Source: Carallia brachiata
Lineage: Eukaryota; Streptophyta; Magnoliopsida; Malpighiales; Rhizophoraceae
Direction: 5' to 3'
Length of the DNA: 64,000 bases
Assembly (NCBI GenBank): GCA_021464245.1
Contig: JADCRB010000109.1
Span: forward strand, 620,001-684,000
Numbering within the stretch: position 1 is the stretch's first letter; the number at the start of each line of letters is the position of its first letter. This document shows, in pieces, positions 1 through 64,000 of this stretch. Made by a program: the position numbers and the translations under genes. The notes beneath the pieces were generated by a model, which saw only the letters and a program-made list of their open reading frames with translations, was not told where the DNA came from and made no database searches.

Positions 1-22
1 TTACGATGACTCATATGCCACG

Positions 23-1711
23 TTAGCATCTCCAGTCCAGTCGGACCTCACCGGGCCAGGCTACGTGCTGACTAGGCTTCCGGAATGAGACGATGTGGCT
101 GCTAACCATGAAGGCAGTTACACGCTCAGAAACCGTGATATCCTCCATCTTCAACTCTTGCAATCGGCGGACATATTCCGGCACATGGACTAGGTCCCAG
201 ACGACTCCAGCACCACCGGGCTTCAAAACCCTAACCATTTCGCCAAGTGCTCTCATTCTCTCCGCCGCGGCCTCCACCGTCCGATGACCATACTCTTTTC
301 CCACGGTGTGGACAAACACAGCTGATACCACCACATCAAAATAGTTATCCCCAAATGGCAAGCTCCTCACATCACCTTCCTTGCATGTGACATACTCTCC
401 TACACCTGTTCACATGAATTTTAAAAAAAAAAATCATATAAATCCATCATAAAAAACAAACACTTGTGAAATTCAATCGGACATGTGCTAAAGGAGGATA
501 ATTTATAAAGTTCATTAGAAGCAACAACAAGGGCATATCCATTAGAAACACTTCCATAATTAACTAAATTTTGTTACTTTGGTTGATTAGCTAAACAATT
601 ATGAGAATAAGAGAACTACAAGCAAATACCAATTAATTAGAAACACCTACATGTTTAACTAAACCTTATCTTCAAACTTCTAAGGGAGAAAAACCCAAAA
701 AAGGGAAATAAATAACCTAGACAATTACCACAAACACTTCACACAAATCACAATGAAACACATGAAGGATCAATACGATGAGTCTCAGATGCGAGTCCAT
801 ACATTACACTAATAGAACCATTAAATCATTATCCAAGTAACTTTACCAATCACAATAAATACAAATCACTGGAGCTGAATTATAAATCAGGAAATTTTAC
901 ATTGCACTAGCCCCTAAATTACTCAGCAATTTTCCACACAATAACAATACCTTTAAATGAGAAAAATTTTGGGTCTTCTGAAACCCCCCACCAGCCAAGA
1001 AAAAAAAAAGGAACAATTTTATGTATGCAAATTGAATTTAAATATTATTCTAATTTATAAAAAAAAAAAAAAAAAGAATTTATATACAATTTTTTTAAAA
1101 AAACTAAAACACAAACCTTCCATGTTGGCGGTCCGGAGAGTAGACAAGGTGGTTTGTTTAGACCGGTCCAACCCAACAACCCGACCGGAGCTGCCGGTCT
1201 TCTTCAACTGAGTCGCCACCGTATTGAGCAGAATCCCACGGCCGCACCCAATATCAAGAGCCAACTTCACCGTCGACCAGTCACCCACATAGCTAACCAT
1301 TCTCTGCGCCATGTCGTGATGCAGAGCCAGCGAACTGTAAAAGAAGTTCCCGGCAGCGAAAAGCAGGCAAACAGCCGACAAGGCCATGACGCAGCCTGTG
1401 AACCCGGCGGCGAACCGGGCAGCACCACCGGGGCCGCCGGCGAAGAGGAAGAAACTCTCCAAGAAGAGGCAAATGGGGTCGAAGTACAAGAGGAAAATGA
1501 AGGAGAGGATTGAAAAGAAGACGGCGTGGAATAGGAGGAAAAGCAGAGTTTGCCACTGGTCCATGCCGTAGATGGAGTAGATCTGCGTCCAGTCTTTGTT
1601 TGTGGAGGTGGGTTTTCCCATTCTTGGACTGTAATGGTGGAGGTGCGGGCTGACCGTCAGTGACATTGCTGGGCTGCTGCTGTCGGTTTCCACTTTGGAG
1701 AAGTGAAGCAT
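23..1711 (-). CDS. Membrane-anchored SAM-dependent methyltransferase, two exons
   Basis: Exon 1 is 1711-1117 and exon 2 is 405-23; the intron 1116-406 has a GT donor and an AG acceptor, and joining restores frame (phase 1), giving about 325 residues. The N-terminal third has hydrophobic stretches at about residues 54-90 and 100-128, predicted membrane segments. The class I methyltransferase core follows: motif I ALDIGCGRG at about 151-159, an acidic residue in VVGLD at about 178-182, then in exon 2 GDVRSLPF, FDVVVS and the VLKPGG post-motif. This matches the UbiE/Methyltransf_11 superfamily, which transfers methyl groups from S-adenosylmethionine; the substrate cannot be told. The first Met (1711) is chosen as start; MSLTV and MGKPT further in are alternatives. 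It is the only single-copy housekeeping-looking gene in the left third and shows no break. Confidence 0.88.
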
Positions 1712-2396
1712 TAGAAGAAGACAAGTCAGGTTAAACCCCCCCCCCCAAAAAAAATGCCAAAAAAAGAAAGATCTTGTCTTGAGGTAAAAAATCAGTAAGA
1801 ATCAGGGAAGATTATTGAAAAGAGGGAGATTGCAAAAGGAAAGTGCACCCAAGTTCGGGAATGATACTAATTAGTATAACTCAATTGGTAGCAAAATCGT
1901 TTTCAGGATTGAAGATCTCGAATTGGATTTTTCTGTCAAAGATAATTAACAAAAAAAAAATGATGGAATTAGGAATTTTTATGAAGATTTGGAGGAGATC
2001 AGATCAATCAATTTAGCTAAGGAAAAAATTATGGGGTTTTATCAAGTGTTAAAGAAACATGGAGAATTGAGAAGATCTTGATTGTAATGAAGATTTACCA
2101 GGGAAATAGAATAGGAACAACTTGAAAATACTAAATTGGCCAAGTTAAAGTAAAGAGTAATTCAATTACCTGAAAGAAAAAAAGAAAAGTTGGGGACTTT
2201 CGAGTGTAATCTGAGTTTTCCAGGACCTGTGAAGTTGTTTTTGAGGAGATCGAGGAGAACCCAGAAATGCAGAAGCTTTAAAAAGCTCAGTACCAATGGA
2301 ATTCAGGAGATCCAGTTATTGCAGAAGAAGAGAATATTAACACTGCAAACAGCAGCTCTCAAGTGGCAGTAGTGACAGAACAATGCTCCTATCGGC
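1712..2396. other. 5' flank / probable 5'-UTR of the methyltransferase gene
   Basis: Between the methyltransferase start and a CT microsatellite there is no supported reading frame. On the minus strand a pyrimidine-rich stretch ending CTTTCAG/GTAATTG lies at about 2165-2185, which could be a splice site of a 5'-UTR intron, but no transcript evidence is available. A weak tRNA-like pair of boxes (AACTCAATTGGTAG, then GATCTCGAATT) at about 1878-1923 may be a worn SINE fragment. Confidence 0.3.

Positions 2397-2429
<33 letters not shown>
2397..2429. repeat. (CT)n microsatellite
   Basis: About 15 uninterrupted CT dinucleotides lie upstream of the methyltransferase gene. GA/CT tracts are common in plant core promoters and 5'-UTRs; on the minus strand this is a GA tract about 700 bp before the start codon. 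Confidence 0.9.
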
Positions 2430-2430
<1 letters not shown>

Positions 2431-4557
2431 AAATCATCAAAAGAAAGACTGATCAGAGACAAGCAAACCTTAATTATAATAACTCTCTAAAATGTCAGGA
2501 AAAAAAAAAAGAGAGAAGATAACCGAAAAAAACAACAATCATAGCATGGTCTCCACTGCCATTACTACCACCATCTTCTCATCTCACGCGCTTTTGGGGT
2601 TCTGTCCGTTTGTGATTTGGAGCTCCTATTGCGGAGGGAAATTGGGGTCCTTCGTTTGTTTTGTTTTTCCTTTCACTGGCTTTAAAGTGGGGCGGATGGT
2701 GGATGGTAGCTGGGTACGGATATTTACCCAACAAAGGAGCCGGATGTCAATTGGATTGTGAGTGTTCTTTTGAGTTTGAAAAATAAATACATTGATTGAT
2801 GGGACAGGTATAGTGTAGACGGAGTTAATTAATATATATATTATTAATTAATAAATTTATTATACATTAATTTTAAATATACATTTTATAAATATTTATA
2901 TATTTTTATTTTTATAATTTATGACATATAAAATTATTAAAATTGATAGACAATAGATTTATAAGATAATTTTATCTTTTTTTCAATAAAATCGTTATAC
3001 TTTACAGACTTATAAGATAATTCTCTCTCTGTCCCAATGTAACCGTTGTACTTTATATTGTTGTGTGGACAGTAACACCCTATTTGGTTAACAAATTTGA
3101 CTTTAATTTTTATGATGTTGATTAGATTTTATTTTTGGGTCTTATTATATAATTTAATTTTTAATAATATTAAAATAATTATGTAAATTATTAAATAGAG
3201 TTTAATAATTTATTTATTTTATTTATTTTGATTATTTAATAATATATATCATTTTGATTATATTTTAATTATGCCTACATAATTTTATTAAATATTTTTT
3301 TATTTATAAGATATTCGATTCTAATTTTATGAAAAATAACAGATTTATGAATATGATAAAAATTACTCAGCATATATTTCATACATTAAAACACCTCCTA
3401 ATTGAATGATGTCTAGACATGGGGCAAATTGGGAACAATATTGACGGTGGCAAATTTATAAAGTGGTAGATTTTTAAAACGATTGGCGGTTGATTTGATT
3501 TGATTTGCCATTTTGGTGCAATACAGATAATGTGCTTGACCTAATTTGGTGGCTGTTCAAAGCAAATTGTATTCATAATAATAACTAGGTCATTGTCCAC
3601 GAAAAAAAAAAAAAATAAATAGGCCAAATGTCCATAAATTATTTTGAGGTTTTTTTGAATTGTATGATTTAATAACAATTTGGATTCTTTACTCTTCAAT
3701 GAGACATATACGTAGAGTTTACACATAATCATATTGAAGCAAATAATATATTCTTTGATACGTAAAGCAAATAACATTTATATAAGGAGACACATTTGTA
3801 TTTTATAGCATGAATTGATTATTTTTTGTCATGAACTTTTTCTCTTGTTTGTGTGTGAATTTAGTGGAGCATTAATGATTAATTTGTGAAATGATAAAAT
3901 TTGCCCCAAGTCTTAATACAATTGCAGGACATGGCTTCAACGAAAAATCTCTCATACTCTAATTAATATATAACAGTCAGTTGTTTAAATTTCAATATAT
4001 ATAAAAGTAAATATGTGGTTTTTATGCACGTACATTTCTATTTATATATGTTAGTATTAGTTTGTAGTCTGCATAATGTGTGAGTTTTTTGTAATTTTTT
4101 CGAATATGTAAAATTTAAAAGGAAAATCTAAAATTCTAACTAATAATTAGAGAGATAACAAATCTTTATAATTTTAAAAGACAAATGCTTAAATCCAGTA
4201 TGATGAAAAATTGTGGAATTGTATATATGGGCTAGTAAAAAAATAAAAAAATAAAAAATAAAAAATAATGTAAAAAAATAGAGGGAAAACAACATTAAAA
4301 TTTGAATTTTTTAACTTAAAAGGCCAAACTATGGGCTAGTAATCGGATTATTTTCAATTATTTACCCAGCAGCCAAAGATGACACATTAACTGAAACTTT
4401 AGTCAAAAAAAGTGTGTGGTGAGTGTTGAGTTAATGTTCCGCAAATTATGGGAACGGATGACAAATCTAGGCCGTTGAAATGAGAGGGACTTATTCGAAT
4501 CAGATCGATGTACTTTTCTCCTTTATTACATGTATCCAACGAACAAAAAAAGTTTGG
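2430..4557. other. AT-rich intergenic DNA, no gene recognised
   Basis: The stretch is very AT-rich, with many homopolymers and short open frames of biased composition. I see no conserved domain, splice structure or repeat boundary. Confidence 0.6.
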
Positions 4558-5640
4558 TCAAAAAAAAAAAAAAAAAAAGAAAAGAAAATTGAATTTTGCC
4601 CATCAAGCACTGCAGGTTAGCGCCGGTCTCTCCTTTTTTTTTTTTTTTTTTAATACAAAAATCGTTACAGTAATATAGATTGAGAAGGTGCATAAATTGA
4701 CATAAATATATTAGAGATATCTGCACAAAGCAGAACAATAGCTCAGTCAACCTTACTTATAGTTAATATGGTCAAAACGGTCATTTACTAATAAGACACA
4801 CACCCTATTGAGACAAACTTCTATAATGAGTGTACAAATTGAACTACAACTAAACCTATCCAAAATAACGATCTTAAATAGATCTAATCCAGTTGAACAA
4901 AACTGTCTAAAGCAGTACGACGCTTTAGTGGACCGTGACGAATATCGACCGGCTAAATCCGACAATGATTATCCAAAAAAATTGAGCTACAAACATTAGA
5001 ACATAAACTAACAACAAAATAAATCTATCGCAAATTAATACATCAATACCCTTCACAACCTAAACTACAGTGGACAGGAACCATAGGTGGCAGTGGCAGC
5101 AGCTGTAATGGCAGTGCCAGCGACAGCACCGGCGATCGTGCTGGAAACGATGCTAGCAGACAGCATGGCCATCTAGATCTGGTAGTGGCAGGCAACTGGG
5201 TGCCGTGGCAGCAATCGACAGTGATCTCAAGAGCAACCGCGGCGGCGATGGCAGGCAACAGGTGCTTCGAGGTCTGGTGGTGACAGAGAGCAGGGCAGCT
5301 GTTGCTGGTTCAAAAGTGGTGGGGGTCGGCGCTGCCAGACGCCGTTGTCGACAACATAAAAAATGATGGCAAAGAGCTTATGAACCTAGATCCAATTGTG
5401 GAAAGACCGTGGGGACTCATATGTAATCAAATCTAGAGAGAAAAATCAAAACAAGCATAGAAAGAGAGATGAGGGACTCTAGAGTTGGGGGAGAGAAAAG
5501 GAAACACAAGAAACGATCAAAAGAAAGTTAAACAAAGGGAGGAGAGAGAGGATGAGAGGAGAAAAAAATGTTTCAAAAGAGGGTGGTTGACGGTAGTTGC
5601 TACCGTTTTCTTAAAGAGGGGCTTTTAGGGATTTTTAGAG
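4558..5640. other. Possible retroposed sequence with poly(A) on the minus strand
   Basis: An 18-base A run (about 4561-4578, plus) and an 18-base T run (about 4634-4652) face each other across 55 bp. Read on the minus strand, the DNA from about 5640 to 4634 looks like a transcript ending in poly(A): a GC-richer block (5060-5340) followed by AT-rich DNA and the A run. A small perfect inverted repeat, ACGGTAG/CTACCGT with 3-base spacer, lies near 5590. No protein family was recognised and no target-site duplication was found. Confidence 0.25.
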
Positions 5641-5704
5641 AGAGGCTATTTTGATTTTGGAGGCTTTTAAAATGGACCTAAAAATGATAGATTTAACAAG
5701 TCAT

Positions 5705-6660
5705 TGTGAATGAGACTCGTATGTTTCGAGCCTCAACAGTTAGACTGCGAAAATATGAGTACAAATTACAAATGAAAATTTAAAATAAAATACGAGTTCG
5801 ATCTTTGAGTAGATCCTCCGATTAATATTCCTGTGATTTGGTTAAGGGCTGTATGAGCTTGATCTTAACCAAAAGATGTTAAATTTCCACAGCGTGATCT
5901 TGAATTGTAGAAAAAAGATTCCACTGAGGGCCGAGACTTGATCTCAGGTGATGCTGGAACTCCAATGAGGGCCATAGAGGTTTAATCTCGTTCGAAATGA
6001 TTTAGTTTCGGTGAGGGTTGTATGAGCTTGGTCTCAAGCAGACTGATTTGACTCCAATGAGGGTTAGGGCTTGATTCCACTCGGACTGTTTAGCTTCGCT
6101 GAGGGCCGTAGAGACTTGTTTTCAGGTGGACTGACTCTGTTGAGGGATATAGGAAGTTTTATCTCAGACAAATGTTTAATATTTTAGATTTATACTCTTG
6201 CAGACCCAGATCTGAGGTGATAGGAAAGTATTAAACTCAAAATACACTTGAAAATGGGTACAAAATTTTTTTTTGGCTTTGTATCTGAGATATCTCCCTT
6301 TAACGAGTTAGGAGAGTATATCGCAGAGTACAAAAACGTAAGAAAATGAGAAATTTTCTTGAGAAATTTTTAATTTTTTCTTTTTCTCTCAAAATTTTCC
6401 TATTTATTAGATCCTTAATTAAACTAGGGGGCAAGGCCTATTTATAGGCCTCCCCTCTATTGTGTGATAATATGGCCACCAATTATTAAGTTGGTGGCCA
6501 TTGACCAGATTTGGTCGGCGGTTGCCGACCTTGGAAATTCAAGGTTGGCAACGCCGACCATTGATCAATAATTTTCTTTTTATTATTTTTACTCTTCTAG
6601 AAGCTTACCTTCTAGATTTTTTTTTTTTTTTACTTTTTTAAACAAAAAACGTATTTTATA
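5705..6660 (-). repeat. 3' LTR of element 1
   Basis: It begins TGTGAATGAGAC on the plus strand and ends with a mutated terminus (TTTTATA where the partner has TTTTACA). On the minus strand it has a TATAAATA box (6439-6446). Two inverted repeats sit beside it: GGCCACCAA/TTGGTGGCC (6474-6499) and a near-perfect 20-bp-armed hairpin (6513-6559). Confidence 0.85.
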
Positions 6661-7560
6661 AATGCCCTCACTTTAAGACTTGGTGACGAGGAACTCCGAG
6701 GATGTGATCCGAATCGAGTCTTGAAATCTAGTTTGAAACTTGAGATTTCTTGATAAATATTGAATGTTGAAGTCTTCTAACTCTGACTATGCCTACTGTT
6801 GTTGGATCTCGATAGAAACAATACGACCTTGAGAAAGTTAGCAGTCCAGCCAATATTGAAGTTTTGACTCTAGCTAATGTTGAATTTCTATAGCTCACAA
6901 AGGTTTTTTTATATGTCTTCAAGTTCCTCAGCTCTGGTGAGGGTGCTGCAGTTGGCAAAGAACTCGAACCTCCCTATGAGGAAGGCCCAGAACTATAGAA
7001 CTTCAACACCTGCGCACAGGGAGACAGCCTATAGTGATGATTCCCAAGTCAGATTCGACGTAAGGAGAGTAGTTGGAACTTCCCTGTACGTCGCGACATC
7101 TGAGAACAGATGAGGATGTTCATAGCTTCTCGTCCCTCTGTGGTATATGTGAACTAAGGAGAGTGGTTGGAACTCCATAACACCAATGACGTTGGAGGCT
7201 AAGATTTGAGAGCCTTTAGATATCCCTCGAAGTGGACTACTCTTTTTCTTCTTAGCTCGAACGCCTCCAGTTTCCTAATCATAGAACTTTCTGCAAGAGA
7301 AAGTGTAGGGGTTAGCCATTTCTTTTCAGAGAGAAAGAAGAGTTGAGGGGGTGAGTGCTGTGATTCTGACATGCATGATATATATACAAAAAATAGGTCT
7401 TTTTTTTTTTGAAAAGTCAAAAAGAGGATTCACGAAATCTGGCGGGGTCCTCCACGTCCTTTTCTTCTATAGGTGACAGAAAAGACGGCAGCGGACGCGC
7501 TTCGCAGAAGTCGTTACTATATACTGTCAAAGTCGTTGCGCCTTATCCTTATCTACCATC

Positions 7561-8179
7561 CTGGTGGGGCTCGAGGCCCAGCCCCCAAGTCAATCCTAGC
7601 CTCGTTCGGTGGGCCGATGATGTTGATGTCGCTGGAGCCTTCCGACGGGTTGATGCTGCTCGAATATTCTAAAAAGAAAGGTAAAATTTCGCCGAAATGA
7701 CTTCTTCCTGTTAGAAAAGTTTCCCTTAGACTTAAATACCCATGAGGGAGGAATCATTAACTGACTCCGTAAGATCACCAGGACTAGTACGCATACTCCC
7801 ACATGCTATGACTTTGATCGAAATATCCTAGAAAGATTATTGCAGTAGTAGAATTCGGACCTGCTTTATTTGAGGGTGAAACTGTACCGGTGAGATCTAC
7901 CATGAGAACAGTAGACTGTGTTTTAAAAATGGCATCTCTCAGCGCCGCTCTCTCGCTGTTCCTCCGATTCTGGAACAAAAAATGTACATTTTTTTCTTCG
8001 GCTGCCCCTAGTGGGCGTAATCGAGAGACAAGTTGATAAATCTATGACGTATTAGGAATAGTACCTCTATTGTTTTAGAAGAATTCCTCCAAAATTTACA
8101 ATTGCACCAAAGTTGGGAGCGATCTTGTCCGTGGTGACCTTTCTTCTTCCTTATCCTGTTGTTCTGCAGATAGTTCCAT
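7561..8179 (-). pseudogene. Decayed WUSCHEL-type homeobox gene inside element 1
   Basis: Translation from the ATG at 8179 on the minus strand stays alignable with the intact WOX ORF of element 3: ERSPRTR at the start of the homeodomain, then IYQLVSRLRPLG and FQNRR of helix 3. Three stop codons fall inside the homeodomain in that frame, and the WUS-box region (near 7690) is altered to ILPFFLEY. A frame change and loss of the native stop follow. It sits between the end of pol and the 3' LTR, as in element 3. It is non-functional, but it shows that the gene was already in the retrotransposon lineage when this older copy inserted. Confidence 0.85.
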
Positions 8180-8469
8180 TTTTCCTGCTGTAGAGGAGCA
8201 AAGGTCTATTATGGGGTGGAGATAAGTTGAGATTGAAGCAAAGACTCAGACCCTCCATCGCTTTTATATTTTTGGGCCGTTCACAGTTTATACTCATGCG
8301 GTCTAGAAGTTTTGGATTAAGCCTTGTGTGGTCGTTGCCATTTTGCCTTTTATACTCGTGCGGGCAAGAGTGTGTTATTGAACTGTGGTGTTGAATTGTT
8401 TACCTTTTATACTCATGCGAGGTATGAGTGTGTTGCTGTTGTGTTGTTGAGCTTCTGAACTGTTGAGTT

Positions 8470-8975
8470 GTTGAGCTACTGAATTGTTGACTCGAGTTTT
8501 AATTCAAGGTTTAGGCTTTGCCCCCGAATCTGGATTTGGACTTTGAGTTGGAATTTGGATTTGAGCTTTGAGCTTGGGTTTGCTGGGTTTATATTTGGCT
8601 TTGAATTTGAGCTTTGGACCCGAGTTTAAATTTGGACTAAATTTTGAACTGGAATTTGGATTTGGGTTTAGGATCAGCCCTCGAATTTGGATTTGAAACT
8701 TTTGGCTAAAATTTGGGAGTTTTGAACTCGAATTTGAGCCCAAATTCGGATTTGGGTTTTGAGCTTGGTTTGAGTTTGCATTTGGGCCGTCGGTTTTGAG
8801 TCGGGTTTGAGATCTGCCCCTAAATCTAAATTTGGATTTTGGGGATAAGTTCTGAACCTGCACATGAGTTCTTTCAGACTTTTTTTTTTTTTATCTTTTT
8901 CATTTTTTTCTTTTTTGAACTTCTTTTTTCTTTTTCATTTTTTTTGAATTGTTTTTTTTTTTGACTTTTTTTTTT
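8470..8975. repeat. Low-complexity spacer of element 1 (TTTGGATTTGGG-type repeats and T tracts)
   Basis: Degenerate repeats of the TTTGGATTTGGGTTT kind (about 8490-8860) are followed by T-rich runs (about 8880-8975). The same arrangement occurs in element 3 at 50900-51290. Open frames here (Asn/Pro/Lys/Ser-rich on minus) reflect composition and are not taken as genes. Confidence 0.75.
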
Positions 8976-9284
8976 TACATAACAATACTTTAAAGATTTA
9001 CCGTTTGATCAAAGCAGGTCGGGATGTGTTTTTGGTCTGTCAACCTGTAAGCGTAGATTGATGCTAACTTTCTTCTGACGGATCTGAAGAGATTGTAGTC
9101 TAGTTGGCTGAGGCTACATCTTCCTAGTCTAAAATGATTTTATTTTAGCCTATGAGCTTCAAGATTAGCTTCTTTAAGATGAAATACTTGTCGGTTGGAT
9201 GAATGACTGTGCGGTGATACTTGCAGAATTTCTGATCATTGACCCGATCATTCTGATTGGGTTGCTTGCATTACAGGAGTTTGA

Positions 9285-10388
9285 TTAGCTTAGCTTCCAA
9301 AAGTTGATCGAGAATGTCCGGAACATCAAGTCAGGGAATATATACTTTTTCTGTTCTAACTCTCGTGACGTCACCTTACCTCTTTCTTGTTGTTTTGGTT
9401 GATTTGCTGGCGCTGAAGGACTAACTTTTGCTTTAGCTCCGACTTTTATTGGTGAAGCATCAACAACCATCACTTCTTTGCCCCTATTTTGGCCTAGTTG
9501 GATGGAAATCGTGCCACTAGAGGTTTGATGCTTATCTCTATGTCATGCGCGCGAGGAGCCAATTCCTTGAAAGTTTGAGGTTTGATGCCCTGTAGCATGT
9601 ATAACAGTTCCCAGCTCATCCCCTGAATACACATTTCCACCGCAGAAGTCTCTGTCAGACGATCTTTGTAATTTAGGCTAAGAGTACGCAATCTACTTAT
9701 GTTTTCGATGACGGTCTCTATTTTCCTTTGCTTAGTGCTGGTGAGCTCCATCATACTTACTGTTCGACGGATGCTGAAAAATTTGTTGAGAAACTCACGT
9801 TGCAGCTGCTCCCAACTGTCGATTGATTCTGATTCAAGATTTATGAACTAGATAAAGGCAATGTCTTTGAGTGAACGAACAAACTGTTTCACCAAAAGGT
9901 CACCGTATGTTCTTGCATCGTTGCCAGTTTCGACGAAGTGAGCACATGCTACTTTGGATCACCTCGTCCATCGAAGTGTTGAAACTTGGGCGATTGGTAG
10001 CCCAAAGGCATGCTGAGATTTTCAATCCGCCTCGTGTACGGTTTGACGTATATTTGTAAACTTTGAAATGGTGGGCTTTTTGTAGGCAGATCGTATTTAC
10101 TATCATGTCCTGTAGTTGTTGGACAGATAGCAAAGCAGCAGAATTTGCAGGCAGCAGTTGTGTGGAACTGCTTGGTTGCTTTTTCGCAGTGAAGACGTTA
10201 GCTGGCGTTACTTCTAGAGTAAAACCAGGTGGATATGGTTGCTCTTTATTGGTTTCAGGATCGGCTTGAATCAGGGCCTTTTTTTTAGGCGGGAGATCTG
10301 TTGATTTTTTTCTTCCACAGCCTTGAGCAGTTGGAAAATTTTGCTTTCCAATTCCAGATTTTGTCTTTCCGCTAGTTGCGCTTGTCAT
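9285..10388 (-). pseudogene. gag remnant of element 1
   Basis: Broken minus-strand frames match the gag region of element 3 in order. The N-terminal part (10388-9900) has a Gln-rich segment and LQDMIVNTICLQ. The capsid part (9754-9494) contains MMELTSTKQRK and ETSAVEMCIQGMSWELLY. The C-terminal part (9473-9285) contains SPIKVGAKAKVSPSAP. These correspond to 57141-56237 of element 3. Gag forms the virus-like particle of LTR retrotransposons; here stops and frame changes prevent a complete product. Confidence 0.85.
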
Positions 10389-10464
10389 CGTGATTGTGAT
10401 AACGTCGATGTTGGATTCCTGCTTATTTTTTTTTAAAAGGAGTAAAAGATGAGAGGCAGAGATG

Positions 10465-10481
10465 TCCCGCTGGGCATGCCA
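10465..10481 (-). promoter_or_regulatory. Primer-binding site of element 1
   Basis: Just inside the 5' LTR the minus strand reads TGGCATGCCCAGCGGGA, nearly the same as TGGCACGCTCGGTGGGA in element 3. The position, 4-6 bases from the LTR end, and the conservation fit a tRNA primer-binding site; the tRNA is not assigned. Confidence 0.7.
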
Positions 10482-10485
10482 AATT

Positions 10486-11424
10486 TGTGAATGGACTCAT
10501 ATGTTTCGAGTCTCAACAGTTAGACTGCGAAAATACGAGTATAAACTAGAAGTGAAAATTTAAAATAAAATACGAGTTTGATCTCTGGGTAGATTCTCCA
10601 ATTAATGCTCATGTGATTTAGTCAAGGGCTATACGAGCTTGATCTTGACCGAAAGATGTTCAATTTTCACAGCGTGATCTTAAACTGTAGGAAACAGATT
10701 CCACTGAGGGCTGAGACTTGATCTCAGGTGGTGCTGGAACTCCAATGAGGGCCGTAGAGGCTTAACCTCTTTCATAATGGTCTAGTTTCGATGAAAGCGG
10801 TATAGTTTAGTCTTAGGCGGACTGATTTAACTCCAATGAAGGTCAGGACTTAATCTCACTTGGACTGTTTAACTCCGCTGAGGGTTGTAGAGGCATGTTC
10901 TCCGGTGGACCAATTCTGCTGGGGGCTGTAGGAAGTTTTATCTTAGACAAATGTTTAATATTTTAGATTTATACTCTCGCAAACTCAGATTTGAGACGAT
11001 CAGAGTATAAACCCAAAATATACTTGGAAATGGGTATAGCAAATTTTTTGGCTTTGTATCCAAAGTATCTCCCTCTAAGGAATTAGGAGGGTATACCGCA
11101 GAGTACAAAAACGTAAGAAAATGATAAATTTTCTTGAGAGATTTTCAATTTTTTATTTTTCTCTCAAGTTTTCCCTTTTTTTAGATCATAGAGGTGTTAG
11201 ATCCTTAATTGAACGGGGGGAGCCCTTGTGTGAAAATATGGCCACCAACTGTTAAGTTGGCAGTCGTTAACCTAGATTTTGTCAGCGGTTGTCGATTTTA
11301 GAAATTCAAAATTAGCAACGCGAGCTGTTGATCAATGATTTTATTTTTTTTTATTTTTCCTCTTTAAAGCTGACCTTCTAGATTTTTTTTTTTTTACAAA
11401 TTTTAACAAAAAACTTGTTTTACA
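10486..11424 (-). repeat. 5' LTR of element 1
   Basis: It is co-linear with 5705-6660, starts TGTGAATGGACT and ends TTGTTTTACA. Substitutions and indels are frequent compared with its partner, so the insertion is old. The hairpin seen at 6474-6499 is degenerate here (near 11238). Confidence 0.85.
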
Positions 11425-14400
11425 ATCATAAATAGTTTTTATATTACCAATGGTAGCTGGTGGTAATCCAGCGTTCTTCTCCTACTCATGACTCGAGTTC
11501 AAGTCCAATGACAACAGCGCTTAAAGGTTTTGATATTTGAATTTGCCTTATTTAACTGTTAATTGTGCCACTGGTTTTAAACTTGACAATTATCTTGGTT
11601 GGTTTGAGGGAAACTTGCATGACCCAATAGTACTCGAGTAGTAAATTTTCTTATGAGTTAAGTTGAATAAAATATATAAACGAAAATTACTCTAACATCT
11701 GTCTACACATTTGATAACTGATATACTCGTAATGAATTTTTATTTTTAATAAAAAAAATTTTATATTACATATATAAGATATTTTATATTATACGTAAAA
11801 TTTATATTTTTTAACATTAAAATAATTAAGAATTAGTCTGTAAAAAATTATAAAAAAGAGAGCTATGAATTTAAATATACCGTAAGATCACACAACACAT
11901 CAAAGAGTAAATCCTCATAAATCTCACATGTGGGTGAGTTTTGATGAGTGCCTCGGCACCTTAGTTTCAAAAAATTGGTAACCTACTTAAGGCTAAATTA
12001 AACTGAGTTACCACATACAAAATATCAATAAAATATTATATCTATATATATATATATATATATATAAATTAATTATTTTTATTTGAGTCCATCACTTTTT
12101 TTGTGCATTTTGAATTTTCCTTCAAAAAGTTGAACGTCTCTCTCACTTGGAGTCTTCCCGTAGTGACGTATTTCTCGCACCGCGTCCTAGTGATTTGCAA
12201 TGACCAAACAAAAAGTGTTTTGAGAACATTTAAAATGCAGGTTGTGAATATATAATAATTTAAATAATTAAATTTAAAATAAAATATTAAATTTAATAAA
12301 ATAAAATAAATATATTATTAAATATTATTTAATAATCTACATATTTCTTGTATATTTCACTAAATATACTCATATAATTAAATTCACAACCAAATAATCC
12401 TTCAGCATGGTTTTATTTTGCTTTTTCTTTGACAGCTATGTCTCACCAGAAAAATACTACAATTACATTATATTTCCTGTTTGTGATGGTTAGGGCTTTA
12501 GCATGTCCATTATCTTTTGCAATTTTCATGTCTAGTCTAATGTTCTCTAACAGGCTACTTGATTACTTAAATAGTAAAAACGAATTTAAAATAGTAAAGA
12601 CAAACTTAAAAATTATGTGGTAAGTCTACGATTTTAAACTCAAATATGCAATAAATAGAAGACAATTTTGTCATCCCATGAAGCGGAATATGGCGAAATC
12701 GGTGGCAAGTAAGTAACGAATTTCTCAGTGAGATTAGGAGGAAGACTTTGACAAAAAGGCCAAAAGAAAAAGAAAAAAGTTAATAGAATGAGATGCGATG
12801 AGAATGAAATATCCGAAGTCGCGGCAAATTCATTAGAGGTGGGTCCCTGATTGGGAAAGAAACATGGAGGTGGGGCCACAAAGGTGAGGAAAACGCGGGA
12901 ATGAGAGAAAAGCAAGTAAAAGCAACGGTGGGATGGAAATCGATTGAGGCAAAGCCGCTCTACGTTTCTGCCGCCTTTTTGTAGGAGGAAAAAGGTTGAT
13001 AGCTTCTTCTAATTAGTTTTTAAGAAGTTATACAAATTATTAACTAATGTTTATCAATTTTTTATTTTTTTTAATTTATAAATTATTATATTATTAATGT
13101 GACTGTAATTAATTTAAATTACTTAAGTGAATTCATTTATTGTTACTCTTTCCAAGAATAATATTAGTGGAAAACTTAATATACGAGTAATATGGTAATA
13201 AAAAATATATAAATTAATTAAAATTTACTTCAATTAGAGTAATAAAGGTGTGTGTTATTTTATTGAAAGACTTAAAATTCGAATCTCAACTCTTTTCCTA
13301 ACCTATTTTTTCTCTAATAATGAACTATCATAATCATTATAAACTAAAAATCACTTGGTCTCATAAATAAATAATAAATGTAAGAAAAATATTGTATTAA
13401 TATTTAACTCAATTACATTCACTTATTAGCATATTATTCTTTATATGTTTCTATGTAGTAGTGCTCTAAATATGAAGGGTTTTGCTACATAATAAAACAA
13501 TGAGAGGCATGTGAAGTGTGAAGGCATGCAGTCCATTCAATGGTTAATGTGTTTTTTTTTCCTTTTAATTCAATTGTTCTTTCAATAGATTACGTTATAT
13601 TAGTACATGTAGACTACATTGCTTCTATTATATCGCTACCAAATTTTTTCTAATATAAAATTATTATTTCTAACAAATCTAACATATTGTTATCTAATCT
13701 AACGAAACCTAAAGCACGTTGCCTTTAACAGAGATGATAGACACAAGATACATATTCTTAATCTTGGCATAAGACAGGTTCAATTTTATTAGATGAAGAT
13801 GACTGTGTTAACTTTATTTTCTTAAAACAAAACTAGGAATACCAAACTTTATTTTTTAAAAATAAATTAAATTTAGAAAAGAAATAAACTTCACAATTTT
13901 TTTTTATTTTGTATATTAAGTATTAACCATTTTCTCAATGTGAACACTTCCTGTTGGCTTTATATCTTCTTTGACGATTTTGCAGAAAGGGAGCTCCCAC
14001 CGACACTTAGATTTGAAATAGAATTCTTTTGTAATAATAAATTGCCTGTCTAATTAAGGTAAACAACTCAACATTGTTTTCCATCCATTTGGACAGTGTT
14101 CGAAGGGCTAAAGATTTTCTCTTTTTTTTTTTTTTTTTCTTTTCAATTGAGTTAAAGAAGAAAGTATTCTACATGAGTAGAGTAGATCAAAAGTATTTCA
14201 AAACTCAGACCTCAGTCCGGAAGCAAATGGCTTGGTAGTGACTCCACTATGTCTCAAGAAAAATCTTAATTGGTGGTGAATAGCTACATCAATAGATCTT
14301 TAGTTTTTTTAAACGGGGATTTCAAATTTGACTCGTGAAATCTATATTTAAATTCTCACTTTTTTTTTTCTTTTTTGTCGTTAGATGCTCTCCTCATCAA

Positions 14401-15239
14401 TTCATAGAATTGTGCAAAATTTATATACCTAAAAATTAATTGTACAGGTTCGTTCTTATTTCACATAATAACAATATAATTCACTGCTTATCAGACCACA
14501 CAACAAGGGGGTTTTTCTATAGGAACAACCTGCTATCCGAAGCCAAATAAGTTTTATTGTAATTAAAATACAGGAGATATTATGTTTTCTTGTCAAGTGA
14601 TGCCACTATGTTTTTTCCCTAACATGGGTTGCAGTTATTTGCTTATCAGAGAAACAAGTGTCAACGTGTAAAATCTGGCACGAAACTTTGGTTAAATTTT
14701 GTTTCAACCTTTTTCAATACTCAGTTCTGTGCCAAAGCATTAAATAGCACAATTTCATTCTCAGGTTTGCTTAAATTAGTTTAGCCTAACACTGTCCGCT
14801 GTCCACAGTAGCTTGTAGAGTGATCAATCGATTCGGGTTCATCAAGTTCAATCTATTGTTTTTCTTTTGTAATTTAGTACAATTTTGTATTTGATGTTCA
14901 GAAATCTTATGATTATGAGTTTTGAAGTTTATAATTAGACTTCATTTATTTATATGTGTTGTGTCTTCCGATCGATGCTTACTATGCTAAAATAAGAAAA
15001 TAGGAGTGACAGTCACGTATTATTAAAAAGAATTGTGCCTTCTAATTGCATGTGCTTTGATTTTTCATAGATTGTCGGCATTTGTCATTTATAAGACGGT
15101 GCACATTGCAAATAATAGTATAATAATTGATTTTAACAATACGTCAGTCATCAATTGAGCTAGTAATTAGGTTCAAAGTGAAGGGAACTATTCAATTCAT
15201 GTGATGAACTTTTCACTGCTGAGAGCTTGCCCAGCACTG
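11425..15239. other. Gene-poor AT-rich DNA
   Basis: No coding region is supported. Contents are an (AT)n tract at about 12042-12066 and a possible worn tRNA-derived fragment at about 11450-11515 (TGGTAGCTGGTGG, then CGAGTTCAAGTCC). The open frame at 12640-12915 (minus) has no recognisable domain. Confidence 0.55.
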
Positions 15240-15252
15240 ATCTTTAAGTTTT

Positions 15253-15472
15253 CAACCACTTAGGCTACCGTCGGTGCCTAGTGGTGTCATGGACCACGGG
15301 GTGGTGGGAGGTTCAAATCCCACTCCTTTAATTTCAATTTCTTTTAACTATAGAGGCTTGTCTATTTTGATAGGTTGAGGTGTTCGTATTTTATGTAGTA
15401 TTTATAGATCTGTTTTTCCATCTCTCTAACTACTAATTGACTAACTATTAATTATTTCTGTGTTAAAAAAAA
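15253..15472 (+). mobile_element. tRNA-derived SINE with a 13-bp target-site duplication
   Basis: A 220-bp insertion is flanked by a perfect direct repeat ATCTTTAAGTTTT (15240-15252 and 15473-15485). It holds an RNA polymerase III A-box-like TGCCTAGTGGTG near 15279 and a B box AGGTTCAAATCCC near 15311, about 30 bp apart, and ends in an A-rich tail. These are the hallmarks of a plant tRNA-derived SINE mobilised by LINE machinery. Confidence 0.88.
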
Positions 15473-15485
15473 ATCTTTAAGTTTT

Positions 15486-17578
15486 AAAGGTCATGGAACA
15501 TTTATATTACCTAAAAATTAATTATAAAAATCCACTCTTACTTCACGTAACAACATAATTCAAATAGTAGCCCCCATTCCTTCCATGAAGCTTTCAGACG
15601 TAGACTCGAGTAGAAATGACAAAGAATTCTATGGTTTTATGAAAGCACATGCCGCACGTTAAGGTAGAAATTCACCATTAAACACAAATAACGGGAAACC
15701 TCTTAGTTATAAACACTTTGATACTATATTAAGAAATTCTTTAACTCAAAAGTTAAGCTGCTATATGAGACGTAAAAATAAATCAGATATTATAAACTAT
15801 CACGCACACATACACGAACGTAACATACATTTAAACATATCTTTGTCATCTATGTCATCTATAAAAATGTTGATCTTGGCAACTGCTTAGATTTCTCAAA
15901 AAAGTTGAGTAGTTAATTGGAGAAGGTTATTTTAAAAAGGTAGATCCTAGCAGAGTAGCAGGTATCAAATCCCCAGTTCTAACTTCATCACATCCCTCTG
16001 GCTAGAATGAGGTCTGCACAAGGGGAGAGAGAGGAGCCTTTAAGAGGCTGTGAAATCAAGCATACGCTCATGCATGTTGCAATAATGCACATGTTGCATG
16101 TTGCAATAATGCTCCCCCAGTGGGGATATCGCACGTAGCAGTAGTTGCCTTTGCCATAATAATATTTCCTCTAGATGGGGATATGGCATGAATAATTGGG
16201 TCATTCGGGACCAAATAATATAAGTTCTATTCTCTGCTTCAAAAGCCATGTTGCTAAAGATGTGGTCCATCATTTTGATTGAAGTGAGATTTAAAATCAC
16301 CACTTATTGTAATTTAGTAGTTAATAGATTTATTTACAGCAAGAGATCATGAGTTTAAAGTATTTAGTGAAACTTAATATAAATATAAACACTCACAGTT
16401 TTAAGAGTGACTTAAAATTCTTACTAGATATCTAAAGTATGCTCATCTAAAAATTTACTGCAGCGGTTAAGTCTATTGTATAGTGTGCTCAACGCAATCA
16501 TTCTTAATAAGTTTATGAGGTGTCATTTTTATTTTCACATTTTATTGACTAAAAAACAAAGTACACGTATGGAAACATTAACACGATGCTCTTCCTTGCT
16601 TTGCTTTAAAAAATTTAGCTAGTATTCATACAGGTAGTTTAGTCCCAATAATTATTGATAGAGGAACAGATTAAATTAATGATGGGTGAAGGATAGGCGA
16701 AATTATAGGGATAGCTATTAAAAAAATCGTCACTTATATAATACGGAGCAATTTGCTAGTTTTTTTCCTTGATGGAAATCGACTTAATCACTTGACGTTT
16801 TATTAAAGGAAATTATTTAGTCCTAATGGGGGGCTTTTTTCTTTTTTCCTCAATTACTCTTATTTAATTTTTTATATTTAAAAATAATAATTCTGAGTGA
16901 TTATTAAGGGTTTAATTGACCCCAAATATTTCAGCCAACCTCTTTTTAATTCTGCTCCGAATCCTTTGTTTAAGAATCTTTTGGTTTTTTTTTTTTTTGA
17001 GCAATTTTAAGAATCTTTTGTTGGCTCTCCATAACTGTAACATTTTCCATCTTTTAAATTCTGGTCACCAAGCGTACCAAAACGAAATTCCTGTCCCTAA
17101 AAATGTGTTAGTACTTAACAGCAGATGCGGGCGCAGGCTACCAATACTACAAACCGTGTACAGTCTCAAAGGATGTCAATTGTTTACTCTTATCGTAACT
17201 TTAAACAGATTATTGATAGAAATTTCTTTGACTAATATGATCCTAATTTTCTAATGTAACTAAATGTGACGAGGTATCCAGAAAAAGGAGGGATTATATT
17301 TATTAAAGAAGAAAATTATTTCTATTGTATAATTCGTAGTTTAATGAATATTTTAATTAAAAAATAATATTTCATTCTTTTTTTTATCAATTAAAAAAAA
17401 TTGGTATCATACAGTCACTAATAACATGAAACTGGTAGTAGAGCAGTTAAACTCTTACAAATTAGGCTTCAAATCTTAATGCTAATGAAAAAAAAAAGTA
17501 ACTTTATCATATAATCCATGGGCAGGACCTGTCCCAATGTAAGATTAATTATACATGACAAGGTGCTTTCTCCTTAAC
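15486..17578. other. AT-rich intergenic DNA, nothing recognised
   Basis: I see no gene, no element boundary and no long repeat. A weak tRNA-box-like pair lies near 17435-17475, just left of the LINE insertion. Confidence 0.5.
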
Positions 17579-17589
17579 TGGAAGCTACC

Positions 17590-17834
17590 AACCCGTTGAC
17601 TGGCTGTGGGAAATAGGGTCTATTCTTAGCGATGTTTGTAGGCTTTTGGTTTCTTTGCAAAATTGTATTTGTGCTATTATCAAACGCACGGCTAATCCGC
17701 CTGCGAAATGGGCAGCACACTAGTCCAAGATAGGTTTTTGTTCAGTGAATTAGGTTTGACAGACCTTAGACGCTTGTTATATCTTGACTATTCTCGTCGA
17801 TGAAGTCTTTCACGTTCTCAATAAAAAAAAAAAT
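17590..17834 (+). mobile_element. 5'-truncated LINE (RNase H end) with 11-bp TSD
   Basis: A perfect direct repeat TGGAAGCTACC flanks the insertion (17579-17589 and 17835-17845). The insert ends in AATAAAAAAAAAAA. Its plus-strand translation includes CRLLVSLQNCICAIIKRTAN, resembling the C-terminal RNase H part of plant L1-type ORF2. A 5'-truncated body, a poly(A) tail and a TSD are the usual products of target-primed reverse transcription. It has stops and is inactive. Confidence 0.82.
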
Positions 17835-17845
17835 TGGAAGCTACC

Positions 17846-18802
17846 TAACACATGACACACTAAGATCCAACGTGACGTTGACTTGTGGCATGTACAGCCC
17901 CTAGTCTCAAGTTAATACGGATGGTAAATATGTCATGATGCACAATTGATTTAAGTTTTGTGGGACTTTGTCAAACATCATGTACACTAATTTAAAGAAA
18001 AAGGGTACCTTAAAAATATGCTTCTAGCTGTGGTTTTCAGCCGACACTTTATATTATGTGCAGGATCAGGAATTTTTTTTTATAAAACCAGGAAAATGGA
18101 TGTCACACCTATAGTCTCTTTAAGAAGGAATGAAGGATTGTGACTATGTGTAAGAGAAATACTTAAATATAAGAGTAAACTTACATTTTAATACTATCCT
18201 AAATGTACGTTTAATCACACTGCTTAATTTGACAGAGCTTTGAATCGTTGATATGTCATACAGGGATGAAGTCGTTAACAAAATCAGAATGAGATGACGC
18301 CTGTTTCTGTTTGGATGCTTTGGGCCCCTAGTCTTGTGCAGTGAACCCTCGAGGAGTCAATTATATTTATGTATTGACATGTTGCCCAATGCAAGCAGGC
18401 TCTTTCTTTCTTTTAAATTTTCTCACTTTGGGCTTCGATGGGAGAATGTATTTCGTGGCCTTCAAACAGTGGGCAAACCGAGCAATCCAGTAAATCCAAT
18501 TAAGAAAGGATCCATTTTTTGTCCCCAAATCCATTAACAAGAAATTCTTGTATTCATCATCCCTGGGTGTGGGAGCACTGAGTGTCAACAAGTGTAATGT
18601 TATCTAATTAAATTTTTGAGTGCAGTAAATTTAGTATTTTCGTGTGAGCTATGCTTTAATCATGTAAATTGTTTGTCCTATTGGGCATAGAGCATCAACA
18701 CCTTGGTAGACCATTAAGTCATCACCCTCGCTCTTCTTTTTTTAATCAAAAATAAAAAAAAAATTCTTATATTCATATTAACGGAATGGTATGATTTGTT
18801 CT

Positions 18803-18852
<50 letters not shown>

Positions 18853-20950
18853 TTTAACAGCAAAACTATATTTTTCAAGGCATCCTTAAATGGTGAAGGA
18901 CACCCAGAAGAAATATATACAAGATCCTAGCAAAGACACCAAAAGCTCCTGGTGAGAATCAAAACCATGAGCTCCTATACAATAACCAAAGTAATCTTTT
19001 AAGCCATCAAAAAAAGGAGACCCAAAGAGGCACCCCACCATCCACGTAGGAGAAATCAAAGGAACCAAAATTGACCAGAAGTTAGCCCGGGACCTTCTTC
19101 TTGCTTTAGCCATCCGATTCCCAGCAATCCCAACTAAAGCTGAAATCCAGTAAACTTGAAGCATTTATATACAGGCCCAAGAAAGCAATATCCACACAAA
19201 GAGGCATCTGATTGTAAATACATTGTCTAGAATTGCGATTCAATGTGGCAGGATGGAGCTACATATTCCTCATTTTTTTTGTCACAGACCTCACTATTCA
19301 AACATTAACGAAGTTCATTAATGCTTTAGAGCACATTTGCTATTGTTGTAGTTGAAGAATCTTACATTAGAAAGGAGAGTGAGAAATAAGTAGTCTATAA
19401 TTGGGAAAGACCCACAAACTTGATGTCTTAAGGTTGCTTATGTGGACCATGTTTGGAATCCTCCCCATCATAAGGTCTCGCTCGACGAATTCCCAACAAT
19501 TGAAAATTTCATTTGCTCACTAATGCTAATTAGGAGTATGGAGGGAAGAAAATTAATGTGCTGACTTCCTTGCCAATCGAGTGCTGCGATCATCTTCAGT
19601 TTCATGAGGGGCCATCTGCCAGTTAACTGGTTTATTTGTTTGTGATTAGCTTTCATAGTTTGTTCTTTTGATTTCTTTCTCCTGTGCTATCCAAAAAAAA
19701 AAAAAAGAGAAAGAAAAAATTTTCATTTGTATAGTTTGTCTAGTTAAATGGAAGAACATTTAGAGGAAATTGAATTTCATTCATTTATACAACTTGATGG
19801 ATTTCAAAACTTTATATCATTTTCTGACAATAAATTTCAAAAGGATTTATTGGGTTTGAATTTTAAATGACATATATACACACACATACATAAGTTTAGT
19901 ATCTATCAATAAAGAACAACAGTTATCTTTGTTGAAAAATACTTTATTTAGTTAATTAGAATTTTGTCCTATAAAAAGAAAAAAAACATCTCGCGTACCC
20001 ATCTTAAGTATAATATGCCGCCCTAAATTTGAGTCTAATAACAATTAACACCGCTGGTTATTTTGACTATCACAAAACGATTCCAATAATTGCGAAAATG
20101 TCATTATAATTTGGACATAACCGTTCAAAATGCCCGTAACATACAAATGAGATCAAACTATCCCTCATGTACTTCTCATCTGATTTTGATCCAAAATTCA
20201 CAAGCATTCTTTCAAGAAGAGATGCTCATTTATAAAGTGCTACATTTTTCAACTTGTAAATCCGTAACTTGCGATCTTCTTTGCAAGTTTCTCTGCCAAT
20301 AATTAGATCTCTTCTTCCAGCACAATGCTCACATTTTTTTCCTACAAACTATTCAACAAATGCAAGTCGCAAAGAGTAATTGGTTCTAGTACAGGAAACA
20401 ATTAAACTAGGACAAAAAAATAGAATTCGTTAGAAAACCAATTATTGATTATGCAGCTTTTTTTTTTTTTTTTTTTGTTTCAACACCTATGTTTTTTTTT
20501 CTCAATGACACCGCAAAGAAAAATTTGTCCATTTCTCAATAATACTATTTCTTAATTATCATCATAATTTTGTAAATATTTAATGTTATTGTAATACACT
20601 AATAATAATAATAATATAATATTAATTTATTATTATTATTATCAATGTTATTATTATAATTATAATTTTTTATTACAATATGTTTGTTAATATTTTAATT
20701 ATAGGATTTATTTGTTGTATTTTACTACAATATATCCTATTATATTTGTAATATTAGAATTCAAATCTCTAAAATAAAAATTTAAATTCTAACCACTACA
20801 ACTAACGTCACTTAAAAGACAGGTGACAATTTTCTTCAGATCAATTCTTTGTCTACTCAAACCAAAAAATTGGACTTATTTCAACTTCGAGTTACTGGTT
20901 CGCCGGTTCAACCACCCAAGTTGGTTTACTTCTCAAAAACCATGGGTAAA
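17846..20950. other. Intergenic DNA with an (AT)n tract and an unassigned open frame
   Basis: An (AT)n microsatellite lies at about 18806-18846. Right of it, 18886-19164 on the minus strand is an open frame of 92 codons with protein-like composition and hydrophobic stretches (SILVPLISPTWMV; LLGSCIYFFW), but I recognise no family and see no partner exons, so it is not called a gene. Runs of TTA/ATA repeats lie at 20600-20700. Confidence 0.4.
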
Positions 20951-20959
20951 AGTTTCCCT

Positions 20960-21620
20960 TGCCAGGTAAAGTATGTCCGATCTAGAGTTCTGCTTGTAGT
21001 TTACTTCAAAGAAACAGCAACTTTGCAGACGTTGACTTTAGTCTTTAGCATAGCAGGCACACTAAGTTAGCTAGAGCTCTTCAGATTGCACGAAGTGATC
21101 AAGAAAGGTAACTTCAATTTCATGTTTTGGAATTGGATTGTGCTCTCCTCTTCACTTGCTGACTCCCCTTTCTCCTGCTCTATGCTCAGGTCCTGACTGC
21201 ATGTTTTTGTTATTTATTTATTTACTTTGGCCCAAAAAAACCATAAGGCTTAAGTTCTTTTTGGGTTTGAGATACTCGATATTTGGGTTTAGACTGAATT
21301 GCTTGAGCCAGCAAGTTTGAGTTGCCAAGTTTGGATCTTGTTGGCAATCATTTGATTAAAAAACTCAAAGCAAAGAATTTTTACACCACCAGGGTTTTTG
21401 TGGATCCATATGACCTTTTACTATCTAGGGAAGAATTGTGCTCCATCTGGCGCTTTTTGAAATGTATTTTTCTGAACAACCAAAAAAAAAAAAAAAAGAA
21501 CAGAAATTTATTTGTCTGAAATGCTATCTGGGATTTATTGTCAATTTGTGATGAATAATCGTCCGACATAATTTCAGGTTGTTTTCACTTGCATAGAAAA
21601 ATTTGGTGGCAGTTTTGAAA
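20960..21620 (+). other. NLR1 leader with predicted 5'-UTR intron (21108-21577)
   Basis: This leader is repeated, with divergence, upstream of NLR2 (38040-39333) and as an orphan at 26290-27830. A donor AAAG/GTAAC at 21107/21108 and an acceptor TTTCAG at 21572-21577 are conserved in NLR2 (38141/38142 and 39290). NLR3 has a similar donor at 59267/59268. I infer a non-coding first exon ending at 21107 and a 470-bp intron, with the second exon carrying the start codon at 21621. Confidence 0.55.
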
Positions 21621-24600
21621 ATGAACTTCTTTGGTGCCGTATGGAAGAACCTTGTAATGGTTAAAAATATATGGGAATCTGGTAGGGAGTGGCTAGCCTT
21701 CAACAACAAGATCAATTAAAATTTGACAATGCTTGAGGGAAAAGTGGAAGATTTAAGAAGCCGAGAAGAGGATGTAAACACAGAGTTGGAGGGCATAGAG
21801 CTTCAGCGTGGGAAGAAGCGGAGAAGAGAAGTTGAGAACTGGTTGAGAAATGTCCAGAGAAAGAAGAATGCAGTGCAGGAGATAAAACAAGAAATCGAAG
21901 AAAGCAGTTATTTTTCGCGATTGCGGCTGGGACAGGTTGTGGAAAAGCACATTCAAGAAGCAGCAGAGCTTGTCGAGCAGGGTAGATTCCCTGAAGGGCT
22001 TTCGGTTGATATACATCAATCTAGAGGAGAAGAATTACTGGTCACACAATTAGTAGGGCAGACCGCACAAAGAAATTTGGAACAGATATGGAAATGCCTG
22101 ACGAATGATGATACATTTAGCATTGGAGTTCATGGAATGGGCGGAGTTGGTAAAACGACCATTGCCACTCACATTCACAATCGAATTATAGAAGATACAG
22201 GTTCGTTTGATTGTGTTTTTTGGGTGACCGTATCACAAGAATCAAGCATTTACAAGTTGCAGAATGATATTGCAAAGGAAGCTCAAATAGACCTATCAGG
22301 ACAGGAAGATGAAAGGAAAAGGGCGGCTAAGCTATTCCAATTGCTGAGAAGAAGAAAGAAATTTGTTCTCATTTTAGACGATGTCTGGAAACCTTTTCCA
22401 CTAGAGAAGGTAGGAATTCCTCTTCATGTTAATGGAGGAAAATTATTGCTCACTACTCGTGTAATGAAGGTGTGTTGGGGAATGGGTTGCCAGGAAGTTG
22501 TTAAAGTCAAACCTCTTTCAACAGAAGAATCATGGGACTTGTTCTTGAAAAGGCTCGGCTCTGCAAGGATTCCCCCAGAATTAGAGGACATTATGATGAC
22601 CGTCGCCAAAGAATGTGCAGGGCTACCCCTAGCAATTATAACTACAGCTACAAGCATGAGGGGATCAGATGAAATCAGTGGGTGGAGGGATGCTTTAAAT
22701 GAACTTAGAAGACCTGTGAAGGGCATGATTGACATGGAACAAGAGGTGTTTAGACTACTGAAATTCAGTTTTGATCGCTTGGAAGATGCAAAGCACCAAC
22801 AATGTCTCCTGTATTGTTCGTTGTTCCCTGAGGACTACAAGATCCCAGTAAATGATCTGATTGTATACTGGATTGCGGAGGGACTAATAGACGGGATGAA
22901 TTCCAGACAAGCAGAGTTTGATAGGGGGAATTCTATGATAAGCAGACTTATAGATGCCTGCTTGCTGGAAAGGACCAGAAACATGCGAGGCGAAAGCTGT
23001 GTGAAAATGCATGATGTGATTAGGGACATGGCCATCACCATGACAAGAGCAAATCCAATGTTTATGGTGAAAGCCGGCCTACAACTCAGGGTACTTCCAA
23101 GAAAGAGTGAATGGTCAGAGAACTTGGAGCGTGTTTCCTTGATGAACAACAGCTTAGCGGGGCGTTTCTTTTGCTTTTCACCTAACTGTCCCATACTCAA
23201 GACCTTGCTGATGCAACACAATTACCGGCTATACGAGCTCCCAGGAATTTTTTGTTCACATGCAAAGCCTCAATGTTTTGGACATGAGATGGTTGGATCT
23301 AGTTTACTTACCAGATTCCATCACAAATCTGAGGAATCTTAGAGTATTCCTTCTCGGATACTGCCGTCGCTTAAAATATGTTCCCTCTTTGGCTAACCTT
23401 GCAAATTTGCAGGAGTTGGATCTGAGTTTAACTAAGCTAGAAAATGTTCCTCGTGGCATGGAGAGACTAGTTAACCTTAAACTCCTGGACCTCTCTGACA
23501 TGCAGAAACTAAAATTGCTTCCAAGTGGGATGCTACAAAAGTTTTCCAATTTGCAATGCTGCAGACTCCGTAATCTCAATCTTGATGTGCAGCTGAAGGA
23601 CCTTATTGGCGTAAGGCAGCTGGAGACACTGGCCATTACATTTTCTCGTGTGGACAAGTTAAATTTATATGTTAGATCCCGGCATTGGCAAGGGCTTAGA
23701 CTGTATTGCTTGCAGATTGGTGAGGGGCCGCATGTGACGGACAAACTTGACAGCAGAATTGTAATAATAGATAACTCTAGCTTCATTGGACCAGGGCACG
23801 AACTTTTTCTTCCAGAAAATATGAAAGAGCTAACAATTACTAGGGTACACAAGCTTACATGCTTATTGGATCTTTTGCCGGCACTGAAAGACGCAAAGGA
23901 TTTAGAGACACTTAGAATTGACAGCAGTCATGGGATAGAGAGCATCTGGTCAATAATCACAATAGAAGAAGACTGTCAGCGTTGCACCAGAGCAACTTCA
24001 TTTTTGAGCAACCTAAAAGCACTTTTTATTCGGAATTTGCCAAAATTAAGAAGCTTCTTTGACAGTGCAGGTTCCCAACTTCGACAACCAGAAAACCGAG
24101 CATTTGCCAACCTTCAGCAGTTAACCATTAGGGACTGTGCCGAGCTTAAGCATCTGTTCACATCTGCATTAGTGCAGCACTACCTCCAGAACCTTGTCCA
24201 AATTTCTCTGGCGCGCTGCTTCAAGCTGGAAGATGTTATAACAAGAGAAGAACGAGACCAGTCTCCCGATGCCACAAGTTCCAATAACAGCCAAATTGTT
24301 GCGCTCCCAAAGTTACAGAATGTAGAACTCATAAATTTGCCAAAATTGAATTACATATGTGAAGGAACAATGATTTGTCATTCTGTTCAGGAAATTGTTG
24401 TAGATCATTGTCCAAGGCTGAAGAGGCTCCCAGTGACAATGCTGCTGCTGAACAACCAAATATCAACTCCTCATTTGAGCAGAATCTGTGGAGAGAAGAA
24501 ATGGTGGGACTCACTTGAGTGGGATCACCCTGCTACCAAATCTGTTTTGGAGCATGTATTCAAGGAGACCCAGTTTCGCAAGCCCAGGCAGTATCAGCAG

Positions 24601-24657
24601 GAAACCTTTGGCTACTCGGTTGCTTTTAATCGTGTTATACGAAAAAGACTGTATTAG
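21621..24657 (+). pseudogene. NLR1: CC-NB-ARC-LRR resistance-gene homologue with one stop and one frameshift
   Basis: CNL family: intracellular immune receptors that detect pathogen effectors and switch through nucleotide exchange. From the family-like start at 21621, a TAA at 21717-21719 stops the frame after 32 codons. From ATG 21729 a frame runs to 23342 (about 537 residues). It has a charged coiled-coil-like N terminus, P-loop GMGGVGKTT (about 136-144), kinase-2 KFVLILDDVW, RNBS-B LLLTTR, CAGLPLAI, RNBS-D CLLYCSLFPEDYKI and MHD in VKMHDVIRDMAI. Near 23245 this copy lacks 2 bp that NLR2 has, shifting frame; the LRR part continues at 23260-24657 (465 codons). As read it could give only a CC-NB-ARC protein without LRRs. 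It is most like RPS2/RPS5-type CNLs. The breaks may be real or assembly errors. Confidence 0.88.
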
Positions 24658-25690
24658 TATTGAAATCTTATTGTGTTTTTCCGTCCTATAGCCACAAACT
24701 TGAAGCCCAGTCCTGGGACTCAGTTTCATTTTTTTTGTACATATTATCATAAGTTCTTGTAAAGTGACAAATATAAATAAAGAAAATTTCCCCTTTATAG
24801 TTAGGCTAGTTCCCTTTGAACTCTGGTGAGCCTTATCGCAAATCTGCAAGGGAAATGCAAACAAGAAATAGTTCAACGTTTCATCAAGAAATCCTGCATC
24901 CAAAGTTTTCATCTGCTGGCCAAGTCATTAGAACTGCGCATCCATGCCAAACGTATATCTCATACCTGAGAATTATGTTTTGGACATTTATCTTTACGTA
25001 GGTCTTCATCAGCTCACCTTTCACCCTTCATTTTTCCCTCCTCGACGCATGAAGAATAAGTATAGAGAGTAGCTCACCAGGGTGTAATCAAAGGTTCACA
25101 GATGTCTAAACAGAAAAATGAGTCCAGAAAACATTCCACTTTTCCTCCTTGGTTCTGTGCAACTCTTATCAGAAAAACATGACTTGCCGTATAGTTCATC
25201 AGTTCATGCAGGTAGTTATTAGATAGGAAAATTTCTTGTCATAGCTTGAAAGAGGAAAACAGAGAGAAATGCACTCCGTCGTCCTTCTCCTGAAATGCAA
25301 TTAACATCCTAGGCTGCAACTTCGTCGCCCGCACCACCGCCTAACGAGAAGGCACCCAAAACCACGATGAAAACCAGCAACAACAAGACCCATTTATTTT
25401 TGCTTCTGAATCTGACTACCCACTACCTCCAATGACACCGAGAGGCCCACCCCAAGTCCTTTATATCTGACACCAGCGAGGAAGTTGACGACTGACGAAC
25501 AAACAACGCCCAGCCCAAAAAAAAAAGAAAAACAGCAAACAATCAAGAAACAAAGAAGACGAGAACAAGAAAGGTGGAAATAAAAAAAGAGAGCAATTAA
25601 ATTACAAAGATATTTTTTAACCACATACTAAACGGGAAGGTTAGATTTTAATAAAAAAAATATGAAATTTTTTTTTTTGGTTGTTTTTTG
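24658..25690. other. 3' flank of NLR1, shared with NLR2
   Basis: Segments at 24700-25330 match 42400-44180 downstream of NLR2 (for example GAAGCCCAGTCC and GAGAGTAGCTCACCAGGGTG). The shared flank shows that both NLRs arose by duplication of a unit running from the leader through the 3' region. In the NLR2 copy a Tourist-type MITE interrupts it; here the site is empty. No further gene is seen. Confidence 0.6.
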
Positions 25691-26233
25691 CAATGTTGTA
25701 AAAACCGACTCGGACCGGCCGGTCCGACCGGTTCGACCAGTGACCGGCCAAAGGTCCGGGCCGGTTTATGGGTACAGTTACCCCTTAACTCGGACCGGTC
25801 AAAATCGGTTTGAACCGGTCAAAAATCGGTGAAAACCGGTCAAAAACCGAACCCGGTTCAACCGGTTCAAACCGGGTATAAAAGTTTTATAAATTATAAT
25901 TTGATTTCAATGTTTATTTAAATTATAATTTGAGTTTTAAATTTAATTAAAATTTTCAATTTAGTCCTAAATTTATCAAAACTTTCAATTTAGTCCTAAA
26001 TTTATCAAAACTTTCAATTTAGTTCTAAATTTATCAAAATTTTCAATTTAATCCTTAAAAATTAAAAAAGTAATATTTAATAATCATGTATAAGTATTAT
26101 TTTTTTAAATTATTTTTATAAATATATATATTAATAAATACCGGTTCAAATACCGGTTCGACCGGTTGAACCGGTTGAACCTTGACCCACTAATGTTTCC
26201 GGTTCAATGACCGGTCCGGTTCTGACAACCTTG
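25691..26233. mobile_element. hAT-type MITE, CCGGTT-rich family, copy 1
   Basis: The ends are inverted: left CAATGTTGTAAAAACCG, right GGTTCTGACAACCTTG, both running into ACCGGTCCGGTT-rich DNA. An 8-bp TSD flanks it with one mismatch (GTTTTTTG 25683-25690; GTTTTTCG 26234-26241). The middle holds tandem copies of a unit of about 30 bp (TTTCAATTTAGTCCTAAATT, 25950-26060). There is no transposase. An 8-bp TSD and CA-starting TIRs point to the hAT superfamily. Confidence 0.82.
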
Positions 26234-26289
26234 GTTTTTCGAGCTATCTATAATTTTTTGTTTTTTTGTCAAAAACTATCTATAATTCT

Positions 26290-27830
26290 GCTCGTTGTTT
26301 TCCTCAAGGAAACAACGACTTTGCAAGACGCTGACTAAACCTTTTTAACAAAGCAGGCACACTAAGTTAGGCTTTTTTTTTGTTTTTTTCAAATTTTTTT
26401 TAAAATTTAAACTAATTAGCTCAAAAAAAAAATAATTAAAAAAATAAAAAATTTAAACTCTTGAACTCTTCTTTTCACTTGCTAACTCATCTTTCTCCTG
26501 CTCTATGCTCAGGTCTTGACTGCATGTTATTATTATTATTTTTATTTATTTACTTTGGCTAAAAAAATAAACGATAAAAAGGCTTAAATTAGTTTTGGGT
26601 TTTAGAGGATTAGCTGCCGATGAGTAGGGGAGGAGGGTGAGGGAGATGGGAGTGTAACGGGTATATTTCGAGGTTAAAACAATTAAACTTGAAAATAAAA
26701 AAATAAATTATAATAAAAAAATTGTAAAATAAAAAGAAAATTTACGTGAGGTTAATCTCCATAGATCCTTCGATTAGTGTTCCTTTTTTGACTCCGTCAA
26801 GGGCTGCACGAGCTTGATCTTGACAGAAATAATTTCCACAGCTTTATCTTGAAGTGGGTATACTGAAACTGGATCTGATTTAGACGTTTAGACTACGGTT
26901 AAGAACCGCAGAGACTTGATCTAAGCCGATCTGGCTTAATTTCACCGAGGGTTGAATGGACTTATTCTCAGATGAGCTGCCTGAATTTTACTGAGGGCCG
27001 TATGAGACTTAATCCCAACGGGATTTGTAGTAATTTGATATTTTTAGATTTATTCTTATAAATTCAGATCTAGAACGATCGGAGAATTTAAACCCAAAAA
27101 TAACCTTAAAAATGGAAACGGCAAATTTTTTGGACTTACCCCTGAAATATCTCTAAAAAATAAGTTAAGAGAGTATACTGCAGAGTAAAACCACGTAGGA
27201 AAATGAGAAATTTTCTTGAGAGATTTTCAAAATTTTCTTTTTCTCTCAAATTCTCTGTATTTTTCTATTTACAGATTTGCTGAATCTCTGATTGAACTGG
27301 GGGAAAGAGCTTATTTATAAGCCCTTCTTTTGTTGTGGGAAATGAAATTTCAATTTGGCCCTTTGAAAATTTTTATGAACGTGGATGCTGGTGTTTGATT
27401 GGCTAGAAGAATGTGAGTGCTTGTGTGTAATTGGTTAGACGTTCTTTCAAGGATTTGGCTTTTTCTTTTTTGTTGGACGTTGGTTTTTTTTTTTTTTTTC
27501 TAGAATGCTTCTGTTCCAACTGCATCGGCCTATTTATAGGCCAGTAGATCCTCCTATTTCACCAACTCTCGCCCGCCAGATTAGAAAAATGCACAACGCC
27601 TGAAATGTGCATGCATCGTGGGTTTACTCTAACTTTTCAATAGGCCTTCTAAAGGTCTGACCATGATTTTTTTTTTTTAAATATTTACAGGGAGATATTT
27701 ATTTGGGCTTAGACCGCATTGCTTACGCCAACAAGTTTGAGTTGCCAAATTTAGATCTTGCTAGCAATCATTTGGATTAAAACCTCAAAGCCAAGAAGTT
27801 GCATTAAGGTTTTCCCATTCCCTTCTCTCT
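26290..27830 (+). pseudogene. Orphan NLR leader without a coding region, split by a solo LTR
   Basis: 26290-26640 and 27690-27800 match the NLR1 and NLR2 leaders in order: CTCAAGGAAAC...ACTTTGCA, GCAGGCACACTA, TTTCTCCTGCTCTATGCTCAGG, then GGGCTTAGACCGCATTGCTT and AAGTTTGAGTTGCC. The homology stops near 27800, before the predicted 3' splice site and start codon, and no NB-ARC sequence follows. It is best read as the 5' end of a lost NLR copy. Confidence 0.7.
26653..27689 (-). repeat. Solo LTR of the element-3 family
   Basis: It is co-linear with the element 3 LTRs (for example TTTTTTGACTCCGTCAAGGG and CTGCACGAGCTTGATCTTGA). It starts TGTAACGGG, ends TTTACA, and is flanked by a perfect 5-bp TSD GGGAG (26648-26652, 27690-27694). 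At 1,037 bp it is longer than the 770/812-bp LTRs and has two TATTTATA boxes (about 27314 and 27533), suggesting a subfamily or an internal insertion. LTR-LTR recombination removed the body. Confidence 0.88.
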
Positions 27831-27839
27831 TTGTTTTAA

Positions 27840-28456
27840 TGATTGGCAATTGAGAAGATTGTATAACTAAACATAAATAACAACAAATAATAATATATTT
27901 TTATTCAATAATTTATTATTTTTTTATTTTTATAAAGTCAACCACTTTATATTTTCTTATTATTATTTTAAAGTCGCTCTGCAAATAATTTTTATTGCTC
28001 CAATATTGGAGTCTAGCCCATAAGATATAGCTACATCATAGAGTTACTGTAAAGGGTGATACTGTAAAAGTCAAAACTACCACCAGTCACATTATGTTTG
28101 GGACAAAAAAAGAGATGAATGTAAGAAGAATTAAAGTGTGAAGAATGAATATTGGAAGAGAAAAAATTTTTTTGTCCTTCCTATATTTGAAAGAGTATCA
28201 AAGAAAATTAAAAATATTTTATTTAATAATAAAGAAAAAGTAAGAGAAAAGAAATTAATATGTATTATAATATCTATATTACACCTAAAAAATAAAAAAT
28301 AGGCAAAAAGCAAGAATCCACCAACAACTTTTTTTTGTTTTATGATTCATGTCCATAACCTTTTTTTTGGGGTCAAAATTAACCCCTCACATTATGTTCG
28401 TCAATATATATGCCTTTTTCTGTTAACTCTCCATTAAGTATAACCATGTGGATTGT
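27840..28456. other. AT-rich spacer, nothing recognised
   Basis: There are short AT-rich stretches between the orphan leader and the chromovirus. No gene, terminal repeat or tRNA-like box was seen. Confidence 0.5.
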
Positions 28457-31077
28457 TGTTAGTCCTTTGAACACTAATCATGCTGGAGTTGATGACCAAG
28501 GTTGTTAAAATTGGAATTCTACCTAAGATCATTTTGGAGATGTAAGATCGAATCGTAGACTTAGATCGTAAAATCGTAAAATTTAATCAAAATTAACAAA
28601 AAATAAAAAAAATCAATTGAAATGCAATTTTTAATTTCTAAGCATTCCATCAATTTCCTATATTGAAATTCAAGTAGAAACTATATACATATAACAAATG
28701 GGATTCCAAAGAACGTCTTCCTTCAAAAGATTTTGAAGTTACAATCTGCAATCATCGAGCCTTTTGAGATCATAACTATCAACAATCCAAACCAAGTCCT
28801 CAGTTTGCACAAAGTAATTCCTAGCCAAACATTTTTAAGCTGTAAAAACATAATTAGCCTTCTAAGTTTTAGCTCTTTTCAGCTATAAGTTCATATCAAA
28901 TTGAAATTGAAAATAACTCGTCTCATGGGCATTAAACAATAAGTAATAGCAATTAAAATGATAATTTGTAAAAGTAATAGCCATTAAAATGATAATTTGT
29001 AACTGTTGGACTAAACAATCAAATAATCTTGTCGACATCCTTGTAAAGGAGAAAAAACAACAGCAGATCAATGAATAACTATTACAAGCTAAAATTTCTT
29101 TTTAATAAGAAAAAAAAAGGTTTTAGTCATTGAAATGATAATTTGTAACTGTTTTACTATTCACAGTGCAACAATGGCACTTAAGTGTCATTCAATTAGA
29201 CAACCAATTCTTGATGCAAAGTCAATAATAAAAACAAAGAATCAATTTTTAAAGGCGTTCAACATCAAACTTATGTTAGATCAATTTTTACTTATGGAGT
29301 TCAGAACCCATAAAACCCTATGATTTCATTCTAAACCAAATAAGAACTCGATCACTCTTTAAAAAATTCAATTAGGCTTTCGAGTTTTGTCATCACCTTA
29401 TACTTCAGGATTTCACAACCAGAGAAAGCAGAATACGCAGAAAGTCACCTTAATCACTGCATTTGCTTCAGTTGACAAGTTAAACAACTTCAAAATATTA
29501 TTCTTATCTCTCAAGATTTCAATATACCAACATACATTGCACGAAAGATTGACTTCCACTTCATCATAAAGCAAAAAGTTTCCACAAAACAAATAATTGC
29601 AACCAAAAAGTTTTGTTCAACCACTCAAACTCGAATTCAAAATTGGATAGAATCATGGCAACAAAAACACAAGCCCATATCAAATTTGAAGTTAGAAGTG
29701 TGAACAATAAGCATAAATCTCAATAAAATAAAAAATTACATTTTTTATTAAAAAAAAAAATCACTGACAAAACAAGAACCCTTAAAAAAAAAAAAGGAAA
29801 AACTGACCTTGAATAACTTGAGAGAAAGCAGCCTACCCCTTCGATTGGAAGTTCTAATTTTGGTTGGAAGGATCTATCAATTTTGCTTTGTTTAAAGAGG
29901 AAGAACAATAAAGAAAAAGATGAATGAAAAATATGGCAAGAACGAAGAAGCCAAGGCATTGATGTGTACTTTTCCTTTTTTTGCAAATAAAGATTTTGTT
30001 GATTTGTAGGGTTGGTAGGACCTTGCGATCCTACTGACTCTATGAGTTGAAGTGTGATTCTACATTAATCTTAGTTAAAAATGATTTTTATAGTGTTTTG
30101 GATTGTTGGGCTGATATAGGATCGTAATCATGATCTGGATCATAGGATCATACGATCTTACAATCCGGATCACAATTTTAACAACGATGTTGGTGACACA
30201 TTTCGCCAATTCTCAACATGAGACTTTGGAGTAGCTGAGCATTCCTTCAGACAAGATAAAAGTTGAGGGATTTTATTGTAGGCACGAGCCTACATGTGGG
30301 TCTTAAGTTGGGCCAAGGTATGGGCTGGATAGAAGATATTAGGCCACATGTTTGTGGGCTCCATCAGATATATCATGAGCTTGGGCCAAGAAGCCCAAAC
30401 ACAAAGGCAAGGCATTAGCTAAGTCCGCATGACATTGCATGACACTGCGTGACACCGAGTCTCGTGTGACATGTAGAATGTGAGGATGTGCAGATGTGAC
30501 TCTATCCTGTTGGCTAAGCATTGGGATAGTGCTCATCAAATCGTGCATGACTAAGAATTGTGGGTGAATAAGATTTATCGAGATTAAGTGATGGGTGATT
30601 GTCAGAGATAAGGCTTATTAGGATCGAGTCATGGATGAGATCGTAGAGAGATGAGGATTATCAAGTCATGATAGAGATTATGGGGAGATAACGGTTATCT
30701 CCAAACCCTATATAGTTTGGGGTGTCAACTATAAATAGATCCTTTGGGTTGTCATTTGTATTCAGTGAGAGATAAAGCACTTAAAAAGAAAGAGTGAAAC
30801 ACTGTCAAGAGTGCATTTTGTTGTTGTTCCTTTGTATACTTTGTAATAAAGTAATAAAGGTTGGGAAAAGTTCTCGTATACTTTTGTGTCTCTTTCGAGT
30901 GCGTGAGTTGTGAGCTTGTTACGAAGTTCTATTGTGCAATCCTTTGTGTGTGAGTTTGCTGAGGTTAAGTGTGACTTAGGGTCATCGCAATGCTTTTGTG
31001 TGCGAGTTGGTTGAGACTAAGTATAACTTAGTGCATCACAAGGCGAAAATTTGAGTTAGAAATTTAGCTCTGTGACA
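28457..31077 (+). repeat. 5' LTR of element 2 with a nested hAT-like insertion
   Basis: It starts TGTTAGTCCTTTGAACAC and ends GTGACA. It aligns with 35455-36372 except for 28497-30189, a transposon inserted about 40 bp from its start. A TATAAATAG box lies near 30732. A stretch of about 60 bp near the end (30945-31045) is tandemly duplicated, and the same duplication is in the other LTR. Confidence 0.85.
28497..30189. mobile_element. hAT-like non-autonomous element nested in an LTR
   Basis: The TIRs are CAAGGTTGTTAAAATTG on the left and CAATTTTAACAACGATG on the right, inverted with two mismatches. The 8-bp TSD is TTGATGAC (28489-28496) / TTGGTGAC (30190-30197), 7 of 8. The LTR at 35455 gives the empty site, GTTGATGACACC, confirming the insertion. 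The body is AT-rich with no transposase frame, so it is non-autonomous. Confidence 0.85.
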
Positions 31078-31079
31078 AC

Positions 31080-31091
31080 TGGTATTAGAGC
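31080..31091 (+). promoter_or_regulatory. Primer-binding site of element 2
   Basis: TGGTATTAGAGC starts two bases after the 5' LTR end. Plant retrotransposons commonly use TGGTATCAGAGC, complementary to initiator methionine tRNA; here C has changed to T. Confidence 0.85.
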
Positions 31092-31261
31092 AAAAAGGTT
31101 CGACCAATCACAGGTGGTTCAGGTCTTGATGAGTTTGCGAGCGCGTAGCCATATTCTTTGAGGTACTCATTGATCTTTTGGAAGATCCAAAGTTCACTGT
31201 GTTCCAGACATTGGCTCTTCATGAATAATATATAATTGATCTGCTGCGGCAACATGAGGTA

Positions 31262-32100
31262 GTGGACTTTACAAATATAGCTTTTCGACTTGATGAGATG
31301 ACAGCAGAAATAACCATCCCCAAGAGGGCTATAAGCTGTCAACTAGACGGAGGTCTTATGGATGGCTCAACCAAGATGATGGTTCCAAAGACTAAAACCT
31401 TTGAGGGAATGAGGGATATAAAGGGGATCAAGATTTTTTCATGGGATATGGAGCAGTACTTTAAAGTTGCCTGAGTGTCAAACGACAAGAAGGTCAATCT
31501 AACCAGCATGTATCTAACCAAGGACGTCAAACTGTGGTGGCAGACTGGGTTGGATGACGATGCAAATGCGGGTAGACCTAACACTGAGATATGAAAAAGC
31601 CTGAAGAAAGAGTTGAAGCAGAATGGCACGGTACGTGACTATGTGAAGAAATTTAGTTCCTTTATGTTTGACATCCAAATATGTCTGATGAGGACAAGCT
31701 TTTCAATTTTGTTTTTGGTCTTCAACCCTATACTCAACTTATACTTAGAAGGCAAGGTACGAAGGACCTATATTCTGTAATGGCTGCGACTAATGGGTTA
31801 GTTGATTTTTGAATCAACAAGTCCTCTAATTTTGATGCTGAGAAACAGCCCAAGGATATGGACAAGAAGAATAAGCACAACAATGGTGATAACGATAAAG
31901 GTAAAATCATCTACTAGAAACAAAGTAAAGGCGAGTCTAACTCTAATTGTTTCATCTCTAATAGACCACACAAGGCCAATGAGTGTCCCAAGAGGGAGAA
32001 GTTAGGTGTCATAGCTACTGAGAAGAGTGGTAGACAAAATATCACAGATGATGTTGGCCCCTCTCGTATCAATCCTTTGTAGTTGATAAATGTTGTGCAA
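31262..32100 (+). pseudogene. gag remnant of element 2
   Basis: The plus-strand frame contains TFEGMRDIKGIKIFSWDMEQ and YFKVA, followed by an in-frame TGA (31472-31474). Beyond it the sequence still encodes VNLTSMYLTKDVKLWW and VRDYVKKFSSF, the capsid motifs of plant chromovirus Gag. A degenerate zinc knuckle (CFISNRPHKANECPK; one Cys replaced) lies at about 31948-31992. Several frame changes make it inactive. Confidence 0.8.
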
Positions 32101-32157
32101 GCTGGACACGCCCCATAATTTGGCTTGATGTATGTAAAGATTGGGCTTAGTAAATAG

Positions 32158-32378
32158 GTGCCACCCACAACTTTGTTGCTGAGAGGATGATAGAATCACT
32201 AGGTCTCAAAGTCACCAAAACCAGGAGTCTAATGAAGGTAGTCAACTCGACATCCCGGGAGGTGCTTAGCATGACATTGGATGTAGAGATAACTATTTGT
32301 AGTTTGTCTAGTAAACTTAACTTCACTATGGTACCTTTAGAAGATTTTGTTATAATACTAAAGTTGATTTCTTTGTGA
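32158..32378 (+). pseudogene. Retroviral-type aspartic protease remnant of element 2
   Basis: GATHNFVAERMIESLGLKVT and LDVEITICSLSSKLNFTMVP are the usual protease landmarks of this lineage. The catalytic Asp that should precede GAT is lost; an in-frame stop lies two codons before it. Confidence 0.72.
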
Positions 32379-32599
32379 GTGCAAGAGTTGTTTTGTTGCT
32401 TCACTTGGGTGGTCTTATGATCATGTATTAGGATCATCTTTATTTTGCTCCTGGAAAGCTCACTCTCTCTTCTAGTATTGGTAGGAAGTTGGGTGGTATG
32501 CTATCTACTACGTAGGTAGAGCATAGTTTGAAGAAAGGAGAGTCACCAATTTTACAGCTTTGATGGAGATAAAAAAGGGGTTGTTGTTGAGGTGCTTAA

Positions 32600-33330
32600 C
32601 AGTGTTATGGATCTATTTGGTGAGTTCACTGATGTGATGCCCTCTGGACTCTCCAAGTGTCTTCTTTCGAGGCGTGCTACTGACCACAAGATCGATTTGG
32701 TATCTAGTTCTAAATTCTCAACACAAACCCATATCGCATGAGTCCACTAGAATTAACAGAACTGAGGAAACAGTTGACGAAGTTACTAGATGCAAGCCTA
32801 ATTCAGCCTTCTAAAACCCTATATGGTGCCCTGATGTTGTTTCAGAAGAAATATGACGGCTCCATGTAGACATGCATGGATTAGAGAGCGTTGAATAAGG
32901 TGACAGTGAAGAACAAGTATCTTATTCCATTAATAGCAGACTTGTTCGATAGGCTAGTCAAAGCCTCACATTTTACCATGATGGATTGGCAGTTTGGATA
33001 TTGACAAGTAAGAATTACGAAAAGAGATGAAGGAAAAACCACGTGCATTACTTGTTATGGCTCCTATGAATTCTTGGTGATGTCATTTGGTTTGACTAAT
33101 AGCCCTACTACTTTCTGCAATTTAATGAATAATGTATTTCATAACTTTATTGATCGCTTTGTGGTTGTATATCTTGATGACATAGTTATGTATAGTGAAT
33201 CCTTAGAGGATCACTTGTCCCATCTAAAGTTGGTGTTGTATAAGTTGAGAGAGTACGAGTTACATGTAAATAAAGAAAAGGGTAAGTTTGTTCAGGAAAG
33301 ATTATATTTCTTGAGTATAAGGTAAGTCAA
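32600..33330 (+). pseudogene. Reverse transcriptase remnant of element 2
   Basis: DEFTDVMPSGL is followed by broken frames, then 33074-33325 with FGLTNSPTTFCNLMNNVF and the catalytic box VVYLDDIVMYS. Homology continues as RT up to FVQERLYFL. Stops and shifts before and after prevent a product. Confidence 0.85.
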
Positions 33331-33479
33331 AAGCAAGTTAAAATGAATGAGAGAAAAGTCTGAGCAATAGTAGAATTGTCAACCCTTACAAAAGTGTTGG
33401 AGTTGAGATTCTTTTTGACTTGTCTAACTATTACAAGAAATTTGTGCAGGGTTGAGAAGGTGCCCCACTAATAGACTTA

Positions 33480-34910
33480 CTCAAGAAGGATAAACCATAG
33501 AGATGGATCACAGATTGCCAACAAGTATTTGACAAGTTAAAGACAGCGGTGTCCACGAAGCCGATTCTGAGGTTGCTCGACTTTGAGTTGGCTTTCTATA
33601 TGTTGAATGACACATCTGACATTGGCAGTATGTAGTGCAGAAAGGTCAACCCAATTACCTATGAAAGGTAGAAACTCAACAAAGCAAAGTAGCAACATTT
33701 AGCACATGAAAGAAAATGCTTGCAGTTGTGCTTTGCCTTCGTATCTAGAAAGTTTATTTACTGAGTACTAGGTTCGTGATTCAGACCGACAATGTGGCTA
33801 ACACATTCTTTAGACTCAAAGAAGCTTTCTGCATGGCAGGTTCGGTAGAAAGTGTTCTTGGCTGAGTATAATTTTATATGGAAAACAAGCCAGGAAGTAC
33901 AATTTGGTTGCAGATGTCCTTAGTCTCCAACAAGTGCAAGAGACAGTTGTAGCCCTCACTCAAGTCTAGAGTGACCTACTGGACAAAATCAAGGCGTATG
34001 TCTCTCATGATGCCAATATTAGTAAGTAAATAATAATTCTATGAGGAATAGTAAAGTGATGCTGACTAGATGATGATTTATTGTATGCCAAGGGTAATCA
34101 TTTGTATGTTCACAGTGGTGCAAACTTTAGAAAGGAGTATTTATGGGAGCACTATGATATATAGTGTGTGGGTCATCTAAGTGTCGAGAGGATGATGGCT
34201 TTATTGTCCCACAACTACTATTGGCCAAAGATAGAAGATGACGTCTTGATATATGTCAAGACGTGCATTACTTGTTCGCAAAAAGACAAGCGGCAAAAGG
34301 AGACAGATTTGTTACAACCACTGCTTATTCCAACGAACCTATCGGTTTCTATAAATTTCATTGATGGGTTCCCGAAGGTTGATAGCATGAGATCTGTGAT
34401 AATGATGGTAGATCTGTTCTCCAAGTATACAATATTTATTCTTGCCCCTCCTCATATCAAGCAGAGATAGCTGTGAACTTTTCTACAAGTAGGTAGTAAA
34501 GTATTTCGTTTGCTTGAAAATATTGTGAGCAACAGGGATACTCGTTTCACTGGCAAGTTCTGAACCTTATTGTTCAACATGATGAGTTCAAAATTAAAAT
34601 TTTCTACAGTCAACTATCCTGAAACTGATGGCCAGATAGAACAGATCAACGGCCTATTATAGGAGTATCTTCGGCATTATGAGACTACAAGTCAGAGGAA
34701 TTGACTTGAGTTGTTGGACTTTGCCCAATTTTGCTACAATCTTCACAGATTCTCTTTTACATGTATGAGTCTCCTTGAGCTAACTATGGGGCAACAGCTT
34801 CTTACTCCTTATATGTGGCTAGGACTAGTTCAGGAAAAAAATGTCCAGCAGTGCACCAGTTTACCTGTTCCAAATAAGAGCGACTTGAGAAGGTCTAGGA
34901 TAGATTGAAC
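33480..34910 (+). pseudogene. RNase H and integrase remnants of element 2
   Basis: 33480-33960 has RNase H-like fragments with many stops. 34168-34470 has the integrase zinc-binding region (MGHLSVERMMALL; CITCSQKDKR) and the start of the core (INFIDGFPK; MMVDLFSKYTIF). Later core pieces (PETDGQ-like near 34620; LDFAQFCYN at 34711) are in other frames. Confidence 0.78.
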
Positions 34911-35033
34911 AAGGCAGCCAAACAGATGAGGAAGTATACTAACAAAGGAAGGAGGAATGTACAGTTCTAAGTTGAGAATAAAGTGTTGTTAAAACTTACT
35001 CCCCAAATTTAGAGAAAGATTAATAGCAAGTCA

Positions 35034-35378
35034 GTGCATCGTGGGCTGGTTCCAAAGTATGATCATCCCTTCACAGTGGTGAAGAAAATTGGTAATGCTA
35101 CATACATGTTGCAGTTCCCAAAAAGTTTGAGGGTGTGTCCAACCTTTCATGTAAGCTTCTTGAAGCCCTTCCACAAGGAGGTAGGTGATGAGCTTCTAGA
35201 AGAACAAGCACGACATGCACTTCCTACAATCAGAACTGAGTTTCGGCGTGAAGTGGAGAGAATCCTAAATCACAGAACTCATTGGCAAAGTAAGAAGAAT
35301 AGGCAGGTTGAGTATTTCGACAAGTGGATGACTGCCCTAGACAGTGAGGCGAGTAGAAAAAGAGATGCAACTCTATGA
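35034..35378 (+). pseudogene. Integrase C-terminus with chromodomain, element 2
   Basis: The 114-codon frame contains GLVPKYDHPFTVVKKIGNAT (the GPY/F-like region), VCPTFHVSFLKPF, and a C-terminal EVERILNHR...QVEYFDKWM typical of the chromodomain of chromoviruses. Chromodomains are thought to guide integration to particular chromatin. This short piece is still open, but the polyprotein upstream is broken. Confidence 0.82.
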
Positions 35379-35454
35379 CAATTCGAGAAGCATATTAAAA
35401 AGTACTTGTCTACTCTACCAACATGGACGTTAGCTTCAATAGGTGGGAGTAGTT

Positions 35455-36372
35455 TGTTAGTCCTTTAAGCACTGATGATGGTAGAGTTGATGACACCCTG
35501 CGCCAATTCCTAGTATGAGACTTTGGAGTGGTTGGGTACTCCTTGAGGTAAGATAAAATCTCAGAGCTTTCAATGAAGGCACGGGCCTACATTTGGTTCT
35601 TAGGGTAGGCCAAGGTACGGACTGGATAAAGGATACTGGGTCACATGTTCGTGGGATCCATAAGATGAATCATGGGCTTGGGCCAAGAGGCCCAAACACA
35701 AGGCTGGGCATTGGCCAAATCTGCATAGCACTGTATGACACTGAATCTCCTACGACATGTAGAACGTGGGGACGTGTGGGTGTGACTCTATCCTATTGGT
35801 TAAGCATCGGGATAATGCTCATTAGATCATGCATGGTTAAGAATCGTGGGTAAGTAAGACTTATTGAGATTAAGTGATGAGTGATCGAGGAAGATAAAGT
35901 TTTTAATGATTGAGTCATAGATGAGATCGTGGGAAAATAAGGATGATAAGGTTTTGAGAGAGATTATTGGGAGATAACGGTTATCTCTAAGCTATAAACA
36001 GCTATAAATAATTAAGGTGTCAACTATAAATAAATCTTTTGGTTTGTCATTTGTACTCAGTGAGAGATGAAGCATCAAAGAGAAAGAGTGAAATACTATC
36101 GAGACTGCATTTGGCTGTTGTTCTTTTATGTATTTTGTGATAAAGTAATAAAAGTTAGGAAAGATTCTCGTATGCTCTTGTGTCTCTTTTGAGTGCGTGA
36201 GTTGTGTACTTGTTACGAAGTTCCATTGTGCAACCATCCGTATGCAAGTTAGTTGAAACTAAGTGCTTCTTAGTGCCATCACAAGGCCTTTATGTGCGAG
36301 TTGGTTGAAACTAAGTGTCACTTAGTGCCATTATAAGTTGAAAATTTGAATGAAAAATTTAACCTTGTGACA
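35455..36372 (+). repeat. 3' LTR of element 2
   Basis: It is 918 bp, from TGTTAGTCCTTTAAGCAC to TTGTGACA, and co-linear with the 5' LTR minus its nested element. It preserves the pre-insertion site of the hAT-like element. Confidence 0.85.
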
Positions 36373-37140
36373 ACTACCACGTCACACTCTTTTGATTACT
36401 CAGATTACCACGTTATTAATATTTGATGTAATGGCATTTTTTAAAAAATGAATTTTTTTAAAAGTTTCTTTTATTTTCTTCAACTTTTTCCAATTTTTTA
36501 AAAATTAAAAGATCCATAAAATTTTTTTGTTTAAAAAAAATACTGATTGATGGGATACCATTTCTTGCTCATGTAATTAAAGAAATTGGGAAGATTGAAT
36601 ATAACAAAAGATGATCGAGTATCAAGTCTCAATGTAGAGAAAGAAAGCCTTCTCTTACAGTATCAACAACCTTAAATCTGTCCTTAAATGAAAACCCAGA
36701 GAGAGAGAGAGGAGAAGAAGAAGACGAAATGCTTTTTTTCCTTGCTTCGCTCCTCTGCCAGTTCATCAACACCACTAAAACACACCACCATTAATTAACA
36801 TAAGTTAGAGACGGCCATGGAGACGCCTTGGTCTGTTGTTCTTCAACAGATCATCCATGGTAGAGATGGCCATTGAATAAGACGGGGCGTAGCGATAGAT
36901 GTTTGGGAGGGGTCAGAATGGATTTGGGTTTGGTTTTGCTTATTAATATAAACAAAAGAAATTTTCAAAAACTTAGAAAAAATTGGAAAGCAAATAAAAA
37001 AATTTATGAAAATTTTTGTTTTTAAAAAATATCACATCATTAAAATGATGACATAATAATTTTAATAAATAAAAGTATGTAATATGATAGTTTATATTGT
37101 AATAGTTAATGGAGTTAAAAATATATATATATATATATAT
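36373..37140. other. Intergenic DNA, no gene recognised
   Basis: It is AT-rich, with a short (GA)n stretch near 36700 and an (AT)n tract at 37119-37140 that abuts the TSD of the next MITE. Confidence 0.5.
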
Positions 37141-37148
37141 GTATTAAT

Positions 37149-37616
37149 CAAGGTTGTCAGAACCGGACCGGTCATCGAACCGGAAATATTAGTGGGTCAA
37201 CGTTGAACCGGTTGAACCGGTATTTGAACTGGTATTTAATAATATATATGTGTATAAAAGTAATTATAAAAATAATATTTATAAATAGTGATTAAATATT
37301 AATTTTTCTAATTTTAAGGATGAAATTGAAATTTTTAATAGATTTAGGACTAAATTGAACTTTTAAATTAAAGTTAATGCTTAAATTATAATTTAAATAA
37401 CATTTGGGATCAAATTGTAATTTATGAAATTTTAATTTTATTGGACCGGTCCAACCGGTCCGGTTTTCACCGGTTTTGACCGTTTTTGACCGGTTTTTTT
37501 CGGTTTTGACCGGTCCGAGTCATCCTTCGAAATTTTCCAAAATCGGCCCGGACCACCGGCCGGTCCCCGGTTCAACCGGTTCGACCGGCCGGTTTGGTCC
37601 GGTTCTGACAACAGTG
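37149..37616. mobile_element. hAT-type MITE, CCGGTT-rich family, copy 2
   Basis: The left TIR is CAAGGTTGTCAGAACCGGAC; the right end GTCCGGTTCTGACAACAGTG is its inverse with two mismatches. A perfect 8-bp TSD GTATTAAT flanks it (37141-37148, 37617-37624). The body is AT-rich between CCGGTT-rich arms and has no transposase. The perfect TSD suggests that it is the youngest copy here. Confidence 0.9.
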
Positions 37617-38039
37617 GTATTAATAGATATAAGGTGGAGGATTGATTTTGACAAAAACCAAATGTTGTGGGGATAGATCACAAAAATAATAGAATATTGT
37701 AAGTGAATGTTTATTTGTCGCTTAAAAAATAATGAAACATAGTATATTCAATATAAAAGTAAAAAAAAAAAAAAAAAGACTAGTCCCCATTCCGCGCAAT
37801 TTCCCAGAAATTGAGGAAAAATTGCTTCCTCCTACTTTTTTATGTTTTTACTTCCTCCGTGCTTTCTAAGCAAAATCAGTTCTCACCTCTTTTTCGGTTC
37901 TGCCTCCCTACTTTCTAAACAATTCCTAAACAACTAGATCTCACCATTTTTTTGTTTCCTTTCTCCCTACTTTCTAAACAACACACAGTACCCCTTTATA
38001 CCCCAATTCCATTCCTGGCTTAAGGTATCTCTAATTCTG

Positions 38040-39333
38040 CTTTTAGTTTTCTTCAAGGAAATAGCAACTTTGCAGACGTTGACTTTAGCATAGCAGGCAC
38101 ACTAGCTAGAGCTCTTCAGATTGCACGAGTGATCAAGAAAGGTAACGTTAATTTCATTTTTTTTAATTGGATTGTGCTCTCCTCTTCACTTGTGGACTCC
38201 TCTTTTTCCTGTTCTATCCTTATGTCCTGACTGCATTTTCCTTTTTTTTTTTTCTGTTCACTTTGGCCCCAAAAAACCATAAAGAGGCTGAATTTCGTTT
38301 TGGGTCTTTAGAGGATTAGTTGCTGATGGTTGGGGAGGGAGGCATTTACTGGATATTTGGGTTTAGACTGCATTGCTGAAGCCGGCAAGTTTAAGTTGCC
38401 AAAGTTTAGATCTTGTTGGCAATCATTTGATTAAAAAACTCAAAGCAAAGAATTTTAAACACTACCAGGCTTTTTGTGGATCCATGTGACTGTTTACTAT
38501 CTAAGGAAGAATTGTGCTCTATCTGGTCCCTTTTTGAGATTTATTTGTCCGAACAACCCAAAAAAGAAAAAAAATAAATAATTGTCAGAAGTAAGGTTGT
38601 GGGAATAGAATTGGTTATCGAATTGGTTAAATTGATATTTGAATGATATTTAATAATATATATATTTATAAAAAGTAATTAAAAAAATAATATTTATAAA
38701 TATTGGTTAAATATTAATTTTTTTAGTTTTAAAGAGTAAATTGAAAGTTTTAATCAAATTTAAAATTAAGTTAAAATTTTTAGTTAAAATTAGAGTTTAA
38801 ATTGTAATTTAAATAAAATTTAGAATTAAATTATAATTTAAAATTTTTTTATCTGACTTAAACCGGTCCGGCCACCCTCCCATCTTTAGGCCTAGACTAG
38901 ACTGGACCTAGGACCGATCCAACTGGTTGAACCGGCTAGTCCAGTCCAATTTTATGAACAATGGTCTAAAAAGTCCAATTGTACGGACCAGATAAATGGA
39001 CGGGAAAACCTATTGGAACGATATACAATACAATCAACCAAATGAATTGTGCAACTAAAGCATTATAAAATGCAATAAAAAAGCCAGGGCCTGTTCATGT
39101 AATTTTATCGAAATTTTGATGCTAATAATCATATTTTAGTTGTATAATTCAATCAGTCGATTGCACTTTAAATCTTTCCGGTCGGTTTCTCCTGTTAATT
39201 TTCCTGGTCTGTCTATGTTTTTCGTTGTCTGAAATGCTATCTGGGATTTATTGTCAATTTGTCATAAATAATCGTCCGACAAAATTTCAGGTTGCTTTCA
39301 CTTGAATTGAAATATTTGGTGGCAGTTTTGAAA
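38040..39333 (+). other. NLR2 leader with predicted 5'-UTR intron (38142-39290)
   Basis: It is homologous to 20960-21620. Donor AAAG/GTAAC at 38141/38142 and acceptor TTTCAG ending at 39290 are conserved with NLR1. The intron is 1,149 bp rather than 470 bp because it holds a degenerate MITE (about 38590-38964) and about 260 bp of extra sequence. Other parts, such as TTGTTGGCAATCATTTGATT, are nearly identical in both. Confidence 0.6.
38590..38964. mobile_element. Degenerate hAT MITE, CCGGTT-rich family, copy 3
   Basis: AAGGTTGTGGGAATAGAATTGG at the left and CAACTGGTTGAACCGG...AACAATG at the right keep the layout of copies 1 and 2, including the AT-rich body. A TSD is doubtful (GTCAGAAG / GTCTAAAA, 5 of 8). 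It is absent from the corresponding NLR1 intron. Confidence 0.6.
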
Positions 39334-42304
39334 ATGAACTTCTTTGGTGCCGTATGGAAGAACCTTGTAATGGTTTAAAAATATTGGGAATCTGGTAGGG
39401 AGTGGCTACCTTCAACAACAAGATCAATGAAATTTGACAATGCTTGAGGGAAAAGTGGAAGATTTAAGAAGCGAGAGAGGATGTAAACACAGAGTTGGAG
39501 GGCATAGAGCTTCAGCGTGGGAAGAAACGGAGAAGAGAGTTGAATTGGTTGAGAAATGTCCAGAGAAAGAAGAATGCAGTGCAGGAGATGAAACACAGAA
39601 TCGAAGAAAGCAGTTATTTTTCGCGATTGCGGCTGGGACAGGTTGTGGAAAGCACATTCAAGAAGCAGCAGAGCTTGTTGAGCAGGGTAGATTCCCTGAT
39701 GGGCTTTCGGTGATATACATCAATCTAGAGGAGAAGAATTACTGGTCACACAATTAGTAGGGCAAACTGCACAAAGAATTTGGAACAGATATGGAATGCC
39801 TGACGAATGATGAACATTTAGCATTGGAGTTCATGAATGGGCGGAGTTGGTAAAACGACCATTGCCACTCACATTCACAATCGAATTATAGAAGATACAG
39901 GTTCGTTGATTGTGTTTTTTGGGTGACCGTATCACAAGAATCAAGCATTTACAAGTTGCAGAATGATATTGCAAAGGAAGCTCAAATAGATCTATCAGGA
40001 GAGGAAGATGAAAGGAAAAGGGCGGCTAAGCTATTCCAATTGCTGAGAAGAAGAAAGAAATTCGTTCTTATTTTAGACGATGTTTGGAAACCTTTTCCAC
40101 TAGAGAAGGTAGGAATTCCTCTTCATGTTAATGGAGGAAAATTATTGCTCACTACTCGTATACTGAAGGTGTGTCGGGGAATGGGTTGCCAGGAAGTTGT
40201 TAAAGTCAAACCTCTTTCAACAGAAGAGTCAGGGGACCTATTCTTGAAAAAGCTTGGTGCTGAAAGGATCCCCCCAGAATTAGAGGAAATCATGGTGAGC
40301 ATCGCCAAAGAATGTGCAGGGCTACCCCTAGCAATTATAACTACAGCTATGAGCATGAGGGGATTGGATGAAATCAGTGGGTGGAGGGATGCTTTAAATG
40401 AACTTAGAAAACCTGTGAAGGGCATGATTGACATGGAACAAGAGGTGTTTAGAGCACTGAAATTCAGTTATGATCGCTTGGAAGACACAAAGGACCAGCA
40501 ATGTCTCCTATATTGTTCATTGTTCCCCGAGGACTACAAGATCCCAGTAAATGATCTGATTGTATACTGGATTGCAGAGGGACTAATAGACCAGATGAAT
40601 TCTAGACAAGCAGAGTTTGATAGGGGCAATTCTATGATAAGCAGACTTATAGATGCTTGCTTGCTGGAAAGCACCAGAAACATGGAAGGCCAAAGCTGTG
40701 TGAAAATGCATGATGTGATTAGGGACATGGCCATCACTATGACAAGAGCAAATCCAATGTTTATGGTGAAAGCTGGCCTACAACACAGGGTACTTCCAAG
40801 AAAGAGTGAATGGTCAGAGAACTTGGAGCGTGTTTCCTTAATGAACAACCACTTAGCAGGGTGTTTCTTTTGCTTGTCACCTAACTGTCCCATACTCAAG
40901 ACCTTGCTACTACAACACAATTACAGGCTATATGAGCTGCCGAGGGAGTTTTTTGTTCACATGCAAAGCCTCAATGTTTTGGACATGAGATGGTTGACGA
41001 GTCTAGTTCGCCTACCAGATTCCATCACTAATCTGAGGAATCTTAGAGTATTGCTTCTGAGATGCTGCCGTCGCTTAAAATATGTTCCCTCTTTGGCTAA
41101 CCTTGCAAAATTGCAGGAGTTGGATCTCAGTTTCACTGAGCTAGAAAATGTTCCTCATGGCATGGAGAGACTAGTCAACCTTAAATTCCTGGACCTCTCT
41201 AAAATGCAGAAACTAAAAGTGCTTCCAAGTGGGATGCTACAAAAGTTTTCCAATTTGCAATGCTGCAGACTCCATAATCTCTGTCTTGATGTGCAGCTGA
41301 AGGAACTCATTAGCTTTAGGCGGCTGGAGACACTGGGCATCACATTTTCTCATGTGGACAAGTTTAATTCATACGTTAGATCTCGGCATTGGCAGGGGCT
41401 TAGACAGTATTATTTGCAGACTGGTAAAGAACCATTTGTAATGGGCACACTTGACAGGAGAATTGTAATTATAGATAACTGCAGCTCCATTGGACAAGGG
41501 CACGAACTTTTTCTTCCTGAAAATATTAAAGAGCTAACAATTACTAGGGGACACAAGCTTACATGCTTGTCGGATCTCTTGCCAGCACTGAAAGATGCAA
41601 AGGATTTAGAGACATTGAGAATTGAGATCAGTCATGGGATGGAGAGCATCTGGTCAACAATTGCAAGAGAAGAAGAAGACTATCAGCGTTGCACCACAGC
41701 AACTTCATTTTTGAGCAAACTAAAAGTACTTTTTATTCGGGATTTGCCAAAGTTAAGAAGCTTCTTCGACAATGCAGATTTCCCACTTCGACAACCAGAA
41801 AACCGAGCCTTTGCCAACCTTCAGCAGTTAATTATTAAGGACTGTGCCAAGCTTAAGCGTCTGTTCACCTCTGCATTAGTGCAGCACTACCTCCAGAACC
41901 TTGTCCAAATATCTCTTGCACGCTGCTACAACTTGGAGGAGGTTATAACAAGAGATGAACAAGACCAATCTCCTAATGCCACAAGTTCCAATAACAGCCA
42001 AATCGTTGTGCTCCCAAAGCTACAGAATCTAGAACTCATAAGGCTGCCAAAGTTGAATTACGTATGTGAAGGAACAATGATTTGTCCTTCTGTTCAGGAA
42101 ATTGTAGTAGAAGATTGTCCAATGCTTAAGAGGCTCCCAGTGACAATGCTGGTGCCAAACAACCAAATATCATCACCCCATTTGAGTAGAATCTGTGGAG
42201 AGAAAAAATGGTGGGACTTACTTGAGTGGGATCACCCTACTACCAAATCTGTTTTGGACCATGTCTTCGTGGAGACCCAGTTTCGCAAGCCCAGGTGGTT
42301 TTAG
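39334..42304 (+). pseudogene. NLR2: CC-NB-ARC-LRR homologue, intact from NB-ARC to end, 5' part frameshifted
   Basis: Closest relative of NLR1. From 39923 to the stop at 42304 a single 793-codon frame is open: kinase-2 KKFVLILDDVW (about 45-55), RNBS-B KLLLTTR, CAGLPLAI (131-138), RNBS-D CLLYCSLFPEDYKI, MHD (262-264), then leucine-rich repeats (LRNLRVLLLRCC; LQELDLSFTELENVP; LKFLDLSKMQKLKVLPSGM) and a C-terminal tail like NLR1's. The family-like start is ATG 39334. Between there and 39910 about a dozen single bases found in NLR1 are missing, scattering the coiled-coil and P-loop over three frames. As read, the gene cannot make a protein with a P-loop; if those gaps are sequence errors it could be a functional receptor. 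A Tourist MITE lies 270 bp downstream. Confidence 0.88.
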
Positions 42305-42576
42305 CAGGAAAACTTTGGATACTCATTTGCTTTTAATGACTATCAATAAAGACTTTGTTAGTATTGATATCTTATTGTGTTTTTCTGTTCTATAACCACA
42401 ACATTGAAGCCCAGTCCGGGGACTCGGTTACATTCTTTTGTGCACATTAACATAACTTTTCATAAAGTGACAAATACAGATAAAGAGGTTTTCCCCTTTA
42501 TACGTAGGCTAGTTCCGCGAACCTGTGGAATCCAGTGAGCCTAATAGCATATCTGCAAAGGAAATGCAGACATTAA

Positions 42577-43681
42577 GGTCTCGTTTGGTATGGATTAAAT
42601 TTTTTGTTTTTTGTTTATTTTTTACAAAAAATATAAAAAATATATTTGATATTAATTTTGTTTTTTATTTTTTTAAAAAAAGTTATAAGTTTTTTTCAAA
42701 GAAAAAAAATAAATTAAGAAAATAATAAAAGATAACTTTTTAATTTTGTTTTTAATTTTGTTTTTTATACTTTTTCTCACAATATTTTCTCTCTCTATTC
42801 ACCCTCTTTACCATATCTCTTTTTACTCATCTTCTCTTTGTCCCTCTATATTTTTTTTTCTCTACTATTTCTCTCTCTACTCATTCTCTCTCTATCATCT
42901 CTCTCCTTTTTTTGTCTCTACTATTTTCTCTCTCTCCTTTTTCTCTCTCTACCATTTTCTCTATTCATTCTCCCTCTACCAACTATCTCTCTCATTTTTC
43001 TCCCTCAACCATTCTCTCTATTCATTCTCTCTCTACATCTCTCTCTCCTTTTTCTCTCTCTGTCATTCTCTCTCTACTAATTCTCTCTCCTTTTTCTCGC
43101 TCTACTATTCTCTTTACTTATTCTCTCCCAATCGTATCTCTCTCTCTTTTTTTTTCACTCTATCATTCTCTGTCTACCGACACACTCTCTCTTTTTTCTC
43201 TCTGTACCCAGACTCTCTCTCCTTTTTCTTACTTTACCATTCTCTGTACTCATTCTCTCTCTATCATTCTCTTTACTCATTCTTTATTTACCCTCTCTTT
43301 TCTCTATCTGTCATTCTCTCTATTCATTCTCTCTCTATCATCTCTCTCTCTCATTTTCTCTGTCTACCATTCTGTTTACTCATTCTTTCTTTATCCTTTC
43401 TCTCTCTTCCATTTTCTCTGCTCATTCTCTTTCTACTCTCTTTCTCTCTCTATCATTCTCTCTATTCATTCTCTCTCTACCCTCTCTCTCTCCCATTTTT
43501 CTATCTCTATTCATATTCTTTTTACCAATTCTCTCACTATTTTTTTCTATTTATTTTTTTATTCTTATAAAAAAAACAAAAATTGACAGTAATAAAAACA
43601 AAAATTCAGCAAACAGAAAAAACAGAAAAACAAAAAATAAGAAACAGAAATAAAAAATTGACAGCGTCTCTAAACAGACTC
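42577..43681. mobile_element. Tourist/PIF-Harbinger-type MITE with CT-rich minisatellite, copy A
   Basis: Terminal GGTCTCGTTTGG and its imperfect inverse CTAAACAGACTC (9 of 12) are flanked by the 3-bp TSD TAA (42574-42576, 43682-43684). The uninterrupted NLR1 flank near 24860 gives the empty site. The interior (about 42770-43550) is a degenerate tandem array of TTCTCTCTCTACCA-like units; the long Ser/Leu/Phe open frames over it come from this composition. Confidence 0.82.
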
Positions 43682-43689
43682 TAAGTAAT

Positions 43690-45147
43690 TCAATTCATCA
43701 AGAAGTCCTACATCCAAAGTTTTCATCTGCTGGCCATGTCAACAGAACTGCGCATCCATTCCAAATGTTTATCTGATATCTGTGAACTATGTTTTGGTGA
43801 TCCAACTCAGTGGGTGTTTTTCAATGACATCTATAGCTATGTAGGTCTTCATCAGCTCACCTTTCAGCCTTCATTTTCCCTCCTCGATGCGCAAAGAATA
43901 AGTATAGAGAGTAGCTCACCAGGGTGCAATCAAAGTTTCGCCAACGTTTTGACCAAAGAATGAGTCTAGAAAAACATTCAACTTTTCCTCCTTGGTACCT
44001 TGCAACTCTTATCAGAAAAACATGACTTTGCCATGTAGCTCATGTGTTCATGCAGGTAGTTATCAGATGGGAAGATTTCTTGTCATAGCTTCAAAGAGAG
44101 GAAAACAGAGAGAAACGCACTCCGACATCCTTCTCCTGAAATGCAAATAGCATCCTCCGTGGCTGCAACTTCAGCTTGCTCCCAGCCATCATCCATGATG
44201 AGAAATCGTGGAGGAGACCCTCGGCTTGGTATGCTGCAATTATAAACAGAACACAGAACAATCGATGCTCTACGATAGATTAGTGCGATTCCTGCAAGCC
44301 TGATTTTCACCTATGGCTAATAGTTCATTCATTCTGATATCATTTGTGAACAGCATTTTAAAACCTTCCTTGGACGCCTTTCAGCCACAGCATTTGCTTT
44401 TCCATGGCCCTGTTTTCATGCGAAAGTGTTTACGCAATAGTTTTGCAAACAATGCAGAATGCTCCATTAGTTTATGAAATTATTGTATTTAACATAGCAT
44501 CAATTTATGAGGATTTTAAAAAATTCTTCTCTCCTATACCATCATTCAATACTTTTTCGACAATCTCCTAAAATCTCACCGAGCTCGATCGTGCATGGGC
44601 AAATATTCTTGTCTAAACTCTTTATTTTGTGTACCACATTAGTTCATAATTTCACTCAATGATGATCAAATCTTGACCATAGCGCCAAGGATGGGGGGTA
44701 CAACAACCAACCATAAAAGGTTGATCTGTGAAATGTCGAAGTGGTTTGATGACTCTGGCCTACTTGAACTTTTGGCATGAAACAATGAAGTAGGATGATA
44801 GTACCTGTGCTGAGACCAACCGATCTGCAGCTCAAATTACTAACCAAATAATGAAAATGACCCCCATTTTTCTGGTCCCCGACTTTGGCTTAGACATGAA
44901 GGAACAAAGGCCAGGGGCGGCTTGAGTTAAAAGTCCCAATCTCGGGAAACAAGTTTGGATTTTCGACCACAAAACCGGTGGTGCACCACCACGATCTTAC
45001 TACTCAGAAGAAAGAAACTGCAACAAAAGTATTCTAATGCCTGAAAGGAGAAAAAGGCTTAATAAGCCACCAAAAGTGATCCAATTCTTCCGCTACAATG
45101 AAAGAAATCGAAGAAACTCGGACTTTGAGACCGCTGATAGAGACCAC
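43690..45147. other. NLR2 3' flank and spacer to the NAC gene
   Basis: 43690-44180 continues the flank shared with NLR1. 44300-45147 is unique-looking DNA downstream of the minus-strand NAC gene and probably holds its 3'-UTR. No other coding region is supported. Confidence 0.5.
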
Positions 45148-46954
45148 CTAAGCAGTAAGCTCCATGATGGCACTGACAATGTCCCCACTGTGAGTCTTAA
45201 GAGCCTTGACAGCTTTGCTTCTTGAGACCCCTGCCTGTGTCATAACCAGATCAATGTCTCGAGGCTCAACCCCAGTCTCGTCAACCTCCTCCTCCTCTTC
45301 ATCTGCTTGAGCCGCAGCAGCTGCTTCAGAAATGTCGGATTTTGGTATCAGAGATGTCATATCTGGCATCCTAAACTGCTGCGCAGCCTGTGTTTGCAGC
45401 TGAGAGCTTAAATCCTCTATCTTGGCCTCTCCAAATATGACATAAGTTTCAGAGTTGGGACTCTTGAATACATCTGGTTTTGAGATGAAAACAACATCTG
45501 AAATGCGAAAAAACATTTTGGTAACTTGTCGTGAATCATAGAGATAGATCAACGTCATGGACACAAAATCAATAAAAAGAAAAGCCTACATTTTTGTTCT
45601 CTTGATTGTGTGACCCTGCTGATACCAGTAACAGGCTTCATTCCCAACTTCAACATCGCCTTGCGACTCTTCTTTTCACTTCACTTCTGCTCTGCTTTGA
45701 GCTCCCATTTGCACCTGCACCTCAAACCCCACAATAAATAATACGAGGTGATAATCCCATATCTTTCTAAATCTGAATAAAGAATAATTGGAATGCACAC
45801 CACTTAAACTATGTTTTAAACAAACAAAAGCCATATCAAGCTCACAAAACACCACAGAGAAGCAACAATAACCCAAGAAAAAGGTAAAAAAGGAAAATAG
45901 AGTGGGACAAAATACAACATAAAATCCTCTAGAAATTATTGGTAAGAAATTAAAAAACATGGAAAGGAAAGGACGTCACAGTGAGTAGACCGTGTTTGTT
46001 CTTTCTAATTTTTCTTTTTTTTGGGGGGGCGGGGGGGGGGGGAATTGAAGTTATCAGTCCTTTGAAAGAGAGAACTAGGGTACTTCTGAATTTTTAAGCC
46101 ATTTTAGGAGGATTATTGTCAATCTGTTGAATTTAGACTCCAAGAACAAACAAAAGCTCAGCAAAACTAGTCGAGTAGCATAACAACAATGGCGGGTGTC
46201 CTGACATTGAATGACCCTGCCATCTGTTTTCAACAACAAAACTAAGGGAAAGAGTGCTTAAGATCACAATAAAATCTATACAATTGATAAAACCAGAAAA
46301 TGATTGAGACAATCGGACATCTCTGATGACTTCTAACATTGAATACGCGAGATATACGATTTGGCAATAAAATTGAAAACAAACACAACACTATGGCACC
46401 CTTTTCTTAGCTCAGATAAACTCAAGTCCCCAACATTCACAATTGTTCAGACAAGAAGTAAACATATTAAATACCTAAAAACGAAAACAAAAATCAAAGC
46501 ACAGACACAAAATTCGGGAACCCCAGATTCACAAATCAACATTAAATGCGAAACAATACAAAAGTAGACAATTAAATAAAAAAAAAAAAAGATGAGAAAG
46601 AGACCTGGGGTGCCATCTTCTTTCTCATCATCGTCATCTCCGTCGTCGTCGTCCTCCTCCTCCTCCTCCTCGTCGTTATCGTTCTCATCTTCCTTCACAT
46701 CCTCCACCACCACAGACTCATCGTCCCTCGTCTAATAATTTTATTTACCAGAAAAAGAAAAAAACACAAAATCAGAAATGAAAAGCACGGACAAAGAGAC
46801 GAATAAATCAGGGACTATATAATAAATAAAACACACACACGCACGCACGCAAATGGAGCACCTGAGGCTTCTGCTTCGACTTCTCCGTTAAGGGGACCTG
46901 CTCTTCGGCGGTGACGGTGGCGGCGGCTGCCTCGACAACGGGGCCCGGCGACAT
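45148..46954 (-). CDS. Nascent polypeptide-associated complex subunit alpha, four exons, frame broken in exon 3
   Basis: Exons (minus): 46954-46862, 46731-46605, 45714-45590, 45497-45148, all with GT/AG introns. Exon 1 encodes MSPGPVVEAAAATVTAEEQV. Exon 2 is the acidic stretch (EEEEEEDDDDGDDDD). Exon 3 starts ANGSSKQSRSE and continues LKLGMKPVTGISRVT. Exon 4 finishes the NAC domain (VFISKPDVFKSPNSETYVIF) and has the C-terminal UBA (VEPRDIDLVMTQAG...AIMELTA). NAC binds nascent chains at the ribosome exit as a heterodimer with the beta subunit. In exon 3 a tandem TTCAC-TTCAC (45675-45684, GTGAA on the coding strand) adds 5 bp and leads to a stop after a few codons; the stretch SRVTQSREQKY also looks locally shifted relative to the family. 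Either this copy is freshly inactivated or the assembly is wrong here. Confidence 0.87.
46023..46042 (+). repeat. Poly(G) tract in a NAC intron
   Basis: Seven G, one C, then twelve G follow a T-rich run inside the intron 46604-45715. Such G runs are rare in AT-rich plant DNA and could form a quadruplex or mark a sequencing or assembly artefact. Confidence 0.85.
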
Positions 46955-48486
46955 CTCTGTTCTGTAGTTGGGAAAAGGGATAGGGACAGGGATAGAGGAG
47001 AAGGAGAGGCTTTGTTTTTTTTTTCAAGTTGTTTCGTTCTTCCAGTGATCAGTCACTCTGCCCAGTATTATTATTGTGGAGTAGCAGCTTCGGCTTCCGG
47101 CTTTTCCGAATTTAGCGACGAAAGCTGTTTGGCAGCGAAGAAAAGAAAAGACATAAAGAGGATAGACTAGACCATAAAGAATAGTAGGGTTATCTGATTG
47201 GAGATCCAGCTCGAAAATCGTAAGATGAGTGAGCTAAGTAAGTTCAGTTTGAGTCAACTCGACTCAACTTAGAAAACAACTCCTTATGTTCTGTCCGTTC
47301 ATGCAGCATGTGTGTAAAATAATGTTGGTCTTGGTGTGTAAAATAATCTCTAAAATCCAAAGAATCATCGAAAGGGCCCTGATAAGTTGCCCCCTGAAAT
47401 TTGGGCCAAACCAACAACCTCTTCATAAAAAAATTTGATCAAAAAATGAAATAATTCGAAAACAACCGAATTTGATTTAAAAAACCAAACAGTGAATTGC
47501 CTTGGATCTACTGTATAGGTTGAACCGTAATTGAGTATGAGTTCCACTAAACCGTGATTGGATTTTTTTTGTATTGACTCAATTTAGACCAGATCAATTA
47601 CAACGTTCAGTAACAAGATACTATCAATTTTTTCTAAACACAAAAAAAAAAGTTAGTAGATAGTCAATTAGTTGTAAAAGAAGATAACGAAAGAACTCTT
47701 ACAGAGAGTGCAAGTATCCCGATGCACCAAACTGGAAAACCCTCAAATATTGGAAGAATTTGAGAGTGGTGGGACTTGAACTCACCCACCACCACCCCCG
47801 GTCCGAAGCGCCATTGGCCAACTAAAGTAGGCCTGGTCAAACCGACAATTTGCACCAGAACCTGACCGACATCCAAAATGGCAGGTTTTACTTAACCCAA
47901 AGGGTGTATTTTCTATTATTTTAACTACTGATAATTTAATATTTTTTTAGGCAGCTATTGATAATTTGATCTATTTTTAGTCAACTATTGATAATTTAAT
48001 CTAAATGTGAGTGAATCAAAATTTTAAGATTAGTTTAAAGTGGTTAACTTTCATACCATTCGAAAATCAACATAATGCAATATTAATCAGTAAAAAAAAC
48101 ACTATAAATTAACGTGTTATTTAACTGTTTATTTGAATGATTTGATTTATATTTTGTTAAATATTATGTTATTGTAATTTTATCTAATAAATCTGTGTAA
48201 GTTTGTTCATAGGATTTTAATTTAAAATGAAATAAATGATTCAATTTATATATATTTAAAACAACAAAGTTGAATGAAAAATAAAATCATAAATTTTAAA
48301 CGGTAGCTATCACTAAGACACTAAATTTTAGACTAATTGGGATAAAAAAATAACAAAATAATTATTAATTAAAAATAATATATTTTTAAATTATGATAAG
48401 CTAATAAATTTTTAAGGTTTTGTGAGTTTTTTTTGACACGTTTAGTTGTCTTTCGTTTAGAAACAAAAATATAATATATTTATAAG
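46955..48486. other. NAC gene 5' flank and AT-rich spacer
   Basis: 46955-47110 is the likely 5'-UTR and proximal promoter of the NAC gene. Beyond it the DNA is AT-rich up to the TSD of element 3, apart from a SINE-like insertion at about 47637-47835. No gene is seen. Confidence 0.5.
47637..47835 (-). mobile_element. Probable tRNA-derived SINE
   Basis: On the minus strand: A-box-like TGGCCAATGGCGC, B-box-like GAGTTCAAGTCCC, and a tail CTAATTGACTATCTACTAA...TGTGTT that resembles the 3' end of the SINE at 15253-15472 (CTAATTGACTAACTATTAA...TGTGTT). No clear TSD was found, so boundaries are approximate. Confidence 0.6.
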
Positions 48487-48491
48487 TATAC

Positions 48492-49261
48492 TGTAAAGCG
48501 TAAATTTCGAGTATAAACAATCAAACTCGAAAATACAAAAATAAATTACAAATAAAAATTTAAAATAAAAGAAAATTTACGTGGTTCGATCTCTGTAGAT
48601 CCTCCGATTAGTGTTCCTTTTTTGACTCGGTCAAGGGCTGCACGAGCTTGATCTTGACAGAAATAAATTCCACAGATTTTTCTTGAATTGGGTGGACTGA
48701 AACCGGATCTGATTTGGACGTTTTGACTACGGTTAAGAACCGCAGAGACCTGATCTGAGCCGATCTGACTTAATTTCACCGAGGGTCGAAGGGACTTGTT
48801 CTCGGATGAGTTGCCTGGATTTTGCTGAGGGTCGTATGAGGTTTAATCACAGCCGGATTTGTAGTAATTTGAGATGTATATTCTCATAAATTCAGATGTA
48901 GGGCGATCGGAGAATATAAATCTAAAATAACTTTAGAAATGGAAACAGCAAATTTTTTGGGCTTTACTCCTGAAATATCTCTCAAAAAGGAGTTAGGAGA
49001 GTATACTGCAAAGTAAAAGCACGTAAGAAAAGGAGAAATTTTTTTGAGAGATTTTCAAAATTTTCTTTTTCTCTCAAATTCTCTGGATTTTTCTGTTTAC
49101 GGATTTGCTGAATATGTTTTGAACTGAGAGGCAGGGGCCTATTTATAGGGTTCCTTTCCCATGTGAACATCACATGGGAAATGAATCTTTTTAATTAATT
49201 TTTCTTTGGTTGACTTCTATATATATATATATTTTTTTTTTCTTTTTTTTCTTTGTTTACA
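48492..49261 (-). repeat. 3' LTR of element 3
   Basis: It is 770 bp. The minus-strand TATA box is at 49140-49147. Compared with the 5' LTR it lacks most of the 38-bp perfect palindrome present at 58673-58710 and has a few percent substitutions. Immediately inside, the minus strand reads AAGTGGGGGCATT, a likely polypurine tract for plus-strand priming. Confidence 0.92.
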
Positions 49262-50163
49262 AATGCCCCCACTTCAAGGGTCGGTAAGAAAGAATTTTAC
49301 AGAGATGATTCGAACCGAGTCTTGAAGTCCAGTTTGAAACTTGGAAACGTCCTGATGAACATTGAATCTTGGAGTCTTCTATCTTTGACCATGCCTGCTG
49401 TTGGTGGATCGCAATAGGAACCCGATACGATCTTGAGAAAGTTAACAGCCCAGCCAATATAAAAATTGACATTCTGGCTCCAGGTGAGTTCGAGCTTCCA
49501 TAGCCCGCAAAGGATTTTTTATATGTCTTAAAGTTCCAGAGCTCTGGTGAGGATGATCCGGTAGGCAAAGAACTTGAACCTCCCCAAGAGGAAGGCCCAG
49601 CACTTTGGAACTTTAAGACCTGCGCACAGAGAGACGGGTTATGGAACTTCCCTGCACGTCGCTGCATTTGTAGATCCAGGAGGACGATCAGAACTTCTCG
49701 GCTCGCTGCGATAGATGTGAACTAAGGAGAGTAGTTGGAACTCCATGACACCGATGGCGTTGGAGAATGAGTTTCGAGGTTTTAGGGATCCCTCGAGGAA
49801 GACTACTCCTTCTTTTCTTAGCTCGTGCGCCTCCAACTTCTTGATCAAAGAACTTCCTGAGACAAGTGCAGAGACTAGCCATTTTCTTTTGAGAGAAGAG
49901 CTGAGGGGTGAGTATTAGAACTCGGGAATGCAAGATATATATACATACGATAAAGATTTTTTTTTTTTTTTTTTGAAAAGTCAAAAAGAAGGTACGCAGA
50001 ATCGAGTAGGGTCCTCCACGTCCTTTCCTGCATAAGAGACAAAAGAGGCAGCGGCTGACGCGTGTCACGAAAGTCGTTACCGTGTGTTGCAGAAGTCGTT
50101 GCCGTGTGCTGCAGAAGTCGTTGCCGTGCTGCCAAAGTCGTTGCACTTATCTTGTCGGCCGTC
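49262..50163. other. 3' internal segment between WOX ORF and 3' LTR of element 3
   Basis: It is co-linear with 6661-7560 of element 1. It shows no convincing reading frame. It includes a T run at about 49961-49974 and a tandem array of a unit of about 22 bp (GAAGTCGTTGCCGTGTGCTG) at about 50069-50150, present in only about two units in element 1 (near 7505-7545). Confidence 0.6.
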
Positions 50164-50781
50164 CTAGCGGGGCCCGAGGCGCAGCTCCAAGTCAAGCTCG
50201 ACCTCGTCTGGTGGGCCGATGATGTTGATGTCGACGTCGCTTTCCGGCTGGTTGATGCTGCCGGAATATTCTGGAAAGAGAGGCAAAGTTTCGCCGGAAT
50301 GACTCCTTTCTGCTAGAAAAATTCCTCCTAGACTTAAGTACCTAGGAGGGATGAACCCTTGGCTGACTCCGTAAGACCACCAGGACCAGCGTGCATGCTC
50401 CCATGGGCTACGGCTTTGATGAACATACCGTGGAGAGACTATTGCAGTGGAAGAACTCGGACCTGCTTCATTTGACGGCGAAGTTGTACTGGTGGGATCT
50501 ACCATCGGAACAGCAGACTGTTCTTTGGAAAAATCAGCTCTCAGTGCTGGTTTCTTCCTGCTTCTCCGATTCTGGAACCAATAAAACACATTTTTTCCTT
50601 CGATTGCCCCGAGTGGGCGCAATCGTGAGACAAGTTGGTAAATCTGAGATGCATTAGGCATAATACCTCCATTGTTGTGGAAGACTTCCTCTAGAATTTG
50701 CAGTTGCGCCATGGTTGGTTGCCACCTTGTGCGGGGTGACCTTTCTTCTCCCTTGTCTTGAGGTTCTGCAACTGGTTCCAT
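50164..50781 (-). CDS. WUSCHEL-clade homeobox transcription factor captured by a retrotransposon
   Basis: An uninterrupted 205-codon minus-strand ORF. Residues 17-80 form a WOX homeodomain: TRWQPT at its start, LQILEEVF in helix 1, YQLVSRLRPLG before the third helix, and KNVFYWFQNRRSRKK as recognition helix with the invariant W-F-x-N. Residues 164-170 (ETLPLFP) match the WUS-box consensus TLxLFP. The C terminus (LDLELRLG, 197-204) is an LxLxL EAR-like repression motif. All three elements together define the WUS clade, whose members bind DNA in the nucleus and control stem-cell identity, recruiting TOPLESS-type corepressors. The ORF lies 3' of pol, in sense with the element and before the 3' LTR. 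No intron interrupts it, compatible with capture of spliced RNA. Element 1 has a decayed orthologue at the same place. Whether it is expressed is unknown. Confidence 0.9.
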   Translation of the reverse strand: MEPVAEPQDKGEERSPRTRWQPTMAQLQILEEVFHNNGGIMPNASQIYQLVSRLRPLGAIEGKNVFYWFQNRRSRKKPALRADFSKEQSAVPMVDPTSTTSPSNEAGPSSSTAIVSPRYVHQSRSPWEHARWSWWSYGVSQGFIPPRYLSLGGIFLAERSHSGETLPLFPEYSGSINQPESDVDINIIGPPDEVELDLELRLGPR

Positions 50782-50884
50782 CTTTCTTGTGGCAGAGGAG
50801 CAAAGGTCTGGTGTGTGGTGAAGATCGGTTGAGACTGATGCTGAGTTTCAGACTCAAACCCTCCGTTGCTTTTATATTTTTGGG

Positions 50885-51230
50885 CCGTTCACAGTTTATA
50901 CTCATGCGGGCCAGGAGTTGGATTGGATTTTGAACTTGGGTTCTGGACTGTGTTGAACTTGGAATTTTTGGGTTTTGGGCTTTGGATTGGATTTGGGTTG
51001 AGTGTTTGGGTTTTAGACTTGATTTTTGGATTTGGGTCGAGTGGGTTTGGGATTTGACTTTTGGATTTGGGTTGAGTGTTTGGGTTTTGAGTCTGGACTT
51101 AGTTTTCAAGCTTTTGAGTTGGGTTTTGAGTTTTCTGAATTGGGCTCAAGTGTTTGGGTTTGGATTTTCGCTTGGTCTTTCAGATCGGGACTTCGCAATT
51201 TTTTTTTTTTGATTTTTTTTTCTATTTTTT

Positions 51231-51261
<31 letters not shown>

Positions 51262-51297
51262 GATTTTTTTTCTTTTTTTTTTTTTTTTTAAACATAT
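50885..51297. repeat. Low-complexity spacer between pol and WOX ORF, element 3
   Basis: GGATTTGGGTTGAGTGTTTG-like degenerate repeats (50915-51180) are followed by a block of about 100 bp that is nearly all T (51198-51290) on the plus strand, that is, poly(A) on the element's sense strand. The same order is in element 1. The A-rich block directly 5' of the captured gene is notable. Confidence 0.8.
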
Positions 51298-52606
51298 TTA
51301 CACATAATATTGTTTCAGAAATTTACCATTGATTGGGCCGATTCGGACGCCTTCTTGGTCTGACAGCATGTAAGCGTTGTGAGTATAGGCCTCCTGCACT
51401 AGGTATGGCCCGTCCCATTTGGAAGTAAGCTTGTCACCAGGCCGATGCTTCATGTTGATGGGCCGTCGCACTGCAAGAACAAGGTCTCCAACTTGAAAAG
51501 ATCGAGGGCGGACCCTGCGGTTGAATGTGTTGGTGAGCCGGCTTGGTAGCACTCAAGTTGCTGTTGTGCTTCGAGCCTCCTTTCATCAGAGCTTCTAACT
51601 CATCCAGACGTAGGCGAGCATTCTCCTCCTGTGTGAGTCCTTCCAGAACAGCCATGCGCAGGGATGGAATCTGTGTTTCCAACGGCAGTATTGCTTCGAC
51701 ACCGTAGACAAGTGAGTATGGCGTCGCCTGTGTTGGAGTCCGGTAAGTTGTACGATACGCCCATAATGCCTCCGGAATTCTGTCATGCCAATCTCTTTTG
51801 GATTTAGAGACTACCTTCGCAACAGGTTGCATAAGGTCTTGTTGAATGCTTCGCCAAGCCATTTGCTGGGGCATTGTACATGGATGACTTGTACTGCTTG
51901 AACTTGAACTTCTCGCAGAGCTTGTCGATTAAGCTGTTGTAGAACTGCTTACCATTATCAGTGATGATGAATCGAGGGACTCCATAGCGATAGATCAGCT
52001 GAGTCCGGATGAAATTGGCAACATGCTCCTTCTTTACCTCTCTAAGTGGAATGGCTTCAGCCCATTTTGAGAAGTAGTCGGTTGCTGCGAGGATGTACAG
52101 GTGACCCAGGGATGACTTTGGCAAGGGCCCCACTAAGTCGAGACCCCAAGCTTCAAAGGGCCAGGATGAGACAGTTGGATGCAGTGGCTCCGGTGGTTGA
52201 TGTATGTAATTCGCATGAAATTGACAAGCTTGACAGTTTTAGCAAACTCAATTGAATCACGTACCATGGTTGGCCAGTAGTATCCCATCCTTCTGAGTTG
52301 GAAGTGCAACTTAGGCCCTGATTGATGTCCGCCACAAACACCAGAATGTGCTTCAGTGAGAGCTTTTTGCCTCTTCATTGCTAGGCAGCGAAGTAAAACT
52401 CCATCAAAAGACCTTCGATACAGAGCATCCTTGAGATATATGAAGCGGGGAGCTCGTCGTTGAATTTCTGTCTTATGACGACGATCTTCGGGCAGCTTCC
52501 CGTGCTGTAGGTAGTCAATGATTGGTTGGCGCCAATCCTCGTCCTCCGCGAGACGTACAGATACAGCGTTGGCTGCTGTAGTTTCTTCATCATCCTTCTG
52601 TGGCAC
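51298..52606 (-). pseudogene. Integrase of element 3, three frameshifts
   Basis: 52606-52133 begins the integrase with the zinc-binding region (EAHSGVCGGHQSG; YYWPTM); frame is lost near 52240, before the Cys pair is completed. 52133-51804 holds the catalytic core with D in ATDYFSKW and D in IITDNGKQF. Frame breaks near 51852 and 51818 separate it from 51874-51434 (SKSKRDWHDRIPEALWAYRT) and displace the catalytic Glu. 51552-51298 is the C-terminal DNA-binding part (GDLVLAVRR; KLTSKWDGPYLV). Integrase inserts the cDNA into the genome; this copy cannot make it. Confidence 0.88.
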
Positions 52607-53595
52607 TATCCATTTCTGGCATACGGCAACAACTGTAGCCTGGATTTCTGACTTTGCAAGAGAGTGGCCAGGTTAGCCAACGCGTCTGCCTGAGTGTTTT
52701 CTCGTCGAGGCACATGCTCCAAGGTGATGCTTTCAAATTCATCCATTAGCTGTCGAGCACGTTGATGGTAAGGCGCAAGGTCCTCTTTCTTCACGTCATA
52801 CAATCCTGTAAGTTGGTTGATGACGAGCTGGGAATCTCCATGGACTTCTATAGTTGGAATCTTCATATCGACAGCCATTTGAAGACCAATGATCAAAGCC
52901 TGGTATTCAGCAACATTATTTGAACATAACTCACCGAGAATGATAGCATATGGTAGTATTTGTCGTTGAGGAGTGACAAACACTATGCCGGCACCAGCAC
53001 CATCACGCCTTGCTGCACCATCAAAGAACATCGTCCATGGTGGCAGTGTCTCAATGTAAAAGACCTCTTCATCTGGAAGATCATCTGTGAACTCCCAATC
53101 TGACGGAACAGGGTGATCTGCAAGGAAGTCTGCTAGAGCTTGTCCTTTGACTGCTTTTTGAGGCACGTAGACAATGTCGTAGCTTTGTAGGATTACTGCC
53201 CACTTGGCAAGTCGTCCTGACAAGATTGGTCTAGATAAGATATATTTGACAGGATCAGCTCTGGCAATGAGACGTACCGTGTGAGCTTGCATGTAGTGCC
53301 TCAGCTTGTCAATGGCAAAGAACAGTGCTAGACATGTCTTTTCAATGGGCGAATAACTCAGCTCCGGACCGTTTAGTGTTCTGCTCAAGTAGTACAGGGC
53401 AACTTCCTTTCCCTGCTCGTTTTCCTGTGCAAGCAAGGCTCCCAAAGATCTTTCCTGCGCTGCAATGTAGAGAATCAACGACTTTCCTTGAATTGGAGCA
53501 CCTAGGACCGGTGGATTGGAAAGGTACTTCTTTATGCTCTCAAAGGCTTTGCTGCAAGCTTCGTCCCACTCGAAGTTGACATCCTTCTTCATCAA
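52606..53595 (-). CDS. RNase H plus archaeal-type second RNase H, element 3
   Basis: One 329-codon open frame. The first half is the RT-linked RNase H region (ILYIAAQERSLGALLAQENE; YYLSRTL; YSPIEKTCLALFF; YILSRPILSGRLAKW). The second half is a separate RNase H fold with MFFDGAARRDGAGAG (Asp192), NNVAEYQALIIGL (Glu230), VHGDSQLVINQL (Asp254) and ENTQADALANL (about Asp306), a complete DEDD set. This dual arrangement is the diagnostic trait of Tat-type gypsy elements. The fragment is part of a once-continuous polyprotein; breaks lie on both sides. Confidence 0.88.
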   Translation of the reverse strand: MMKKDVNFEWDEACSKAFESIKKYLSNPPVLGAPIQGKSLILYIAAQERSLGALLAQENEQGKEVALYYLSRTLNGPELSYSPIEKTCLALFFAIDKLRHYMQAHTVRLIARADPVKYILSRPILSGRLAKWAVILQSYDIVYVPQKAVKGQALADFLADHPVPSDWEFTDDLPDEEVFYIETLPPWTMFFDGAARRDGAGAGIVFVTPQRQILPYAIILGELCSNNVAEYQALIIGLQMAVDMKIPTIEVHGDSQLVINQLTGLYDVKKEDLAPYHQRARQLMDEFESITLEHVPRRENTQADALANLATLLQSQKSRLQLLPYARNG

Positions 53596-53621
53596 CCGAT
53601 GGAAAGGTTGACATCTCCCAG

Positions 53622-54619
53622 CTAAATTGGAGATGAAACGGCGAATGTAGCCAGCTTTCCTTGTAGACTTCGCAGCTCGTGCAGGTTTTTAGGTTCAGGC
53701 ATCTTTTGAATTGCCTCAACCTTTGACTGATCAACTTCGATTCCACGATGGCGCACCACGAACCCAAGAAACTTTCCTGATGTGACACCGAATGCGCACT
53801 TGAGAGGGTTCATTTTGAGCTGATGCCTCCGAAGTCTTTCGAACACTGTCTTGAGATCCTCGAGGTGGTCTTTGCGCTTCTTAGTCTTTACAACTAAGTC
53901 ATCAACATAACATTCTACAATCTTGTGCAGCATGTCATCAAAAATTTTTTGCATAGCACGTTGATAAGTGGCGCCAGCATTTTTCAATCCAAACGGCATA
54001 ACTTTGTAGCAGTATATACCTTTTGGGGTGCGGAATGCTGTCAACTCCTCGTCTTCTGGTGCCATTCTGATTTGGTTATAGCCTGAAGAACCATCCATGA
54101 AGGACAATGCTTCGTGACCCGTTGTTGCATCGACTGTGATCTCCGTTATGGGCAACGGAAAGTCATCTTTCGGGCAGGCCTTGTTAAGATCTCGAAAATC
54201 AACACATACCCTCAACTGTCCATTCTTCTTTCTTACCGGGACAATGTTGGCAATCCACGTTGGGTAGGTGACCTCTAGGATGAAGCCGCATTGATCAGCT
54301 TGTTCACCTCCTCCTCGATTTGTGGAATGAGTTCCGGGCGGAACCGTCGTTGTGGCTGCTTGACAGAACGAACACCCTTCTTTACTGCTAGACGATGCAC
54401 CGCAATTTTTGGGTCAAGTCCAGGCATTTCTTTGTAACTCCATGCGAACACGTCCCTGTATTGACTTAATACCTGAACATATTCTTGCTCTTCTTCTGCA
54501 GTAAGTAAAGCACTTACAAATGTAGGTCGAGGATCTTCCGGAGAGCCAAGATTGACCTCCTTGAGTTCATCAACAGTTGCTTGGCCACCATCTTCAAGTT
54601 CCGGGGGAGCCTCCTTCAC
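53622..54619 (-). pseudogene. Reverse transcriptase of element 3
   Basis: 54619-54275 encodes the RT N-terminal part (YRDVFAWSYKEMPGLDP; RRFRPELIPQIEEEV). After a frame break near 54270, 54215-53622 encodes RVCVDFRDLNKACPKD, FPLPITEI, FMDGSSGYNQI, MPFGLKNAGATYQRAM and the catalytic YVDD at residues 103-106. It copies genomic RNA to cDNA. All catalytic motifs are present, but the frame is split and shifts again at about 53620. Confidence 0.9.
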
Positions 54620-54652
54620 TTCACCATCTGATGAGTCGACTCAGCCTCCTCG

Positions 54653-55751
54653 CTAATGTGACATGAAATAGCCTCTGACTTCACCTTCTTTGTTTGACTG
54701 GATAAGCCTGTCTTGTTTGGTGGTGGTGATGGCACGTGCATCAGCTGCTCGGCTTCGGCTCTTTAGCGTGATCCGCACAGGTGACTTCTCCTGATAGCCT
54801 AAGCCAGGTCGGGACTGTGATGTTTGAGAAGCGCCATGTGTGGACGGCAGCGTACCCATTGTGCTCGGGTTTGAGAAGTCATAGCCCGCCTTTGCCAAAA
54901 GCTTGTATGCATTAGGATCAAATCCTTCATGTGTTCTTCTTTCTGGAAGTGAGCCGCCTTCGACTGCCCCCGTGTGTGGTTTGACGAAGCCTTTTAATGG
55001 TTTTGAAGACAAAACCGGCTCAATCTTTGGTATCGGCAGAGTGTAAGTCTCCTTCAGGTTGTGCAGCTCCTTTGTTTTGGGTTGGCTATGACCTTGCTCC
55101 TGTTTAAGATCAATACAATAAGAGAAAGGGGGTTGACCTTCTGAGCGTCGTGACTTCGGCACATAGCGTAGGACTGGAGTGGAGCTTGAAGATGCAACAT
55201 CCTTCGGACGAAGTTCAGCAGGCTGTGGCAGCTTTTCATTTGTTGGAGTCTGAGGTTGAGCATTGGCAGGTTCTTCGACAGCTTTTCCCTTTTTGTGGAT
55301 GCCCCCAGTCCAAGTAGCTTTTGATGGAATGATCTCCGGATTGTCTGTGTCGGTAGAAGACTGCATCCGCCAAATGTGATTCAGCATCATCGAACGGCTT
55401 TAAGTCAGCATTGACCTTTTGAACGCCACCATTGTAGTACTTGAAGCACTGATGCAGGCTTGAGAGCACAACTCCATTTCCATGAATCCACGGTCGTCCT
55501 AGCAACATCTTATATGTGGTACGTGCATCAATCACGTGAAATAGAGTGCTAGAAGTGAGATTACCGATAGTTAGCTCCAAGCGAATCATCCCAATTGCTT
55601 TCTGTCCTCCTTGATTAAAGCCATGAATCATCAAGCGGCTGTCTGATAATTCATCAATGCCGATGCCGAGCTCCTTTATGGTGGATTTTGGGATAATATT
55701 GACTGCTGAGCCATCGTCGATCAGAATACGTCGGACCTTCTGTTCTTTCAC
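54653..55751 (-). pseudogene. Aspartic protease and linker of element 3
   Basis: 55751-55236 encodes the protease: RRILIDDGSAVNIIP (active-site Asp in the DGS context), LMIHGFNQGGQKAIG, TTYKMLLGRPWIH. It overlaps 55390-54653, a Pro/Ser/Lys-rich linker toward RT with DPNAYKLLAKAGYDFSNPST; the frame changes between them. The protease would process the Gag-Pol polyprotein. Confidence 0.82.
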
Positions 55752-57756
55752 ATAGCCTGATACATACAGCGGCCGATTGTGGGGTTTGGACCCCAGCAGG
55801 AGATCCTCATCTGAAAATGAGATAGCAGAGTAACATCCGACGTGATTTTGGTCCGCTGTTGCTCCGCTGAGTTAGAATCATTTGATGGAGTTCAGCTGAG
55901 GTCTGGAGAGTATTGCTGACTTGATTTTGCCACACTTCTGTTGTTGCAAAGCTATAAACAGCTGAGGGTTAGCGAGAAGGGTTTGGAGAGCTTCATATAC
56001 CTTCTCCGTTGTCGACTTTTTGTTGTCGAGCGGCTCCTCCTTACGGTGTGTCACCTCTTCTGATGGTTTTGAAGTGATGGTGGTCTGGTTTGCAGAGTTA
56101 TGCCTTCCTGGTCCAGAATGATTTTATTCTGGCTTTTGAGCTTCATGATTAGCTCCTTCAGGACGAAACACTTCTCGGTTGGATGACTTACTATCCGGTG
56201 ATATTTGCAGAATCTCGATCGCTGACTCGATCCTTTTCATTCGGCCCGCTTGCACTCTGGGAGTTCGATCAGCTTCGCCTCCAAGAGTTGTTCAAGAATG
56301 TCGGGGACGTCTGAGTCGGGGAATGGATACTGCTTCTGCTCCAACTCTCGCAATGTCACCTTCCGCCTTTCCTGTTGTTTTGGCTGAGTTATTTGGGTCG
56401 GAGGATTTACCTTAGCTTTGGCGCCCACTTTTACTGGTGCGGCTTCAACAGTCATCACTTCTTTCCTTTTCCGGAGCTGTTGGGTTTCTTAATCTCCCTT
56501 CTGCCCCCTTGCTGGTCCAACTGGATGGGAACCGTGCCTCCGGAAGTCTGGATGCTTATCTCCATATCATGTGCGCGGGTCGCCAGTTCTTCGAAAGTTC
56601 GGGGTTTGACACCCTGCAGGATGTATAACAGCTCCCAATGCATTCCCTGGATGCACATCTCCACGGCAGAAGTCTCCGTCAGGCGATCTTTGCAGTCCAA
56701 GCTGAGGGCACGCCATCTGTTGATGTATTCGACAACGGGCTCTCCTTTCCTTTGTTTGGTGCTGGTAAGCTCCATCATACTTACCGTCCTTCGAGTGCTG
56801 AAAAATCTGTTGAGGAACTCTCGTTGTAGCTGTTCCCAACTGTCGATCGATTCTGGTTCAAGATTTATGAACCAGGTGAAAGCGGTCTCCCTGAGTGAAC
56901 GAACAAACTGCTTCACCAAGAGATCTCCGTAAGTCCCTGCGTTGTTGCAGGTTTCAACGAAGTGGGCGATGTGCTGTTTGGGATCGCCTCGTCCGTCGAA
57001 TTGTTGAAATTTGGGCGGCTGGTAGCCCAAGGGCATGTTGAGACTTTCGATCCGTCTGGTGTACGGTTTGACGTACATCTGTGATCCTTGGAAGGATGTA
57101 GCTTGTTGCAGTCGGATCGTATTGGCTATCATTTCCTGCAATTGTTGAACAGATAGCGAAGCTACAGAATTTGAGGGTGGCAGCTGTGTAGAACTACCTG
57201 GTCGCTTTTCTGCAGGAAGACGTCGGCTGGTGTGGCTTCTGGAGTGAAACCGGGTGGATATGGTTGCTCCTCGCGGATTTCGGGATCAACTTGGATCGGG
57301 GCTTTCCTTTGAGAGCGGCGATCTGTTGATCTTTTTCCTCCACGACTCTGATCAGCTGCAAAATTTTGTTCTCCAATTCTGAAATTCTTTCCTCTGTGCT
57401 GGTTGTGTTGGTCATCATGACGGCAACAGATGAGGCTCCGGAAAGACTGGGGGAGAAAACTCTTCTGATTCTTCTGTGTGGTCGATTTGGATTCTGTTGA
57501 GCAGGCTTCGTCGTGTTGCCCCCGATTCGATCGGGGTGGGTGATCGACTCCTCCATGCGGCAAGAGAGTCAGGGGAGAGATCCTGTTGTGCGAGCTGTGG
57601 ACTCTCCATTTCGATATTTTGTCGGGTTTGGACGGCAAGAAATTGTGTCCGTCCCCGGGTTTCTGGACCTGCGTACCCAGGTAGGGTAGTTGATGCAGGC
57701 AATGGAGCCGTTGCCTTCTTTTTTGTGGCAGCAGTTGTACTCCTTTTCGGTGCCAT
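55752..57756 (-). pseudogene. gag of element 3
   Basis: The start is at ATG 57756 (MAPKRSTTAATKKK). The first frame runs to 57415, then frame changes. A predicted coiled coil (ERISELENKILQLIRVVEEK) lies in 57556-57194. The capsid part is 57141-56455: KFQQFDGRGDPKQHIAHFVE, TWFINLEPESIDSWEQLQRE, FLNRFFSTRRTVSMMELTST, ending near a Lys-rich tail. 56458-56237 continues in another frame (APVKVGAKAKVNPP; DSDVPDILEQLLEAKLIEL). 56236-55752 is the broken gag-protease junction. Gag builds the particle that houses reverse transcription. Confidence 0.85.
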
Positions 57757-57777
57757 TTGATGTGCTGAACACCTGTA

Positions 57778-57930
57778 AATTTTTTTTTTTTTTACTTTTT
57801 ACTTTTTTTACTTTTTACTTTTTTTTACTTTTTTTTTACTTTTTACTTTTTTTTTACTTTTTACTTTTACTTTTTTTTTTTTTACCTTTTTTTTTTTTTT
57901 TTAAGGAACAAGAGATGGGAGGTGAAGATG
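57778..57930. repeat. T-rich (TTTTTACTTTT)n tract in the untranslated leader of element 3
   Basis: Tandem TTTTTACTTTTTAC units (about 57778-57903) lie between the primer-binding site and gag. Confidence 0.85.
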
Positions 57931-57947
57931 TCCCACCGAGCGTGCCA
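57931..57947 (-). promoter_or_regulatory. Primer-binding site of element 3
   Basis: The minus strand reads TGGCACGCTCGGTGGGA seven bases after the 5' LTR end, nearly identical to the corresponding site in element 1. This fits a tRNA primer-binding site; the tRNA is not assigned. Confidence 0.75.
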
Positions 57948-57953
57948 AAAATT

Positions 57954-58765
57954 TGTAAAGCGTAAATTTCGAGTCTAAAACAATTAAACTCGAAAATACA
58001 AAAATAAATTACAAATAAAAATTGTAAAATAAAAGAAAATTTACGTGGGGTCGATCTCCGTAGATCCTCCGATTAGTGTTCCTTTTTTGACTCCGTCAAG
58101 GGCTGCACGAGCTTGATCTTGACAGAAATAATTCCACAGCTTTTTCTTGAACTGGGTAGACTGAAACCGGATCTGATTTGGACGTTTTGACTACGGTTAA
58201 GAACCGCAGAGACCTGATCTGAGCCGATCTGACTTAATTTCACCGAGGGTCGAAGGGACTTGTTCTCGGATGAGCTGCCTGGATTTTACTGAGGGCCGTA
58301 TGAGGTTTAATCCCAGCCGGATTTATAGTAATTTGAGATCTATATTCTCATAAATTCAGATCTAGGGCGATCGGAGAATATAAATCTAAAAATAACTTTA
58401 GAAATGGAAACAGCAAATTTTTTGGGCTTTACCCCTGAAATATCTCTCAAAAAGGAGTTAGGAGAGTATACTGCAAAGTAAAAGCACGTAAGAAAAGGAG
58501 AAATTTTCTTGAGAGATTTTCAAAATTTTCTTTTTCTCTCAAATTCTCTGGATTTTTCTGTTTACGGATTTGCTGAATATATTTTGAACTGAGGGGCAGG
58601 GGCCTATTTATAGGATTCCTTTCCCATGTGAACATCACATGGGAAAGGAATCTTTTTAATTAATTTTTCTTTGGCCGGCGTTGCTGATTTTGAAATCAGC
58701 AACGCCGGCCTTTGACTTCTATATATATATATATTTTTTTTTTTTCTTTCTTTTCTTTGTTTACA
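57954..58765 (-). repeat. 5' LTR of element 3 with double U3 hairpin
   Basis: It is 812 bp. The minus-strand TATA box (TATAAATA) is at 58605-58612. Upstream of it on that strand lie two perfect inverted repeats: 58614-58652 (17-bp arms, 5-base loop AACAT) and 58673-58710 (18-bp arms, 2-base loop). Both fall in U3. Transcription of the element would start just left of the TATA box. Confidence 0.93.
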
Positions 58766-58770
58766 TATAC

Positions 58771-59178
58771 TAGTTATAATATCTGTAGCCCAAGTCGGTT
58801 TATTGTGTGTTTGGCGTCTTCATTTATCTAAAATTATTGAAAGAATGCATCATATAAATACAATTAAATCTAAATAAATTTTTTTATATTTAATTATAGT
58901 GTTAATAAATTTAAAACCTCACAACGTGCTGTTTGTATTGAATCCTCTAATACACTGGAGATGTGCTTCAAGTCAATACTTAAAAAAGTGCATCCAATCA
59001 CCAATTGGTTTTCTTTTATTACATTAAAAAAAAAAAGAGCAATATAATAAGCCATTGCGACTCCAATAAATAGTCTCAGGTAGTTCCCAACGTTTTTGTA
59101 AGGTTGACATGAGCATCATATAATCAGTTGAGGTTTGCTGTGTTTTTGTGGTTTGAATCTTTTTCAATATTCCTCCAG

Positions 59179-59212
<34 letters not shown>

Positions 59213-59560
59213 AGCTCGCTTAGTCTCGTCAAAGCTTCAAGTGTCCAGTGTCAGCTGGTCAAGCGAGGTAAACTTAGTTTCACTACCCTTTAACTCTTGT
59301 TTTCTTTTCCATGTTTTGAATTTGGATTTATATAAATAAAAAATAATCCTTCTCCCAGTATGTTCATAGGTTTTAACTTTATAATTTTTTATAATTTTTT
59401 TTTTATTGAGAGTTGAAGTCCAACCGATAAGGAAAGGAGAATAAGAGTTAGGAAGTCCAGAGAGTTAGAAGATAAATCCTTTAACTACTGCAATAATGTT
59501 GCACTTTTTTTATAATTAATTTTTGTGTAAGTATTGAAATAGATACTTCTTGGTCCAAGA
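58771..59560. other. Spacer between element 3 and NLR3 leader
   Basis: It is AT-rich and includes a (CT)n tract (59184-59212) just before the NLR3 leader. The predicted NLR3 donor GCGAG/GTAAAC is at 59267/59268, matching the other two leaders. No other gene is seen. Confidence 0.5.
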
Positions 59561-59570
59561 CCATGAAATG

Positions 59571-59682
59571 TTTTTTTTTTTTGGTCATTTTAAAATTTAA
59601 CTATGAACATTACATAGGAGAAGGGGGGCATGTAGTCCAGGTGAGGGTCGAACCCCCACCACTTGAGTTATAGCTCACCCAT
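59571..59682 (-). mobile_element. Short tRNA-derived SINE in the NLR3 leader
   Basis: The minus strand has GTGAGCTATAACTCAAGTGG (A-box region) and GGGGTTCGACCCTCACC (B box), then a short body ending in CCAAAAAAAAAAA. A 7-bp TSD TGAAATG flanks it (59564-59570, 59683-59689). Confidence 0.75.
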
Positions 59683-59689
59683 TGAAATG

Positions 59690-60273
59690 GTTTTTTAAAC
59701 AAGACAAATGTTCAAGTCTTGTCTTTGGGCCTCTAAAAGATTTGTCACAAGATGGGGTGTTGCGAGACTTGACATTATATGTCAGTCTAGATGCATAGCC
59801 CAGATAGTTTGAATTTCCGGCTATTTTGTTGGTAATCCTCCTAATAAAATTTAAATTAAAAGGTTAATATATAAAAATATTATTAATTTTATTTAAAATA
59901 ATAAATTTAATACAAATTTTAAAAAATAATAGTTCTCTTCTTTAAATTTTTTTTGTAATAAATTTAATACACCGTAAAATTTTTTAAATAAAATTTATCT
60001 GTTTTAATGATATGACACTTATACATGTCACCAAATATTAACATATCAGACATATTTTTATAAATTTGTCATCGAAACTGATGGTTTCTGTTCATATGAA
60101 ATTATTACGCGTTAGATTTGTTAAAAATAAATTCAAATATGAGTAAATTATTATTTTTCAAAATTAATATTAAAATTATTATTTTATATAAAATTAATGG
60201 TATTTTTGTATATTTAACCATAAATTAAAAGTGTTCTGAACTGGTTGTGACACTTATGTTAGAATATCTTAAT
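59690..60273. other. AT-rich spacer
   Basis: No gene or element boundary was recognised between the short SINE and the Tourist-type MITE. Confidence 0.5.
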
Positions 60274-60276
60274 TTA

Positions 60277-61526
60277 GGATCCGTTTGAAGACGCTGTCAG
60301 TTTTTTATTTCTATTTTTCATTTTCTGTTTTTTTATTTTTGCTATTTATTAAATTTTTGTATTTATTGCTGTCAATTTTTGTTTTTTTTATAAGAATAAA
60401 AAAATAGATAAAAAAAGGATAGTGAGAGAAATGGTAAAAAGAGTATAAATATAGAGAGGAAAATGGGAGAGAGAGAGAGAATGAGTAAAGAGAATGGTAG
60501 AGAGAGAAAAAGGAGAGAGAAAGAGAGAAGAAAGAGAATGAGTATAGAGAATGACAGAAAGAGAAAGGATAAAGAAAGAAAGAGTAAACAGAATAGTAGA
60601 TAGAGAAAAATGAGAGAGAGAGGGTAGAGAGAGAATGAGTAGAGAAAATGACAAAGAGAGAAAAGAGAGAAAGGGTAGAGAAAGAACAAGTAAAGAGAAT
60701 GATAGAGAGAGAAAAATGAGAGAGGACGGTAGAGAGAGAATGAGTAGAGAGACTGATAAAACAAGAAAAAAAAGAGTCTGGGTAGAGAGAGAATGAGTAG
60801 AGAGAGAAAAAGGAGAAAGAAAGGGTAGAGATATAATAATAGAGCGAGAAAAAGAAGAGAGAATGTGGGTAGATAGAAAGGAGAGAGAATCTGAGTAAAC
60901 AGAGAATGGTAGAGAGAAAAAAGAGAGAGAGAGAGAGAGAGGGCAGAGAGAGAACGAGTAAAGAGAATGATAGAGCAAGAAAAAGAAGAGAATGGTAGAG
61001 AGAAAAAAATGAGAGAGAGAGCAAGTGTACAGAGAATGAGTAGAGAGAATGGTTGAGGGAGAAAAAGGAGAGAGAGTGAGTGGATAGAGGGATAATTAGT
61101 AGAGAGAATGGTAGAAAGAGAAAAAGGAGAAAGAGGGTAGAGAAAGAATGAGTAAAGAGAGAAGAGAGAGAGAGAATGGTAGAGATAGAAAAAGAGAGAG
61201 AGGGTAGAGAGAGAATAGTAGAGATAGAAAAAGGCAAGAGAGGGTAGAGAGATAATGAGTAGTGAGAGAAAAAATATAGAGAGATAGACAGATGATGAGT
61301 AATGATAAAAGGGTAAATAGAGAGAAAACAGATTGTGAGAGAAAGTATAGAAAAAAAGTGAAAAATAAAATCAGAAAGTTAGTTTTATTATTTTTCTAAT
61401 TCATTTTTTTAAAAAAACACTTTTCAACAAAAAATAGAAAACAAAATTAATACCAAACATGTTTTCTGTTTTTTTTATAAAAAATAAACAAAAAAACATA
61501 AAATAAAATCCATTCCAAACGGAGCC
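60277..61526. mobile_element. Tourist/PIF-Harbinger-type MITE with GA-rich minisatellite, copy B
   Basis: TIRs GGATCCGTTTGA and CCAAACGGAGCC (inverse GGCTCCGTTTGG) are flanked by the 3-bp TSD TTA (60274-60276, 61527-61529). The interior is the reverse complement of copy A: degenerate GGTAGAGAGAGAATGAGTA units over about 900 bp. The long Ser/Leu/Phe frames on the minus strand (60311-61237 and others) are composition artefacts. Confidence 0.82.
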
Positions 61527-61689
61527 TTAGTGTTTGCGTTCTAATGATTCTATTTTACCTTTGGTCATATATATAATTCAAAAGCAAAGAATTTTAATGT
61601 CCCCCCAGGTTTGTTGTGTGCTTATATGAGACCTTAAAATGATACATTAGTATGCTGATAAAAAATTAAATTTGGTGGCTAGCTTCAAA

Positions 61690-63825
61690 ATGAACTTCTT
61701 TGATGCTGCATGGAAGTACTTTGTAATGGTTAAAGATATATCGGAATCTGGTTATGAGTAGATACGCTGCAACCGAAGCATCAATGAAATTTTGCGTATT
61801 CTGGAAAGCGAAGTAGAAGATTTAAGAAGCCGAGAAGAGGACATGAACACAGAGTTAGCAGGCATAGAGCTCCGGCATGGGAAGAAGCGAAAAAGAGAAG
61901 TTGAAAATTGGTTGAGAAATGTCCAGAGAAATAAAAATGAAGTGGAGCAGATAAAACAGGAATTCATGGAAACCAGTTACTTTTCACCATCACGGCTGGG
62001 AAAGCTTGTGGAAAAGAATAATCAGGAGGCAGCAGAGCTTGTCGAGCAAGGCAGATTCCCTGAAGGGCTTTCAATTGATGTACGTCAATGCAGAGGAGAA
62101 GAACCATTGACTACAGAATTAGTTGGTCAGGCTGCACAAAGAAACTTGGAACAGATATGGAAATGCTTGATGAATGCTGAAACTTTTTGCATTGGAATCC
62201 ATGGAATGGGTGGAGTTGGTAAAACAACCATTGCCACTCACATTTACAATCGGATTCTGGAAGGCACGGGTTCCTTTGATTGTGTTTTAGAGGTGTCTGT
62301 ATCACAAGAGTCAAGCGTTCACAAATTGCAAAATGATATTGCAAAAGAAGCTCATATAGATCTATCGGGGGAAGATGATGAAATGAAGAGGGCTGCTAAG
62401 TTGTTCAGACTGCTAAGAAGAAGAAAGAAATTTGTGCTAATTTTAGATGATGTTTGGAAGCCTTTTCCTTTGGAGAAAGTAGGAATTCCAATTCGTGTTG
62501 ATGGAGGGAAATTATTGTTGACTACTCGTATGCTGAAGGTATGTCGAGGAATGGGTTATCAGGAAATTGTTAAAGTTGAACCTCTTTCCATGGAAGAATC
62601 ATATGAACCTTTCATGGAAAAGCTTGGCTCCAACAGGGTGCTCCGAGATTTAGAAGAAATTATGATGATTGGTGCCAAAGAATGTGCTGGATAATTCGTA
62701 GACCTTAAATTCCTTGACCTCTCTGGAATGGAAAAACAAAAGCTATTTGAAAGTGGGTTGCTACAAAAGTTTTCCAATTTGCAATGCCTCAGAGTTCATA
62801 ATCCAGGCGTTGATTTGCAGGTTACGGAACTTATTAGCCTCAGTCAGCTGGAGGCTTTGGGCATAACATTTCATCATTTTGACAAGTTTAATTCATATAT
62901 TAGATCTTAGCATTGGCAGAGGCTTAGTCAATACTACATTCGACTTGTTACTTACTCGATTGCTATGGACAGAATTGACAGTAAAGTTGTACAAATTGAC
63001 AACTGCAGCTCTGTTGGACCAGTCCAAGTCCTCTTTCTCCCTGAAAATATGCATGAGCTCAATATTTACAGCTGCCATTCACTTACTGGCTTATCAGATC
63101 TTTTGCCCGCTCTCAAGGATGTCAAACACTTGGAGAAATGTACCGTTGAGCTGAATGAAGGGATGGAGAGCATCTGGTCAACAAGCTCCTTAGGAGAAGG
63201 CGTAGAGTCCCGCATCACAGCTATCCTATTGTTAAATAGCCTTAAAGTGCTTTCAGTTCGCTATTTGCCAAAATTGAACACCATCTTTGATAGTTAAGGT
63301 TTCAGACTTGGACAAGCAAAGAACAGATGTTTTGCCAACCTTGAGCAACTAATCCTCAAGGACTGTGGTAGACTCAAACATCTGTTCACTTTTGAGTTAG
63401 TGCATCACCTCCAGAAATCGGTACAAATTTCTGTATTCCACTGCCATGACTTGGAAGATGTTATAGCGACAGGAGAACAATCTTCTAATGACGAAAACTA
63501 CAACAACCACCAAAGAATTGTACTGCCAAAGTTACAGAAACTAGAATTGATAAAGCTTCCAAAACTGAATCACATTTGTGAAGGAACAATGCTTTGTCAT
63601 TCTGTTCAGGAAGTTACAATAGATCAATGTCCCGGGGTTAAGAGACTCCCATTAACCATGGAGGCGACAAATGGACAGGTATCATTGCCATCACCTCTCT
63701 CATTAAAGAAAATCTGTGGACAGAAAAGTTGGTGGGATTCTCTCGAATGGGATCATCCTGATTCTAAATCTGTTCTGCAACCTCTCTTTCCGGAGATCCA
63801 GTTGCAGCCTCCCAGGTGGTTTTGA
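61690..63825 (+). pseudogene. NLR3: CNL pseudogene with large internal deletion
   Basis: The start region (ATG 61690) matches the other two copies but meets TAG after 23 codons. 61792-62694 is open for 300 codons: coiled-coil-like N terminus, P-loop GMGGVGKTT (138-146), KFVLILDDVW, LLLTTR, ending KECAG then TAA. Next comes LRR sequence (DLKFLDLSGMEK), so about 850 bp present in NLR2 (about 40322-41174: GLPL, RNBS-D, MHD and first LRRs) are missing. The LRR remainder has stops at 62908-62910 and 63295-63297; the last piece is 63400-63825 with the family's C-terminal LEWDHPDSKSVL. It is more diverged from NLR1 and NLR2 than they are from each other. Confidence 0.92.
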
Positions 63826-64000
63826 CAGGTAACTTCTGACTACCAACTTGATTTCAGCAACCATTGACGATTTCATTAGGATGGAATTTTTCATGTTCTA
63901 TTTTGGAATCATCAAATTGCAGCCTGTGGTAGTATATATACATTGCACATATACAAGAAACATAATTATCTGTAGAACCAAAAATTGATGCACCTGATCG
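63826..64000 (+). other. 3' flank of NLR3
   Basis: There is no further coding sequence; the window ends within the NLR3 3' region. Confidence 0.5.

Follow-up and report, generated by a model that had tools for sequence, protein, structure and literature searches.

The analysed window, a stretch of 64,000 nucleotides from the Carallia brachiata genome, contains at 48492–58765, on the minus strand, a Tat-type Ty3/gypsy retrotransposon with a WUSCHEL (WUS)-type homeobox gene. Its 5′ LTR (57954–58765, 812 bp) has a TATA box (TATAAATA) with a palindrome upstream of it, and its 3′ LTR (48492–49261) is 770 bp long; both have TG...CA ends and are separated by a K2P distance of 0.029 (22 substitutions over 769 columns). 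Identical GTATA target site duplications flank the element at 58766–58770 (5′ LTR side) and 48487–48491 (3′ LTR side), a putative primer binding site (TGGCACGCTCGGTGGGAC, 57930–57947) was placed by inspection, and a polypurine tract (AAGTGGGGGCATT, 49262–49274) precedes the 3′ LTR. A Pfam domain search recovered the domain order of gypsy elements on the minus strand: the gag core at 56455–57285 (Retrotrans_gag PF03732, E 1.7e-15), an aspartic protease region at 55236–55871 (PF13650/PF13975, below the curated cut-off), the reverse transcriptase at 53622–54413 (RVT_1, E 4.2e-35), the RNase H pair at 52606–53688, and the integrase core at 51804–52238 (rve, E 1.7e-11), with the C-terminal part of the integrase at 51298–51552. 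The gypsy element with perfect target site duplications claimed in the first-pass annotation was thus borne out. As a correction of detail, gag-pol is by inspection scattered across many overlapping frames, marking this as a degraded copy in which the homeobox ORF is still open.

The Tat lineage is defined by a second RNase H (aRH) beside the native one, lying between RH and INT in angiosperms, according to the relevant sections of PMC6317226 and PMC10508981. In the ORF at 53688–52606, RT_RNaseH at 69–170 is followed by RVT_3 at 222–341, which would represent the archaeal-type aRH, and then by the integrase; no chromodomain was detected after the integrase, the segment at 51298–51552 giving only SH3_Tf2-1 below the cut-off. 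Judged by its predicted dual RNase H arrangement and the lack of a chromodomain, the family is of the Tat lineage of Ty3/gypsy, as first proposed. An antisense ORF with a TRP28 domain between pol and the 3′ LTR is reported in 97% of Retand clusters in the consulted part of PMC11963269; the four antisense ORFs of the 48492–58765 copy returned no Pfam match, and the element is therefore not filed as Retand.

The homeobox ORF (50164–50781, minus strand) encodes 205 residues in one exon, in sense to the element, between integrase and the 3′ LTR. As originally described, it comprises a homeodomain (residues 17–80, 50542–50733), a WUS box ETLPLFP (residues 164–170, 50272–50292), and an EAR-like motif LDLELRLG (residues 196–203, 50173–50196). 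The WOX-type homeodomain was confirmed by Pfam (PF00046, E 2.3e-12, residues 17–77) and by the best PDB relative, WUSCHEL 6ry3 (E 2.7e-18, residues 16–80). The ORF is adjoined upstream by a conserved block (50782–50920, minus strand), a putative internal promoter with TATAAAAG at 50876–50869, and is followed downstream by a small minus-strand ORF (49688–49882), the first ~34 codons of which recur in other copies while the remainder is variable.

The host's WUS genes and further WOX genes lie elsewhere in its genome, with host WUS1 being closest to that of Erythroxylum novogranatense (64–66%), followed by Malvaceae, Ricinus, and others. The element protein shares with WUSCHEL proteins, including host WUS1 (L071) and WUS2 (L072), the homeodomain fold, the base-reading residues, an extra homeodomain residue, the WUS box, and the EAR-like C-terminus. 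Its residues R19, Q70, N71, and R75 are invariant in 31 aligned proteins and correspond to R38, Q89, N90, and R94, given as base-reading in WUS in the structural account of PMC7203112. Residue R17 occupies the place of WUS S36, and since an S36R change increased TAAT binding six-fold in that study, the element protein would be predicted to bind TAAT more than host WUS does. In contrast, only 32 of 64 homeodomain residues are identical to those of host WUS1, the protein has 205 residues with a diverged middle as opposed to 308 in WUS1 as joined from open frames, and WFQN is followed by RRSRKK instead of the HKARER of WUSCHEL proteins. Descent from WUS, not from another WOX gene, would rest on the WUS-type extra homeodomain residue: the RW-to-WFQN span is 53 in both homeodomain types of the element and in host WUS1 and WUS2, as against 52 in 7/7 other host WOX proteins. 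A WOX tree of host and element copies, built on 69 columns, grouped all ten element rows together (100/100) at the end of a long branch; it did not place this clade firmly, and an arrangement joining element and WUS on one side was not rejected (p-AU 0.388). The proposed capture of a host transcript gained support from gene structure, given that the element gene is a single exon whereas both host WUS genes, as read from open frames, have three, with the homeodomain and WUS box split between them.

The window holds further members of the family. An older element (5705–11399, minus strand, ends approximate) lacks most of pol, has an LTR K2P of 0.196, seven-fold that of the 48492–58765 element, and contains a homeobox pseudogene at 7566–8179 (minus strand); an LTR fragment (86%) lies at 26653–27319 on the same strand. 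Across the 337.5 Mb of host genome, pattern scans with reversed patterns as controls matched the homeodomain DNA of the window copy at 645 places, a second homeodomain type at 141, and a 41-bp upstream pattern at 930, each with a control of 0. A protein-similarity search scored 150 places of 2325 first-look candidates, the weakest being 88% identical, which together with the zero controls argues against a chance occurrence of the homeobox ORF in the element. Confinement of the gene to this locus, or its absence from other family members, had been set beforehand as the outcomes contrary to capture, and neither was found: besides the 645 and 141 homeodomain places, the gene lay within 3 kb downstream on the same strand in 83 of the 100 listed exact integrase places (control 0), and in all six that were fetched of the other 17. 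The same counts support the idea that the element uses it as an accessory gene. In the main sample of 70 copies, which was picked by protein similarity and hence favours conserved copies, 51 had an open frame and 19 were broken or odd in length, and the polypurine tract and LTR start (≤1 mismatch) followed downstream in 64.

Selection was assessed by pN/pS. In the 51 open copies, the ratio was 0.175 for the homeodomain, 0.68 for the middle, and 0.58 for the C-terminus, with 0.45 for the whole ORF; an integrase segment from 50 copies gave 0.37 (0.367), which lies above the homeodomain value and below that of the whole ORF. In fourteen copies chosen through their integrase or upstream DNA, constraint on the homeodomain was weaker (0.42, with 0.59 for residues 81–205), and the 13-codon stretch of the WUS box, at 1.4, was without constraint by this measure, with exact TLPLFP present in 38/51 open copies and LxLEL in 49/51. 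Comparing one copy of homeodomain type A with one of type B yielded dS 0.47, dN 0.13, and a ratio of 0.27 (Fisher p ~0.0006 on rounded counts). By these estimates, the homeodomain of the element gene is under purifying selection. Median DNA identity to the window copy was 97.8% for the gene and 84.0 and 85.5% for the spacers in copies L002–L030, and 93.3% for the gene and 84.6 and 84.1% for the spacers in L031–L070, in which the integrase, present in 33 of the 40 copies, exceeded the homeobox gene at 98.75%. An argument for selection in cis from non-autonomous copies that keep the gene was considered weak, since frames were open in 2/6 of these against 49/64 of the others (p 0.04, in a sample picked by similarity).

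A gene carried in this way by the family is very probably an accessory gene of the element. The many copies, the integrase linkage, the pseudogene in a copy with diverged LTRs, the purifying selection, the one-exon WUS-derived structure, and relatives of at most 53% identity among the matches listed together indicate, at the level of sequence, that the homeobox gene is an old accessory gene. WUS keeps stem cells going and recruits TOPLESS. The element protein is likely to be a DNA-binding repressor, and we infer that it functions as one of WUS type from its own promoter. According to the proposed scheme, a Tat-type Ty3/gypsy family would have taken in a spliced host WUSCHEL message long ago and maintained this, in sense between integrase and the 3′ LTR, as a regular third gene. 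The upstream block would drive a short mRNA of the gene's own, although a splice acceptor before the ATG may serve as an alternative; the protein would then enter the nucleus, bind TGAA/TAAT-type sites through its WUS homeodomain, recruit TOPLESS-type corepressors via the WUS box and EAR-like motif, and probably act in trans, in cells of meristem type, on genes of the host, favouring the expression or inheritance of new copies. Taken as a whole, this account of a captured WUS message kept as a third gene, encoding a repressor that favours new copies, is reasonably probable. That the protein is aimed at host stem-cell or germline cells is a tentative proposal, and it is somewhat more doubtful that its expression from a promoter of the element in shoot or floral meristems keeps or enlarges the germline-forming, stem-cell-like pool in which the element copies itself. 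If true, this would be a transposon steering host cell fate to reach the next generation, and the two homeodomain types would then represent regulators that have diversified to act on different targets.

Alternatively, the protein may be a self-regulator akin to retroviral Tax or Tat, binding its own LTR or internal block to tune transcription of the element. The strongly conserved 139-bp upstream block (≤3 mismatches in 66/70 copies), which with its TATA box is constant while the LTR U3 regions vary, could be its target; however, these U3 regions differ among copies having the same gene, and TGAA and TAAT, the WUS-type sites, were not enriched in the 5′ LTR, their counts being below the shuffled means, which leaves self-regulation unlikely. 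Autoregulation via the LTR palindrome that precedes the TATA box (ATTCCTTTCCCATGTGA/TCACATGGGAAAGGAAT) was dropped as a general mechanism because of that lack of enrichment and because the palindrome (≤3 mismatches) occurs in only 17/70 copies; 25 others have another module, five a third, three a further palindrome only, and in 20 none of the four modules was present or the region was not reached. Somewhat less likely still is a decoy, which would pair with host WUS or take up corepressors and so weaken WUS-dependent defence or silencing in stem cells. The WUS box and EAR-like motif kept in most open copies and the shortened protein with its diverged middle would suit such a role, but a pure decoy needs neither the four retained base-reading residues nor a homeodomain more constrained than either of the other two long regions it was compared with. 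An unused passenger, a captured host gene merely spreading with the element, would agree with the 19 broken or odd-length copies and the weak constraint on the middle and C-terminus, yet is made improbable by the regular linkage with integrase, the constrained homeodomain and upstream block, and the ratio of 0.27 between two old homeodomain types. Finally, a host WOX cluster invaded by element parts, or an assembly artefact, is refuted almost beyond doubt by the target site duplication, primer binding site, and polypurine tract that frame the gene in the 48492–58765 copy, by the occurrence of the gene in hundreds of copies spread over many contigs, the listed ones having integrase upstream at much the same distance, and by the location of host WUS and other WOX genes elsewhere.

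No relative exceeded 53% identity among the best 120 of 419 protein-database matches to the single sequence, or among the best 120 of 251 to a ten-row profile (7990 candidates scored); those listed were WUS, WOX, or unnamed homeobox proteins by name, with one otherwise named, and no relative came from IMG/VR. An LTR element with a WUS or WOX gene was not found among the results listed from open-licence PMC literature, at the level of titles and abstract starts. The WOX surveys PMC5501002 and PMC6482515, in the sections consulted, describe transposable elements near WOX genes, not WOX genes within them, while the sunflower paper PMC11728184 reports other additional ORFs, its main text being without WUSCHEL or homeodomain. 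Homeobox, homeodomain, PF00046, and WUS are likewise absent from the main text of PMC9289625, a survey of 121 angiosperm genomes that includes a B3 domain and a YgdH (LONELY GUY-family) domain among those listed. A large element family with an evolved WUSCHEL as its standard extra gene raises the question of whether the gene serves copying in the cells that give rise to the offspring. Of the 54 transposable element families reported as raised in the shoot stem cells of vegetative Arabidopsis, 26 are LTR elements (PMC7560203, in part); a WUS-type gene thus bears on the access of such elements to the late-set-aside plant germline. Given that the extra gene stems from one of the best-understood plant regulators, whose structure and DNA sites are known, what it does for the element is directly testable.

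Comparison with known systems places the family beside Retand and Ogre, with which, going by portions of PMC11963269, PMC7264820, and PMC6317226, it shares the dual RNase H before integrase, an extra ORF between pol and the 3′ LTR, and non-autonomous derivatives, as well as tandem repeats between pol and the 3′ LTR (here in copies L038 and L070). Its putative own promoter may be likened to that reported for gene23 of Grande, also a Tat element. Unlike the ORFs described for Retand, which are antisense and mostly encode a TRP28 domain, the present ORF is in sense and encodes a WUS homeobox protein; antisense extra ORFs are without described clear similarity to known proteins in the part of PMC7264820 concerned. 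In Phalaenopsis, Ty3/gypsy elements with an AlkB-type m6A demethylase (PMC9289625, in part) likewise show the fixation of a host gene as an additional one within a single plant lineage, although that gene encodes an enzyme and the present one a developmental transcription factor. Citrus LTR elements with the YgdH (LONELY GUY-family) domain, noted in the same source, hint that meristem-related genes may be captured more than once. Captured host genes, usually in sense, are also present inside maize Bs1 and further LTR elements, but such transduced genes are described as occurring in one or a few copies (PMC7264820, in part), whereas the homeobox gene is present in hundreds and is under selection.

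The LTR element at 48492-58765 (minus strand) is delimited by TG...CA ends and a 5-bp target-site duplication, GTATA, and carries a putative primer binding site and a polypurine tract. Its Pfam domains run in the order gag, protease (below the cut-off), reverse transcriptase, native RNase H, RVT_3 (a further RNase H) and integrase; Tat elements of angiosperms are described as distinguished by such an additional RNase H, placed after the native one and before integrase (PMC6317226, PMC10508981). The first-pass annotation had called the element full-length, which holds for the LTRs, the duplication and the gag-to-integrase domains but not for gag-pol, which is scattered across many frames, so that this copy is degraded. 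Its description of a sense ORF with a WOX homeodomain, WUS box and C-terminal LDLELRLG between pol and the 3' LTR was borne out: the homeobox ORF (50781-50164) is open over 205 codons between integrase and the 3' LTR and encodes all three, the last being an EAR-like end. AlphaFold2 models the homeodomain as three confident helices with low confidence elsewhere (mean pLDDT 61), and the top Foldseek chains are WUS homeodomains, led by 6ryd, a complex with TGAA DNA (TM by target 0.84, E 3.6e-5).

Downstream of the homeobox gene lies a second small ORF (MASLCTCLRKFFDQEVGGARAKKRRSS..., 49688-49882), the start of which recurs in 61 of 70 copies (four with a stop), the remainder being variable. The 5' LTR contains a perfect inverted repeat, GGCCGGCGTTGCTGATTT, with 18-bp arms (58673-58710), absent from the 3' LTR; other copies have related palindromes at about this position. 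Elsewhere in the window, disease resistance-type genes are found at 21720-24654, 39854-42301 and 61762-62691, the second matching NB-ARC and RPS2-like LRR and the other two similar by eye. Long low-complexity tracts of SLYHSLYSFSLY-like repeats at 42713-43650 and 60311-61378 are open in several frames on opposite strands.

In the host genome (337,529,591 bases, 164 contigs), a protein search yielded 2325 candidates, and each of the 150 scored reached at least 88% identity over at least 187 residues. DNA pattern scans allowing up to 3 mismatches located the homeodomain at 645 places, the second homeodomain type at 141 and a 41-bp piece of the block directly upstream of the ORF at 930, with none for the reversed patterns serving as controls for each of these three. 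The integrase pattern occurred at 748 places; among 100 exact ones listed, the block, homeodomain or a protein match followed on the same strand in 83, at 0.3-3 kb and a median distance of 1077, and none had one upstream or on the other strand. Six of the remaining 17 were examined and all six held the gene, with more changes. The gene thus recurs with the element genome-wide rather than at this locus only. Where the block lacked an exact homeodomain match, gene sequence was present at 8 of 8 places examined (five of the second homeodomain type, two of the first and one chimera), being partial in two (L092, L093). In L096 the gene appears to combine sequence of the two types, A and B, which suggests that copies have recombined. 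The polypurine tract and LTR start follow downstream within 1 mismatch in 64 of the 70 copies with flanks. If all 930 places were full length, the family would make up roughly 2.8% of the assembly. Derivatives without the integrase core (L038, L056, L047, L070, L042, L068) retain the homeobox gene, and L038 passes within a few hundred bases from the primer binding site region to the end of the integrase region.

That the element had captured a host transcript, as first proposed, gains support from exon structure. Both host genes, WUS1 and WUS2, as judged from their open frames and from splice-like ends, encode the homeodomain in the first exon and the WUS box and EAR in the third, whereas a single exon of the element holds all three, the pattern that capture of a message would leave. 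The RW-to-WFQN span is 53 residues in both element types, both host WUS genes and 175 database proteins collected as WUS-like, against 52 in all seven other host WOX; element types and WUS hence have a one-residue homeodomain insertion in common. The element homeodomain matches host WUS1 at 32 of 64 residues. Judged by its WUS1, the host probably belongs to Malpighiales. In the homeodomain tree, ten element rows form one group (100/100) on a long branch without fixed place, and grouping with WUS is not rejected (p-AU 0.388). For 5.8 billion proteins searched, the matches listed (the best 120 of 419 in one search and of 251 in another) included none above 53% identity, reached over roughly one third of the protein; the family may thus be restricted to the lineage of this plant or simply lack annotation elsewhere.

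The LTRs of the window copy differ by a K2P distance of 0.029. A second element of the family within the window (about 11399-5705), without most of pol, carries a homeobox pseudogene with stops (78.7% DNA and 61% protein identity) and has an LTR distance of 0.196 (117 transitions and 33 transversions in 898 columns). At 1.3e-8 substitutions per site and year, these distances would correspond to about 1 and 7.5 million years, and the dS of 0.47 between the two homeodomain types to about 18 million years, which would place the capture further back still. Recent spread of the family is indicated as well, by 97.9-99.4% identity over about 2.4 kb among seventeen similar copies (L014-L030).

Against the window copy, the homeobox gene is better conserved than both adjoining spacers: median DNA identities are 97.8% for the gene, 84.0 and 85.5% for the spacers and 98.3% for integrase (28 of 29) in L002-L030, and 93.3%, 84.6 and 84.1%, and 98.75% (33 of 40) in L031-L070. 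In the 51 of 70 copies with an open frame (31 different proteins), median whole-ORF dN/dS is 0.43 (845 pairs with dS above 0.05), and pN/pS is 0.175 for the homeodomain, 0.68 for residues 81-160 and 0.58 for 161-205; a segment of integrase gives 0.37 (50 copies). Variants common to at least two copies number 9 silent and 5 replacing in the homeodomain (43 silent and 149 replacement sites), and its difference from residues 81-205 has p 0.02 for all variants and 0.07 for shared ones. TLPLFP is intact in 38 of the 51, and the WUS-box stretch alone (13 codons) has a pN/pS of 1.4 on few silent changes, which speaks against constraint there. Because the main copies had been chosen by protein similarity, the count was repeated on a set of 14 picked through their integrase or upstream DNA; with broken copies included, the contrast was weaker (homeodomain 0.42, rest 0.59). 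Ten further copies chosen by WUS similarity (L081-L090) gave 0.31 and 0.86, comparison of the window copy with the old pseudogene gave 0.32 and 0.90, and type A against type B a homeodomain ratio of 0.27 (one copy each; p about 0.0006 on rounded counts). Taken together, these sequence comparisons indicate that DNA binding is constrained and the middle of the protein little constrained.

No other non-coding stretch of equal length in the aligned region is as conserved as the 139 bp before the ATG (50782-50920). Majority values per 30-bp bin are 0.94-0.99 over the last 130 bp, compared with 0.55-0.93 in the sequence preceding them and 0.77-0.98 beyond the ORF on its downstream side. At -95 this block contains TATAAAAG, and it also has a GGCCCA motif; its 39-bp core lies within 3 mismatches in 66 of 70 copies, and it aligns at 95-99% in all ten of L081-L090 and in part in L080. 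As it is conserved and kept in copies without integrase while the LTR U3 regions vary widely, the block is read from its sequence as a putative internal promoter, although the conservation may instead reflect a splice acceptor immediately 5' of the ATG. The U3 promoter modules (3' LTR, L001-L070) are very different among copies with near-identical homeobox genes, their TATA box region being similar, and look as if recombination had swapped promoters. By eye, L038 and L070 show a tandem array upstream of the gene, its units measuring about 45 bp, containing CACGAGTATAAAAGGCGACA and mostly bearing a TATA-like box.

The WUS box and EAR-like motif are of the kind that recruits corepressors. The residues with which WUS reads bases, R38, Q89, N90 and R94 (PMC7203112), are kept in the window copy, invariant in the 31-protein alignment and kept in type B; R17 of the element occupies the position of WUS S36, where S36R raised TAAT binding about six-fold (PMC7203112). 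Kept base-reading residues, R17 and corepressor motifs point to a nuclear repressor of WUS-like, perhaps broader, DNA choice as the likeliest product. Such a protein might regulate its own element through the LTR, but the 5' LTR shows no enrichment of WUS-type sites and U3 is not constant among copies; action on host genes is therefore the preferred reading, and would most plausibly take place in meristems. In vegetative stem cells of Arabidopsis, LTR elements were reported to account for 26 of 54 raised TE families (PMC7560203).

Among the titles and abstract openings listed from open-licence journal papers, no WUS- or WOX-bearing LTR element was found. That Tat elements can conserve extra ORFs is already known; a developmental homeobox gene that was captured and then retained in hundreds of copies adds a new form to this class. 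The putative internal promoter of this gene may be likened to that reported for gene23 of Grande (PMC7264820).
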